From the NCBI GenBank assembly GCA_021018995.1, contig CM037590.1, positions 106,021,097 through 106,085,096 of the forward strand: 64,000 nt of DNA. The letters run 5' to 3'. The DNA comes from Chloranthus sessilifolius. Its lineage: Eukaryota > Streptophyta > Magnoliopsida > Chloranthales > Chloranthaceae. The notes under the pieces were generated by a model. That model was given only the letters and a program-made list of their open reading frames with translations, was not told the origin of the DNA and made no database searches. The position numbers were made by a program, and so were the translations under genes. Each line of letters begins with the position of its first letter. Positions within the stretch are counted from its first letter, which is position 1. Positions 1-64,000 of the stretch are shown one piece after another.

Positions 1-2021
1 CCCTGAGACCATGACATTCCATATGCCGTATGCCGAGATGATGCTGACGCCCGTCGATTGGGCCATGATTATCGGTATCTGGATAGGGGGGATATCGATA
101 TCCAATCTCGCGGTATTGAGCCGAGAGGACATTATTCGACTGATTGGGGCCTATCCTCCTCGCGGGCAGACCCATGGCACATGGGTCAAGATGTCTTGGT
201 TGACCTCCCTTTTTTTTGTTGATGAGTTGGTGGACTTGGGTCAGCCAGATAGGGTGCTCTACATCGCGCCAGAGAGGGCGATCGTCCTAGCTCGCATCAC
301 GCTCCTACTTCTACTGGGCAAGACCCTTTTCACAAATGCCAGCGGGGGCCGAATCAGCTTGGCCCTTTTGAGTGTGATGGACAATTGGGGTGACGTCCCG
401 AGACATGACTGGGGAGGAGCAGGGTATGCATGCATGATGTACAACTTGTCTCGAGTTACGACCGAGGATTCAAAGTCTGTCGTTGGTTTTTGGGTCGCCC
501 TGGAGGTAATTCCGCATCTCTTTTGCCCTCGTCAATTTTTATTTTCTTTGTATGACTTTTATGTGCTATTGACCTGCTCTTATGTGCTTGTCTCTTTAGG
601 TATGGGGATACCACCACTTCCACCCCGGGCACCCGCTCCTTTTCTCGGAGGCGCTCACCTATCCTCTTCTCAGCAACTGGAATCAGGCCCGACGCCGTGA
701 CGTGGGCCTAAAGCACCTGGAAATGGGCCTACGATCCCAACTTGATTTGATGGTCCCCGAGCAGGTAATAAATCTCCTCTCTTTTTTCAACCTTTGTTTA
801 TTTTTAGCTTGGAAATTTTCTTTGACTGAGGTGTTGCTTGCTTGGTTTCTCTCTTTTTTTATTTGAGCAGATCCTCCCTAATCCGTACCTTGCATTCCCC
901 TTCTGGGATCGAGCAGCTGTAGGTGCCTCCTGCTTATTCAATAATCGTCACATCGTGTTCTTTTATGGAGCGTGGGCTAAATTTTTATTATTTGGGAGAG
1001 CGAGTGGAGCATTAATTTTAGGGCTATTATGCCATACCCATGGAGCCTTCTGCAGATGTTTGGTATCCTGTCGGCAGTATAGAGGAGCTCACAACGGCCT
1101 TTTTCAATAATGGGCTCCCTATCCATGCCCTTCACGTGCCCGGGGACTATCATCTTTGGTATGAGTGCTTGCCCCATCGGTTCATCTTCCCGCGCTTCGT
1201 TCCCAGTGCTAATTTTTTGGCATTTGGCGGCCCGCTTAGTAAGGTAATTTGTCTTGGCTTGGATTAGTTCATTTTCTGCTTTTATTTGGCTTTTGCCCCC
1301 CTCTCTAAGTGGATCTTTATTTTGTTCACAGTTCACCCCAAGGGATGATTCGGATGGTGAAGGCGAACCTAGTGCGGCTGATATGTCGGGGGTCGATCCC
1401 TCTGGTGCTGGTCCTTCTGGTGCGGGTCCCTTGGGTGAGGGCTCGTCGAGTGCTGGTATGTCGAGGACTTCTCACACTGGTATCTCTGTTGGTGATCCCT
1501 CCGTAGTCTATGGGACCTTCCGGCCCCTTGATGATGGCTTCCTTTCAAGCCTCTGCGCCGATGTGGATAGATAGGCACGACTCTATGCCGAAGCATCTCG
1601 CGTTCCCCCTCCTGAGGTGGTCCCAGGGGTAAGTCCTTTGATGGCCCAATCTCTTTTCATTTTGGTTTCTTTTTGTAAACGCTTTCAGGATTGTTGTGAA
1701 CTTTGATATTGCATTGTTCTGAATAGGACTTCAACTCGGCCATGGAGTATGCGGCATACCATCGTCACTTGGCCGAGCTTAGGGAGGTTGAGACGATGAG
1801 TGCCTTGCTGTTCTATTCCTCTTTATTCATTTTATCATTATGTGCCCTTTAACTGATCCTGACTTTTGACTTTGGTTTGTGCTTCGCAGCGTGCTCGTGC
1901 TAAGGAATCGCGCTCCTTGCTCAGCAGGATCTCGCAAGTGTGGTTTAGAGTGGGGGACATGCGGACTTTTCAGAGTTCTTCTTATCGCCGCAAGCAGTCA
2001 AAGGGCGCCAACCAAGGATAG
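1..2021 (+). pseudogene. aORF1: antisense plant-mobile-domain gene of Tat-L, 3' six exons
   Basis: Inferred exons: 1-505 (partial), 600-764, 871-1243, 1332-1628, 1727-1795, 1890-2021, joined by GT-AG introns. Exon 1 is outside the window. The first segment resembles the plant mobile domain (PMD): TFHMPYAEMMLTPVDWAMI, then a helix-rich stretch with LLLLGKTLFTN and DWGGAGYACMMYNLSR. The tail is Ser/Gly-rich and acidic, then short and basic, ending KGANQG. Tat-R carries the same gene with nearly identical exon sizes. PMD is known from the MAIN/MAIL proteins and from plant transposons; its role here is unknown. Lesions: an extra base in the third exon listed here (compared with Tat-R), a TAG at about 1572, and a dead donor at 1796 (ATGAG for GTGAG). 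It lies opposite to gag-pol, so its introns survive reverse transcription of the sense RNA. Confidence 0.8.
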
Positions 2022-2401
2022 GCTTTTAGTTTTGTTTTTTTTGAAAACTCAATACTTTTGGAATTTGATTTGGATTGGTTAAAACAATTTGGGGAATGGT
2101 TGATGTGGTACCTTGGAAACAGAATTTATTATATATATTTTTTGGAAGGTAGTTCTATATTGATTTTATGCCCCAATTTCTTGGTATTGGATCCATCTCT
2201 CTGTAGGATGTGTCGGCCCAAAATGCTTCCAGAAAGTGACCCCTTGGGCTGTGTGCCTTGGTTGTAGGATCAGTCCTGCACATGAATAAACATAACCAAT
2301 GCCCAGTTGTTAAGTGAACAGGGTGTGTGAAGTAAACAAAAAAGGGGTGTAAGTCTCCCAGTTAGGTCTTGAAATGGCTGAAGAGGGGGAGCTCGGAGTG
2401 T

Positions 2402-2598
2402 GGCGCAGCTATTAGTTGCGCAAGGCAAATCTCTCGGCTATTTTGTGCTGGCGCAACTAATAGTTGCGCCAGGCAAGAAAGGGGGCAATTTATGCTGGCA
2501 CAACTATTAGTTGCGCCAGGCAAAAAACAGGGCCAAAATGCACTGGCGCAACTATTAGTTGTGCCAGGTTTAACCTGGGGAACAGTGGACCTTATATA
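2402..2598 (+). promoter_or_regulatory. aORF2 promoter: four palindromes plus TATA box
   Basis: Four 25-nt palindromes (or decayed copies) lie at about 2400-2424, 2448-2472, 2495-2519 and 2543-2567. The second is perfect: arm CTGGCGCAACTA, one central A, then the reverse complement of the arm. A TATATA stretch follows at 2593-2598, 26 bp after the last palindrome, and the aORF2 start codon is at 2742. The same arrangement is upstream of aORF2 in Tat-R. A promoter role is inferred from position. Confidence 0.7.
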
Positions 2599-2741
2599 CC
2601 CGAGTTAGTCCAAAAGTTAGTTCTCCTATTTTTTTGTTTTGACTTGGTCTCTTTGACTAGTTCTTTTTGCCCTTCCTTTTTCAAGGCGGGTCCATCATCA
2701 TACATCAATTTTTATCTTCTCAAAAAAATCCCTGTACGTTC

Positions 2742-4157
2742 ATGGATCCGCTTTCCAGCCCTCCCTTACACGGAGGGCTCGGCGTCAAATTTTCCCCTTT
2801 GTTGGGCTTGGGGCCCAAATTTTTAATGGCCTGGTTTGGGAGCTTGAATGAGAGTGAGATTGCCGACTTGGAGAGCCTTGGGCTATCTCGCCTTCCTTCC
2901 TAGAGGTTCCCCTTCGGTGGGAACTTCTTCATGCCGCCACTTCATTTTGGGATGTGAATTTCCACACATTTCGTTTTGGGAAGCGAGAGCTAACCCCAAC
3001 CCTTGAGGAGCTATCTAATCTATTTGGCCTAAAGCTTCACAGGGGCCTTGCAAGAGTCATGCCTCGGCCGGGTTATTCCAAATCCGTTCACCTTACTCTC
3101 GGTTTGAAGAAATCTGAGTATGAGAAAAGTCTCATTGGGGGGCCCACAAGGTGTTCGCTAAAATTCCTCAAAGAATTTTTCGGTGACGAAAGCCTCCGAA
3201 AATTGTCGGTTAGGAATGTTTTTAACGTGAAAGCCCTAGCACTCGGTCTCATCTCTGAAATCCTTTTCTTCACCGAGGGGGAGAGCTTCTCATTGGCAGT
3301 TTGTGATATTTTGGCGGAGCTGGAGGCGGGCCGGTCCATGATGCATTTAGTGCTGGCCGAGCTGTATCGATGCCTTGATTCCTTTGCTTTGGGTAAAGTG
3401 GAGGGCCTTCGGAGATGCCCCTTGTTGCTTCAGGTCTGGTTGGGTGAGCATTTTGCTATTTTGGGGCCCGTGCCCCGCTTTTATATTGCCCGAGGCGAGG
3501 TGGTCCAATGTTTTCTGGCTCAATGCCACCTGCTCCCCTAGGACCTTCCCGATAATTCGTAGTAGAGATCACGAGGGCATCACCCTCCTAGGATTGACGG
3601 GCAACACCTTTTACTTCCCATTCAGTGTGTGCGTGGTTGCCCTCGAGTGCCTTGTGAGGCCAGACCCCCTTTATGTGATTTGATCTTTTCTAGGGGGCCC
3701 TCTCGGGACATAGATCGGATTGCTGCTCTTTGGGAGACGCGTCAGTCAACGCTGATGTGTGATATTGAGTAAGGAGGCTTGGTTAGGACTTCTCCTGAGT
3801 ACGAGGCCTGGTTGTTGACTGAAGGGCTTGCTGCCAATGATCCAAATTTGTCAGAGATTATTGACACTGGAGGTCCCTGGCCAAAGAAAGAGACGACCCT
3901 CCGAGCCCGCATTGAGTTACTGGTGGATGAGAAGAGGATCCTGCAAGAACTTTTAGCATATGAAAAGGTTAGGGCAGAAACAGCAGAGAGTGAGGTCCTC
4001 CGTTTGAAGGGATCACTGAGTGTCGCTTTTGGAGCCACTAATTCTTCTCATAAGAGGTTTCAAGAGCCCGCATGGTCGTTGGCTGACCGAACGGAATGTT
4101 CGGAAAGATGACCTTCATGCTGAGATTAGTGCTTTGAAGTGTGAGCTGGGTCGCTAA
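2742..4157 (+). pseudogene. aORF2: antisense DUF7745-like gene with C-terminal coiled coil (Tat-L)
   Basis: ATG at 2742 (MDPLSSPPLHGGLG) is matched by an ATG in the Tat-R copy, which fixes the start. The middle part (about 2954-3541) reads FHTFRFGKRELTPTLEELSN, then VMPRPG, then ALGLISEILFFTEG, LAELYRCLDSFALG and CPLLLQVWLGEHF. This is the pattern of the plant DUF7745 family, which is related to the mobile-domain proteins. About 3800-4157 encodes a charged Leu/Glu/Lys-rich stretch typical of a coiled coil, ending ALKCELGR. Lesions are a frameshift and stop near 2901, a stop at 3540 with about 70 bp missing relative to Tat-R, and further stops near 3680-3770. Function unknown; the family assignment is from memory of its motif pattern. 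Confidence 0.7.
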
Positions 4158-4404
4158 CTCCTTCCTGCACACATAACTTTTTGCACAGATCAGATATACA
4201 GAAAAGGGGCATAAAAAACCCCTTTACAGATACACACACATATATTTTTTTTTTGGTATACATATTTTCTTTATGTTTTGGTCGTTTTTGGTTTATACTT
4301 GTAAAAAAGGAAAACACGCTAGTCATCACCGACTATATTTTTTTTTGGACGTGGTGTAAGTGGTGCAAAAGGAAATTTATTACATACATCTATACAGATC
4401 TATT

Positions 4405-4431
4405 TTTAGTTTTATTTATTTATTTATTTTA

Positions 4432-4462
<31 letters not shown>

Positions 4463-4466
4463 TTTT
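4405..4466. repeat. TTTA/TTA microsatellite
   Basis: Run of TTTATTTA and TTATTA units in the spacer after aORF2. The matching stretch of Tat-R is A-rich but not the same repeat. Confidence 0.85.
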
Positions 4467-4813
4467 TGGTGCCTTAATCCTTGGGTGAAACCTTGGGAAA
4501 CCTTGGGTCCACCTTTGAGAATGTTCGAACTCTTTCTTTGAAGTCGGACCTGGTGGGTTTCCGATTTTTTGCCAAGGCCGGAACGTTGATTCCTTTGGAT
4601 GGAGTTAAACCTTTCTCCTTGCCTCGGGTCATACGTTTGACGGTGCGGGTTTTATAAAGACAATTCTGGTAGGGACCTGATTCGAACTAGCATGAGCGGC
4701 CCCTAAAAAGGGATCAGGGAGAGTAACCAAGAGAGCTCCTTAAACTTTTAATCAGTCAATTCACTCCTTCCTTCCTTTTTTTTCTTTTCTTTTTTTTTAT
4801 CACCTTTCTTACC

Positions 4814-4945
4814 CGTGGCGCCCTTTCGGGTTTTCTCCACGTCCATGGGTTTAGCTCTCTTACCCCAAGCGCCCTTTCGAGTTTTCACATGGTTCGCATA
4901 AATTCGCAGTTTTTACCCGTAGCACCCTTTCGGGTTTTCAGCACC
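4814..4945 (-). ncRNA. Three GAAA-capped hairpins (Tat-L)
   Basis: In element sense, three 28-nt units at 4918-4945, 4865-4892 and 4814-4841 share one plan: 7-nt arm, AAAA, CCC (or CTC), GAAA, GGG, 7-nt arm. The arms pair at 5, 6 and 6 of 7 positions (for example CGTGGAG with CGCCACG). Unit spacing is 53 and 51 nt, the same as in Tat-R. Structure is inferred from pairing. Confidence 0.6.
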
Positions 4946-5587
4946 TACATCTTGCTTTGAGCTTGTATTTCTATTTTATTATATATATTTTTTTCCTTTT
5001 TTCAACAGCCATGACATAGACGTTGATTCCATCATAGCCGACTAGGTGGGGTTCAGGTGTCGTCTCACAACTCGGCTCATGTTTGACTTAATAGATATTA
5101 TGGCTGCTTGTGAACCTAAAAAGAGGGCTTTCATCAGGGAGTAGCTTGGCCATGGGTCAGGTTAGGATTTGAAGGTATGCTGGGCTAAAAAGTGTTTCTT
5201 TGATACAGCTTCAGTTTTCTCAACATACTTTCTTCCTTGGGGATCTTACTGTACATGCCCCATGATTCTTCTATACACATTTTTTGTTATTCTTTTTGCT
5301 CCATTTCAGGCAATCTCTTTTTGAGGTTTTGCTTTTTCAATTTTTTTGGATTTGATAGTAACTTTACACACATGCATATTTTCTCTCTTTTTTTTTGGTA
5401 TATGTACACGTATTTTTTTAGGGATGGGGTTTATTGATAGAAAGGTCTAGGCTCAAATGGGGTAGCAAAGGATATCATCATTTTTAGGGATGCTTTTGGG
5501 CTACTGTGCTTGGAATGATGGCCTCTTTCGGGTGGTTCTTAAGCAGTCATGTATCTGTTTCACCAACACTTACCTTGTCATGATGGA

Positions 5588-6745
5588 CTAAGAATAGAAC
5601 CGTCAGACATATCCAGCGTTGATGGGCTTAGGAAGATGATCTCCTTCCATGGTGGCGAGGTGGATGGCGTACCCCAGTAGCACTTCTCGAATGACGTATG
5701 GTCCTTCCCAGTTTGGCTTGAATTTTTCCCTTGGATCGGCGTGGAGGGATGGGAAGATCTTCTTCAGCACAGTGTCTCCTATCTTCAGATCTCGACCGCA
5801 GACACATTTATTGTAAGCGCGTGCGATTCACCCTTGGTAAACTTGAGTGTGACACAAGGCTAGGAGTCTTTTCTCATCCAGTAAGTTCAGCTGATCAAAG
5901 CATGATCTTTCTCTTTCTGGTTCAGGTAAGCCTGATTCTATAAGGAATCGGAGCGAGGGTACTTCAACCTCTACCGGGAGGACGACCTCGGTTCCATATA
6001 CAAGGGAGAATGGTGTTGCCCCTGTAGCGGTACAAATCGACGTTCGGTAGGTCCACAAAGAAAATGGCAGCATTTTACTCCAATCTTGATATGTGACGAC
6101 CATTTTCTCAAGGATGCGGACGATTGTCTTATTCGCGGCTTCCATGGCTCCATTAGTTTGAGGCCGATAAGGGGATGAGTGATGGTGCTTGATCTTGTAT
6201 TGCTCGCAGAAGTCTCGGATGTGCTTATTTGCAAAGTTTGTATCGTTGTTCGTGATGATATCTTTGGGTACTCCGAATCGGCATACAATATTATTCTTGA
6301 GAAACTTCTCAACGTGATTGGCCGTGATGTTAGCATATGACGCCGCTTCTACCCACTTGGGGAAGTATTCAATGGCGACGAGGATGAATTGATGTCCGTT
6401 TGATGCTTTCAGATTAATCATTCTGACAACGTCAAGGCCCCAAGTAGCAAATGGCCAAGGAGTGGTCATGCAGTGAAGATCAATGGCGGGAGAGTGTATC
6501 AGACTGGAGTGTTCTTGACACTTATAGCATTTTTGAACATGTTTGCAACAATTCGATTCCATGGTGGTCCAAAAGTATCCCTATCATAGGATTTTCTTAG
6601 CGAGCATGTGACCGCTGACGTGGGCTCCGCATACTCCCTCATGGATTTATTTCATAATATTGACCGCTTCACTTTCAGTGAGGCACCTAAGTAAGATGTT
6701 ATTGTATGATCGCTTGTAGAGGCATTCCCCGCAAATGACATAACC
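5588..6745 (-). pseudogene. Tat-L integrase
   Basis: Retroviral-type integrase at the end of pol. The zinc-binding part (H-H then C-C, with CCKHVQKCYKCQ) lies near 6520-6700 and the catalytic core at 5828-6470: GLDVV for the first Asp, then WVEAASYANI, then QTNGAMEAANK with the Glu. The second Asp site reads ITNND where relatives have ITDNG or ITDSG, so the catalytic Asp is lost. The C-terminal part keeps PKPINAGYV, then a TGA where Tat-R has CGA, and the frame ends at 5588. Stops also break the zinc-binding part. Confidence 0.9.
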
Positions 6746-7770
6746 TGTCATTCACTAAACGTTGAATGGTTCGTCGGTCTGTCTTGGATGTACCCTCTGG
6801 GAAAGTTAGGGTCTTGAGGAAATTCTTGATATCTGAGAACCAAGGTGGCTTATCATCAGGCTTTGTAGGTTCCTCAATCTGGAGGCAGAAGGCCGACTCA
6901 TTCCTCTACTCGATCATGGCTGGCTTCATCTCAACACCATAGGGGATTTCAATCATTGACGCCAAAGTTGCTAATGCGTCGGCAAAGAGATTCCTTATCC
7001 GGGGGACATATGAGAAAGTCACATCTTGGAAGCAAGCTATCAGATTCTCGAGGTGTTCATGATAGGGATCAGTTTCTCGTCTTTTGTCTTCTAGTCACCA
7101 TTCGTCTGGCATATGATTAACTGTGAATCGCCAAATACTCGAAGGTGAGTTATATTCAGATTGAGAGCCACCTACAGACCAGCGGCGCAAGTTTCATACT
7201 CAGCCATATTGTTAGTGCAAGGGAAGTTAAGCTTGATATAGATAGGTACATGGGATCCTTTTGGTGAAATTAGGATGGCGCCAACTCCTTGGCCCTCGAC
7301 ATTTGCTGCCCCGTCAAAGTGCATTACCCATGATTCTTCTGCTTCTTCTGTATCGTCTTTTGTCATGAACAGGATGTCCTCATCAAGGAACTCAGTTCTC
7401 AAAGGCTCATAATCAGGTAAAGGATTATCGGCAAGATGATCAGCAAGCATCTACCCCTTGATCGACTTCTGAGTGACGTACGTGATGTCGAATTCAGATA
7501 ATAAAAGTTGCCATTGTGTGGTTCATCTAGTGAGAGCTGGCTTTTTAAATAGGTATTTTAACGGATCCATTCGGGCTAAAAGCAGAACGGCTTGAGATAG
7601 CAAGTAGTGGCGGAGCCTTTGAGTAGCCCATACAAGAGCCAGGCATGCTTTCTCTAGATGAGAGTAGTGCACTTCATAATCAGTAAACTTCTTGCTTAGA
7701 TAGTAAATGGCCTGCTCTCTTCTTCCTGTTTCATCATGCTACCCCAAGACACATCCCATCGAAACTTCCT
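6746..7770 (-). pseudogene. Tat-L RNase H and archaeal-type second RNase H
   Basis: 7440-7770 encodes the RT-linked RNase H (reading includes QAIYYLSKKFTDY and WATQRLRHYLL), broken by frameshifts. 7088-7370 encodes the second RNase H, with the expected acidic positions in MHFDGAAN, NNMAEYE and VFGDSQLIICQ. A linker toward integrase follows (FADALATLASMIE, 6900-7000). Two RNase H domains in tandem are diagnostic of the Tat lineage. Several stops are present. Confidence 0.88.
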
Positions 7771-9067
7771 TGTGGAGAGATACATCAAGAGTGGTCTCCC
7801 TGGCTCAGGTGGTACCAAAACAGGTGGATTAAGGAGGTAGCTATTAATTTTTTCGAACGCTGCCTGACAATCGTCGTTCCATTCAATGGGCGAATTCTTC
7901 CTTAGTAACTTGAAGATCGGCGTGTAGATTGGAGTTAGCTGTGCAATGAACCGACTGATATACTGTATTCTACCCAGAAACCCTCTAACCTCTTTCTCGA
8001 TAGACGGCGGTGGCATTTCAGTGATGGCTTTGACTTTGATTGGGTCGACCTCAATCCCCCTCCTGCTGACGATGAATCCTAATAGTTTTCCTGACATAGC
8101 ACCAAATGCGCACTTCTGTGGATTCAGACGTAGTCGATATTTCCTCAGCCTTTCAAACAGCTTCTGAAGGTTTACCAGATGGTTGCTTCGCTCCGGTGAC
8201 TTGGCTATCATGTCGTCGACATATACTTCAATCTCTCGGTGCATCATGTCATGAAATAGTGCAGTCATAGCTCTCTGGTACGTTGCACCGACATTCTTCA
8301 GCCCGAATGGCATGACTCGATAGCAAAAGGTTCCCCAGGGGGTAATGAACGTTGTCTTCTCGCGATCAACCTTTGCCATTTTTATCTGATTGTATCCTGA
8401 GAATCCATCCATAAAAGAAACCATCCCGTGCTTAGCTGTGTTGTCTACCAAGATGTCGATGTGTGGCAATGGGAAATCATCCTTTGGGCTTGCTTTGTTC
8501 AAATTACGAAAACTGATACACATGCGGACCTTTCCGTCCTTCGACACAAGTACGATATTGGCTAACCACTACGGGTATTTGAAAACCATGAGAAACCCCA
8601 CGTCATACTGCTTGATGACCTCGTCTTTGACTTTCAACATCCACTCGGATCGGAGACGTCTCAACTTCTGCTTGACTGGCTTCATATTAGGGTAGAGGGG
8701 CAACTCATGCTCGACCAAATCAGTATCCAGACCAGGCATGTCCTCGTATGACCAAGCAAAAATATCTTGGTATGACTGAAGGAAGTCGATCATGCTTTTT
8801 CTTTCCTCAGGAGACAGTGACGTTTCAATTTTGGTTATTCTGGGAACCTCCTCAGTTCCTAGATTGACGTCTTCGGTCTCTTAGACAATGGGGGTAGGGC
8901 CATACTCAAATCAACAAATCGGTCAAAGAGTTCATTGGGGAGCTCCTTGAAGGGAACATCCTCTTCCAGACTCGTGATCCCTACCTCTTATTGTATTTCT
9001 ACAGGGAAGGGGTCGATTTCACGTGGGACGGGCATTTTGATTAAGGCATCATTTTGTGGGACATTTT
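7771..9067 (-). pseudogene. Tat-L reverse transcriptase with N-terminal linker
   Basis: The main open part is 7771-8547, with FMDGFSGYNQIKM, TPWGTFCYRVMPFGLKN and the catalytic VYVDDM, so the RT core residues are intact. 8569-8793 gives the upstream part (DIFAWSYEDMPGLD and the KLRRLRSEW fingers region), separated by a stop near 8570. 8794-9067 is the acidic linker after the pro-RT intron. RT copies the element RNA into cDNA in the virus-like particle. A frameshift near 7780 cuts it from RNase H. Confidence 0.92.
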
Positions 9068-9373
9068 CTAGAATTTTAAATGACAATATTTTTAGACTTT
9101 GGATTTTTTTTAATGTTTTTGGGATTTTGTGTTTTTTCCGTGTTTTTGAGATTTTGTATTTTTTCCATGTTTTTGAGATTTTGGTTTTGTTCGGAGATGG
9201 ACCCTTGGGAATGCGGGTTGCTGTATATACAAGGTATTGCCCGCCAAGAGCTTATCTCACTTTTTATAGGTTGTTTTTTTTTTAGAAATAGGTGCCAAAC
9301 TTTAGGCCACTTCCTGCTTCTAGAGTTTGGGGCAAAGATGCCCAGTTGCGTACCTAAGGGGCCGCTTCTTTAC
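9068..9373 (-). other. Probable pro-RT intron (Tat-L)
   Basis: Ogre/Tat elements are known to splice an intron between protease and RT. Here a CAG|GTAAAG donor (exon end 9374) or a TTAG|GTACG donor (exon end 9354) pairs with a TTCTAG acceptor at 9068. The inside is non-coding and T/A-rich, with a roughly 30-bp tandem repeat near 9105-9185. Tat-R has the same signals. Splicing itself is inferred. Confidence 0.6.
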
Positions 9374-10640
9374 CTGTTGGGATGAAGGGCGCTGACTGAT
9401 ATGGCTCATTGGAGTCAGCCTCCATCATATTAATCCCCATTTCATCTAAGATCATGTCCTCAAACGATAACTTGGTTTTGTGGTGATTCACCACAGGGGG
9501 GGTTTGTTTAGGTACCGACCGTCGTTCCTCGAAAAGGGATAATGCGGCCAAATCTATCTCCAAGCTGGGAAGGGAGATCTGGGGATTGGTTGGATGGATT
9601 GGGGCTATGGGTTTGTGTGGGGTCAAATGGGTTGCCCCATTTCGATCGATCTTTACGACCCCTGCGCTGACAAAGGAATCCATGGTGTGGTGCCTAGGGC
9701 GAGGTTTCTCTTCTATGTTGATTCCTCGAGCTTTTGTAGCCGCGGTGACCCTGGCTTTCTCTTTGGCCTCTCAGACATCTTCTTTTGTGGGCTTGTATCC
9801 TAACTCGAATCGGACCTTCTGCCTCTTGGTGACAACTGGCTCTTTTCTTCCTTGTAATTTAGGTCCCAAACCCCTTCCTTTCTGATAGCCCCACCTTTGG
9901 AGCATAGCCACCGTTGCTACCATACCGCCCCCTGTTTTAGGCATGACACCTTTGATGGGCTCCGGGAGTATCGCCGATACCTCGTACTCAAAACTGTAGA
10001 GGTCGACGTCCTCAACGGTGTGTGGTACATCCAGCATATTGGGTTTTTCGACGCTATTGGCGGCCTTTTCTTTCTCACTGTGCCCCTCCCCGATGATTGT
10101 GATAATCTTATGCCCAGATGTAAATTTGAGTTTCTGGTACAATGTGGAAGGTATGGCTCTGACTTCATGTAGCCACGGGCGCCCCAATAACAGATTAAAT
10201 GAGGATTTGATATCCATGACTTGAAACAAGATGGAAAAGGTGATTGGCCCTATCAACAGCTCAAGATCAACTTCTCCCATTATTTCTCTCTTGGTATTGT
10301 CAAACCCTCTAGCGCTGGTTCTGGTGGGCCTTAACATGCATGGATCAACCCCGATCTTGGTGATGGTTCTTAACCGGCATATATTCAATGTAGACCCATT
10401 ATCAATTAGTACCAAGGGGATAATTATATTTCCGAACTCAATGGTTATATTCAAAGATTTTGAGTGACTACCTCCTTCCTCAGGTAAATCGGCATCAGAA
10501 AATGAAATGGCATTTGGAGCCATCGCTTGACCAATTATTTGCCCGACTTCATCTGGGCTAACTTGGAGTGATATATGCACATTTTTTAACGCCCCCATTA
10601 ATGCTTGGAAATGGAGTGGGACGTCATCAACAGATACCAT
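9374..10640 (-). pseudogene. Tat-L aspartic protease and G-patch
   Basis: The open frame 9771-10640 holds a retropepsin-like protease: active site VLIDNGSTLN (the DNGS form is usual in this lineage), then GEVDLELLIGPITF and FNLLLGRPWLH. It ends in a G-patch, WGYQKGRGLGPKLQGR, a nucleic-acid-binding motif characteristic of Tat/Ogre. 9374-9683 continues as a linker (IDLAALSLFEERR, DEMGINM) up to the intron donor. The protease would cleave the polyprotein. A stop near 9776 separates the two parts. Confidence 0.9.
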
Positions 10641-10743
10641 ACAGTGATATGGGCAGGCATTCTTCTCAGCTGAGTCTCCAATATATGCTCTCGACTATTC
10701 TTCTCAAAGGGGCCGTGCTATCTTTCTTTCCTTCGGGTTGGGC

Positions 10744-11891
10744 CTATGTTACAGCTGGTGCTTCTGGCTGCTTTGATATCCTCCCTGACCTAGTAAAAAA
10801 ATCTACTGCCCCTTCTCTGCTGCTACTACCGGCATTGACATTTGTTTGCTCGTAGCTTAGTGGGACCTGATGAGGATCATATGTGGGTCCCGAGAGCTGG
10901 AAAGGTAGGGCTACCGGTACTTGAGGCACTTGTACTGTCGGCTCAGGAGGTGTGGGCAATACTTGATTCACCTCGGTGGTAGTAGGTTGGGTGGAAAGAT
11001 TAGGCCAAATGGGGGTGGTAAAGCTTGAGGGGGTGGTATTAGAGGGAAGGAGGTAAAAGTAGGCCATTGATAGCTGGTGAGTGCTGGCGGCAGATGGGGG
11101 ATCTGATGGGCTGTTAGGTAATTGATCGGGGTGGTGGAGTTTACTGATGGCTGAGCTGGGGGTGATGGGGTGGGCGTAGGCCATTGATAACTGATGGGTG
11201 CGGGTGTTGGATTGGGAGCCTGGTGGCTTAAAGGATAATCGATGGGGGTTGTGGTGTATGGTGGTAGTTGAAATGGGACGGGCGTAGGCCATTGATAACT
11301 GGCGGGTGCGGGTGCAGGATTGGGGGCCTGGGGGATTATAGGGTAATTAATGGGAGTTGTGGTGTATGGTCGATATGCATTGATATTTACATAATTGACG
11401 GGTGTGGGGGATGGAAAGTATGCCTTCAGATCCAAGGGTTTAAATTACGGGGTTGGGTTGGGAAAATATTCAGACAAATTTAGGAGTTCAATTACCCCAA
11501 CATTCCTTTCTTCATCATTCCTCGGCAATGGTGCCACATAATTCTCCCGATCACTAATATAATCGGATGGGTCAAATTCAAACTCCTCCTCATCTTCTAT
11601 CATTCTGACGGTGGATCTGGGACCTGCTCCTCTGGTAGGATGTGGGGGTAGTGGCACTTGGCGAATATTAGCATGCTGAGAGGGTGCGAGGGGAATGATT
11701 TTCCCAACATCGATCAAATTATGGATGGCGTGCTTCAATGGGAAATAGCGATCAGTAGGGTGACCCGGACCCTGATGAAAATTGCAGTGGGTATTTGGGT
11801 CATAGTTCCTTGGGATCGGGTGAGGAGGAGGTTGTGTTTGGCAAATAACCACTAATCCCTTTTCTACTAACAGGGGCAAAAGTACACTCAA
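10744..11891 (-). pseudogene. Tat-L nucleocapsid-like region and Pro-rich linker
   Basis: 11445-11891 has a zinc-knuckle-like motif, CNFHQGPGHPTDRY, where the last Cys is Tyr in this copy (Cys in Tat-R). It is followed by LKHAIHNLID, the usual Tat gag pattern, and an acidic stretch EDEEEFEFDPSDY. 10744-11435 is a Pro/Thr/Tyr-rich linker with repeated PINY and SYQWPTP blocks. One stop at about 11445 lies between the two parts. Confidence 0.8.
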
Positions 11892-12870
11892 TGATTGCCC
11901 CAGAGGTGTGTAGACTCAGTCGTAGCGGGCTCTCCTCTATTTCGGGGTCATTTGCATTCCTTGCCCATTCCCCATGCTTTGTGTCTGCTCAGGCCTAACA
12001 GGTGCTGGTGGGGCAGCCTGAAATTGAAATGGGGTTGTATTGTTATATTGGGCCGGGTATTAACTATGTTCTGGACATCGCCCCCTGTTCTCTTCTCATT
12101 CCTTTGCTCTGAAAATCTTCTAACCCCGCTGGGTCCACTCGGCATATTCTTATTCAGACGCCCCTCCTTGATGGTGTCCTTGCATCAGTTAGCATTTCTC
12201 ACCAGGTCAGCAAAGCTGGTCTGCTGCTGATATACCAAAAAATCTGAAATCACTGACAGAGTGTTCTATGAAATCATCTCTATCTGTTCATCGTCAGGTA
12301 TTCTGTTCCTGACTTGAGCTGCCAATGCTCTCCATTGCCCCAAGTAGTCACTGAAGTCTCGTTCTGGTTCTGCTTTAAACTAGCCAAGTCAGACTTACCC
12401 GGCTCGATGTCTATATTATAGACATACTGTTCTTGAAAGAGATGCGTCAAGTCCCTCCACGTTTTCATCATAGATGGTTCTAAAGATGTGAACCATCTTA
12501 AAGCCGGCCCGATCAGACTCTTTTGAAAGACTTTTATTAGCAGTCTTTCATCCTCCCCGTATTAACACATGTCCCCACAGTAGGACTTTAAGTGCGCAAT
12601 AGGATTGCTAGTGCCATTATATTTGTCGAAGGCTGACATTTTAAATTTGGGGGGCAGGGGGACCTTAGCGAACAAACACAAATTTGTGAAGTCCGTGGCG
12701 TGGATTTCAGTTTCACCCATTTTCATCAGCTGCTTTTGCATTTTGTCTAACTGTTCTTTCAGCTGTTCTGACTCTTTTGATATAGGGGTCATTTTCTCGG
12801 CCGTCAGTTGGACTTCACTCTGGGCCACCAGGGGATGGGAAATTATGGGAGGAGGGTTGAGGCTGGTCAA
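11892..12870 (-). pseudogene. Tat-L gag capsid region
   Basis: Retrotransposon gag pattern: a Lys/Glu/Gln-rich helix (ESEQLKEQLDKMQKQL), then PPKFKMSAFDKYNGTSNPI, HLKSYCGDM, ALRWFTSLEPSMMKTWRDL and QEQYVYNID. This part of gag forms the particle shell. Stops occur near 12561 and 12280, and the region to 11892 is badly shifted. Order and motifs match Ogre-type gag. Confidence 0.85.
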
Positions 12871-13204
12871 AGCCCCAGCATAGGCCCCACTATTCCTAAT
12901 CTCGTCCTCTTCATATTACTGGTCAGCATAGTGTGTAGTGAGGGTGGGATTCTCCTATTGTTGTTGCATGGGTTGGATGGGAATGACATGAGTGGGGGTT
13001 GGGTGAGCCCATTGGGGGTGAGGAAAGGTTTATTGGGTAATGGGAATTTGGTTTTGAAGTGGGGCCTAATAGGGCCATTGGGTATGGGGGAAGGTTTGGA
13101 GATGGCCTTGGGGTGTGGGGCCATGGGAGAATTGGTTTTGAGGTATGGCATGGGTTTGACCCGGCTATGAAGGTTGGGTTAAATGTTGGGGGTATTGTGG
13201 AAGG

Positions 13205-13640
13205 TATGAGTGTGGGGTTTGGGTTTGGGCCATGAACCCTTAGCCATTTTGGGCCACAGGCCATTGATAGGTTTGGGCCATGGACCCTTGGTAGGTTTGG
13301 GCCATGGACCCTTGGTAGGTTTGGGTCATGGGCCCTTGGTGGGTGTGGGCCAGTGGGCCTGGGTAGGTATGGGCCAAGGGCTCGTGAGGGGTCTGGGCCA
13401 TGGGCCCTTGGTGGGTCTGGGTCATGGGCCCTTGGTGGGTCTGTCCCATGGGCCCTTGGTGGGTCTAGCCTAATGGGCCTTGATGGGTCTAGCCTAATGG
13501 GCCCTTGGTGGGTTTGACCCAATGGGCCTTGATGGGTCTGAGCCATGGGCCCTTAGTGGGTCTACCCTAGTGGGCCTTGATGGGTTTGGGCCATGGGCCC
13601 TTGGTGGGTCTGGGTCGGCTTGGGTGGTGGGGTATTAGGC
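13205..13640 (-). repeat. 30-bp coding minisatellite in gag (GPMAQTHQ type), Tat-L
   Basis: About a dozen 27-33-bp units encode variants of a roughly ten-residue Pro-rich repeat such as QGPMAQTHQ, read on the minus strand. The plus-strand open frame here (Gly/Leu/Val-rich) is a shadow. Units vary in length, giving frame changes. Tat-R has the same array at 37190-37660 with different unit order. Confidence 0.8.
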
Positions 13641-14600
13641 CATGGGGCCCTGGGATATGTGGAAAAAGGGGGTTTGGGCCAATGGGCCTTGGGGTATGTG
13701 GGAGTTTGGAGATTGGGCTATGGGGCCTTGGGGTAAGTGGGTAATGGGGGTTTGGGTGGTGGGGATTGTGGGGGGTTGATGGGGGTCATGGGAGAGTGAG
13801 GCATGGAGATTGGTTAGGGTATGGGATGGGTTCATGGGCATGTGGTGTGGAGGAGAGGGGGTGTTTTGAGAAGCCTTCCACATAGAATAGGTTTGGAACA
13901 TCTCCTCCATCATGGTCATGGAGGAAGGAGTGGATGAAGATGGGGGATTTAAGGGGTGATGGGGTATAGATGGGATGGAGGTGGCGGAAAAATTGGGCAT
14001 GACCCCGGTATAATCGGGCATGGCCACGGTAGGTGGGGGGTATGGGGTGGATGAGGGGCTGTATTGGGTATGATTTGGGATGATGGGGGGCATGATGAGG
14101 AGGGATGAGGAAAGTTGGGCATGGCCCCGATAAAAATGGGCATGACCCGGGTGGATGGGAGATTTTACGGGGGGGTTGGATAGGGTGGAAGTGGTGTATG
14201 TGAATGTGGGTGGATTGGGTCTATAGGGGGATGATGGGAAATGGGGCATGGATGTGGATTGGGAAAATGGGTTTGGGTTTGGCATGGGCATGGTTTGGGC
14301 AAAAGATGGAGAATAGGGGGTAGGACTTTGGATATTTTGGGAGGTAATGGTTGGGAATATGGGGGCACTAAATGGGCCGGTAACGGTAAAGGGGGGTTGG
14401 GTGAGGGGGATGGTGGAAAAAGCTTCTCCCGAATGGGAGTGGGTTGGAGAGCGTTGTGGGGATGAGTCGGGATCAGCGTAAGCCGAGTCCACTACCCACG
14501 ACATTCTACGGGAATGGGTTGGGTAAGGGTGCCTTGGATAAGGCCTAAAAATCCTCCCCCTTCCCTTACGGGACGGCGGAGGGCAAGATGATGTCGTTGT
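13641..14600 (-). pseudogene. Tat-L Pro-rich N-terminal region of gag
   Basis: The longest frame starts at 14504 (MSWVVDSAYADPDSSPQ), but the matching frame in Tat-R begins further upstream, and FRPYPRHPYPTHS is readable before this Met, so the true start is unclear. The region is Pro/Ser/Thr-rich with few charged residues, and contains MTMMEEMFQTYSMWKASQN, which is also conserved in Tat-R. It is probably an unstructured extension of gag. The frame is open for 289 codons. Confidence 0.65.
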
Positions 14601-15008
14601 GCCGGCACCACAAACTATATCTTTTTTTGGGTTTTTGATTTATTATATATACATTTTTTTGAATTTTTTGAAAAAAGTTTTGAAAACACAAAGGTTCTGA
14701 GGCCTTGGAATTCCCTTTTCGGGTGGCTCTCGTACCTTAATTCGAGAGCTACAGCTACGATTTCGAGGCACTTCGGAAGAATCGAAGGAGAACCTTCGAT
14801 CTATTGAAGGCATGGAAATCGAGGCAAACAACCTGATCCCTCGGAATGAGCCAAAAAGAAGTTACCCTCTTTTGAATGGCGGGGGCGTATTGGGTGTCGG
14901 AGATGGCGGGGCCCAAACAAGGCACTAAGCACACTAATCAGGGAACTTAGGAGGTGAAGAAGGCCACATATTCGGGCAGAGGTGCTGTTAAACGTACCTA
15001 TTTTTACA

Positions 15009-15128
15009 CTGGCACAACTATTAGTTGCGCCAAGGTAAAAAAGTGGATTTTAAAGCTGACACAACTATTAATTGCGCCAGTTATAAATTCCAGTGTTTTT
15101 ACACTAGCGCAACTAATACATGCGCCAA
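15009..15128. repeat. Palindrome cluster in the Tat-L leader
   Basis: Three 25-nt units at 15009-15033, 15056-15080 and 15104-15128, related to arm CTGGCGCAACTA. The third has a centre change (TACATGCGCC) that is also present in the matching unit of Tat-R at 35992-36016, so the cluster predates the split of the two elements. Confidence 0.85.
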
Positions 15129-15654
15129 GCAAAAATTGCTGCTTCAAAATGTTTGACTGCAGCCACCAACACCCGAAATGAGTCTCTTTTTTGATTTTTT
15201 TGTGGAAGCTAGGCTTTCAGGAACTGAGCTAATTTTTGGTGATCGATTCTCTCCTTACTGCACCTAAAGGATTTGAGTCCGGTATAACTCGCTAACGCGC
15301 TCCCCAAGGGTTTTAAGCTTCGGAATGGGAACCCACCCGATATACCTCCAGCGCAAGCGCTTTTTTAGATACTAGGTGGGCTGGGACTTTTCTGGATCAT
15401 CACCACTAGGGGCTGCCGCCATACTAAGACTCGGGTAGTTGTATGTGTTCCTAAACCCAACCCTTTGAAAATCTACCCCATAAAAACAAATTAATTAAGC
15501 TCCCTGACTTGGCTAAATTTTAATTTTTTTCAAAGCTTTTCTCTTTTTTTTTTGGAAGTTTTCTTTAGTTCAAAGACCGGGGGTGATTATCCCGTACCGC
15601 CACTACGGGCCGGCGTCCACTGTTAGGATATGACAAGAAATTAAAAAAAAATGA

Positions 15655-15930
15655 CGGGGCCAGTCAAGCGACTAGGCGGGAAATATAAGGTGCTGAAATT
15701 TAAAACCGAATCGTAAAGGCAAGTAAGAAAGGTGCCAGTCAAGTGACTAGGCAAAAATTACTGAAATTTAAAGCCGAAATGTAGGGATAAGTAAAAAAGG
15801 TGCCAGTCAAGTGACTAGGCAAAAATTGCTGAAATTTAAAGCTGAAATGTAGGTAAGCAAGAAAGGTGCCAGTCAAGTGACTAGGCCAAAATTGCTGAAA
15901 TTTAAAGCCGAAATATAGAGGTAAGTAAAG
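15655..15930. repeat. Four-unit tandem array in the Tat-L leader
   Basis: Units of about 67-73 bp repeat GCCAGTCAAGTGACTAGGC, starting near 15659, 15734, 15802 and 15868, separated by GAAATTTAAAGC-type sequence. The motif has inverted arms, AGTCA and TGACT. Confidence 0.9.
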
Positions 15931-16047
15931 CGACTTAATCGGAGGGGTGAGTAAAAAAATAGCAAAAATAAACTTAAAAAAATCAATAACATGTTAGTAA
16001 AATAAAAAATAACAAGGCCAAGTTCAAGGGAAAGCTCTACAAGCTAC

Positions 16048-16065
16048 TCCCCAGCAGAGTCGCCA
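16048..16065 (-). promoter_or_regulatory. Primer-binding site of Tat-L
   Basis: Minus-strand TGGCGACTCTGCTGGGGA, two bases after the LTR end. The same 18 bases are found in Tat-R. Ogre/Tat elements usually use tRNA-Arg; the exact tRNA was not checked. Confidence 0.85.
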
Positions 16066-16067
16066 TT

Positions 16068-17674
16068 TGTGCAACCGTGAGAATCGAGACGATCCAGTCG
16101 CGACGATGCGCTTTCTAATGTAAAATATAGAGTTGACACCAGGAGTTTTTGGTGTCCCGGGATACCTAGTTCATTTTTATGAGCACCGAAGTGCTAAAAA
16201 TATGACTCTGAATCCGGTCCACACCAAAGGCTTTTGGGTAGGGGCTTTGGTTATCAATCGGGAAGGTGTTAGGCACCCGATCAACCTGCATAACGCGGTC
16301 TCTACTAATGGCCAAAAATAAAATGAAGTAAAAGTAAAGAAAATAGCTTCCTCTTGCCCAAAAGGCCTTAGAATCCTATTTGTGCCCCTCCGTTCCTACC
16401 AAAAAGTCGGTGGCGTAACGACAAAAATGGGAGGATGGAGGGAGCTAGAAAGAGATAGGAGAAGAAAGGAGAGAGCCGGAGCCCTCGGGCCCTTGTAGCA
16501 CCATAGGAGAGCCTTGCGTTGGCTTGCTTTGATGAGCTTTTGAAAGCTTGTATGGTGGAAAGATGGGTTCTAACCTCTAAGGCTTGCTAACTAAGAGGTA
16601 GAGAGGGAAGGTGAATGGGTAGCATATACCTAAACTAAGGGATCTAAGGTAAAAATTATCACTCAAAGGAGGTTTTAGAATTCTGGAATTTGTATCGAAA
16701 GTGTGCACCAAAGGGAGAAAGATCTTCTCACTTTAAACTCTTTCTCTCTTAGGGCAAAATTCTCAACCCTTAAACCAAGGGGAGGGGGGCTCTATTTATA
16801 GGAAAAGGGTGGGTTAGGAGGCTACTTAAGAGCTAAATGAGTATAGCAATTAGGTAATCTCACATCTAAAGATTCCAAGGGTTTTTAGAGCCTTAAAATG
16901 TGTGAGAAGGTCCTCCAATGGTGGATGATGGAGTGAGGCCTTAAGTCACTTAAAGGGGTGCAAATAGGCTTCAAAAGGGTGCAACAGAACTAGCAAAATA
17001 CACCCCAAAGGTCAAGGTGGTCAACAAGTCACACCCCAATCACGATTTTTAGGGCAAAATCTAACAGTTATTGTTCATATGCCTGGCGCAACTAATAGTT
17101 GCGCTAGGCAAATGTATAGTAAAACAGTAATGAACAGTGCCTGGAAGTCAGCTCGCAAGGATGGGGCCCGCTTGTGAATATGGCGCAACTATTAGTTGCA
17201 CCATACTTAAAGTGAGGGAAAATTGGCCTGGTGCAATTATTAGTTGCGCTAGGCAAAGTTTATTACTGGCACAACTATTGGTTACGCCAAGTCCCTAAGG
17301 GGGCCCACATGACTCTACATTCATGTCCTCCGAGCTCGGTTCGCCATATCTTTTGACGTATGCCTCTGATTGGGGCGATTCTTGGACCGTTGGAAAGCTG
17401 ACAACCCCTACTCCTCAATGGTATTAGACTTGATCATCGTACAGGGCCGTAGCTAGTTCCTGTGTACCCCTCCTCACCCATTGTCCGGGAAGGTTAGGTT
17501 TCGGGTTTGGAATGGGTTCTAAGGGTCGGGATTGGTTTCTAAAGGTTTGGAATAGGTTCCTAAGGGATCTAGGGTGATTCCTAAGGGTTCCATATATGCC
17601 ATCAAAAGCTCGAAAAATGCACCTCTCTCGAAAGGTGTTTCGATCGGGCCTTGGGCCAAATTTGGGTGTCTACA
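16068..17674 (-). repeat. 5' LTR of Tat-L
   Basis: Runs from TGTAGACACC (17674) to GGTTGCACA (16068), 1607 bp. A TATA box (TATAAATA) lies at 16793-16800 on the minus strand. Four palindromes lie upstream of it at 17081-17109, 17179-17205, 17226-17254 and 17266-17290. The Tat-R LTR is the closest relative in the window. Confidence 0.93.
17081..17290. promoter_or_regulatory. Palindrome cluster in U3 of the Tat-L LTR
   Basis: Four units. In the first the pairing extends to 14-nt arms (GCCTGGCGCAACTA) with one mismatch. The nearest edge is 281 bp from the TATA box, against 283 bp in Tat-R and 280 bp in LTR3. Confidence 0.85.
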
Positions 17675-18588
17675 GGCTGCAACACACTCAACACTTTATC
17701 AAATTTCTGAGACAAACTGTCCACTTTCTTTGCTAGGTCATTGTACACATTTAATTCATATAACTTTCCTTTAGAAGTGAGTTCTCTTATAGCTCTTGCA
17801 GCAGACTCAATACCATTCCTTGATAGAGTCTCTTGCTGCATAGAGTTTTCATTGATAATATCAAACAAGTCCCAAACTTCTTCATCAGGCTTGCTGAGAT
17901 AAGTTCCACCACATGAAGCATCCACCATATCTCTACTTTTAGAATCAATCCCCTAGTAAAATCTTTGAACAAGCTACCACTTGGGGATTTGGTGGTGTGG
18001 ACACTGCCTCAGCTATTCCTTAAATCTTTTCCAACCTTCATGAAAATCTTCAGTTGAGAACTGAGCAAAAGAAATAATGCTCTTTCTCAACTGACTAGTT
18101 CTGCTCATGGGGAAAAATTTAGCCAAGAACTGACATTGTAGAGCATTCGAAGATGTTATGCTATTAGGTGGGAGCATGTTAAGCCAATTTCTAGGCTTAT
18201 CCTTTAATAAAAAAGGAAAAAGTTTCATTTTAGCGGCTTAATCTCCCAGGCCAACAATTTTAAATGTAGTGCACAAGAAAAGAAACTCATCAATGTGCTT
18301 GTAAGGGTCCTCTTTACTTAACCCATGAAAGGATGGTAATATTTGGATGGTCTGAGGTTTAATTTTATAATTGCCCTCAGCAGTAGGGAACTGAATGTAA
18401 AAAGGGGATAGATATGCCTCTGGTGCATAGTAGTGCCTCAGGGGTCTAGATTGCTCTCCCATCTCTAATGTTTCTAAGTGATCAGCAGGTGTAGGTGATG
18501 TGTGCCTAGGTGTAAGGACTCTTTCTATTTCAGGATTTAAAGGTTCAAGCTCAGGATGAAGAGACCTTCTACCCAGCATACAATACAC
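17675..18588 (-). pseudogene. Athila-A gag, truncated
   Basis: Starts with MLGRRSLHPELEPLNPEIER (a further Met is three codons upstream) and continues with ILPSFHGLSKEDPYKHIDEF, LQCQFLAKFFPMSRTSQLRK, FAQFSTEDFHEGWKRFKE and MVDASCGGTYL, all matched in Athila-C gag. This is the Athila form of the retrotransposon gag domain. Stops are seen near 18238, 18012 and 17950. At 17675 the frame runs into the LTR of Tat-L, which explains the foreign last codons of the open frame. Confidence 0.88.
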
Positions 18589-18923
18589 AGTAAGTAAAAA
18601 GCTAACTTATAGCACACTGAAAAAATACTAAATACTACTGCTGAAATTTAAAGAATGCAGAAATGAAACTACAACAGGGGAGAGAGATGCAAACTAAGAT
18701 AGAGTTTGCTCCAGCTGCAGTTGTTGTCTCCCCTAATTGCTATTGCTCCAGATCTTCAAAAATAAAAAATTACACCAGGAATTTATTCAAACACAAAACA
18801 GACAATAACAAGAAAATAAAGAAAAAAGTAAAAATTAAACAAAAACTATAGCTGTAATTTATTCAAACATTATAACTACAACAAATCTAAATAAAAACTC
18901 AGATTTACTACTTCGATCAAAAC

Positions 18924-18941
18924 TCCCCGACAACGACACCA
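18924..18941 (-). promoter_or_regulatory. Primer-binding site of Athila-A
   Basis: Minus-strand TGGTGTCGTTGTCGGGGA, complementary to the 3' end of plant tRNA-Asp with one change. Athila elements are known to use this tRNA. Beyond these 18 bases the similarity to tRNA stops. Confidence 0.85.
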
Positions 18942-19501
18942 AAAATTTGTTGGTTTAATTACTTGTGTTGTGTTCTTTTTATTATAAAAATGGTTAAAAT
19001 ATAATGAAAATAAAGGAAGGCAAAAAAAGATAAAGAGGGGGCCCAAAAAATGAAATCAGAACACATAACACAAAATAACCACACAATCCTGCAAGATCCA
19101 GGGCTATTGTAGCAGCTTTTAATAAGAGTTTATCCCACAGGGAGTGATGATATAAAAACTATAGTAAATCTCCAGATCTACTATAGATCTGACAACTCTA
19201 AACCTAAACTAGGAAAGCAAGGTAAAGAGAGTGTTTTTGGTTATCAGTAAACTACAAACAGAAATAAAAATAAAAATAAAAACAACAATAAAAGAAAGGG
19301 GGTGTAGAGAAGGATGAAAATGATTTGGTAAAATAAATAGAAAATGTGGGATGTAAATAGCTAGGGATTGATTTTTATTGAAAAAGACATGGCAAGGCAT
19401 AGTAAGAGATGGATCTGCAGTTGTCCTTTATTTGGCTACAAACAAAAATATAAGGAAGAAAAATCTAATCCAACCCTGAGATATGGACTAGTACTAGGGC
19501 T

Positions 19502-19533
19502 ATATCCTATCCACTTGAATGGTCATAGGATAT
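19502..19533 (-). ncRNA. Leader hairpin, Athila-A LTR
   Basis: Arms ATATCCTAT and ATAGGATAT pair at all 9 positions around a 14-nt centre containing CCATTCAAGTGG. It is 425 bp downstream of the TATA box. Confidence 0.6.
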
Positions 19534-20159
19534 CCCATGGATATACTCCATTCATGGGGGTTAAATGTCAGAACAAGAAAACCACTGAAGCCACTATGAT
19601 TGGAAGGCTACAAGCTCTTGCATCCATAGGTGCAAAAAATCTATAAAGATCTTAATGCAAAATACAAGAACTTACAGATTTAATGAAATAGTAAAAATAA
19701 CTTTTTATTACTTAAAAGGTACTTATAGATTAGCCCTCAAGGCTGCAGTCTCTGCAAACATCCAGACCCTTTACAATGCTCTCATACAGTCCTTTTATAG
19801 CTTAAATCAATTCTATCTATTACAGAGGCTTAGCCAGACATGCCGAGCTAAGGAAGGAAGAAAATAAAAAGATGACCTAACCCCAAAAATGACCTAAGGT
19901 AAGAATATCCTCATGGTTGCTTCAAATGCTTTTTCTGCATGTTTATATGACTTATATACAATCCATAAAGTGATTTTTTATATTGGCTAATCAGAGAAGA
20001 GGAGAATCAAATTAGTTAGGATTCTACTGATGTGGCTCATTTTCAGCCAAGTATTGCCCCTGATAGTTAGGAAAAACATAGCACACTTGGACAGGTGTCC
20101 CATGTGCTATGGAAGTTTCAGAATACCCTTAAAGTCTAAAAATATCTACTGGCACCCGA

Positions 20160-20740
20160 GCTTCGACAGGTTGAAGAACTTCTGAAGCTTCATAGTGAAG
20201 AACTCGAGTGGCTGGAGAGTTTCCTGAAGGAATCTTAAGTGGTTGGAGTTGAAATCCAGAATTGCTTAAGAGGTAGAAAAGTAACTCGTGAGGATGCTTC
20301 AGAAGGATTAGAAATGCTCGACAGGTTCTCGAAAGGCTGTATTGCTCCTTTCTTTAACTGCGCGAGAAGTCAGATTTCTGAAGGCTTCTCGAGTGGTTGA
20401 CTTCTGATCGACAAGTTAAATTCTACATCCACTCGACTGCTCGACAGGCTATAAGGCTTTTGCTATGATGTGCTCGAGAATTGCTTGAGCTGGAACTTCT
20501 GAAGGTATATCCACTTGACAAGCTCGAGAGGTTAAAAGGCAGCAGTCCTCAACTGCTTGACATGTGATTTCTGAAGGCCAGGAACCACTTGAGGCTGCTC
20601 GAGAACTACTCAAGATGAAGGTTCTGAAGCTGTTATGCTCGAGAGGCTCCTTTACTGCAGGCCTGATGTGCTCGAGAACTGCTCGAGCTTAATATGCTAA
20701 AGCTGTATCTGCTCGAGGGCTGCTCGAGCTAAGACTTCTG
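20160..20740 (-). repeat. CTCGAG/CTCGAC motif array in U3 (Athila-A)
   Basis: More than a dozen copies of CTCGAG, CTCGAC or CTTGAG, often as TGCTCGAGCA-like inverted pairs, in about 580 bp. The same style is seen at 27630-28470 and 29820-30500. Confidence 0.75.
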
Positions 20741-21064
20741 ATCCTTTGCTATTATGCACAATCTACTGCAGCACTCCACTATGCTTGGGTCCCACTTTTC
20801 TCTTATTGCAGAACTTTTAGGGGTCCAGGGCATGCTGAATAGCCCACATGGTGGGGACTACCATGGTTCAAACTATGTAATTCCATTAGCTTTATTATTG
20901 GACTCTAATTTCTCTCTTCTTGGCATTTGTGAGATGCATTGCTGCTTATGTTGTAGATTATTTCTAACTATAACAACATGCTCAAAACTCAATTATTAAA
21001 CAACTCTAAGGTCTAGTAAAGGCTAGGTTAGGTGGTGAAAAGTGGCATAATTTAGTGATTAACA

Positions 21065-22207
21065 CCACCCCAATTTTGTTAACCTGATCGTGCGTGTCTG
21101 GGTTTATGACTTGATTGTATTAAATTTCCTAGGAGTAAAGAAATGTAATTAAGACAACTTTAAAAACCTTTTTCATCAAAATACAAGTTTAAAAGTATGA
21201 GGTTTATACAAGCCTAATTACAAAATTACAACTCATATTTCAAAAGTAATGGAATTATAAACAAAACCAAACAAAAAGGAAGGATCCTTTCAAAAATCCA
21301 AATATAGGTACTGGTAGCTCTATAGATAATAGGAGCTTGAAATTATCAGCTCGTTTGTTGCTCCTGGATCCTTTCGTTTCTAGCTACTCTAATCCTGGCT
21401 GGGTGGCTGTTGACTGGCCTCTAGAATTTTTGGGTCATGAAAAGACCGTAAGTGATGAAGCTCAATAAAGTCTTAGTTAGCATTGTCATAGATTTTTAGA
21501 ACAAGTAGTATATAGATATTTTATAGGTGCATGTACAAGTGGGGTTTCTAGTAGTTGTGAATATAACCAATTATCTAGCAGAATTCTAACTACATGTAAT
21601 GCAAGCATATATTATTTAATTCAATAGTAAACAATTGCAACAATAATAGCAGTTGTTCAATGATATTCAATTCATGATTAAGTAGGAACTAATACAATTT
21701 AAGAGCTAAGCATGCAATCATATTCTACAAATTACTTACAACAATAATATAAAAGGAAAGGACTTGCAACAATAATATTGAGTATAAATTACAGTTTCTT
21801 CAGGATTTGTCCAAATTGATTCAATATAATTTAGATTATCTTAAACATTAGTTGATCATTATTAAGTTCATTAAATATGAATTAATTATTAGTATCTTTT
21901 AATTAATTCAGTGTTGATACCAAACACCAACTATGGTCTTGTTTGTAAACTGTATACCAATGCTTGCGCGAACAAAGGCCGACACTCTCTACCGTTTAGC
22001 CAATCAGAGCAAGGATCAATGACCCTATTGGTCTAACTAGACCCAATCCTCAGCTGACATTTCTATAACCCTTTCATGTACGAGGCGCTCATACGAGCCT
22101 GTTCATGAGAACAAGGATTAGCTATGTGAGATCCTGTATAAGTTTGTATGGTATCATCTTTCGACTTTCATATTTTCAGTTTTCGTTGCACTATCTTCTT
22201 TGCATAT
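21065..22207. other. Unassigned sequence between Athila-A and LTR3
   Basis: No ORF of note. The left edge reads CCACCCCAATTTTGTTAACC, which resembles the start of chromovirus LTRs that begin TGTCACACCCC, so it may be a piece of such an LTR split by Athila-A. This is a weak guess. AT-rich in 21470-21920. Confidence 0.4.
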
Positions 22208-22457
22208 TGTGCAGCCATGGGGATCTCTCATGAGTCCCTCGTCACGACGATGCGCTCGTAGGAAAAATATAGAGTTGCCACCCGGAGGCCTAAATCAAAT
22301 ATTAAAAGCATCAAAGTGCAAAAATATGACTCTGATTTCGGTCTACGCCAAAGGCTCTTAGGTAGGGGCTTCGGTTATCAATCGAGAAGGTGTTAGGCAG
22401 CTGATCAACCCGCTCTTAAGCGGTCTCTACTATGGCCGGGTTGATGTGTGGCTAGTT

Positions 22458-22463
<6 letters not shown>

Positions 22464-22532
<69 letters not shown>
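22464..22532. repeat. (AT)n microsatellite
   Basis: About 34 AT units inside LTR3, at a place where the Tat-L LTR has A-rich non-repetitive sequence. Confidence 0.98.
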
Positions 22533-22535
<3 letters not shown>

Positions 22536-23276
22536 AAATAAAATGAGTGACACTTCCCCTTGCCCGAAGGCACATCGACCCTATTGAAGCCTTCCTGCTT
22601 GTCAAAATTTGGGTAGCGTAATGGCTCAATTCTAGTATAGAGGAAAAGCAAAGAAGGTAGATGAATAGAGGGGAGAGCCGGAGCTCTCGGGCCCTTGTAG
22701 CACCACGGTGGATCTTTGCGTGAGTGGATATTTGATGAGCTTTCGAAAGCAAACGGGTAGTGGAATGGATTTGAATATTTAAGGCTTGGTAGCTAAGAGG
22801 TAAGAGAAGAAGGCTAGAGACTAGTTCTAGCTAGATCTCAAGGATTGATGGTGGAAAATAAGGTCTAAAGGACAAAACTCAATTCTAGAATTTTGAGGGT
22901 TTTGTGGAGGCAATGGAGGAGGAGATTCTCTAATGGTCTTCTCTCTTTAGAAAAATTTTCAAGCCTTTAATCAAGCGGGGGTGGTTCTCTATTTATAGAG
23001 TTGGGGTAGGTTAGGAGGATACTTAAGGGCTAATGAGATTTAATAATTAGGTAATCCTAGATCTAAGTTTTTTGGTTTTTTCAAGGTTGTGGAAAGGTGT
23101 GAATGGGGTTTAATGGTAGATGATAGGAGAGGCCTCTAAGTGGCAAAAGGGTTGAAAATAGAACAAATGGGGGTGCAACAGTCCTATCAAAACCCACTCC
23201 AAACATTGGGGTGGTCAACAAGTCAAACCCCAAATGTGATTTTCGGACAAAATCCCAAAAGTCACTATAGCTAGGC

Positions 23277-23449
23277 CTAGCGTGTATATTATACACGCTA
23301 GTCTTAGGAACAGTGAGTTGGTTCTGAAGCTGGAGGTTCAGAACCTGCCTTGGAGACCAAATAAAGCCAATTTGTCCTATTGTATATATTATAAATGCTA
23401 GGCAAAATTCTGCCAAAAATTGCCTTAGCGTGTATATTATACACGTTAG
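23277..23449. promoter_or_regulatory. Palindromes with a different core in LTR3
   Basis: Units at 23277-23301, 23377-23401 and 23425-23449. The first is perfect: arm CTAGCGTGTATA, central T, reverse complement of the arm. Same 12-1-12 geometry, copy spacing and 280-bp distance to the TATA box as the other Tat LTRs. Confidence 0.88.
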
Positions 23450-23823
23450 AGTAAAATCCTGCAGTTTTTCATTATTTTTCAAATCGCCATAACTTTCGGT
23501 ATACAACTCGGATTGAGGGGATTTTTAGCTTGTTGGAAAGCTGAGAATATCCTCTTTCCAATGGTATAGGTCTATGATCTAGAAGATATCCCTATAAATT
23601 TTGGCACTCCTCTTTCAAACCACTATTCAGGAGGGTTCGAATTGGGCCGGAGAAGGGTTCTAATGGGTCTGGGAAGGCTAGGGTTGATTCCTAAGGGTTT
23701 GGGATGATTCCTAAGGGTTTTGGGATGATTCTTAAGGGTTTGGAAATACTTTCAGAAGCTATGGGGTATGCCTTTCTTGAAGTATGTATCGATCGGGCCT
23801 TGGGCCAATTTTCGGTGTCTACA

Positions 23824-23837
23824 GATGCCCCTCTTTC
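23824..23837 (-). promoter_or_regulatory. Polypurine-tract-like sequence before LTR3
   Basis: Minus-strand GAAAGAGGGGCATC directly before TGTAGACACC. A polypurine tract primes plus-strand DNA synthesis. Confidence 0.6.
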
Positions 23838-25972
23838 GTATCTGATCAGTAACGATCGTATGCTAAAGAAAGTGACATTCGAAGAGGCCCAAGGCAACAC
23901 TATTGGGTCCTATTTACTTAAAACAAACCTTAAACATCAAAATGGAAAGAAACATGGAGAGTAACATAAGCCCATCACATTGGGAAAACGTCTATTACTC
24001 AAAAAGAATAGTTGCAGAATCTCATATCATTGGGAAAACGTCCGTTCCTCAAAACTATCGGTCCCCAAGCGCTTAGCGATATTACTGGGCATAACTCAGA
24101 TGGTTAAGAGATTGATGATGTTCGATGTTCAAGTTTCATTCCGAATAAAATAGCCTCGCGAGCGGGAGGGTGATCGTCTCATACTCAAAGATTGGTGTAA
24201 TGCAAAGACGCAATGATCCATAGTTTATGTCTAATCGCATGAGGCATTGATTGCCCCATTTGATCAGCCACGAGTGCCCCTACGCGAGGTAGGGTTCGAG
24301 ACTTTTGGGTGAACCAAACAATCTTGAGGATCTTTGATAGCACAACTATCCGAGTGAAGTGAATATTGATATCGCAACACTTTTTGAGAATGTGTCCCAT
24401 TTTTTAGAATGTGCCCTGGATCAACATGACCTAGAGCACCTAACTTTAAATAATACTGACCAGATCCAACCAAAATTGGGTATCTATAGAAGGAGACACT
24501 TAATCTTGGTCTCTGCCGACAATGATCTTATAAATTATTTAACTATGCAAAAATATACACCCATTAGGGGTGATAAGCAAGAAGGCGATGAAAGTCCTGA
24601 CCCAGATCCTGTCCAGGTATAATTTACAGGAACAAACGACCATCCTATGGATACTCAAACACATGAAACCTATCTAAGGGAAACTGTGCCAATGAAGGTT
24701 TTAAGTCTACAGAAAGATAAGAGAAATGAACCCTTCTGCATGCATGTTTGTACATAGTTGATCGATATGTAGTTTTATTTTCAATAGGTTGGTCTTAACC
24801 AATGATTGACCTTTTTCTGAGGAATCTGAAGCTTAAGACACTAAAGTTCTCATGAATCCAAAGACAGAGCGCTTAGCTCGGAGATTTAGTAGTGAAATCA
24901 ACCTAATTGAAACATTGACCGCTTGATCGGTGGCAGGGTAGGCCAGTAAAATAGTTAATTTTAGTGTAGAAATGTTGGTTGAATTAAGATAAATAAAGTC
25001 AATTCTCACCTAACTATGTTAGAAAGAGGAAATTAAAAAATTTTGCAGACATTTTAAAACTGAAAATCTTTGAAAAGTTAACACCTCCATGAAGTCAACT
25101 TCAAGAAATTTTTATTAGTACTTAGTGAAGTATAGAGGAGAGAAAAAGGTGAAAATATACCCCATGAGTTAAAATTGAGGACCATACCTAGTGAGATTTG
25201 GGCCTATCAAATTTCTTTTGAAGATTTTTCCTGCTCTAAGGAATGACTGATTCAACACATTGTCACTAGAAGTTAGGCACCCCAAGTTGAAACTGATTGG
25301 TAGTACTCATGACATTAAGGAGATGATCTAAGGCCTTTATTTGGACAGTTTGAGCTTAAAAGACCTACCCATTGAACTGCCCTTTGTATACACTCTTGGA
25401 GCCTTTAAATCCATTTTTCTTCAACAAACACTAGAGTACTTGAACCCAAACTTCATGATCTAATTCAACCTTACCCTCACTCTAAGATTTTAGAAGGTAA
25501 AGGAGAAAATGTTGAAGATAGTTGAGAGGAGTTCAATATTTGGTGGAAGAAGAAAAGAAAGCCATAAACAGCAGTGTATTAGTGGTATATGTGTGGCAGT
25601 TCATCATTAAAATATAAAAATATATATAAAAAAAAGAAAATAAAAAGAGAGGTCAAAGAAGTACCTCATTTGAAAATTGAAAAGAAGAGAAGAAGTTGGC
25701 CACTTTGGATCTGCAAAACACAAATGAAGATGAAGTTGTGATAAAATGAAGAAGGTGAAGTCATGAATCACCTCCTCCCCTTGCTGAATTCTCAATTTTG
25801 AATCCATTCTACCCCTTTTATTCTTTATAAACCTCACCCATAAGGCACATTACAACCCATCTAAAAGACCTTATTGATCTAAAGTGAAATGAGATGTCTT
25901 GTGGAGATGAGGGGATGTCTAATCTATGGTGAAAGTACATGAGGATGTCAGAAATTAGAAGCAAGGCCTATG

Positions 25973-26040
25973 TAGTATACTGGTGAGTATTCCCGCATGT
26001 CACGCAGGTGACCCAAGTTTGATCCCTGACAACGGCACCA
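25973..26040 (+). tRNA. Reverse-transcribed tRNA-Asp(GTC) copy, positions about 8-76, not a gene
   Basis: Reads TAGTATACTGGTGAGT, then the anticodon arm with GTC, then the T arm and CAACGGCACCA. Against plant tRNA-Asp from memory there are about 10 differences in 70 bases, mostly G-to-A or C-to-T. The 7 bases of the 5' acceptor strand are missing, and the CCA that plants add after transcription is present in the DNA, so it was copied from a mature tRNA. It is joined through 6 bases to an LTR end, exactly where the primer tRNA would be. The B box is mutated, so expression is unlikely. Confidence 0.85.
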
Positions 26041-26577
26041 AAAACTTACTGGTTAAGATTGCTTATGCTTTTTATTATTATTAAAAATATGATCAAAATA
26101 AAGAATGACAAAGACAAAAATAGAGGGGGAATGAAATGGAATGAAACAACACAAAAAATAGCAATCGAAACTCACAATCCTGCAAGATCTAGGGCTGTTG
26201 TAGCAAGTTTTAATAAGGGTTTGTCCCATGGAGAGTATGATCTAAAAACACAAGAGAGGAATAGTAAATCTCCGAATTTGGCTTCAGATGTGGCAACTCT
26301 AAACCTAAACTAGAAAGCAAGGTAAAGAGAGGGTGTTTAGGTGTCATAAACTAAAGTAAAACAGGAATAAACTATAGCTAAAGAATGGGGGAAAAGAAGG
26401 TTGATGATGGGTTGGTAAAATAAAGTAAAAATGTGGAGAAGTAGACGTCTATGGGCTATTATTCATTGCAAATTAGATCAAGATGCTGGATCTACAGCAA
26501 ACCTTCACTTGGCTACAAGCACAAGTGCAAGGTAGAAGAATCCAACTAACCCAGAGGCATGAACTGATCTTAGGGTT

Positions 26578-26609
26578 ATATTCTGTCCACTTTAATAGTC
26601 ACAGTATAT
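26578..26609 (-). ncRNA. Leader hairpin, LTR-tRNA insertion, copy 2
   Basis: Arms ATATACTGT and ACAGAATAT in element sense pair at 8 of 9 positions around CTATTAAAGTGG. Confidence 0.55.
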
Positions 26610-26975
26610 CCTAAGCGTTTCATCCAAGCAAGAGGTTAGAGCTGAAATAAGAAAACTATTATAGACACTATGTGTGCATGGCTACAAGATCATGCATCCA
26701 TAAGAGCAAACAGTCCATGAAAATCTAATGAAAACCACTAGAAATCATAGGCTAAATGGGGATTTAGAATCAGCTGGTCATTGCTACAAAGTGACCCACA
26801 ATAACCAAGCTCTCAAGTCTATAATATGTACAAAATCTCAGGTCAATTCACTGAAGATGGTGATATCAAACAAAGGAGAAGTTAGCTCTGCAACAGTCCC
26901 TCATTTGGCTACAAGCACAATGGCAGGAAAAAAAGAATTCGGCTCAGCCCTGTGATCTAGACCAGTCTTAGGGCT

Positions 26976-27007
26976 ATAGCTTGTCCATTAAAATGGCCAC
27001 AATCTAT
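26976..27007 (-). ncRNA. Leader hairpin, LTR-tRNA insertion, copy 1
   Basis: Arms ATAGATTGT and ACAAGCTAT pair at 8 of 9 positions around CCATTTTAATGG. It is 441 bp downstream of the TATA box. Confidence 0.55.
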
Positions 27008-27629
27008 CTCAGAGATTAACCCAATCACAAAGGTTAGAGATGGAACAGTAATACTACTGCTGCCACTATGGTTGCATGGCTACAAGCACATGCATCCATA
27101 GGTATATTAAACCCATACAAATTTATGTGAAAAACACAAGAAAAAGACAGATTTAATGGAACTTTAAAAATGACTTTTCATTGCCTAAAAATTACTTACA
27201 ATGATTGGCCCTCAAGGAAATAGTCCTTGCAAAAGTCTAAAACTGCTCTCTATGTTATTACAAAACCCGATTACAGCTTAGCATAAACCTAGCTGTTACA
27301 ATAAGTTAACCCAACATGGCTGCTGAGCTAAGGAAAGAAGAAGAGAATGGAAAAGGAATAAAACCCTAACCCTAAAAAGATAAAATCTAAAAGTGAGCTC
27401 AAGCTAATCCTGGCTCCCTTCCCAAGACAACATATAGCTCTATTTATACAATCCAAACAACCATTATGTGCTTTAGCCAATCAGAATTAAAACACTTTTG
27501 GAGCTGGTGTCATGGCTCATTTGTGGCCAAGTAATGCCTTGAGAAGTGTGGGATAGCTCAGCACCTTGGGATGTGTGCCCTAGATGCCGTGGAATCCTAA
27601 AAATTCCCTTGAATGTTGAATGGGAAGGC

Positions 27630-28470
27630 TGGAACCCGTGCCTCGAGCAGATGAGCTTCAGGAATATGAATCTTGAGTGGTTGGAATGCTTCAAGCAGCT
27701 TTAGGTTTTCAGCTCGACAGAATCTTGATAGGCTCTTGACAGGCTGATTTACAGCATCTACACTGCTCGAGCAACTACTTGCTTCATAATTTGTAGCTTG
27801 AGAGGATCTCGATAGGCTAGTCGATAGGATAAAAAGCAACACTTCAAGTGCTAGACAGGATCACTGGGCCTTAGGGAATTGCTCGACAGCTTTTAACACA
27901 CCAACAACTGCTCGACATTCATAAGGCTTCAAGTCATTGTAACTCGAGAGGCTCAGTGGAACTGCTCGACAACATTAAAGATTTAGCAATATATTGCTCG
28001 AGTTCTTCTGGGCAGCAGCTCTATAGGTCAAGTGGTTGAATCCTTCAGGCCATGAACTGCTCGAGTATGTGTATAACTCCAGATCTGCAGCTCGAGTAGT
28101 TCAGTTTCCAGCAAGGGCAGCTACTCAACAACCTGGTTTCAACCTCAAACTGCTCGACAGGTATTAAAGCTTCAGGTCTCAGTTGCTCGACAGCAGGCAA
28201 CAATAGCAGCAACTGCTTGAGTGGCTTCAATAGCTTCAGCAAGAGTGCTTTTAGTAGCATCTCGACTGGTTCACTTTAGAACCACTCGACAGCTTGGAGT
28301 GTTGCTCTAGTAGATGATCCTCAAGGCCATGAACTGCTTGAGTGGCTAGTCTATAAGGTGCTGCACAATAGCTCCTGCTTCAGCAACTGCTTGACAGCAA
28401 CTGCTAGCTTCAGGTGCTCATCTCATGGGGCTCATGTCTGGAGCTGCTCGAGTATTTGCTGTAGAGGCTC
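27630..28470 (-). repeat. CTCGAG/CTCGAC motif array in U3 (LTR-tRNA insertion)
   Basis: Twenty or more copies of CTCGAG, CTCGAC and near variants, many as CTGCTCGAGCAG-like pairs. Confidence 0.75.
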
Positions 28471-29423
28471 TTGCTGTAATTCAATTGTGCTCAAGATGTA
28501 AGTAAGTGCAGTGTTGTAGTTGTCATGTGCTCAACTTTAACTGCTGAAACTGGTTGTTAGCAGTTCTATATAATCAGTTGCAGCAGCACTCCACTAAACT
28601 TGGGCTTCACTTCTCTCCCTCTGCAGGACTTCTAGGACCCCAATGCATGCAAAATAGCCCCAATAGTGTGAACCACCATGGTGCAGTCAATTAATCCCCA
28701 TCAGCTCCACTTTTTATCTGAAAATTATTTCTTAGCTCTAAAATGATGAATTGCTATACTAAGTTGCAGTTTATTATCATCTACATAAATACACTTAAAA
28801 ACTCATTATGAACCAGCTCAAAGGTCCATTAAAGGCTAGGTTAGGAGGTGAAAAGTGGTATATTTCAATGATCAACACTATGCTCATGGTTGCAGCCCTA
28901 TTTGAGGTCTGTGACTGATCTTGAGCTGAAGAGAATATGACCACCTTGGATTTTCATTGTTGAGAGACAACCCTGATAAGGATTGGGTCTGAAAATTAAA
29001 TGCATTGGGGTAGTATCTAAATCTAATTTTTGAATCAATAGTGAGCCTAGTACTGATTTTCACACAATGTATTCTTAATGTAAACTGATTGGTGGTGATG
29101 AAAACACGCTGATTTGAGTTTTAAATTGTTTACATTACTGCTGTAAATTCCTCTAATTTTTAAAGAATAGGTGTGGAATGATGCCTTATTTATTGAAATC
29201 TATTTTTTCATTGGCTGCACTATACTTAACTATTTTAATGGGGAAGTTTGTGGGTATCTTTACTGAAAACCCTCAGGAGACTTCACTCCTCCACTAGGGA
29301 TTACCTAGGGGTTTAAAAGGCTTGATGCATAACCTAAATACATCCGTGTTCCGTACGAAAGTGGCATTTACTTTTTAGAATAACTGTTTTAATTTTTCCT
29401 TTGCTTGAGGACTAGCAAAGACT

Positions 29424-29436
29424 AGGTTTGGGGGTG
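29424..29436 (+). promoter_or_regulatory. Polypurine tract of Athila-B
   Basis: AGGTTTGGGGGTG immediately before the LTR start TGTTGAGC, identical to the tract of Athila-C. Confidence 0.85.
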
Positions 29437-30772
29437 TGTTGAGCACAGAAATATACTACTTTTCACCTCTTAACCTGACCTTTAAGGGACCTTTGAGCTA
29501 GTTAATAATGAGTTTTTAAGTGTATTTTTGTAGATGACAATAAACTACAGCTTAGTGCAATAATCCATCATTTTAGAGCCAAGAAGAAAGAATTTTGAGT
29601 CAAGCTATGGAGTTGATGGATTTACATTGATTACACCATGGTGGTTCACACCATTAGGGCTATTTTGCATGCATTGGGGCCCTAGAAGTCTTACTGAGAG
29701 AGAGGTGAAGCCGAAGCTTAGTGGGATGATGCTGCAACAGATTATGTAGGACAGCTGTAGGCACATTACAGTAGATTGCACACTAAAAATTCCACACTCA
29801 AGTAGCTACACCAACCTGCATAGCTACTGCCTTAATATACTCGAGCAGTTGTTACAGCACTAAATCTATTCATCCACTCGAGTGGATCAGCACCTTCGGC
29901 AGTTAGGCTCGAGTGGATCTCGAGTACTTCAGCAGCTGAAATATTAGCTACTCAAGCAGTTGCTCTTGCTGGAAACTCAGCTGAAACTCGAGCAATTCAT
30001 GGTCTCTATATATAAACACTCAAGCAGCTGAGAGCTACTGCACTCCACTTGTCGAGCAGTTCACACCTGAAGTAACCCACCTACTCGAACTACAGACATG
30101 TTGCATTAATCCACTCGAGTAGTTCAAGACTTGCTGCTGCAAATACTCGAGCAGCCTCTCGAGCTGAAGACCTGAAGACCTAAAGCCATTTACACACTTG
30201 AGCAGTTGCTCTGCGGCTGTAATTAATCCACTCGAGCAGCACAGCATCCTGTCGAATGGTTCTGAAGTGGACCTGTCGAGCAGCTGGATTTCAACCTGTT
30301 AAGCAACACATGATCCTGTAGAGCTACTGTGATGCACTTAAAGGCTATTTTATTCTGTCGAGAGCTTCTCGAGCAGCCTCTCGAGCTATATTTTTGAAGC
30401 ATTCCCGCCACTCAAGAACCTCTCGAGATGCAGAATCTGAAGCTCCAACCTCTTGAGATCTGCTCGAGATGAAAATTTTGAAGCTCTATCTACTCGAGGC
30501 ACGGGTTCTAGCAGCCATATTCAATCTTTAGGGGCATTTTTAGGATTCCACAGCACCTAGGGCACACATCCCAAGGTGCTAAGTTGTCCTACACATCCCA
30601 AAGCATTTACTTGGCCATAAATGGGCCACGACAGTAGCTCCAAATAGTTTATTCTTTTCTTTTTTGATTGGCTAGAGCTTTTAGCTGCTTTATGAATTGT
30701 ATAAATAGAATAGAATTTGTCTTATGATAGGAGCCGAGATTAGCCTGAGCTCATTTTTAGACATTTTTAGGT
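29437..30772 (+). repeat. 3' LTR of Athila-B, cut by Tat-R
   Basis: Begins TGTTGAGCAC; 1336 bp remain, including the CTCGAG array (29820-30500) and a TATAAATAG box near 30706. The part downstream, with the hairpin, is missing because Tat-R inserted at 30773. Confidence 0.85.
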
Positions 30773-32340
30773 TGTAGACACCCAAATTTGGCCTAAGGCT
30801 CGATCGAAACACATTTCGAGAGAGGCGCACCACTAAGCATTTAATGGCATGTATGGAAACCTTAGGAACCCCTCTAAAACCTTAAGAACCCTTCCAAATC
30901 AACCTAGATCCCTTAGGAACCTTCTCAAATCCTTAGAAATCAATCCCAACCCTTAGAACTCGTTCCGGACCTGAACCTAGTTTTCTCAAGCCATGGATGA
31001 AAGATGGTGCACTGAAACTAGCTATGGCCTTCTACTAAGATCGAATCTCATTCCATTGAAAAGTACAAGTCATCAGCTTTCTAACGGTCCAAGAATCACC
31101 CCAATCAGAGCTGTGTACACAAAGATATGACAGTCCAAACTCGAAGGGCAAAAAGGTAATTCCAAGTGGACCTCCTTAGGGATTTGGCACAACTAATAGT
31201 TGCGCCAGTTATGTGTTAGCTTGGCATAACTCTTAGTTGTGCCAGGCCATATCTCCCTAGATTAAGCCTTGCACAACTAATAGTTGCGCCAGCATTAAGG
31301 TGGGCCCCACCTTGGGGAGCTGACTTCCAGGCACTGTATATGCACTATTTTACTATGCATATGCCTAGTGCAACTAATAGTTGCACCAGACATATGAACA
31401 GTAACTTCTAGTTTTTGTCGTGAATTTCGTGATTGGGGTTTGACTTGTTGACCACCTTGACCTTTAGGGAGTGTTTTGCTAGTTTTGTGACACCCATTTG
31501 CCATCTATATGCAACCCCTTAAGTGGTTTAAAGCCTCACTCTATCATCCACCATTGGAGCATCTCTTCATATGCTTCAAGGCTCCAAAAACCTTAGGAAT
31601 CCTTAGATGTTAGATTACCTAATTGCTAAACCCAATTAGCATCTAAACACTCTCCTAACTCACCCTTTGCCTATAAATAGAACTCCCCTCACCTAGGATT
31701 AAAGATTGAGAATTTTTGCCTAAGAGAGAAAGAGCTTAAGTGAGAAGATCTTTCCCCCTTTGGTGCACCATCCCCATACAAATTCCAGAATTCAAAAAAA
31801 TCCTTTAGACCTTAATATTTCACTAAAAACCTCTAGGTTAGGTGTGTGTGATCCTCTAGTCTTCCTTCTCTACCTCTTACCTTAAAGCCTTAGGAGTTAG
31901 AACCCCCTCCTTTCATACCATACAAGCCATCAAAAGCTCATCAAAGTAAGCCAACGCAAGGCTCCTTAATGGTGCAACAAGGGCTTGAGAGCTTCGACTC
32001 TTCTCTCTATTCTGCTACCTTTTTGGTCATTCCTCGATCCTCCCATTTGTGCAGTTACGCAGCCAAATTTTCGATAGGAACAGAGGGGCACGAATAGGAT
32101 TCTAAGCCCTTTTGGGCAAGAGGAAGCCATTTTCTTTTCTTTTATATTATTTTTATTTTGGCCATTAGTAGAGACCACATTAAGCGGGTTGATTGGGTGC
32201 CTAACACCTTCTCAATCGATAATCAAAGCCCCTACCCAAGAATCTTTGGTGTGGACCGGATTCTGAGTCATATTTCTGGCACTTCGGTGCTTATAAAAAT
32301 GATATAGGTTTCCCGGGATACCAAAAGCTCCTGGTGGCAA
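30773..32340 (+). repeat. 5' LTR of Tat-R, first part
   Basis: TGTAGACACC start. Palindromes at 31184-31208, 31221-31245, 31268-31292 and 31365-31389, TATA box at 31672-31679. The LTR is split at 32340 and resumes at 35004; the total without the insert is about 1.63 kb. Confidence 0.93.
31184..31389. promoter_or_regulatory. Palindrome cluster in U3 of the Tat-R LTR
   Basis: Four units of the CTGGCGCAACTA type, each with one to three arm changes. The nearest edge is 283 bp upstream of the TATA box. Confidence 0.85.
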
Positions 32341-33913
32341 TGTTAATCAGTGAAAAGTATCACTTTTCACCTCTTAACCTAGCCTTTGCTGGACCTTGAA
32401 GCTCACTAATAACTCCTTTTTAGCTTGTTTTGTAGTTAGGAATAAAGTGTACAACTTAACACAAAGTCTGCTGTTGGTGCCAAGAAGAGAGATTTCAAGT
32501 AAAAGATGATAGTTGAACCAAAAAATGATGGACCACCATGATGGTACACACCATGGTGACTAATGTGCATGTCATACTGGAACCAGAAAGTCCAACAGAT
32601 ATTAAAAGAATAGGTGAGAATGGAGGGAACTGCAACAAAAGCATGTGCATAGCAACAGAGGAGTAAGGGACCTATTTCGCGCACTTGAGGTGTAATCTCA
32701 CGCTGTTTAAGTCACTGGCAGAGCTCCCTCATGCAGCTAAGACATGCAGCGTAATAGAGATGGCAAAGAAGTCGTGCAATTCAAATGGCGGGAGTTACTA
32801 CAAAGTTGCGCATTTCACTGCTGCTCTCGCCCAGCAGTCGTGCACTTAAGCTGCAAGCATTATATGGAGAAACTCGCAGAGCTTTCTCACTCTAAGTATA
32901 CCTCGCACAATTCTTGCATGACCCTGGAGGAGAGAGACACCCAGAAAACTTCTCGCTTAGATCTCGTGCAGCTCACGCGCGCCTAAAAGTCTAAGTCTAT
33001 ACCGAGCGAGATGCGAAAGGCATCTGCACGAATACCCCGCGAGTGAAGTTTCTGAAGCTCTTCTGTGTGAGCAATCAATGCACTGAAAGTTCTTCTGCGC
33101 AAGTGCATTCACGGCTGAAGCAACCGCGCGATCATCTAAAGTTCTTCTGTGCGAGATAGCAGTATTCCATGCTAAGCTCTACCCCATGAACACTTTGCAT
33201 ACTGCGTGACAGAAGTGAAATGTAAAAGCCAACCCCTCGAAGCTTGGGCTCTCCACTTCTCAACCCTAACTCAAGGATTTTTTAGGAATTCTCTAGGTCT
33301 AGGGCACGCACCTCGAGGCATGGATTTTGACGCACGCATTCTAAAGCATCCAATGGTTGTAATAGTGCCACGTCTGCTTTAAGAAATTAGGGTTTACTCT
33401 TCTCTTAGCCACAACATTGAGACTAAGTATATAAGCAACGCTTATAACTTAGCAAATCATCATTCTCCTTCTCCTTCAACCTCTGTCAACTGAGAGCTCA
33501 AGCAGGCTAGGGTTAGGGTTAGGGCTTTATCACCTCTTTTTCCATTTTTTTCTTCTCTCTTAGCTTAGCACTTGCTGGCTAAACCTTTGGTAAGCATTTA
33601 TGTATAGTTTTATGTAAGTTTTATAATAGATCAGTAAACATTGAGACTCGGTGTTGAGCTGTTGTGCACAAGGCTGCTGCCTTGAGGGATTTCCTTGTTA
33701 ATGACACCAGATCAATGGAATCTTTGTTTGAATGCTTACTCAATCTGTTATTTTTCTATTTGTTCGTAGTTCTATTCAAGCTATAGCATACATTTAGGAT
33801 TTGACCTTATTGAAAGGCCCATGGAAGCTTGAGCGTGATGCCCTGGGATCATGGTGGTAGACAATAGTTTTTATGCTTTATCTTTATATTTGTGGGTAAG
33901 GGATCCTCTGTGG

Positions 33914-33945
33914 ATAGCCTGTGACCATTTAAGTGGATAGACTAT
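33914..33945 (+). ncRNA. Leader hairpin, solo LTR, copy 1
   Basis: Arms ATAGCCTGT and ATAGACTAT pair at 8 of 9 positions around CCATTTAAGTGG, 486 bp downstream of the TATA box. Confidence 0.55.
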
Positions 33946-34458
33946 AGCCCTAGGGAAAACTTAGTCACAGATCTGAGATCTATTCTTCTTCTCTGCATTG
34001 GGACTTGTAGTTTAGTGAGAGATTGTGCAGGAATAGACTCCCTTCTATTTTACTTGATCGAAATTAGATGTTAGTTAGCTTCTCTGTAGTGATTGCAGCT
34101 ATGAGGAAATTTGTATTGCAAGCTATTTCTAAGCAATAACTTGTTGATTAAAAGTATAATTAAATCTAAAGATCGTATGGTTTCCTTAGATGTCTATAGG
34201 ATTCATGTTTTAGCGAATAACCCATTCAGTTTTTAGTAGATCTACTATTTACCATCTGATTTCTCTTGGTTTAATACCCATATGAATGTCAGCCATATCT
34301 ATGTGCAGATCTGGGGAGCTCGTAGCACTGACAAACATAGTATTGTAATGGCATTCATGCCCTGATCTGATTCCCTGGATGAGGTTTGATCAGCTTACTC
34401 CTCTAGATTAGATTAGCAACTTCTGGCTTGATCAATAGGATTGAACAGACTCTATAGG

Positions 34459-34490
34459 ACAGTCTGTGACCATTTGAGTGGACAGACTAT
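34459..34490 (+). ncRNA. Leader hairpin, solo LTR, copy 2
   Basis: Inner arms AGTCTGT and ACAGACT are perfect complements; 8 of 9 pairs in the full arms, around CCATTTGAGTGG. Confidence 0.6.
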
Positions 34491-35003
34491 AGCCTTAGGA
34501 GCACCCCAAATGGCATGGGTTAAGTTGGATACTTTCACCTTGTTGAGGTTAGTAATAGCACTTCAGTAAGGACTAGCTGTAGAGAGAGCCCTAAATCTGA
34601 GTTGCATAACTAAATAAATCTGTAACCTAAGCTGCTTACTTCTCACCTTTTTTATTCTTATTTTAACACACCACCATCCTCTTCTTTATAACCCTTTCTT
34701 AGGATAGGACTACACTTTATTTCTTTCTTTAGGTAATTTAGTGTAGGCATGACACCCAACTCCCTTTCTTTAGGATTGCCAGATCTGTAGTCAGATCTGG
34801 AGGCCTACTATTATATCTCATTTTTTGTTCTAGATTAACTTCTCTGTGGGACAAACTCTTACTACATTATTTCTTTAATTGTGCTGTTGCCATTATCTTT
34901 AATTTGCTTTACATTATTTCTTTTATTATTTGTTCTCACCACACAATAAGCAAGCACACTAGTAATAAAATAAAGGAATCCCGAATTAACAAACAATAGG
35001 TGA

Positions 35004-35067
35004 CTCTATATTTTTGCTAGCGAGTGCATCGCCGCGACGGGATCGTAAAAAATCCCACGGTTGCACA
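35004..35067 (+). repeat. 5' LTR of Tat-R, last part
   Basis: Continues the LTR after the solo LTR and ends GGTTGCACA at 35067. Confidence 0.9.
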
Positions 35068-35069
35068 GA

Positions 35070-35087
35070 TGGCGACTCTGCTGGGGA
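35070..35087 (+). promoter_or_regulatory. Primer-binding site of Tat-R
   Basis: TGGCGACTCTGCTGGGGA, identical to the site of Tat-L. Confidence 0.88.
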
Positions 35088-35224
35088 TAGCTTGTAGAGC
35101 TTCTCCTTGAAACTTGGCCTCTTTATTTTTTATTTTACTAACCTTTTTATTGTTATTTTTTATTTTATTTTTACTCACCCTCCGATTAAGTCATTTTACT
35201 TACCCTTACTTTTAAGTCATTTAC

Positions 35225-35395
35225 GAGCCTTAGCCGATTGGCGGGCCTACATGCATATTGTCTTTTAATTTTCTTTACTTTTCTATTTTTTTAGTGGCTT
35301 AGCCGATCGGCCGGCCTACTTGCGCATAGTCTTTTAATTTTCTTTAAATTTCTGTCATTTAAAGTGCCTTAGCCGATTGGTGGGCCTACTTGTGC
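35225..35395 (+). repeat. Three-unit tandem array in the Tat-R leader
   Basis: Units of about 70 bp repeat CTTAGCCGATTGGCGGGCC (variant GCCGATCGGC in unit 2), at about 35228, 35298 and 35368. Confidence 0.85.
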
Positions 35396-35897
35396 AAGCA
35401 TATTCCAACAATGGACGCCGGCCCATAGTGGCGGCACAGGATCATCACCCCCAATCTTTGAAATAAAGAAAACTTTCATAAAAAAAAAGCTTTGAAAAAA
35501 ATTAAATTTGAACCAAGATAGGGAACTTAATCAATTTATTTTTGCGGGGTAGATTTTTAAAGGGTTGGGTTTAGGCACACATACAACCACCCGGGTTTTT
35601 GTATGGTAGCAACCCCTAGTGCTGATGATCCAGAAAAGTCCCAGTTCACCTAGTATCTGAGAAGGCGTTTGCGCCGGAGGTATATCGGGTGTGTTCCAAT
35701 TCCTACAAGCTTAAAACCCACTGGGGAGCGCATTAGCGAGTTATACCGGACTCAAACCCTTTAGGTGCGGTGAGGAGAGAACGATTCATTAAAAAATTAG
35801 TCAATTCCCGGAAGCCCAACTTCCATAAAAAACCAGTTTGGAGACCAATTCTGAGCTAAAGTTGCTGCTGTCAAACAAACTAGAGAGACAAATTGCT

Positions 35898-36016
35898 CTA
35901 GCGCAACTATTAGTTATGCCAATGAAAAATGCCCCAATAGTACACTGGCACAACTAATAGTTGCACCATCTTTAAATCTGGCACTTTTGACTTGGCGCAT
36001 GTATTAGTTGCGCCAG
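35898..36016. repeat. Palindrome cluster in the Tat-R leader
   Basis: Three units, matching those of Tat-L one to one, including the shared centre variant in the unit next to the LTR-distal side. Confidence 0.85.
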
Positions 36017-36228
36017 TGTAGATCTGAGCAGTTGCAGTTCGGATCTGTGGCCTTTTCCACATCCCGAATCCCCCGATTAGTGTCTTAGTGCCTCTAATTG
36101 GGCCCCACCATCTCCGACACCCAATAAGCCCTCGCCGATCAAAAGAAGGCAACTTCTTTCTGACTCATTTCGGGGGATTGGGTCGTTTTCTTTGATTTTT
36201 GTGCCTTCAATAGACCAAGGATCTTCCC

Positions 36229-37189
36229 TTGATTCTTTCGAAGTGCTTCAGAATCGTCGCCGTGGATCCTAAATTAGGGTACGAAAGCCACCCGAGAAGG
36301 GAATTTCAAGGCCTAAACCTTTGTTTTTATGGTGCCGGCATAACGACATCATCTTGCCCTCCATCATCCCGTAGGGGAAGAAGGAAATTCTTTAGGCCTT
36401 ATCCAAGGCACCCACACCCTACCCAATACCGAGACAGGTCGTGGGTAGTAGACCCGGCTTACTCTGATCCCGATTCATCCTCACCACAATCTCCAACCCA
36501 CTCCCATTAGAGAGAAGTTTTTTCCACCATCCCCCTTACCCAATCACCCTTTACAATTACCGGGTCCTTCGGTACTCCCATTTTCCCAACCACCACCTCC
36601 TAGAATATCCAAAATCAACCCTCCTACTCTCCATCTTTTGCCCAAACCATGCCCATTTTCCATCCCATATTCATGCCAAATCCATCCCACATTCCATCCA
36701 CTTCCATGCCAAACCCATCCCACATTCCATCCACTTCCATGACAAATCCTACACATTCCCCATCCACATCCATGCCCCATTTCCCATCTTCCCCATATAG
36801 GCCCGATCCACCCACATTCACCTATGTCACCTCCACCTTATCCACCCCCCCACAAATCCTCTCATCTACCCAAGGCATGCCCGATTTTACCGGGGTCATG
36901 CCCAATTTACCCACCACATCCACCACATCTATATCTCATCACCCCTTAAATCCATCATCTCCATCCAACCTTCCTTCCATGACTATGATGGAGGAGATGT
37001 TCCAAGCCTACTCCATGTGGAAGGCTTCCCAAAATTCCCGCTCTCCTCCACACCGCATATCTATAAACCCATCCCATTCCCTAGCCAATCTCTATGCCTC
37101 ACTCCCCCATGACCCCCATCAACCCCCCATCATCCACACCATCAAAACCCCCACCTCCCACATGCCCCAAGGCCCATTGGCCTAAACCC
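36229..37189 (+). pseudogene. Tat-R Pro-rich N-terminal region of gag
   Basis: Frame from 36229 includes FRPYPRHPHPTQYRDRSWVV, then (after stops near 36510 and 36600) MPNPSHIPSTSMPNPSH repeats, and MTMMEEMFQAYSMWKASQN shared with Tat-L. Pro/Ser/Thr-rich and probably unstructured. The start codon is not certain. The short 30-bp repeat near 36670-36760 (PNPSHIPSTSM) is specific to this copy. Confidence 0.65.
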
Positions 37190-37660
37190 CCTTTGCCCAC
37201 ATATCCCAGGGCCCAATGGCCCAATACCACACCACCCAAACCTACCCAGGGCCCATGGCCCAAACCCACCAAGGACCCATGACCCTGACCCACCAAGGGC
37301 ATATGGCCTAGCCCACAAAGGCCCAATGGGCCAGACCCACGCAGGGCCCCATGGCCCGACCCATAAAGACCCAATGGGCCAAACCCATCAATGGCCCATG
37401 GCCCATACCCTCCAAAGGTCCATGGCCCAAACGCATCTAGCCCAGGCCCAAACCCATCAATGGCCCATGGCTCATACCCTCCAAAGGCTAGTGACCCATA
37501 CCCTTCATAACCTAATGGGCCAAACCCACATACATCAAGGGCCCATAGCCCAAATCCATCTAGCCCAAACCCTCCAAAGCTTAATGGGCCATGCCCATCA
37601 AAGCCTAATGGGCCAAGACCCTCCAAATCCCATGTCCTTTACCCAAACCCAACCTGACCA
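37190..37660 (+). repeat. 30-bp coding minisatellite in gag, Tat-R
   Basis: Units encode variants of QGPMAQTHQ and MAHTLQR, with frame changes between units and stops. Homologous to 13205-13640. Confidence 0.8.
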
Positions 37661-38997
37661 AGGCCTTATGGCCCAAACCTTCCAAGACTTTAGGGCCCAA
37701 GCCCCACACTCATACCTTCCACAACACCCCCAACCTTCACACCCAAGTCAAACCCATGCCATACCCCAAACCCAATTCTCTCATGGTCCCATATCCCAAG
37801 ACCATCTCCAAACCTTTCCCCATGCCCAATGGCCTCATCAGGCCCCACCCCTAAACCAAACTACCACTCACCCCATCACCCAACAACATTTCCCTTATAT
37901 TCAAGGGGCTCACCCAACCCATATCTAGTCCAATCCCATCCAGTCCATACACCAACATGAAAATCTCATCCTTGCTACCCCTTATGCAGATCAGCAGTAT
38001 GAGGAGGACGAGATCAGAATCAGTGGGGCCTATGCTGGGGCAGTGACCAATGCTAATCTTCTACCTGTAATTACCCCACCCCTGGCAGCCCAAAGTGAGT
38101 CCAGGCTAATAGTTGAAAAGATGGCCCTCATGTCCAAGGAGTCGAAATAACTGAAAGAACAGTTGGATAAAATCCAAAAGCAATTACAAAAGATGGGTGG
38201 TGCTGAAATCCACGCTACAGACTTAACAGATTTATGCCCATTTACTAAGGTCCCCCTACCCCCAAAATTCAAAATGCCGACATTCAACAAGTACAATGGC
38301 ATAGGCAACCCAATTGCACACCTCAAGTCCTATTACGGGGACATGTGCCAATACGGGGGGATGAGAGACTGCTAATAAAAGTCTTTCAGAAGAGCCTGAA
38401 AGGTTCAACCTTGAGTTGGTTCACGTCCTTGGAACCATCCATGATGAAGACATGGAAAGATCTGACCCACCTATTCCAAAAGCAATATGTCTACAACATA
38501 GACATTGAGCCCCACAAGTCAGATCTAGCCTGGTTAAAGCAGAACTCCAATAAAATCTTCAGTGATTACTTAGGGCGTTGGAGAGCACTGGCAACTCAAG
38601 TCAGAAACAGGATATTTGACGACGAGCAGATAAAAATAATCCTAAAGAATACCCTGCCAGTGATCTCAAATTTTCTTGTATACCAATAATAGTCTAGTTT
38701 TACTGACTTGATAAGGAACGCCAACTACTGTGAAGACGCCATCAGAGAAGGGCGGCTGAACAAGAATGCCTCTGGGGGCCAGTGGGGTTAGGAGATTTAC
38801 CGAGTAGAAGAATGATAGGAGGACAAGGGCAGAAGTGTAAAATGTTGCAAACACAAGGGCCCAACAATAACCACGTGACACCGTTCCAATTCCAAGCGGC
38901 CCAGCCAGCACCGGCCAGAACTGAGCAGATACAGAGGGCAGGGAACGGTCAAGGAATGTAGATGACTTTGGAACAAAGGAGAGCCCGCTATGACTGA
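37661..38997 (+). pseudogene. Tat-R gag capsid region
   Basis: After a Pro/Gln-rich stretch, 38100-38690 encodes the gag capsid pattern: LKEQLDKIQKQLQKMG, PPKFKMPTFNKYNGIGNPI, HLKSYYGDMCQYG, STLSWFTSLEPSMMKTWKDL, QKQYVYNIDIEPHKSDLA and YLGRWRALATQVRNRI. A frameshift lies near 38360 and stops near 38148 and 38690, after which sequence to 38997 is recognisable only in pieces. It forms the particle shell in related elements. Confidence 0.85.
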
Positions 38998-39779
38998 GTG
39001 TTTACACCCTTGGGGCAATCTTTAAGTATACTTTTATCTTCATTAATAGAAAAGGGATTAGTTGCCATTCATCAACCACAACCTCCTCCCCAGCTGATCC
39101 CAAAGAACTATGACCCGAATAACCATTGCAATTTTCACCAGGGTTTGGGTCACCTAACTGATTGTTGCTTCCCATTGAAGCACGCGATCCAAGACTTGAT
39201 CGATGCTAGGAAAATAATTCTGCCGATGCCGTCTCAAGGGAACTAGCACGCAAACATCCATTAGGTTCCATTACCCCCGCATCTTACAGGAGGAGCAGGT
39301 CCCAGACTCACCATCGACATGATAGAGGAAAATGAGGAGGAATTTGAGTTTGACCCATTCGATTATATCAGTGATCTGGAGGCTATGTGGCGCCACATCC
39401 GAGAAATGTTGAAGAAAGGAATATTGGGGTGATTGAACCCCTGAACTTGTCAGATTATTTCCCCAACCCGAGTCCTCAAATTGAACCCTTGGATCTTAGG
39501 GCTTACTTTCCATCACCCACACCCGTCAATTATGTGCACATAAATGCATATCAACCATACACCACCACCCCCATCAGTTATCTAGTGGCCCATCATACCC
39601 CCAATCCCCTGTTAGCACCCATCAGCTACCAATGGCCCATCCCTACCCCTAACCCCCCGCCAGCACCCATCAACTACCAATGGCCTACCCCTACCCCTTT
39701 TCCCTCGACGCCACCACTCACAAGCTTCACCACCCTATCTAGCCTAATTTTTCTACCCAACCAGCTACCACCGAGGTAA
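38998..39779 (+). pseudogene. Tat-R nucleocapsid-like region and Pro-rich linker
   Basis: HCNFHQGLGHLTDCCFPLKH keeps the Cys that Tat-L has lost, followed by AIQDLIDARKI. 39387-39779 is the Pro-rich linker (PINYQWPTP repeats, shorter than in Tat-L). A stop at 39244 and a frameshift near 39390 separate them. Confidence 0.8.
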
Positions 39780-40121
39780 ATCAAGTGTTGCCCATACCTC
39801 CTGAGCCAGTAGTTCAAGTACCTCTGATAGCAGCAACTATACCATTCTAGATTTTGGGACTTACCTACAATCCTCATCAGGTCCCACTGAGTTATGAACA
39901 AACCAATGTCAATGCTGGCAGCCATTGAGAAGGGGTAGTAGACTTTGTCACATGATCTGGAAAGATATCTAAGCATCCAAAAGCACCCGGCTGACTACAA
40001 AGCCCAACGGAGGGAAGAAATATAGCGCGATGAATCGCCTTGAGAAAATGGAAATTAGAGAATATATACTGGAGACTCAGCTGAGAAGAATGCCTGCCAT
40101 ATTGCTGTATGGGATCTGTTA

Positions 40122-41111
40122 ATGACATTCCCACTCCATTTTCAAGCTTTAATGGAGGCATTAAAGAATGCGCATGTCTCACTTCAAGTTAGCTCGGATG
40201 AAGTCGGGCAAATAATTGGTCAGATGATGGCTCCAAATGCCATTTCATTTTCTGATGCTTATTTACCTGAGGAAGGAGGTAGTCACTCAAAATCTTTGAA
40301 TATAACTGTTGAGTCTAGAAATATGGTAATCCCCTTGGTTCTAATTGATAAAGGGTTGGCATTGAATATATGCCCATTAAGAACCGCTACGAAAATCGGG
40401 ATAGACCCATGCATGTTGAGACCCACGAGAACCAGTGCCCGAGGTTTTGACAATACCAGGAGAGAGATAATGGGAGAAGTTGACCTTGAGCTATTGATTG
40501 GGCCAATGATCTTCTCCATATTGTTTTAAGTAATGGACATTAAATCCTCATTTAATCTATTATAAGGGTGCTCAAGGCTACATGAGGTCGGAGCCATGCC
40601 CTCCACATTGCACAAGAAACTCAAATTTACATTTGGACATAAGATCATCGCAATCATCGGTGAGGGGCATAGTGAGAAAGAGAAGGCCACCAATAGCATT
40701 GAAAAGCCCAATATACTAGATGTGTAAAACACCATCGAGGATGTCGACCTCCACAGTTTTGAGTACGAGGTATCGACAATACTCTCGGAACCCCTTGAGG
40801 GCATCGTCCCGAGAATCGGAGATGGAATGGAAGTAGCAGTGGTCATGCTCCAAAAGTGGGGTTATCAAAAAGGAAGGGCTCTTGAGCCCAGATTACAAGG
40901 CAGAAGGGAGCTCGCCACAGCCAAAGGGGGGGGGAAAGTCATATTTGGGCTTGGTTATAAGCCCATGAAAGAAGAAGTGAGAGAGGCTAAGGAGAAAGCC
41001 CCTGCCACGGCAGCTGCAAAAGCTAGAGGGATCCACATAGAAGAGAAACCTCGACCCAGGCCTCATATAAGAAATTCATTCATAAGTGCCAGGGTGGTGA
41101 AGATTGACTGA
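40122..41111 (+). pseudogene. Tat-R aspartic protease and G-patch
   Basis: 40122-40529 is the protease. Its active-site segment reads VLIDKGLALN, so the Asp remains but the following Asn-Gly-Ser is Lys-Gly-Leu, which should inactivate it. A stop at 40527 and further stops follow. 40827-41111 carries the G-patch, decayed to WGYQKGRALEPRLQGR (two Gly lost), and the lysine-rich tail KPMKEEVREAKEK. Confidence 0.88.
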
Positions 41112-41622
41112 AATGGGGAGACTCGATTAACCCCACACAAGCCCGCAGCACTAGTCCACCCCACCAATCCCTACATTACCCTTCCTATCCTAGAGATAGA
41201 TTTGGCCGCATTATCCCTCTTTGAGGAACGACGGCCAGTACCTGAACAAGCTCCCCCTGTGGTAAATCACCATAAAGTGGTATTGATGCTTGAGGACATC
41301 ATCTCAGACGAAATGGGGATTAACATGGTGGAAGCTGACTCTAATGAGCCATATCAGTCAGCCCAAGGATCAAAATATTGGCTGAAATGACCAAAATTAT
41401 CGATTTCGGTCCCCATCGAAACGATAATTTGGGACCAAAATTTCGGTCATAGAATATATGGGAGTGAAATTTTTGGTCAAATTATCGATCGAAATTTCGG
41501 TTTCGACCGAAATTTCGATCCAAAATTTCAGTTTTGGTCCCCTCCGAAATTGAAACAAAACTCAAAATTTTGATCCTTGGTCAACCCCCTCCATCCAAAC
41601 AGGTAAATGAGCGGCCTCTCAG
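41112..41622 (+). pseudogene. Tat-R post-protease linker, split by a MITE
   Basis: MAALSLFEERRPVPEQAPPV and DEMGINMVEADSNEPYQSA match Tat-L. The frame is then interrupted by the MITE at 41363. Two donor candidates follow: CAG|GTAAAT (exon end 41602) and CAG|GTATG (exon end 41622). Confidence 0.75.
41363..41580. mobile_element. MITE-like inverted-repeat insertion
   Basis: 218 bp with 14-bp terminal inverted repeats starting CCAAGGATCAAAAT, flanked by TCAGC and TCAAC (one difference). The inside is rich in AAATTTCGG and its complement. Tat-L lacks it. The superfamily is not recognised. Confidence 0.75.
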
Positions 41623-41881
41623 GTATGCAATTGGGTATCTTTTCCCCAAACCCTGGAAGCGGGGAGTGGCCTAATATTTGGCACCCGTTTCCCAAAAAAA
41701 TGATAACTTATAAAAAGTGAGATAAGCCCTTGGCAGGCAATATCTTATATATACACAGACTCGTGCTGCCAAGGCTCCATCTCCGAAGAAAACAAAAATC
41801 TTAAAAACATTGAAAAAATACAAAATCCCAAAAACATTGAAAAAATGTAAAGTTCAAAAATATTGTCATTTAAAATTCTAG
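41623..41881 (+). other. Probable pro-RT intron (Tat-R)
   Basis: Same position and TTCTAG acceptor as Tat-L. 259 nt, or 279 with the stronger upstream donor. Non-coding, A-rich. Confidence 0.6.
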
Positions 41882-43081
41882 ATAAAATCCCATAAAAAGA
41901 TGCCTTAATTGAAATACCCGTCCCACGTAAAATCGACCCCTTCCCTATAGAAATACAAGGAGAGGTAGGTGTTACGAGTTTGGACGAGGATATCCCCTTG
42001 GAGGAGCTCCCCAATGAGCTCCTTGACCGGTTTGCCAAATTTGAGGAAGAAACTGAGGACATTAATCTAGGGACTGAGGAGAGTCCCCGCATTACCAAAA
42101 TTGGAACGTCGCTGTCTCCTGAAGAAAGAAAAATCATGATCGATTTCCTTCGATTATACTAAGACATTTTTGCTTGGTCATACGAGGACATGCCTAGTCT
42201 AGACACCGATTTGGTCAAGCATGAGTTGCCTCTCTACCCTGAAATGAAGCCAGTTAAGTAGAAGCTTAGACGTCTCTGACTCGAGTGGATGGTGAAAGTC
42301 AAGGATGAGGTCATCAAGCAATATGATGTGGTGTTCCTCATGGTATCCAAATACCCGCAGTGGCTAGCCAATATCGTGCCTGTGCCAAAGAAGGATGGAA
42401 AGGTCTACATGTATATCAATTTTCGCAATTTGAACAAGTGAGCCCGAAGGACGATTTCCCATTGCCGCACATCGACATCTTGGTCGATAACACTGCTAAG
42501 CATGGGATGCTTTCCTTTATGGATGGATTCTCAGGATATAATCAGATTAAGATGGCAGAGGCGGATCGAGAGAAGTCTGTGTTCATCACCCCTTGGGGAA
42601 CCTTTTACTATAGAGTCATGCCATTTAGATTGAAGAGTGTCGGTGTAACATACCAGAGGGCTATGACTGTGTTGTTTCATGACATGATACATCGAGAAAT
42701 TGAAGTGTATGTCGATGATATGATAGCCAAATCACCGGAGCAAGGCAATCATCTGGTAAACCTTCAGAAGCTGTTCGAGAGGTTGAGAAAGTACAAGTTA
42801 CATCTGAATCCACAGAAGTGCTCATTTGGCACCATGTCAGGGAAATTGTTGGGATTTATCGTCAGCAAGAGAGGGATCGAGGTCGACCCAGTCAAAGTCA
42901 AAGCCATCACTGAAATGCTGCCATCATCTACTGAGAAGGAAGTTAGAGGGTTCTTGGGTATAATACAATATATCAGTCGGTTCATTGCACAGCTAATGCC
43001 TATTTGCACACCGATTTTTAAGCTACTAAGTAAGAACTCGCCCGCTGAATGGAACGATGATTTTTAGGCAGTGTTCGATAA
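41882..43081 (+). pseudogene. Tat-R reverse transcriptase
   Basis: The linker 41980-42162 (DEDIPLEELPNELLDRFAKF) is followed by RT. 42436-43067 is open and contains DDFPLPHIDILVDNTAKHG, FMDGFSGYNQIKM, TPWGTFYYRVMPFRLKS and the catalytic VYVDDM, so the core Asp residues persist. Stops interrupt the fingers region near 42163, 42260 and 42279, and a stop follows at 43066. Confidence 0.92.
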
Positions 43082-44160
43082 AATCAAAAGATACTTCCTT
43101 AACCCACCTGTGTTAGTACCACCCGAGCCGGGTAGACCACTCTTGCTGTATCTCCCCACAACGGAAGTTTAGATGGGATGCGTCTTAGGGCAGCATGATG
43201 AGACAGGAAGAAGAGAGCAGGCCATCTACTATATGAGCAAGAAGTTTACTGATTATAAAACACGCTATTCTCATATGGAGAAAGCATGCCTGACTCTTGT
43301 ATGGGCTACTCATAGACTTTGCCATTACTTGCTATCCCAAGCCATTCTACTTTTGGGTGGAAAGGATTTGTTGAAATACCTATTCGAGAAGTCGGCTCTC
43401 ACTGGGCGAACTGCACGATGGCAACTTTTATTGTCTGAGTTCGACATCACCTACACCACTCAAAGTCGATTAAGGGATAGGTACTCATCGATCATCTTGC
43501 CGACAATCCTCTACCAGATTATGAGCCTTTGAGAACTGAGTTCCCCGATGAAGACATCCTATTCATGACAAAAGATGATACTGAAGAAACAGAAGATTCT
43601 TGGGTAATGCGCTTTGACAGGGCAACAAATGCCGAGGGTCAAGGAGTTAGTGCCATTCTGGTTTCGCCGAAAGGATCCCATGTACCTGTCTCTATCAAGC
43701 TCAACTTTCCTTGCACTAACAACATGGCCGAATATGAAGCTTATTCCATTAGACTACAGGCAGCTCTCGATCTAAAAGTGACTCACCTCCGAGTATTCGG
43801 TGATTCGCAATTGATCATATGCCAGATGAATAGTAATTGAAAGATGAAAGATGAGAAACTGATCCCTTACCATGAACACCTCGAGGATCTGATAGCTTGC
43901 TTCTAAGATGTGACATTCTCATATGCCCCCCGAATAAGGAATCACTTTGCCGACGCACTAGCCACTTTGGCGTCGATGATAGAAATCCCGTATGGTGCTG
44001 AGATGAAGCTGATCGTGATCGAGCAAAGGAATGAGCCGGCCTTCTGCCTCCAGATTGAGGAACCTATAAAGCCTGATGATGAACCACCTTGGTTCTCAGA
44101 TATCAAGAATTTCCTTGAGACACTAACTTTCCCTAAGGGTACGCTCAAGATAGACCGATG
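43082..44160 (+). pseudogene. Tat-R RNase H and archaeal-type second RNase H
   Basis: 43082-43532: RT-linked RNase H (QAIYYMSKKFTDY, YSHMEKACLTLVWATHRL). 43529-43840: second RNase H with MRFDRATN (the usual FDGA has Gly changed to Arg), NNMAEYEA and VFGDSQLIICQ. 43910-44161: linker with FADALATLASMIEIPYGAEM. Stops at 43171, 43838 and 43904. Confidence 0.88.
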
Positions 44161-45335
44161 AACCATTCAATGTCTAGCAACATGCTACGTCATTTGTGGG
44201 GAATGCCTTTACAAGCGATCCTACAATAACATCTTGCTCAGGTGCCTTACAAAAACTGAAGCGGTCAATATCATGAAAGAGATCCATGAAGGAGTATGCG
44301 GAGCCCACATCAGTGGTCACATGCTCGCCAAGAAAATTCTGTGGTAGGGACACTTTTAGACCACTATGGAATCAGATTGCTGTAAACATGTTCAAAAATA
44401 TTATAAGTGTCAGGAACACTCTAGTCTGATACACGTTCCTGCCATTGATCTTCACTGCATGACCACTCCTTTGCCATTTGCTACCTCGGGCCTTGACGTC
44501 GTTGGAATGATTAATCCAAAAGTTTCAAATGGACATCGATTTATCCTCATCACCATTGAATACTTCACCAAGTGGGTAGAAGCAGCGTCATATGCTAACA
44601 TTGTAGCCAGTCACGTCGAGAAATTTCTCAAAAATAATATTGTGTGCCCATTTGGAGTACCCAAGGATATCATCACAGACAGCGGTACAAAGTTTGTGAA
44701 TAAGCGCATCCGAGCCTTCTGCGAGCAGTATAAAATCAAGCACCATCGCTTGTTACCTTATCAGCCTCAAACTAATAGAGCCGTGAAAGCTGCGAACAAA
44801 ATGACCATCTGCATCCTAGAGAAGATGGTCATCACTTACCGAGATTGGAGTAAAATGCTGCCATTTGCTTTATGGGCCTACAGAACGTTGATCCATACTG
44901 CTATAAGGGCAACACCATTCTCCTTGGTGTATGGAACCGAGGCCCTCCTATCGGTTGGGTTGAAGTACCCTCGCTCTGAATCCTCATGGAATCAGGCATA
45001 CCCAAAGCAGAGAGAGATCCTGCTTTGAACAATTGAATCTACTAGACGAGAAGAGACTTCTAGCCTTGTGTCACACTCAAGTTTACCAGGGGCGAATCGC
45101 ATGCGCTTAAAATAAATGTGTTCGCAGTCGAGATCTGAAGGTAGGAGACACTGTACTGAAGATGATCTTCCCATCCCTCCAAGTCGATCCGAGAGGGAAG
45201 TTCAAGAAGAACTGGGAAGGACCTTACGTCGTTCGAGAGGTGCTACTGGGATACGCCATCTGCGTCACCACCATGGACAGAGATCATCTTCCTAAGCCCA
45301 TCAATGCTGGATACGTTCGACGGTTCTATGCTTAG
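44161..45335 (+). pseudogene. Tat-R integrase
   Basis: The zinc-binding part is around 44190-44410 (EIHEGVCGAHISGHML, then CCKHVQKYYKCQ with one Cys changed to Tyr). Core 44440-44980: GLDVVGMI, then IITDSGTKF keeps the second Asp, but PQTNRAVKAANK has Lys where the catalytic Glu belongs. The C-terminal part ends NAGYVRRFYA at 45335. The damage is at a different catalytic residue from that in Tat-L. Confidence 0.9.
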
Positions 45336-46459
45336 TCTATCGCGACAAGGTAAGTATTGGTGAAACAGATACATGACTACCTAAGAATCACCCAAAAGAG
45401 GCCATCATTTCAAGCATAGTAACTAAAAAGCATCCCTAAAATAATGATATCCTTTGCTACCCCATTTGAGCCTGGGCCTTTCTTTCAATAAACCTCTTCC
45501 TCGAAAAAGAAAAAGTAGGTATATATACAAAAAAAAAAAGAGGAAGTAGGATTACTATCAGAAAATTGAAAAATTGAAAAAGCAAAACCCTAAAAAGAGA
45601 TGGCCTGAAATAGAGTAAAAAGAATAAAAAAAATGTAGGAGAATCATGGAGGAAGAATGTTGAGAAAAAAAATGTAGAAGAATCATGGGGTGTGTATAGT
45701 AAAATCCTCCAAGGAGGAAGAATGTCAAGAAAAATTGAAGCCATATTAAGAAAACCCTATTTAGCCCAGCATACCTTCAAATCCTAACTGACCCATGGCC
45801 ATGCTACACCATGAAGGAAGCCCTCTTTGTAGGTTCACAAGTAGTCATAATATTTGTTAAGTCAACATATGCCAAGTTGAGAGACGACACCAGAACCCTA
45901 TCTGGCCGGCTATGATGAAATCGACGTCTATGTCTTGGCTTTTAAAGAATGAAAGAAAAATTAAAAATAAAAATACAAGCTCAAAGCAAGATGGACGTGG
46001 TGAAAACTCGAAAGGGCGCTACGGGTAAAAACAACGAGTTTGTGTGGACCAGGTGAAAACCCGAAAGGGCGCTTGGGGTACGAGAGCTAAACCCATGGAC
46101 GTGGTGAAAACCCGAAAGGGTGCCATGGGTAAAAAAGGAGATAAATAAAAAAATAAAAAAAGGAATTAGAAGAAAGGTTTGAAATGATTGATTGATGTTT
46201 GGGAAACCTTTTTGTCACTCACCCTGATCCCCTTTTCTTGGCCGCTCATGCTAGTTTAAATCGGGCCCCGACTAGAATTGTCTTTGTGAAACTGCTTTAT
46301 TGAATGTATGACTCAAGGTGAGGAAAAAGGTTTGACTCAATCCAAAGGGATTAACATTTTGGCCTTGGTGAAACTGCTGAAACTCACTCAGGCTTGACCA
46401 TATGAAAGGGTTCAGCCATGCTCAAAATGGGACCTGTGACTTCACCTCACTGATAAGAC
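45336..46459 (+). other. Tat-R spacer after pol
   Basis: Non-coding. A-rich tract at 45520-45730, three hairpins at 45996-46127, then sequence matching Tat-L up to the Athila-C insertion. It continues at 58849. Confidence 0.75.
45996..46127 (+). ncRNA. Three GAAA-capped hairpins (Tat-R)
   Basis: 28-nt units at 45996-46023, 46049-46076 and 46100-46127. Outer arms CGTGGTG/CGCTACG, CCAGGTG/CGCTTGG and CGTGGTG/TGCCATG pair at 7 of 7 positions including G-T wobble. Each then has an AAAA bulge, a 3-bp inner stem and a GAAA loop. A two-base exchange in the arms (GT/AC against CA/TG) keeps pairing. Confidence 0.7.
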
Positions 46460-48426
46460 TGTTAAGCAGTGAAAAGTACAATTTTTCACCTCCTAACCTG
46501 ACCTTTGGAAAACTCTTGAGGTGTCAAATAATGTGTTTTAAGTATGTTTTATAGATAAGCAATAAATTACAACCTTAGCACAGACAATCAACAAAAAGGG
46601 CAGACAAGCAATCTGCAGCCTCAACCTATGCTCAAACTCCAACAATCCACAAAGCTTGAGAAACTCATTGAAGGCCATGAACCTAACTGGGTGCACCTGA
46701 GACTAAGTACAATGCCAATGGATGAAGATTGAATCCACCCAGAGGTGACTAAGGGCAAGACAGATGAAAGACATCACATTAGAAGTGCGTACCAGTCAAG
46801 AAAGCATAGAAATCAAGCTGTCGAGGGGTTCTCTTAAGTTGCTGAGAGGATCTAGTGCCTAAATGAGAAGATATCAAGAGGATTGATTTACATGTTGAGA
46901 GGTTTAACTGAACCTATTGTGCAGTGCACTCAATCTTGTCGACAACTGCTAGGCGCATTCCTCGAGATGATGAAAAGAAGCTGTTGATAGGATCTGCGAC
47001 AACAAATCGATGAGTCGACCAAAACCTATCGAGGAGATGAATGAGATGATCACCAATCCTATTGACAAGCGTCATCAATCATCTCGATAGGTCTACAAAC
47101 CTATCGATTTGCATGCAAAGCCAAACAGAACCTGTCGAGAGGATCCCAGAACCTCTCGACACTCGATTTGGAGAATTTCTCAATTCTGTCTTCAATAGTT
47201 GTCCATGCCAGAAACCTATGCATGTGTTCCAAAGCACGTCAGTGACCCTTGAGGGTATTTTAGGCACATAATGGGCCACGCGCGGAAACCCTAACGGTAT
47301 CACATGTACTTGTCAGATAAGAGCCAATGGGAGAAGTGCTTCTAGAAGAGAAATCGGCCACATCAACATAACAGAATTATTCCCTTGCATTCTGATTGGC
47401 TGAAATGGATCTGAGGATAAAGGAGGAGAGTATAAAAGCTTGGAAAAAATGCAGAAGAAACGATCCAGAAATTGAGAAAACTAGAGCTTAGGGCGAGATC
47501 CATTTTCCCAAAATTCTTCCTTCTTCTTCCTCCTCTCTCCCTTCTCTCTTTAGCCAATCATGAGTTGCTAAACTCTTCTCAGTAGTTAGGGTTAGGTCTT
47601 AAGCTATAAATTGACAGATTCAAAGGCATTATAAGGAACTGTAAGATGCACAGATTGCAGATCTGAGCACAATTGTGTTGTAATTTTATAATATCATTAT
47701 GAATTTTAAAGGTGATTCTGATCTATATTTTACTTTTCGTATTTATTTTTCCTGGGTTGGATAGTCCTGTAGATGTTAGCCTATGAGGGTCTCATATCCT
47801 GGCATCTACAGTATCTGTAATGGTTTTCCTATTCTACTCAAGTTCTTTGAAGCGGAACAATCTCTAGGATGGTCTGTGACCATTAAAGTGGATAGATCAT
47901 AGCCTTAGGATTGCTTCAATTCTCTGATTGAGATTAGATTCTTATACCTCACCTCTGCCAGGGTAACCTGGGAAGCTAGGAGCCAGAAAAGAGGATTGTA
48001 GCAATTCAGATCTTAGCATTGCCATTGATTCCTTTGATTTTCAGTGGGAGTCCAATACCCCTAGCTGCTATTCTCATCCTTTGATTTTTCATCCCTTCTA
48101 TATCTCCCCTTACCTCAGTGTCAAATTAGATCTAGATCAGTAGCATTTAATTCTATAGTCTGTAGTTAAAGTGACAAAACCCCAAAACCTCTCCTCTTTC
48201 TTAGATTAGGATAGAGTGCCAGATCCACTTTGGATCTGGAGATTTGCTGAAAGTTAGACCACATTTCCCTATGGACATACCCTTACTTACCCTTTCAAAA
48301 CTTGTTGTAATAGCCTTGAATACTTGCAGGTCTGTGAGTCTGTTTGCCTTGGTGTGTGTGCAATCCAGAGATTCCATAATTATTTGATTTTAAACCCCTT
48401 TTTGAGCACAAGGTAAATGGCCCACA
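46460..48426 (+). repeat. 5' LTR of Athila-C
   Basis: TGTTAAGCAG to CCCACA. TATAAAAG at 47431-47438. U3 contains many CTGTCGAGAGG and CTATCGACAGG variants (46810-47170). Hairpin at 47869-47900. Confidence 0.93.
47869..47900 (+). ncRNA. Leader hairpin, Athila-C 5' LTR
   Basis: Arms ATGGTCTGT and ATAGATCAT pair at 9 of 9 positions (two G-T) around CCATTAAAGTGG, 438 bp downstream of the TATA box. Confidence 0.6.
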
Positions 48427-48432
48427 AGTTTT

Positions 48433-48450
48433 TGGTGCCGTTGTTAGGGA
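48433..48450 (+). promoter_or_regulatory. Primer-binding site of Athila-C
   Basis: TGGTGCCGTTGTTAGGGA, 6 bases after the LTR, matching the 3' end of tRNA-Asp with two changes. No further tRNA similarity follows. Confidence 0.88.
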
Positions 48451-48771
48451 TTTGTGTTTCTAACTTGGTAGATCTATGTTTTTCTCATTTTTTGGTTAAC
48501 ATTTTCTAATTGTTTGACAAGTGTTTGATTAATTACTGCTTTAGTTTTTACTGTAGTTTAACTCTGTTTCAGATCTGGATCTGTGGAGCTAAGAGGAGCT
48601 CTGTATCACTTGAAAAAGCATTTAGTGCTTAAGTTTGCATCTCTTAACTCTGTTTCTATTTCTAGATCTGTAACTTAGTATATCAGTAGTTGTGTAGTTG
48701 TCTGTCTTGTGATTGAATTGTTATTCCTTGCACTGTGATTTGTTGTGTTGTTCTTGATCCTTGAGGTGTGT

Positions 48772-51259
48772 ATGCTTGGGAGGAGATCTCTTAATCCTGA
48801 AATTGCTCCTTTGGATCTTAAGGTTGAAAGACTTCTCAGACCTAAGCACCCCTTACACACTTCTATTCTTGATTATGATAATTCTGCAATGGTGAGCAAC
48901 CTAGGACCTTAAAGGAATTCAATGCACTAGGGGGCATTCAATTCCCTACTATTCAAGGGAACTATGAGATCAAGTCCTCCATTATCCAAATGCTACCCTC
49001 ATTCCATGGCCTGAGCAAAGAAGACCCATACAAGCACATTGATGAATTTCTAGGACTGTGTACCACATTCAATATTGTAGGTTTGGGGGAGGAAGCAACC
49101 AGGATGAGACTCTTTCCTTTTTCACTAAAGGATAGAGTCAGAATTTGATTGTCAATGCTCCCAACCAACAGTATTCAGTCCTGGAGTGACCTTCAATGTC
49201 AGTTTTTGGCCAAGTTTTTCCCCATGTCCAAGACAAGCCAGTTGAGAAAGGGCATTATTTCATTTGCTCAAACCCCAACTGAGGACTTTCACCAAGCATG
49301 GGAGAGATTCAAGGAGCTCCTGAAGCAATGTCCTCATCATCAAATCCCTGAATGGCAACTTGTTCAAAGTTTCTATCAGGGAATTGACTCTAAAAGTAGA
49401 TATATGGTAGATGCCTCTTGTGGTGGTACCTACCTCCACAAAACTGCTGAGGACGCTTGGAAACTGTTTGATATCATCAGTGAGAACTCCATACAAAGAG
49501 AGACATTGGTTAGGGATTGTGAAACTCCTAGAATGGTGAGAGATAATACCATGAGAGGAAAAATGTATGAGGTGAGTGGACACAATGATTTGGAGAGGAA
49601 AGTGGACAGTTTAACCCAAAAATTTGATAAGTTCATGGGAGCAATGCAGTCACCCATGGCTGCTACAATAGAGGAGGCATGTGTTATATGCCAGTCCCCC
49701 ACTCACTCCCTTGAGGAATGCCCTTCATCTGTCCAATTTCCTGATCTTGTGATGGAACATGTGGTCTATCATTTTTTGGTAATGACCACCGCTGGTTACC
49801 AATGGAGAAACCACCCCAATTTGAGGTGGAGACAAGATACTCTTCCAAACTAGCAACAACAGCCACAACAGTCCATGCCATATAAAAATGCTCAGCCTTA
49901 CCAATAAAATTACTTTCCAAGGCCCCATTACCAACAACCCATGGCTCAACCTGTATAACAAACTGCACCCCCTCCAACTGCTAGATCACTTTCTTTTGAG
50001 GAACAAGTTCTGGCCTCGTTGTAAAATTTAGGGCCCTCGTCTCAAACTGTACACTCTCATCGCCAAAGCATTAAAAAGATAGAAGACCATCTTGGCCAGC
50101 TATCTAATGCTTTGACCAACAGAGAGGAAGGGAGGCTACCTAGCCAACCCATGGACAACCTAAGGAGACAATATGCAGTAGGTGAGGTCTCCTCTTCTCA
50201 TGAGGAAGCCAAATCTGTCATCACATTGAGAAGTGGAAGGTTGGTGGACAATCAAGTAGGCTGTGAGCCTGTGAAAAATTCAGAAAAAGAAAAAGAAGTA
50301 ATTATAGAGAATGTACAACAAGAGAAACTCATGTTGAATAAAGAGGAAGATGATGATCCTCAACAAAAACATAAAAACAAAAAGAAGGATGATAAATTAG
50401 TTAAGGCTGCAAATGGGGGAGCAATCCCACATTTACCATTTCTTAGCACCTTCTCCTTTTGATAAAGGGCATGCCAAAGTAGAGGAAATGATGGAAACCT
50501 TTAAACAAGTAAAAATCAATTTGCCTTTACTTGATGCAATAAAGCAAGTTCTAGCTTATGCCAAGTTTTTACAAGACCTTTGCACCCACAAAAGACAATC
50601 AAGGATATATCTCTTCAAGAAAGTCTTTTCAGCAGATAAAGTGAAGCAGATACTAATTATTGCAACCCCAACAAAGATCCAAGACCCTGGAGTCTCCACT
50701 ATCCCCTGCATCATTGGGAATCATACCATTGAAAAAGCCTTGTTAGATCTGGGAGCTAGTATAAATTTGCTTCTATATTCAGTATATGAGAAGATGGGCT
50801 TAGGAAAATTGAAGCCCACACATGTAGTCTTACAACTAGCTGACAGATTTGAGAGGAAACCTATGGGGATCATAGAAGATGCCTTGGTTGGGGTTGACAA
50901 ATTCTTTTATCCTACTGATTTTCTGGTGCTAGATATGGAGCTGAGCAAATGTGCTACTTCTATCCCTGTGATCCTAGGCAGACCATTTTTTGCCACTGCA
51001 AATGCATGCATACAATGTGGATCAGGGGACATGGAAGTAACTTTTGACAATATAAAGGTCAAATTGAATGTTTATAATACAACTAATCAAACTCACCTGA
51101 ATAGTGAGGACTATTTTTTTCATTAATGCATTAGGTGAGCTTGTAGTTGATAATTTGCCCAAGTTGCTGCCCTATGATAAATTGCTTGATGATGGTGGTG
51201 ATATATTTGAAAATGCAGTGATGCCTGAGAAGATCACCCATTTCCATGAACCCCCATAG
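48772..51259 (+). pseudogene. Athila-C gag-protease
   Basis: Starts MLGRRSLNPEIAPLDLKVER at 48772 like Athila-A. 48950-49853: gag domain with LPSFHGLSKEDPYKHIDEF, LQCQFLAKFFPMSKTSQLRK, MVDASCGGTYL and a zinc knuckle CVICQSPTHSLEEC. 50112-50462: charged linker with the Athila landmark KSVITLRSGR. 50413-51126: aspartic protease with LLDLGASINLLLYSVYEKMG (DLGA in place of the usual DTGA or DSGA is normal in Athila) and VILGRPFFATANA. The last codons run to FHEPP at 51259. Stops or shifts occur at 48911, about 49150, 49851, near 50025, and 51124. Confidence 0.9.
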
Positions 51260-52235
51260 CAGGTCTGAATTTCAATGATGTCCACTATGTATACTAGATG
51301 TTTTGTTTTATTAATTTTGTTGCTGTTTTTGCTTTTTGTTCATCACTGTTTAGCATTCTAAATATGGTGTAATACATGCAAGCACTAAATTGGTGTCATC
51401 ATTGGTTAACTTTGGGTAGCGTCTGTGTAAGTTGAATTGGGAGTCGACAAAATGATGTGCAGAGTGGTACTGAGGAATGATTTAAATCGAATTGAACTGC
51501 TTTTTAACCTGTCGAGAGGTTTGAATTCATTATCGACAGGTATTGGAGGTGTAAAAGTGATTGTTGAAAGGTTCCGACGCTAATCGATGAAGTTCTCGAT
51601 AGGTTTAGGATACACATCGAGAGGATATTCTAACCTCTTGTAGTGTTTGTCTCTGGAACTTGGAACCTATTAAGAATATGTCGCACTGAGCTGAAATGGT
51701 TGTCGAGAGGATCTGTAATCCTCTCGAAGGGTTCCTGTGTAATTTTAGAACCTATCGACAAGATTAAAATCAAACCGCTCGCGAAGAATGGCTACTTTTC
51801 ACCCGTCGACAAGTAGGAACTACCTGTCAACACCTTTCCCAATCCATTGAAAATCGATTCTTTCTTGTTAAAACCTAACGGCAGCTTCATTTTCCATCAT
51901 TCGACACCTTCTCTTTGTGTTGCGAGTTACTTTGGCAATTTTTCTCGCTTTTGGTTTCTCCCTCTCCACCTCACTGGCTGTTATTGCAACCTCCTAGCAA
52001 TTTTGTACATCATTTTAATTCATCAAAAGCTACATTTTACACCTGGTTCAAGCTGTTTTGGTCCCGTGCCCATCTAGATATCGCAAACCCTAGATTTCTG
52101 TCAGTAAGCTTTCCTTTTGCTTCGCTCTGTTATTTCAAGTTTGGGAGTTTATATTGTGAATCCGGGGGAATAATTTGAGCATCCTCAAAAGCTTGTGTGG
52201 TGATTAGTTGTGAATTTGAAGTGCTTGAGTAATCA
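51260..52235 (+). other. Non-coding stretch where pol is expected in Athila-C
   Basis: About 1 kb with no RT, RNase H or integrase motif in any frame. 51490-51830 contains CTGTCGAGAGG-like motifs of the same kind as the U3 array. Presumably the leader of the downstream ORF. Confidence 0.75.
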
Positions 52236-55139
52236 ATGGACGAGCAAGAGGACGTCTTAGCAAATCTTTTCAAAATGCCTTCTAAATCTGCCACCAAAGC
52301 CACTAGGACACCTGTTAGGCAACTTGCAAAGCCTAAGGAGACCCCCCCTGAAAAAAGAAAACTTGCCATGGATAAAGCTGGGCAGACTATAAGACACAAG
52401 AAGACCAAAAAGGCTAAAAAGGTCTAAATTAGTGAAGAAGTTGTTGCGGAAAGGCCCTGAGATAGTATCGGCCACTAAGCCTAAAATCCCTGAGCTGGAG
52501 GTCAATGTCAACTTGTCCACACCCAATGAATTTGTGGATGAATTAAATCTAATCTCGAAAACCATTTTTGACACCCCCTATTTTTCTAAGCTAGGGGAGT
52601 GTCAGGATACTTTGAATTATCTGGTGAAGGCAGGCTTGACACCCATGATGAGCCCATTGAATGAAAAATCTTACCCAAGGTTGGTCAAGTTGTGGTATTA
52701 GAATCTCGAGAAAAAAACCAAGCCAAATTCTATTAAGCCTTGCCTAGTAATCCTGATTGATCAGATGAAAATGGTGGTGGATTACAGAGATATAGGGATA
52801 TCATTAGGAGTCCCTTCTATTTATGACCCAGTTTATGGCCTGACTGCATTTGAGAAGGTCTCTTTCAAATCTATGGCCAGGCTGCTGACTCAAGGCATTG
52901 TAGGGTCTGGGGACTTAATTAGGAGAAGAGATTTATCCCCTAGCTTGCGATTTTTTGATTCAATTTTGTGAAAGAATGTCTATGTTAGTGGTCATCAGCA
53001 ACAGAGACGAACGCCAATAATGGATGCCTTGCACTTCTTCGCTAAAGGGCAATTTGTTAATGTTGTCTGGTTGGTGTTTAAAGCAATGATAGATGTGCAT
53101 GATAAATGTAAGATTACTCAAGCCCTACCAGCAATTCCCTACAGCAAGCTCATAACGGCTTTGCTTAGGAGTAAGGGATTCGTGTTTAAAGAAAATGAGG
53201 AAATAGAGAAGTTGAAGCCCATAGTGTTTGGAAAAAGGGCTTGGTCTGCCAGTGGGACCCTCATTGGTAAAGGCACCCACAGGTCAACTGAAGAGATTGA
53301 GGAAGAAACTCCTGACACCTCTATTGTCCCGAGTTCAGCACCCCCTGGCTCGAAGCCCCCCCTCGTATCCTCTGCTCCCTCTTTCACCCCAACCATTGAT
53401 CTGCAGTTCTCTATGGCTAGTTCCATTGCTACAAGCTCCACCATCCCTCCATCTCTCACACCAACCAACTCCCCTTCTTTTCCTTCCTTGCCAGTTCCCA
53501 TTCCCCACAATAGTCCAGTCTCCCTATCCACAACCATTTCCACATCCACCCCATTTTTAGCTCCTTCTCTCATAGACCACATCCCTACTTTGCCCTCATT
53601 CACCATTCCAACTAGCTCATTTACATCAACCACTAGCCCTTTCAACCCTTCCATGCCTTCTCCACTCTTCACTCCCCTTGCGAGTGAGCCAATTTTTTCT
53701 CTCTCCACTGCCCTAACCCAAGACCTATCAACCACTGAAGGATTTTCATCCATGATGACATCCATAGTGGAGGATATTGGGCATGACTATAATCCACTAC
53801 CTGACTCTCCACAGCCCACATTCCCCCATTTTTCTCATTCTCAACCTCCTTCAACCTCTGACCAACATGCCCACACTTCCTCATTTCCACTACCCCCTCT
53901 CTTCCAACACTCACCTGCTATCAAACCTGACCCCTTACCCCAAATCCTAGATCTCCTCCAATCAATACAATCCCATGTGCTAGCCAATACCACTACCCAA
54001 TCTTCCATTGGGGCTATACTCTTATCCATAACATCCACCCTTCTCAACCAGGCTCCCATCTTCCAGATCTTATTAGCCATCTAATCTTCATTGACCAATT
54101 TACCCCAACCAGCTCCACAGCCACCTATTCATGTACCTACCCCACCTACTTCTCCACCGCACCATATTGCAGAGGTCACTACACCTACCTTCACAGATGC
54201 CTCCACCCAAACTGACCCTGAATCTCCTCCACCACATTTTCCACCTAGCCCTGTCATTTTACCTTCCCCTGAGGAACTGGCATCCTACATTCCCTCATCT
54301 TCCTCCGCTCCACTCCCTTCCCTCCTTATTGTTCCCTGCCATTCCTTCTACATTCCCCCTTACCTCACTCTTTTGTATGCAATGCGGGATAATCCCTACA
54401 TCCATAGAGATGTCCTAAGAGGAATGGCTGCTCTCCGCTCTTCCCTTAAGCCACCTATGAGGAGAGGATTGCGGACATGGCGCTGGAGCACAAAATCCTA
54501 CTCCGAGATATCTCGCAAGGTTGGAAGAAAACACTTGTTCATTATGAGTCAGCAAAACTACTTGATGACGCTGAGCGTGTCATTGCCACAACCAAGAAGA
54601 AGAAAGTTGAATTCCTCCAGAAAAAATTGGACAATGCCCAGGAGATAAATAAAGCCACACCAGAACTCGCTGAGTCCAATCTCCTTTATGCACAGAAGAA
54701 AATTGAAATTCTGGAGAGAAGGATTGCTACGCTGACCTCTCAACCATTTCAGCCAACCCCCCTAGCTACTGCTCCTCCCTCCAATCCCACTTCCACTCAA
54801 CCTACTCCTACTCTACCTGTGGATGTTGCTCCTCCCCACACTGAGCCTGCCCCTCTAGAGCCTAAGCGAACTTCTTCAAGGAGAAAGGTCACTACAAAAA
54901 GATCTGTCCCATCTCGTGCTACTCTAAAGAAAGACAAAGGACATGCGGCCTAGTCTGATGAGGCACCAAGCCAGGCAGCCCAGAAGTCCCAACCCAAGAA
55001 GAAAAGACCTCTCTCCAATGATGAATTGAGGAAACTAGCTGATCTCTATGAATGGCCTGATGATGCTAGAAAAATAATTGTAGCATGCTTTAGTTTTCTT
55101 CATGTAGATTTACTTTTCAGTTCTGCATACTCCCTGTAG
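52236..55139 (+). pseudogene. Additional ORF of Athila-C (env position), nuclear-protein-like
   Basis: ATG at 52236 (MDEQEDVLANLFKMPSKSAT) and a Lys-rich stretch (KKTKKAKK). Then a globular part at 52432-53220, with ALPAIPYSKLITALLRSKGF, similar in pattern to the putative plant transposon protein domain found in Athila additional ORFs. Next is a long Ser/Pro/Thr-rich region (53340-54400), a coiled coil (54500-54730, with KKVEFLQKKLDNAQEINK) and basic clusters (SSRRKVTTKRS). No signal peptide or membrane segment is visible, so an envelope role is not supported. Stops and shifts at 52425, 52699, 52969, 54082 and about 54480. Family assignment is tentative. Confidence 0.65.
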
Positions 55140-56871
55140 ACAGTGTAATACAATTTCTTTTTTATGTTGCTTAGCTTCTTTAATGATTATGTCATTTGTT
55201 TGTTTTCTTTCTCTATGTACTTTTGTTGTTACCATGCTGCACTACACCCTTCTCTCTGAACAGTGAGGGCACTACTCCTCATAGGTTTGGGGGTGTGACA
55301 AAGTATACCTTGCCAATAGGATAGTTAATGTTAGTGCAGCCAGAATTGAACAAACAATCTATGAACAAATGAAAGGAATCCCCACCTAATTTTTCTTTAT
55401 AAGAGGAAATGAAAAACTTTTTAAATTAAAAGTATTGGAGTTCCAACATGTGCAGATGGTAAATGTCAAGAAAATTTTGAAAATTAGTGCTTTCTGAACT
55501 TGAAAAAGAGAGAAAATTATGAGGTTATACCCCAGAAATCTGATGGAAGACCACACCCAGTGAGATTTGGGCCCGAAATTTTTTTCTTGAAGAGTGTCTT
55601 AGCAATTCTTTCTACTCCAAGGACTGACTAGACCCTGCTCTAATAACTAGAAGTTAGGCAATTCCAAGTTGAAATAGCTTGATAGCACTCATGATATTGA
55701 GGACATGAAGTAAGGCCATCCCTTGGACAGTTTGAGCTTAAAATGCCCCACCTTTGAACTGCCCTTGACACACACCTTTTGAGCTTTAAAATTCCTAATT
55801 TTCTTTGATAAAAACCAGGAAATTTGAACCCAAAAACCTCTCGACCTATTTCAGTTCACCCTCAATCTGAGAAGTCAGGAAATAGAAGGAGAAGTGAGGT
55901 TAGAGGTGTAAGGTTCGATGTTTGGTTTAAAGAAGAAGAAGTATATTTGAAGGCTAATATGATATATAATTGTGGCATTCCAATCCATAAAAAAAAAAAA
56001 AGGAATGAGAATGAGAAAGAGAAGTCATTTCATTGAAAGATTGAAAATAGGATTAGAAACTGATCACTTTAAATCCGAAAATTCAAGAAATAGATAGAAT
56101 TGTGCTGAAATGAAGAAAGGGAAGTCATGAACCACCTCCTTACCTTTATTGATTTCTCAATTTGAATCCTTTTTGCCCCTTTTACAAATTTCACCCATAA
56201 GTCACATTACAACCCAATAAAAAGACCCTACTGATCTGAAATTAATTGCGCTTTCATATGGAGATGAGAAATTGTTTAACCTATGGTAAAGAGAGTTAGG
56301 GAATTTCATAAACTAGAGCAATACCTATGCTCATGCTTGCAGTCCTCTTTGAGGGCTGTAACTGCTCTTGGGTTGTGTGAATTGATACACCCTTCTATTT
56401 TTGATTGAGAGTGTCTACCTAGTGAGATTTGGGTTTGAAGTCAAGTTTGTTGGGGGCATAATTAATACATGATTCTCAATTTAACGATAAACTTTGCACT
56501 ATTTTTCACACAAATTACTTGGACATGAGCTGAGTGCCTATGAAGGAGCCACAAGAGTCCTTTGGTTTAAACTACCATATTTTTGCTGAGAATCCTCTAA
56601 AAACTGATTGGACAAAGGTGTGGATTGAATTTTATGATTGCTTGCTGGTTGCTTCAATATTTTGTACTAATATTAACTTACCTTATTGGAGAAGTTTGTG
56701 GGTAACTTCACTATAAACCCTCAGGAGACTTCACTCCTCCACTATGGATCACCTAGGGGTTTAAAAGGCTTGATGCATATGCTAAATGCATCTGTGTTCC
56801 CTATAAAGTGGCATTTTTCATTTTCAATAATTATTTTCTCTTTCTCCTTTGCTCAGGGACTAGCAAAGCTT
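55140..56871 (+). other. Athila-C 3' non-coding region
   Basis: No coding region. Aligns with Athila-B 24945-25972 and 28878-29423. Contains an internal copy of the polypurine tract at 55283-55295 and the empty site CTATG (56325-56329) for the LTR-tRNA insertion of Athila-B. Confidence 0.8.
55283..55295 (+). promoter_or_regulatory. Internal polypurine-tract copy
   Basis: AGGTTTGGGGGTG followed by TGA, the same 13 bases as the tract before the 3' LTR, 1.6 kb upstream of it and just after the additional ORF. Possibly a second plus-strand start. Confidence 0.6.
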
Positions 56872-56884
56872 AGGTTTGGGGGTG
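56872..56884 (+). promoter_or_regulatory. Polypurine tract of Athila-C
   Basis: AGGTTTGGGGGTG directly before LTR start TGTTAAGC. Confidence 0.88.
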
Positions 56885-58848
56885 TGTTAAGCAGTGAAAA
56901 ATACGGTTTTTCACCTCCTAACCTGACCTTTGGAAGACCCTTGAGGTGTCTAATAATGTGTTTTAAGTATGTTTTGTAGATAAGCAATAAATTACAGCCT
57001 TAGCACAAACAGCCAACAAAAAGGGCAGATAAGCAATCTGCAGCCTCAACCTGTGCTCAAACTCCAACAATTCGCAAAGCCTGAGAAACTCATTGAAGGC
57101 CATGAACCCAACTGGGTGCACCTGAGACCAAGTATAATGCCAAGGGATGAAGATTGAATCCACCCATAGGTGACTAAGGGCGAGACAGATGAAAGACAGC
57201 ACATTCGAAGTATGTGCTAATTAAGAAAGCATAGAAATCAAGCTGTCGAGGGGTTCTCTTAAGTTGCCGAGAGGATCTGGTGCCTAAATGAGAAGATATC
57301 AAGAGGATTGATTTACATGTCGAGAGGTTCAATTGAACCCGTCATGCAGTGCACTCATTACTGTCGACAACTGCTGGGCGCATTCCTTGAGAGAATGAAA
57401 AGAAGCTGTCGACAGGATCTGCGACAACCAATTGACTAGTCGATCAGAACCTGTCGAGGAGATGAATGAGATGATTGCCAATCCTATCGACAAGCATCGT
57501 CAATCCTCTCAATAGGTTTACAAACCTGTCGATTTGCATGCAAAGCCAAACAGAACCTATTGAGAGGATCTCAGAACCTCTCGACACTCGATTCGGGGAA
57601 CTTCTCAGTTCTGTCTTCAGTAGTTGTCTACGCCAGAAACTTGTGCATGTGTTCCAAAGCATGTCAGCGACCCCTGAGGGTATTTAGGCACACAACGGGC
57701 CATGTGCGAAAACCCTAACGGTATCACATGTACTTGTCAGATGAGAGCCAATGGGAGAAGAGCTTATAGAAGAGAAATTGGCCACATTAGCATAATAGAA
57801 ATATTCTCTTGCATTCTGATTGGCTGAAACGGATCTGAGGACAGAGGAGGAGAGTATAAAAGCTTAGAGAAAATGCAAAAGAAACGATCCAGAAATTGAG
57901 AAAACCAGAGCTTAGGGCGAGATCCATTTTCCCAAAATTCTTCCTTCTTCCTCCTCTCTCCCTTCTCTCTTTAGCCAATCATGAGTGGCTAAACTCTTCT
58001 TAGTAGTTAGGGTGAGGTTTTAAGCTGTAAATTGACAGATTCAAATGCATTGTAAGGAACTGTAAGATGCGCAGATTGCAAATCTAAGCACAATTGTGTT
58101 GTAATTTGATAGTATAATTGTAGATTTTAAAGGTGATTCTGACCTATATTTCACTTTTTCGTATTTGTTTTCCCTGGGTTGGATAGTCCTGTAGATGTTA
58201 GCCTATGAGGGTCTCATATCCTGGCATCTACAACATCTGCAATGTTTTTCCTATTCTTCTCAAGATCTTTAAAGCAGAACAATCTCTAGGATGGTCTGTG
58301 ACCATTAAAGTGGACATATCATAGCCTTAGGATTGCTTCAATTCTCTAATTGAGATTATATTCTTATACCTCACCTCTGCCAGGGTAACCTGGGAAGCTG
58401 GGAGCCTGAAAAGAGGATTGTAGTAAATCAAATCTTAGCATTGCCATTGATTCCTTTGATTTTCAGTGAGAGACCAATACCCCTAGCTGTTGTTCTCCTC
58501 CTTTGATTTTTCATCCCTTCTATATCTCCCCTTACCACTGTGTCAAATTAGATCTGGATCAGTAGCATTTTATTCAGTAGTCCGTAGTTAAAGTGACAAA
58601 ACCCCAAAACCTCTCCTCTTTCGTAGATTAGGATAGAGTGCCAGATCCACTCTGGATCTGGAGATTTGCTTAAAGTTAGACCACATTTCCCTGTGGACAT
58701 ACCCTTACTTACCCTTTTAAAACTTGCTACAATAGCCCTGAATACTTGCAGGTCTGTGAATCTGTTTGCCTTGGTGTGTGTCCAATCTAGAGATTCCATA
58801 ATTGTTTGATTTAAAACCCCTTTTTGAGCATAAGGTAAACGACCAACA
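56885..58848 (+). repeat. 3' LTR of Athila-C
   Basis: Aligns along its full length with 46460-48426, with frequent single-base differences, mostly transitions. TATAAAAG at 57855-57862. Confidence 0.93.
58291..58322 (+). ncRNA. Leader hairpin, Athila-C 3' LTR
   Basis: Arms ATGGTCTGT and ACATATCAT pair at 8 of 9 positions around CCATTAAAGTGG, 436 bp after the TATA box. Confidence 0.55.
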
Positions 58849-59166
58849 AAGGCATCATAAAAAAAAAGAAGCAGAACCAAAAAAAGAAAACAAAAAAAAC
58901 AAAAAAACATACAAAACAAAAAGAACAAAAAGTCTGTGTAAATATATAATAACTTCCCTTTTTTTTTCAAATGCACCGCTTACACCCCATCCCAAAAAAT
59001 AGCCGGTGTGATGTCTAGCTTTCTTTCTTTCCTTTTTTACAAAAAGTAGAATAAATACATAAAGAAAATATGTATACCAAAAAGATGTGTGTATCTGTAA
59101 AGGGGTTTCTTATACCCCTTTTCTGTGTATCTGATCTATGCAAAAAGATGTGTGTGTAGGAGGGAC
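58849..59166. other. Tat-R spacer, continued
   Basis: A-rich, non-coding, the reverse complement match of 4158-4475 in Tat-L. No feature beyond the 5-bp duplication at 58849-58853. Confidence 0.8.
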
Positions 59167-60664
59167 TCAGCGGCCCAGCTCGTGCTTCAAGGCGTTAATC
59201 TCAACATGAAAGTCATCCTCCCGGACATTCTGCTAGGTCAACCAACGACCATGTAGGTTCTTATACGTCTGCCGAGAAGCATCAGCAGCTCGAAGGGCAA
59301 CACTTAAAGATCCCTTCAGACGAAGGACCTCACCCTCTGCTATCCCTGCTCTAACTTTCTATTACGCTAAAAGCTCATGCAGGACCCTCTTCTCATCAGT
59401 CAATAACTCAATACGGGCTCAGAGTGCCGTCTCCTTCTTAGGCCAGGGGCCTCCCGCATCAACACTCTCCGGCTGGTCCAAATAATCAGCAGCAGGCTGC
59501 TTAGCCAATAGCCAGGCCTCATACTCAGGGAAAGACTGAACTGAATCTTCCTGCTCCATATCTCACATCAGCATTGATTGACGCATCTCCCAAAGAGCGA
59601 CAATCCAATCTATGTCCTCGGAGGATCCCCTAGAAAAGATCAAGTCACATAGAGGGGGCTGTCTCACAAGGCACCTGCTGAGAGCAGCCGAACTAACGCA
59701 ACACTAGAAATGGGAAATAGAAGGTGTTGTCAGTCAATCCTAGAAGGGTGATGCCCTCATGGTCTTTGGAACGAACTATTGGGAAGGTCCGATCCAACCA
59801 AGGAAGCCTCCATATAAGCTTGGTATTGGTCAACCAAAGCTTCAAAACTGATGAATTGCCCTGCAGAAGCAAGTGACACCTACCCGAAAAACATCGAGCT
59901 GCCTCACCTCAGGTGATATAAAAGCGTGGCATGTGTCCCAAGATAGTGAGATGCTCACCTAACAAGACTTGAAGTAGCAAAGGGCATCCCTTGAGGTTCG
60001 CCACCTTGCACAAAGCAAAAGCATCCAGGCATCGATATTGTTCAGCGAGGACCAGGTGCATCACTGATCGGCCCTCCACCAACTCAGTCATGACGTCGCA
60101 AAGAGCCATGGAGAAGCTCTCTCCCCCAGTAAAGAAAAGGGCTTCTGAAATGAGACCGAGAGAAAAGGCTTTCGCATTAAAAATGTTCCTAACCGATAAT
60201 TTTCAGAGACTTTCGTCACCGAAAAGTTCTTTGAAGAATTTTAGCGAACACCTTGTGGGCCCCCCAACAAGACTTTTCTCATACTCAAATTTCTTCAAAC
60301 CAAGGGTAAGGTGAACAGATTTGGAGTAGCCTGACCTCGGCGTGACTCTTGCAAGGCCTCTATGAAGCCTCAAGCCGGACATATTGGATAGCTCCTAAAG
60401 GGTTGGAGTTAACTCCTACTTCCCAAAATAGAATACATGGATGTGTGCGTCCCAAAAATAAGCAGCAGCGTGAAGAAGGTCCCACCGTGGAAGAACGTCG
60501 AGGAAGAAGGGAAGGTGTGATAGGTTGAGCTGCTCAAGCTCAATAAGCTCGCTCTCATTTAAACTCCCAAGCCAACTTCTAAGAAAATTGGGCCCCAAGC
60601 CTAAGGAGATGAGCAAATTGGTTCCGAGCCCTCCATATAAGGGTGGGTTGGAAAGCGGATCCAT
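59167..60664 (-). pseudogene. aORF2: DUF7745-like gene with coiled coil (Tat-R)
   Basis: ATG at 60664 (MDPLSNPPLYGGLG), open to 60416 with PRWDLLHAAAYFWDAHIHVF, the start of the DUF7745 pattern. The continuation is out of frame to about 60110. 59909-60109 gives MHLVLAEQYRCLDAFALCK and CPLLLQVLLGEH. The coiled-coil end (59167-59560) reads PEYEAWLLAKQ, PWPKKETAL, ARIELLTDEKR and ALKHELGR. The stop at 59167 is at the same place as in Tat-L. Several frameshifts and stops. Opposite strand to gag-pol. Confidence 0.7.
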
Positions 60665-60800
60665 AAATGTACAAGGATCTTTGAAGAATATAAAATTTGA
60701 TGTATGTTGATGGACCCGCCCCTAAGAAAGCAAGAGGAGAAAGAATCGGTCAAAAAGACCAAGTCAAACAGAATAGGGAGGGAATTTGGACTGGCTCAAG

Positions 60801-60904
60801 TATATAAGGCCCCACAGGTCCCCAGGTCAAAACTGGCACAACTATTAGTTGCGCTAGTGCATTTTGTCACAGATTAAGCCTGGCGTAACTAATAGTTGAG
60901 CCAA
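60801..60904 (-). promoter_or_regulatory. aORF2 promoter of Tat-R: TATA box and two palindromes
   Basis: TATATA at 60801-60806 on the minus strand, palindromes at 60833-60857 and 60880-60904, the nearest 27 bp from the TATA box (26 bp in Tat-L). Tat-L has four palindromes here, Tat-R two. Confidence 0.7.
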
Positions 60905-61289
60905 CACAAGACTCCCCCCATACCTGTCCTTTTTCAAAATTTTGGCATTTTTTGTGTGGGCTGTTGACCTGATTCACGTGCTTTATAAAAACAGTTGCAC
61001 CTAAGAATTGACAAGGCATCTAATATTAAAATAAATCTGACTTTTATGCAGGAGAAACCCACACCGATGCATGCGGCATCAAGGCCCACTTCCATGGGCA
61101 GTTATCAAGATCTTCCTGTAAGCAGTAGGGTATATGCAAGAAAGAGATAACATTGCAAGTCGAAGAGAGACACTGAGCATATCCAAGCAAAACATCATCC
61201 CAAAAGTGCCATAAATATCAGTTACAAATAAAAAATCCCAATAAAGTTGTCTCAAAAGTGCTAAAATGTTTGAATGAAGAAGCTAGGGC
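60905..61289. other. Intergenic stretch between aORF1 and aORF2 of Tat-R
   Basis: No coding region or repeat noticed. It matches 2022-2400 of Tat-L only in places. Confidence 0.5.
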
Positions 61290-63755
61290 CTAATCCTTGT
61301 CCACACCCTTTGACTTCTTCTGCCAACGTGAAGAGCTCTGGTAGGTCCGCATATCTCCGACCCGGGACCAAGCCTGAGAAATCCTGCTAAGCAAGGATCG
61401 CGACTCCTTGGCACGTGCACGTTGCAAGTCATAGCCAAACTCAGAGACCAGGACCAATAAAAAAAAAAGGTGGAACCCACAGAAAAAGAGAGCAGCAGAA
61501 TACTCACTGTCTCCACATCCCGAAGCTCCGCAATGTTATGATGATACGCCGCATACTCCATAGCAAAATCAAAGTTCTACATTCAGAAGGATACAACGTC
61601 AGCTACCAGGGCAATCATAAAACACATGCAAAAGGAGGCGAAAATAAAAGAGAGATGGGTCGTCAGAGGGCTTACCCCTGGGATCACCACAGGAGGAGGG
61701 ACCCGGGCTGCTTCAGCAAAGATACGCGCCTGCCTGTCCACATTGACACAAGCCCGAGAGAAAGCTATCATCAAGGCATCAAAAAGTCCCGTAGACCATG
61801 GTTGGATCACCACCAGGAGCACCTACATGAGAGATACCCGACGGACCAACTCTGGAGAGACTTGCTTCGGATGAGCCCTCACCAGACGGACCAACACCAG
61901 AAGGGCCCTCACCTAAGGACCTGCCCCTGAGGAATCAACAGTACCCATCGCTGCCCTGCCTTCATTATCTGAGTCATCCCCTTTAGCAAACTGTGAACAA
62001 AATGAAAATCTGCTTAGAAAGAACAAAGACCAAATTAAAACAAAAGGAGACTAATCTGAAGAAGGGAAAGGAGAGTTACCTGCCCACATGGGCCACCAAA
62101 TGCAAGAAAGTTAGTGCTAGGGATAAAGTGTGGCAGGATGAACCGATACGGCAGGCACTCGTACCATATGTGATAATCTATGGGTATAAGAAGGGCATTG
62201 ATGGGGAGCCCATTATTGAGGAAGGCCGTTGTGAGCTCCCCAACGCTACCGACAGGACCCATGACATCGGCAGAAGGGTCCATGGGTATGGCGTAATAAC
62301 CCTGATACTGGTGCACCACCTGCTCCCCTAGATAGTAAACCCTCGCCCATGCCCCATAAAAGAAAACAATGTGGCGGTTGTTGAGAAGGTGCGATGGACC
62401 TACGGTTGCCCGGTTCCAGAAGGCAGAGTTGAGGTACGGATCGTGGAGGATCTATCCAAGTCAAGAGACAACCAATCAATCAGACAAGCAACATAACAAA
62501 TCAAGGAGAATTTCTGAGTTTAAGTAAACTGAGTTAGAAAGGGCTTTTCCTGCTCAGGGACAATCAGATCAAGTTGGGAACTCAAGCCCATCTCTAGGTG
62601 CGTCAGCCCACATCACAACGTCCGACATGGTTCCAGTTACTCAGAAGAGGGTAGGTGAGTGCATCCGAGTGGAGGAGCGGGCTCCCAGGATGAAAGTGGT
62701 GGTACCCCCATACCTAAGAGAAAGCAGTGCGCAAGAGACAAAGTAAGTAACACACAAGGATAATCCAAAAAGAGCTGATAAAAGCAAAAGGTAGGGGATT
62801 ACCTCCAATGCCGCTCAAAAGCCAATGACGGATTTAGCTTCCCCGATGGTGGCCCGGGCTATGCCGTACATCAACCATGCGTATATAGCCCCACTCCAAT
62901 CATACCTATGGACGTCACCCCAGTTGTCCATAAGCTTAGCAACGCTAGGCTGACTTGGCCGTCGCTCGCATTGGTAAAAAGGGTCTTATCCAACAGGAGC
63001 AGGAGAGTGATGTGGGCCAAGATGATGGCCCGCTCGGGCATAATGTAAAGCACCATATCTGGCTGCCCCAGATCCACCAACTCATCAGCCGTATAGAGTG
63101 CGGATAACCAGGTCATCTTGACCTTGGTGCCATGTATCTGCCCACGAGGGGGATACGCCCCTTTCATCCTGATGATGTCCTCCTTGCTCGACACTGCGAG
63201 ACTAGCTATCAAGATGCCCCCCACCCTGATGTCAGTAATCATTGCCCAATCAACGGGTGTCAAGGCCATCTCCGCATACGGCATATGGAAGGTCATCGTC
63301 TCAGGGTGGAACCGCTCAATCAATGCTTTCAGATACGCGGCATCGGCCCTCATAGCAGGGCAAGGCAGAAACTCCCCAAAGCCTACCTGCGCAAGTAAGA
63401 ACTTCACCATAGGAGGGACATAGAGGTAGAAATCATGAAAATCCAGCCTACCCCCACGAAATACGATGGAGGGGAGGTCTTGCATCTAAAGGAAAGTGCA
63501 TCAGATCTTGGAAATAAAGCAAAATTGCGCAAAGGAAAAATTGAATACGTCTCTTACCCTACCTGCTATGCCAAAATTCAAAATATGAATAGACTGTTGG
63601 TGTAGGAGGCCAACCCGGGCAACCTTGCCTTGCATTTCGATCCAAGGGCCCTCTCTCCGCTCTACCCAGAGGAACTGCTCCCCCCGCGGACTATAAACTA
63701 TCTCAGGCCCCTCCTCATGACCCTCCTCGGGAATATACTCATCATCACTGGACAT
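61290..63755 (-). pseudogene. aORF1: antisense seven-exon plant-mobile-domain gene (Tat-R)
   Basis: Inferred exons on the minus strand: 63558-63755 (MSSDDEYIPEEGHEEGPEIV), 62803-63485, 62550-62713, 62080-62451, 61676-61990, 61508-61576, 61290-61421. The first donor was placed at AGG|GTAAGAG because it keeps the frame. Exon 2 holds the PMD-like part (VPPMVKFLLAQVGFGEF, TFHMPYAEMALTPVDWAMI, LLLLDKTLFTNASDG). Exon 4 is fully open (NNRHIVFFYGAWARVYYLGE, FLNNGLPINALLIPIDYHIW). Lesions: a frameshift near 62930, exon 3 donor GA instead of GT, exon 7 acceptor AA instead of AG. The gene reads against gag-pol. Protein role unknown; PMD proteins are linked to transposon silencing in plants. Confidence 0.78.
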
Positions 63756-64000
63756 TCTGGGATAACAGAAAACAATTACATCAAAGCAGATCAATGATAA
63801 AGAACCATTCTATGCTACACTGCCAGGGAAGGTAAGTATGCTCTCTCGTGTTCTGTTCACTTTCAGAAAATAAAGATACACAAAAAAAATTTCCTTTAGC
63901 TTAAAAATGCAAAAAAAAACCCCTCCTCTTTTCCAAGAATAAATAAAAGAGAAATAAAACTTTCTTTTCAGGTCTGAAAATAAAGCCTGCTAAAATACAA
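63756..64000 (-). other. Upstream region of aORF1, probably a 5' UTR intron
   Basis: A pyrimidine-rich tract ending TTATCCCAG lies one base before the ATG, a good acceptor, so the 5' UTR probably has an intron whose donor is in or beyond this stretch. No ORF. Confidence 0.45.

What the first reader, a model, noticed from the sequence alone, without database searches (positions are those of the whole stretch)
25973..28877. Integrated plus-strand strong-stop DNA carrying the whole primer tRNA
A single Athila LTR is joined through the normal 6-nt spacer to the tRNA-Asp primer site, and similarity to tRNA-Asp runs on far past the usual 18 bases to tRNA position 8, including the post-transcriptional CCA. 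The unit is bounded exactly by the 5-bp repeat CTATG, and the unoccupied site is seen in Athila-C (56325-56329). In reverse transcription, plus-strand strong-stop DNA contains U3-R-U5 plus tRNA copied up to the methylated A58. Here synthesis seems to have read through the tRNA, and the product was integrated by integrase with a tRNA end instead of an LTR end. Athila-A and Athila-C show only the 18-nt site, so it is not a family feature.
Basis: partly seen in the sequence, partly recalled or inferred. Interest (0 to 1): 0.9.

Follow-up and report, generated by a model that had tools for sequence, protein, structure and literature searches.

The report
Retrotransposon end fused to primer tRNA
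A plant retrotransposon end sits in the genome still joined to a nearly complete copy of the transfer RNA that primed its synthesis, apparently a fossil of a copying step that normally stops early and is then erased.

Summary
The insert 25973-28877 is one LTR (minus strand), the 6-nt spacer, and the complement of tRNA-Asp(GUC) from its CCA end to position 8. It is flanked by the 5-bp repeat CTATG, and a related element has the empty site at 56325-56329. Beyond the 18-nt primer site, 44 of 50 bases match plant tRNA-Asp (recalled letters); the next best place in the window has 26, and the leaders of three other elements have 5, 10 and 16 of 50. ARAGORN finds nothing by default but calls tRNA-Asp(gtc) at a relaxed threshold.

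The exact repeat at the tRNA end argues strongly against a deleted element with a long leader. Integrase most likely joined a cDNA whose U5 end still carried the copied primer tRNA. The break at position 8 fits a full tRNA copy trimmed by 7 nt, close to the 6 nt normally lost (inference).

It is a single locus: the genome search did not complete (18 requests), so recurrence is untested. The "Athila" label is unproven.

The parts
25968..25972 (.). left target-site duplication CTATG
25973..28877 (-). whole insertion: LTR + spacer + complement of tRNA-Asp positions 76 to 8
25973..26022 (-). tRNA-Asp extension beyond the 18-nt primer site (50 nt; reads as tRNA on the + strand); 44 of 50 match the recalled plant tRNA-Asp
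26023..26040 (-). 18-nt primer-binding site, complement of the tRNA-Asp 3' end with CCA (15 of 18 match)
26041..26046 (-). 6-nt spacer AGTTTT between LTR and primer site, identical to that of element C
26047..28877 (-). single LTR, TGTTGA...CCAGTA
28878..28882 (.). right target-site duplication CTATG
56325..56329 (+). homologous unoccupied site CTATG in the 3' region of element C
29437..30772 (+). start and partial body of the 3' LTR of the host element H into which the insertion fell (82% identical to the focal LTR over 323 columns; right limit approximate)
48433..48450 (+). control: 18-nt primer site of element C (14 of 18); the following 50 nt match tRNA-Asp at 5 of 50
18924..18941 (-). control: 18-nt primer site of element A (15 of 18); the following 50 nt match tRNA-Asp at 10 of 50
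32341..34998 (+). control: solo LTR in element B, flanks GGCAA/GGTGA (two differences), no primer site or tRNA

Best explanation
The locus is an integrase-made insertion of a plant Ty3/gypsy-type cDNA whose U5 end still carried the primer tRNA-Asp, copied into DNA almost to its 5' end. Steps: (1) minus-strand DNA primed by tRNA-Asp was made; (2) the tRNA was not removed, and plus-strand synthesis ran past A58, the usual stop, to or near the tRNA 5' end; (3) integrase used the normal U3 end and this tRNA end, trimming about 7 nt, and made a 5-bp duplication; (4) what remains is one LTR plus spacer plus tRNA. Shown by sequence: the composition, the exact junctions, the 5-bp duplication and the empty site. 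Inferred: steps 1-3. For the molecule that integrated I slightly prefer a complete two-LTR cDNA with the tRNA copy at its right end, later reduced by LTR-LTR recombination to a solo LTR (about 0.5), over direct integration of a single-LTR strong-stop product (about 0.35). The shared core (primer tRNA copied through and joined by integrase) I rate at about 0.85.
For: CTATG on both sides, with the empty site in C; plant LTR elements mostly make 5-bp duplications (passage: 4 bp 6.2%, 6 bp 0.4%). The register LTR-AGTTTT-TGG is the same as in C, so the tRNA block is attached exactly where the primer sits. The tRNA match includes CCA, which is added after transcription and missing from the genes (passage), and continues to position 8 at 44 of 50; the leaders of A, C and a published Arachis sequence match at 10, 5 and 16 of 50. 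A review states that unmodified tRNA is copied to its 5' end and that m1A58 normally stops plus-strand synthesis (PMC13191261, passages). In an Arabidopsis RT-based tRNA survey tRNA-Asp(GTC) gave almost exclusively full-length sequences (PMC11658184, section 10), so no hard stop is expected once A58 is passed. The ordinary U5 end loses a 6-nt spacer on integration (C 3' LTR ends at 58848 directly before AAGGC); the tRNA end would have lost 7 nt, a similar trim.
Against: Single locus; no second example and no full-length element with a 3' tRNA was seen, because the genome could not be searched. The Arabidopsis survey could not see stops near the 3' end (reads under about 35 nt were removed) and reports an m1A58 signature as ubiquitous in nuclear tRNAs. 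No base change marks A58 here. The tRNA identity figure rests on recalled letters; Rfam is just below its cut-off and ARAGORN's default finds nothing. The two-LTR route needs strand transfer to succeed although the tRNA was kept. Integrase acting on an RNA:DNA hybrid end is not known to me.
Confidence: 0.5

Rival explanations
1. One reading: over-extended plus-strand strong-stop DNA (one LTR plus tRNA copy), unable to complete second strand transfer, was itself integrated.
For: One cause explains both the tRNA end and the single LTR: by the review, a product running to the tRNA 5' end is not among those that can serve in transfer (PMC13191261 passages). The structure fits exactly.
Against: When plus-strand synthesis starts at the polypurine tract the minus strand already runs past U3, so it must be cut to give the exact TG terminus seen at 28877 (established pathway, inference). 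I know of no precedent for integration of such a molecule (recall).
Confidence: 0.35
2. Deletion derivative of an element whose normal leader carries a long tRNA-like stretch.
For: Families with tRNA-like sequence exist (Helenus, PMC10886601), though there it lies inside the LTRs.
Against: A deletion would have to end exactly at the 5-bp duplication, at the far side of the lost 3' LTR. Leaders of A, C and a published Arachis sequence stop matching after the primer site. No close full-length relative of the focal LTR could be examined.
Confidence: 0.04
3. Recombination or fusion of a solo LTR with primer site and a genomic tRNA-Asp gene or tRNA-derived SINE.
For: Primer site and tRNA gene share about 15 nt, enough for microhomology (inference).
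Against: Would be expected to carry on to tRNA position 1 and the gene's 5' flank; instead it ends at position 8 exactly at the duplication. The host DNA outside is continuous with element C.
Confidence: 0.04
4. Chance resemblance to a tRNA.
For: Rfam score is marginal (28.7 against 29; E 0.073 over the whole window).
Against: 44 of 50 identities at the one register predicted by the primer site; the next best place on both strands has 26. Anticodon GTC in place.
Confidence: 0.005

Closest known systems
Plus-strand strong-stop over-extension in HIV-1 with tRNA-Lys3 lacking m1A58
   Same: Plus strand copies the primer tRNA past A58, to the 5' end if unmodified (PMC13191261, passages).
   Different: Described there as a cDNA product, with lower infectivity of the virus; here fixed in a genome with a target duplication, in a plant element with a tRNA-Asp primer site. 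tRNA-Asp is not among the primer tRNAs that passage names.
Solo LTRs of Ty3/gypsy elements
   Same: One LTR, 5-bp duplication.
   Different: Ordinary solo LTRs end at the LTR, as the one at 32341-34998 does; here 74 more bases (spacer and tRNA) lie inside the duplication.
Two-LTR circle junctions with retained tRNA bases in RNase H mutants of retroviruses (recalled, searching for it, found 0 papers)
   Same: Primer tRNA retained at the U5 end.
   Different: Circular, and as I recall limited to about the 18 primer-site bases.
Helenus, tRNA-containing non-autonomous LTR elements (PMC10886601; abstract and sections 16 and 21 seen)
   Same: tRNA-like sequence linked to LTRs, 5-bp duplications in plants.
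   Different: tRNA-like part lies inside the LTRs, shows no complementarity to the primer site and is inherited by the family.
[quoted passage not shown] the paper itself is not held)
   Same: The question whether primer tRNA letters enter the element.
   Different: By its title the answer there is no; here most of the tRNA is in the genome.

Membership tests
Solo LTR of a Ty3/gypsy element | one LTR with canonical U3 terminus | tested here: met
   TGTTGA terminus at 28877 aligned with five other LTR starts
Solo LTR of a Ty3/gypsy element | 5-bp target duplication directly at both LTR ends | tested here: not met
   duplication is present, but on the U5 side it abuts tRNA position 8, 74 bp beyond the LTR end
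Integrase-mediated insertion | precise duplication and single-copy empty site | tested here: met
   gap-free alignment with C (a related element, not an ortholog)
Plus-strand strong-stop product | U3-R-U5-spacer-tRNA complement in this order | tested here: met
   (LTR as a whole; R was not mapped)
Plus-strand strong-stop product | ends at about 18 nt of tRNA (before A58) | tested here: not met
   extends to position 8
Plus-strand strong-stop product | only one LTR at the time of integration | not testable with these tools
   a solo LTR derived from a two-LTR copy has the same sequence
Athila lineage | RT/RH/INT phylogeny in the Athila clade | not tested
   no lineage reference used; the focal insert has no pol. 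Related element A has a G-patch; plant mobile domains lie opposite A and B, a domain reported in 57% of Ogre elements
Athila lineage | tRNA-Asp primer site | tested here: met
   15 of 18; but non-chromoviruses in general may use tRNA-Asp
Helenus (TRIM with tRNA-like LTR) | tRNA-like sequence inside the LTRs | tested here: not met
   tRNA block lies outside the LTR, at the primer site

The most novel reading that the evidence does not exclude
Plant Ty3/gypsy elements primed by tRNA-Asp may lack a firm plus-strand stop and so regularly make cDNA ending in a near-complete tRNA copy, which integrase accepts after its usual trim of about 6-7 nt. Such tRNA-ended insertions would be a recurrent second integration class, seeding tRNA-like sequences with CCA in plant genomes.
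Probability: 0.15. Interest if true: 0.8.

Novelty: new variant of a known kind. Interest (0 to 1): 0.55.

Why it matters
In the standard account the primer tRNA is copied for only 18 bases and then removed, so products that run further are known as cDNA intermediates. A genomic copy bounded by an integrase-type duplication would show that an end made of tRNA can be integrated. It makes testable, by a simple genome search, how often the A58 stop and primer removal fail in plants, and how integrase picks its cut when the end is not an LTR. It would also explain CCA-bearing tRNA-like pieces next to LTRs.

Tried and rejected
Rejected: chance match, ordinary extended leader, tRNA gene or SINE fusion, Helenus-type element.

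Considered for the break at position 8: an RT stop at m1A9. Human tRNA-Asp carries m1A9 (PMC7293042, passages) and zebrafish Asp-GTC too (PMC11417395, passages), but Arabidopsis tRNA-Asp gave almost exclusively full-length sequences, and A9 and T8 are both copied here, so I prefer integrase trimming; the two cannot be separated. Misincorporation at modified bases: 7 of 9 differences are G>A or C>T, as in ordinary decay of methylated cytosine; only 15 G>C and 32 C>A are transversions; A58 is unchanged. No signature claimed. A yeast T-loop paper (PMC11514469, passages) gave nothing on cytosolic tRNA-Asp in the passages seen.

Led nowhere: two scans of viral contigs for primer site plus tRNA-Asp body gave 0 matches; by inspection the first pattern would not have matched the focal copy itself, and the tool warns that records near the window's genome may be left out. 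A protein search with the C ORF at 52975-54081 gave no homologue.

In print: the searches aimed at the structure itself were (20 of 3,266 papers listed; 3 listed; 0 found; 1; 4) and in part 26 (15 of 187 listed). No listing named genomic LTR copies joined to near-complete primer tRNA; I judged by titles and abstract starts, except for the papers cited. (12 of 17 listed) were about the Athila primer site and tRNA modification; (20 of 21 listed) about tRNA letters. The library holds open-licence papers only.

Full report
What is there. The insertion 25973-28877 lies on the minus strand in the 3' region of an element (H), related to element C, whose own 3' LTR starts at 29437. In element sense it reads: LTR TGTTGA...CCAGTA (28877 to 26047), spacer AGTTTT, an 18-nt primer site complementary to the 3' end of tRNA-Asp, and 50 more bases complementary to tRNA-Asp down to position 8. 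CTATG flanks it on both sides at 25968-25972 and 28878-28882. The flanks joined with one CTATG align without a gap across the site to element C, where CCTATGCTCATG at 56324-56335 is the unoccupied form.

Is the tRNA part real? Against plant tRNA-Asp(GTC)+CCA as I recall it, 59 of 68 bases match; beyond the primer site 44 of 50. The recalled first 18 nt equal a printed tRNA-Asp primer (PMC6521008, passages); its partner primer, made for bisulfite work, does not equal the recalled letters, and the recalled 3' half was in none of the papers listed (20 of 21). Over all positions and both strands of the window the next best ungapped 50-nt match is 26. The same 50-nt stretch downstream of the primer sites of A, C and a published Arachis sequence (from; that it is a leader is my reading) matches at 10, 5 and 16 of 50. 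A BLAST of the 68 nt at E up to 1 finds only the 18-19 nt primer sites of C and A elsewhere in the window. ARAGORN finds nothing by default and tRNA-Asp(gtc), 75 bases, at a 60% threshold; its 5' seven bases are flank, not tRNA. Rfam gives 28.7 bits against a cut-off of 29, E 0.073 over the whole window.

What the duplication says. The base composition of the window gives a chance of about 0.001 for CTATG at a fixed place, and the empty site adds to that. Because the duplication abuts tRNA position 8, the tRNA end was one of the two ends joined at integration. A deletion in an element with a long leader, or a fusion with a tRNA gene, would not be expected to end there. The two bases TG before the tRNA block equal tRNA positions 6-7, but they are present in the empty site too, so they are flank.

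Ordinary ends in the same window. Element C (46460-58848) has flanks AAGAC and AAGGC (one difference); its 3' LTR ends in CCAACA directly before the repeat, while after the 5' LTR comes AGTTTT and then the primer site. So normal integration discards 6 nt beyond U5. The solo LTR 32341-34998 in element B has GGCAA and GGTGA flanks (two differences), no primer site, and ends in ATA. The focal LTR also ends in TA, and its tRNA end reads ...ATACTA. If the tRNA was copied to position 1, integrase removed 7 nt after a TA. This is an inference from one locus.

How it could arise. A review states that plus-strand strong-stop synthesis normally ends before m1A58 of the primer, that unmodified tRNA is copied to its 5' end, and that only products ending at A58, position 55 or position 54 can serve further (PMC13191261, passages). 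In an Arabidopsis survey tRNA-Asp(GTC) gave almost exclusively full-length sequences (PMC11658184, section 10). Two caveats: products under about 35 nt were removed, so a stop at A58 would not be seen; and the same paper reports the m1A58 signature as ubiquitous in nuclear tRNAs. The data therefore fit 'once past A58, RT runs to the end', not 'A58 is no barrier'.

Which molecule integrated. It explains the single LTR at once, but the minus strand then runs beyond U3 and must be cut there. Route 2: two-LTR cDNA with tRNA still attached and copied at the right end, integrated, then LTR-LTR recombination. It gives a normal U3 end and uses a common later step, but needs strand transfer with a retained tRNA. 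Both predict the spacer and primer-site register seen. The window cannot decide; I give 0.5 to route 2 and 0.35 to route 1.

Identity of the elements. A (minus, from 21063 leftward) and B (plus, 30773 onward, interrupted by C and the solo LTR) carry RVT_1 followed by the integrase core, the Ty3/gypsy order. A also has a G-patch. Plant mobile domains at 2861-3538 (+) and 62874-63482 (-) lie on the strand opposite to A and B, in regions that are inverted copies of each other. C has gag and a protease match below its cut-off; 10 of its 15 plus-strand ORFs of 70 aa or more were scanned and none gave an RT match. A survey gives the plant mobile domain in 57% of Ogre and Athila ORF-1 in 16% of Athila elements (PMC6317226, passages). 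I therefore keep to 'plant Ty3/gypsy-type, probably of the Ogre-Tat-Athila group' and do not certify 'Athila'. The focal LTR itself is linked to these by similarity only (82% to H over 323 columns, about 70% to A over 712).

Limits. One locus. Two viral-contig scans were empty and say little about plants. The paper searches aimed at the structure listed no report of it, but cover only open-licence papers, and searches listed only part of their hits.

Noticed in passing
49240-49345 (-) and 17987-18092 (+): Rfam plant snoRNA snoR71 matches (47.6 bits, above the cut-off of 40; and 34.9, below it) opposite the gag ORF of C and on the opposite strand of A in a related stretch. Either the Rfam family contains retrotransposon-derived sequence or the elements captured a snoRNA.
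   Followed up: no
2861-3538 (+) and 62874-63482 (-): Plant mobile domain (PF10536) matches on the strand opposite to A and B, in regions that are inverted copies of each other; may point to the Ogre/Tat side.
   Followed up: partly
32341-34998: Solo LTR in element B whose flanks GGCAA/GGTGA differ at two positions and whose end is ATA rather than CA.
   Followed up: partly
46460-58848: Element C has gag and a weak protease match but no RT match in the 10 of 15 ORFs scanned, and long ORFs at 52972-54950 without a significant Pfam match; the one at 52975-54081 had no homologue; possibly non-autonomous.
   Followed up: partly
26491-26744 and 26887-27143: About 70% identical direct duplication inside the focal LTR.
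   Followed up: no
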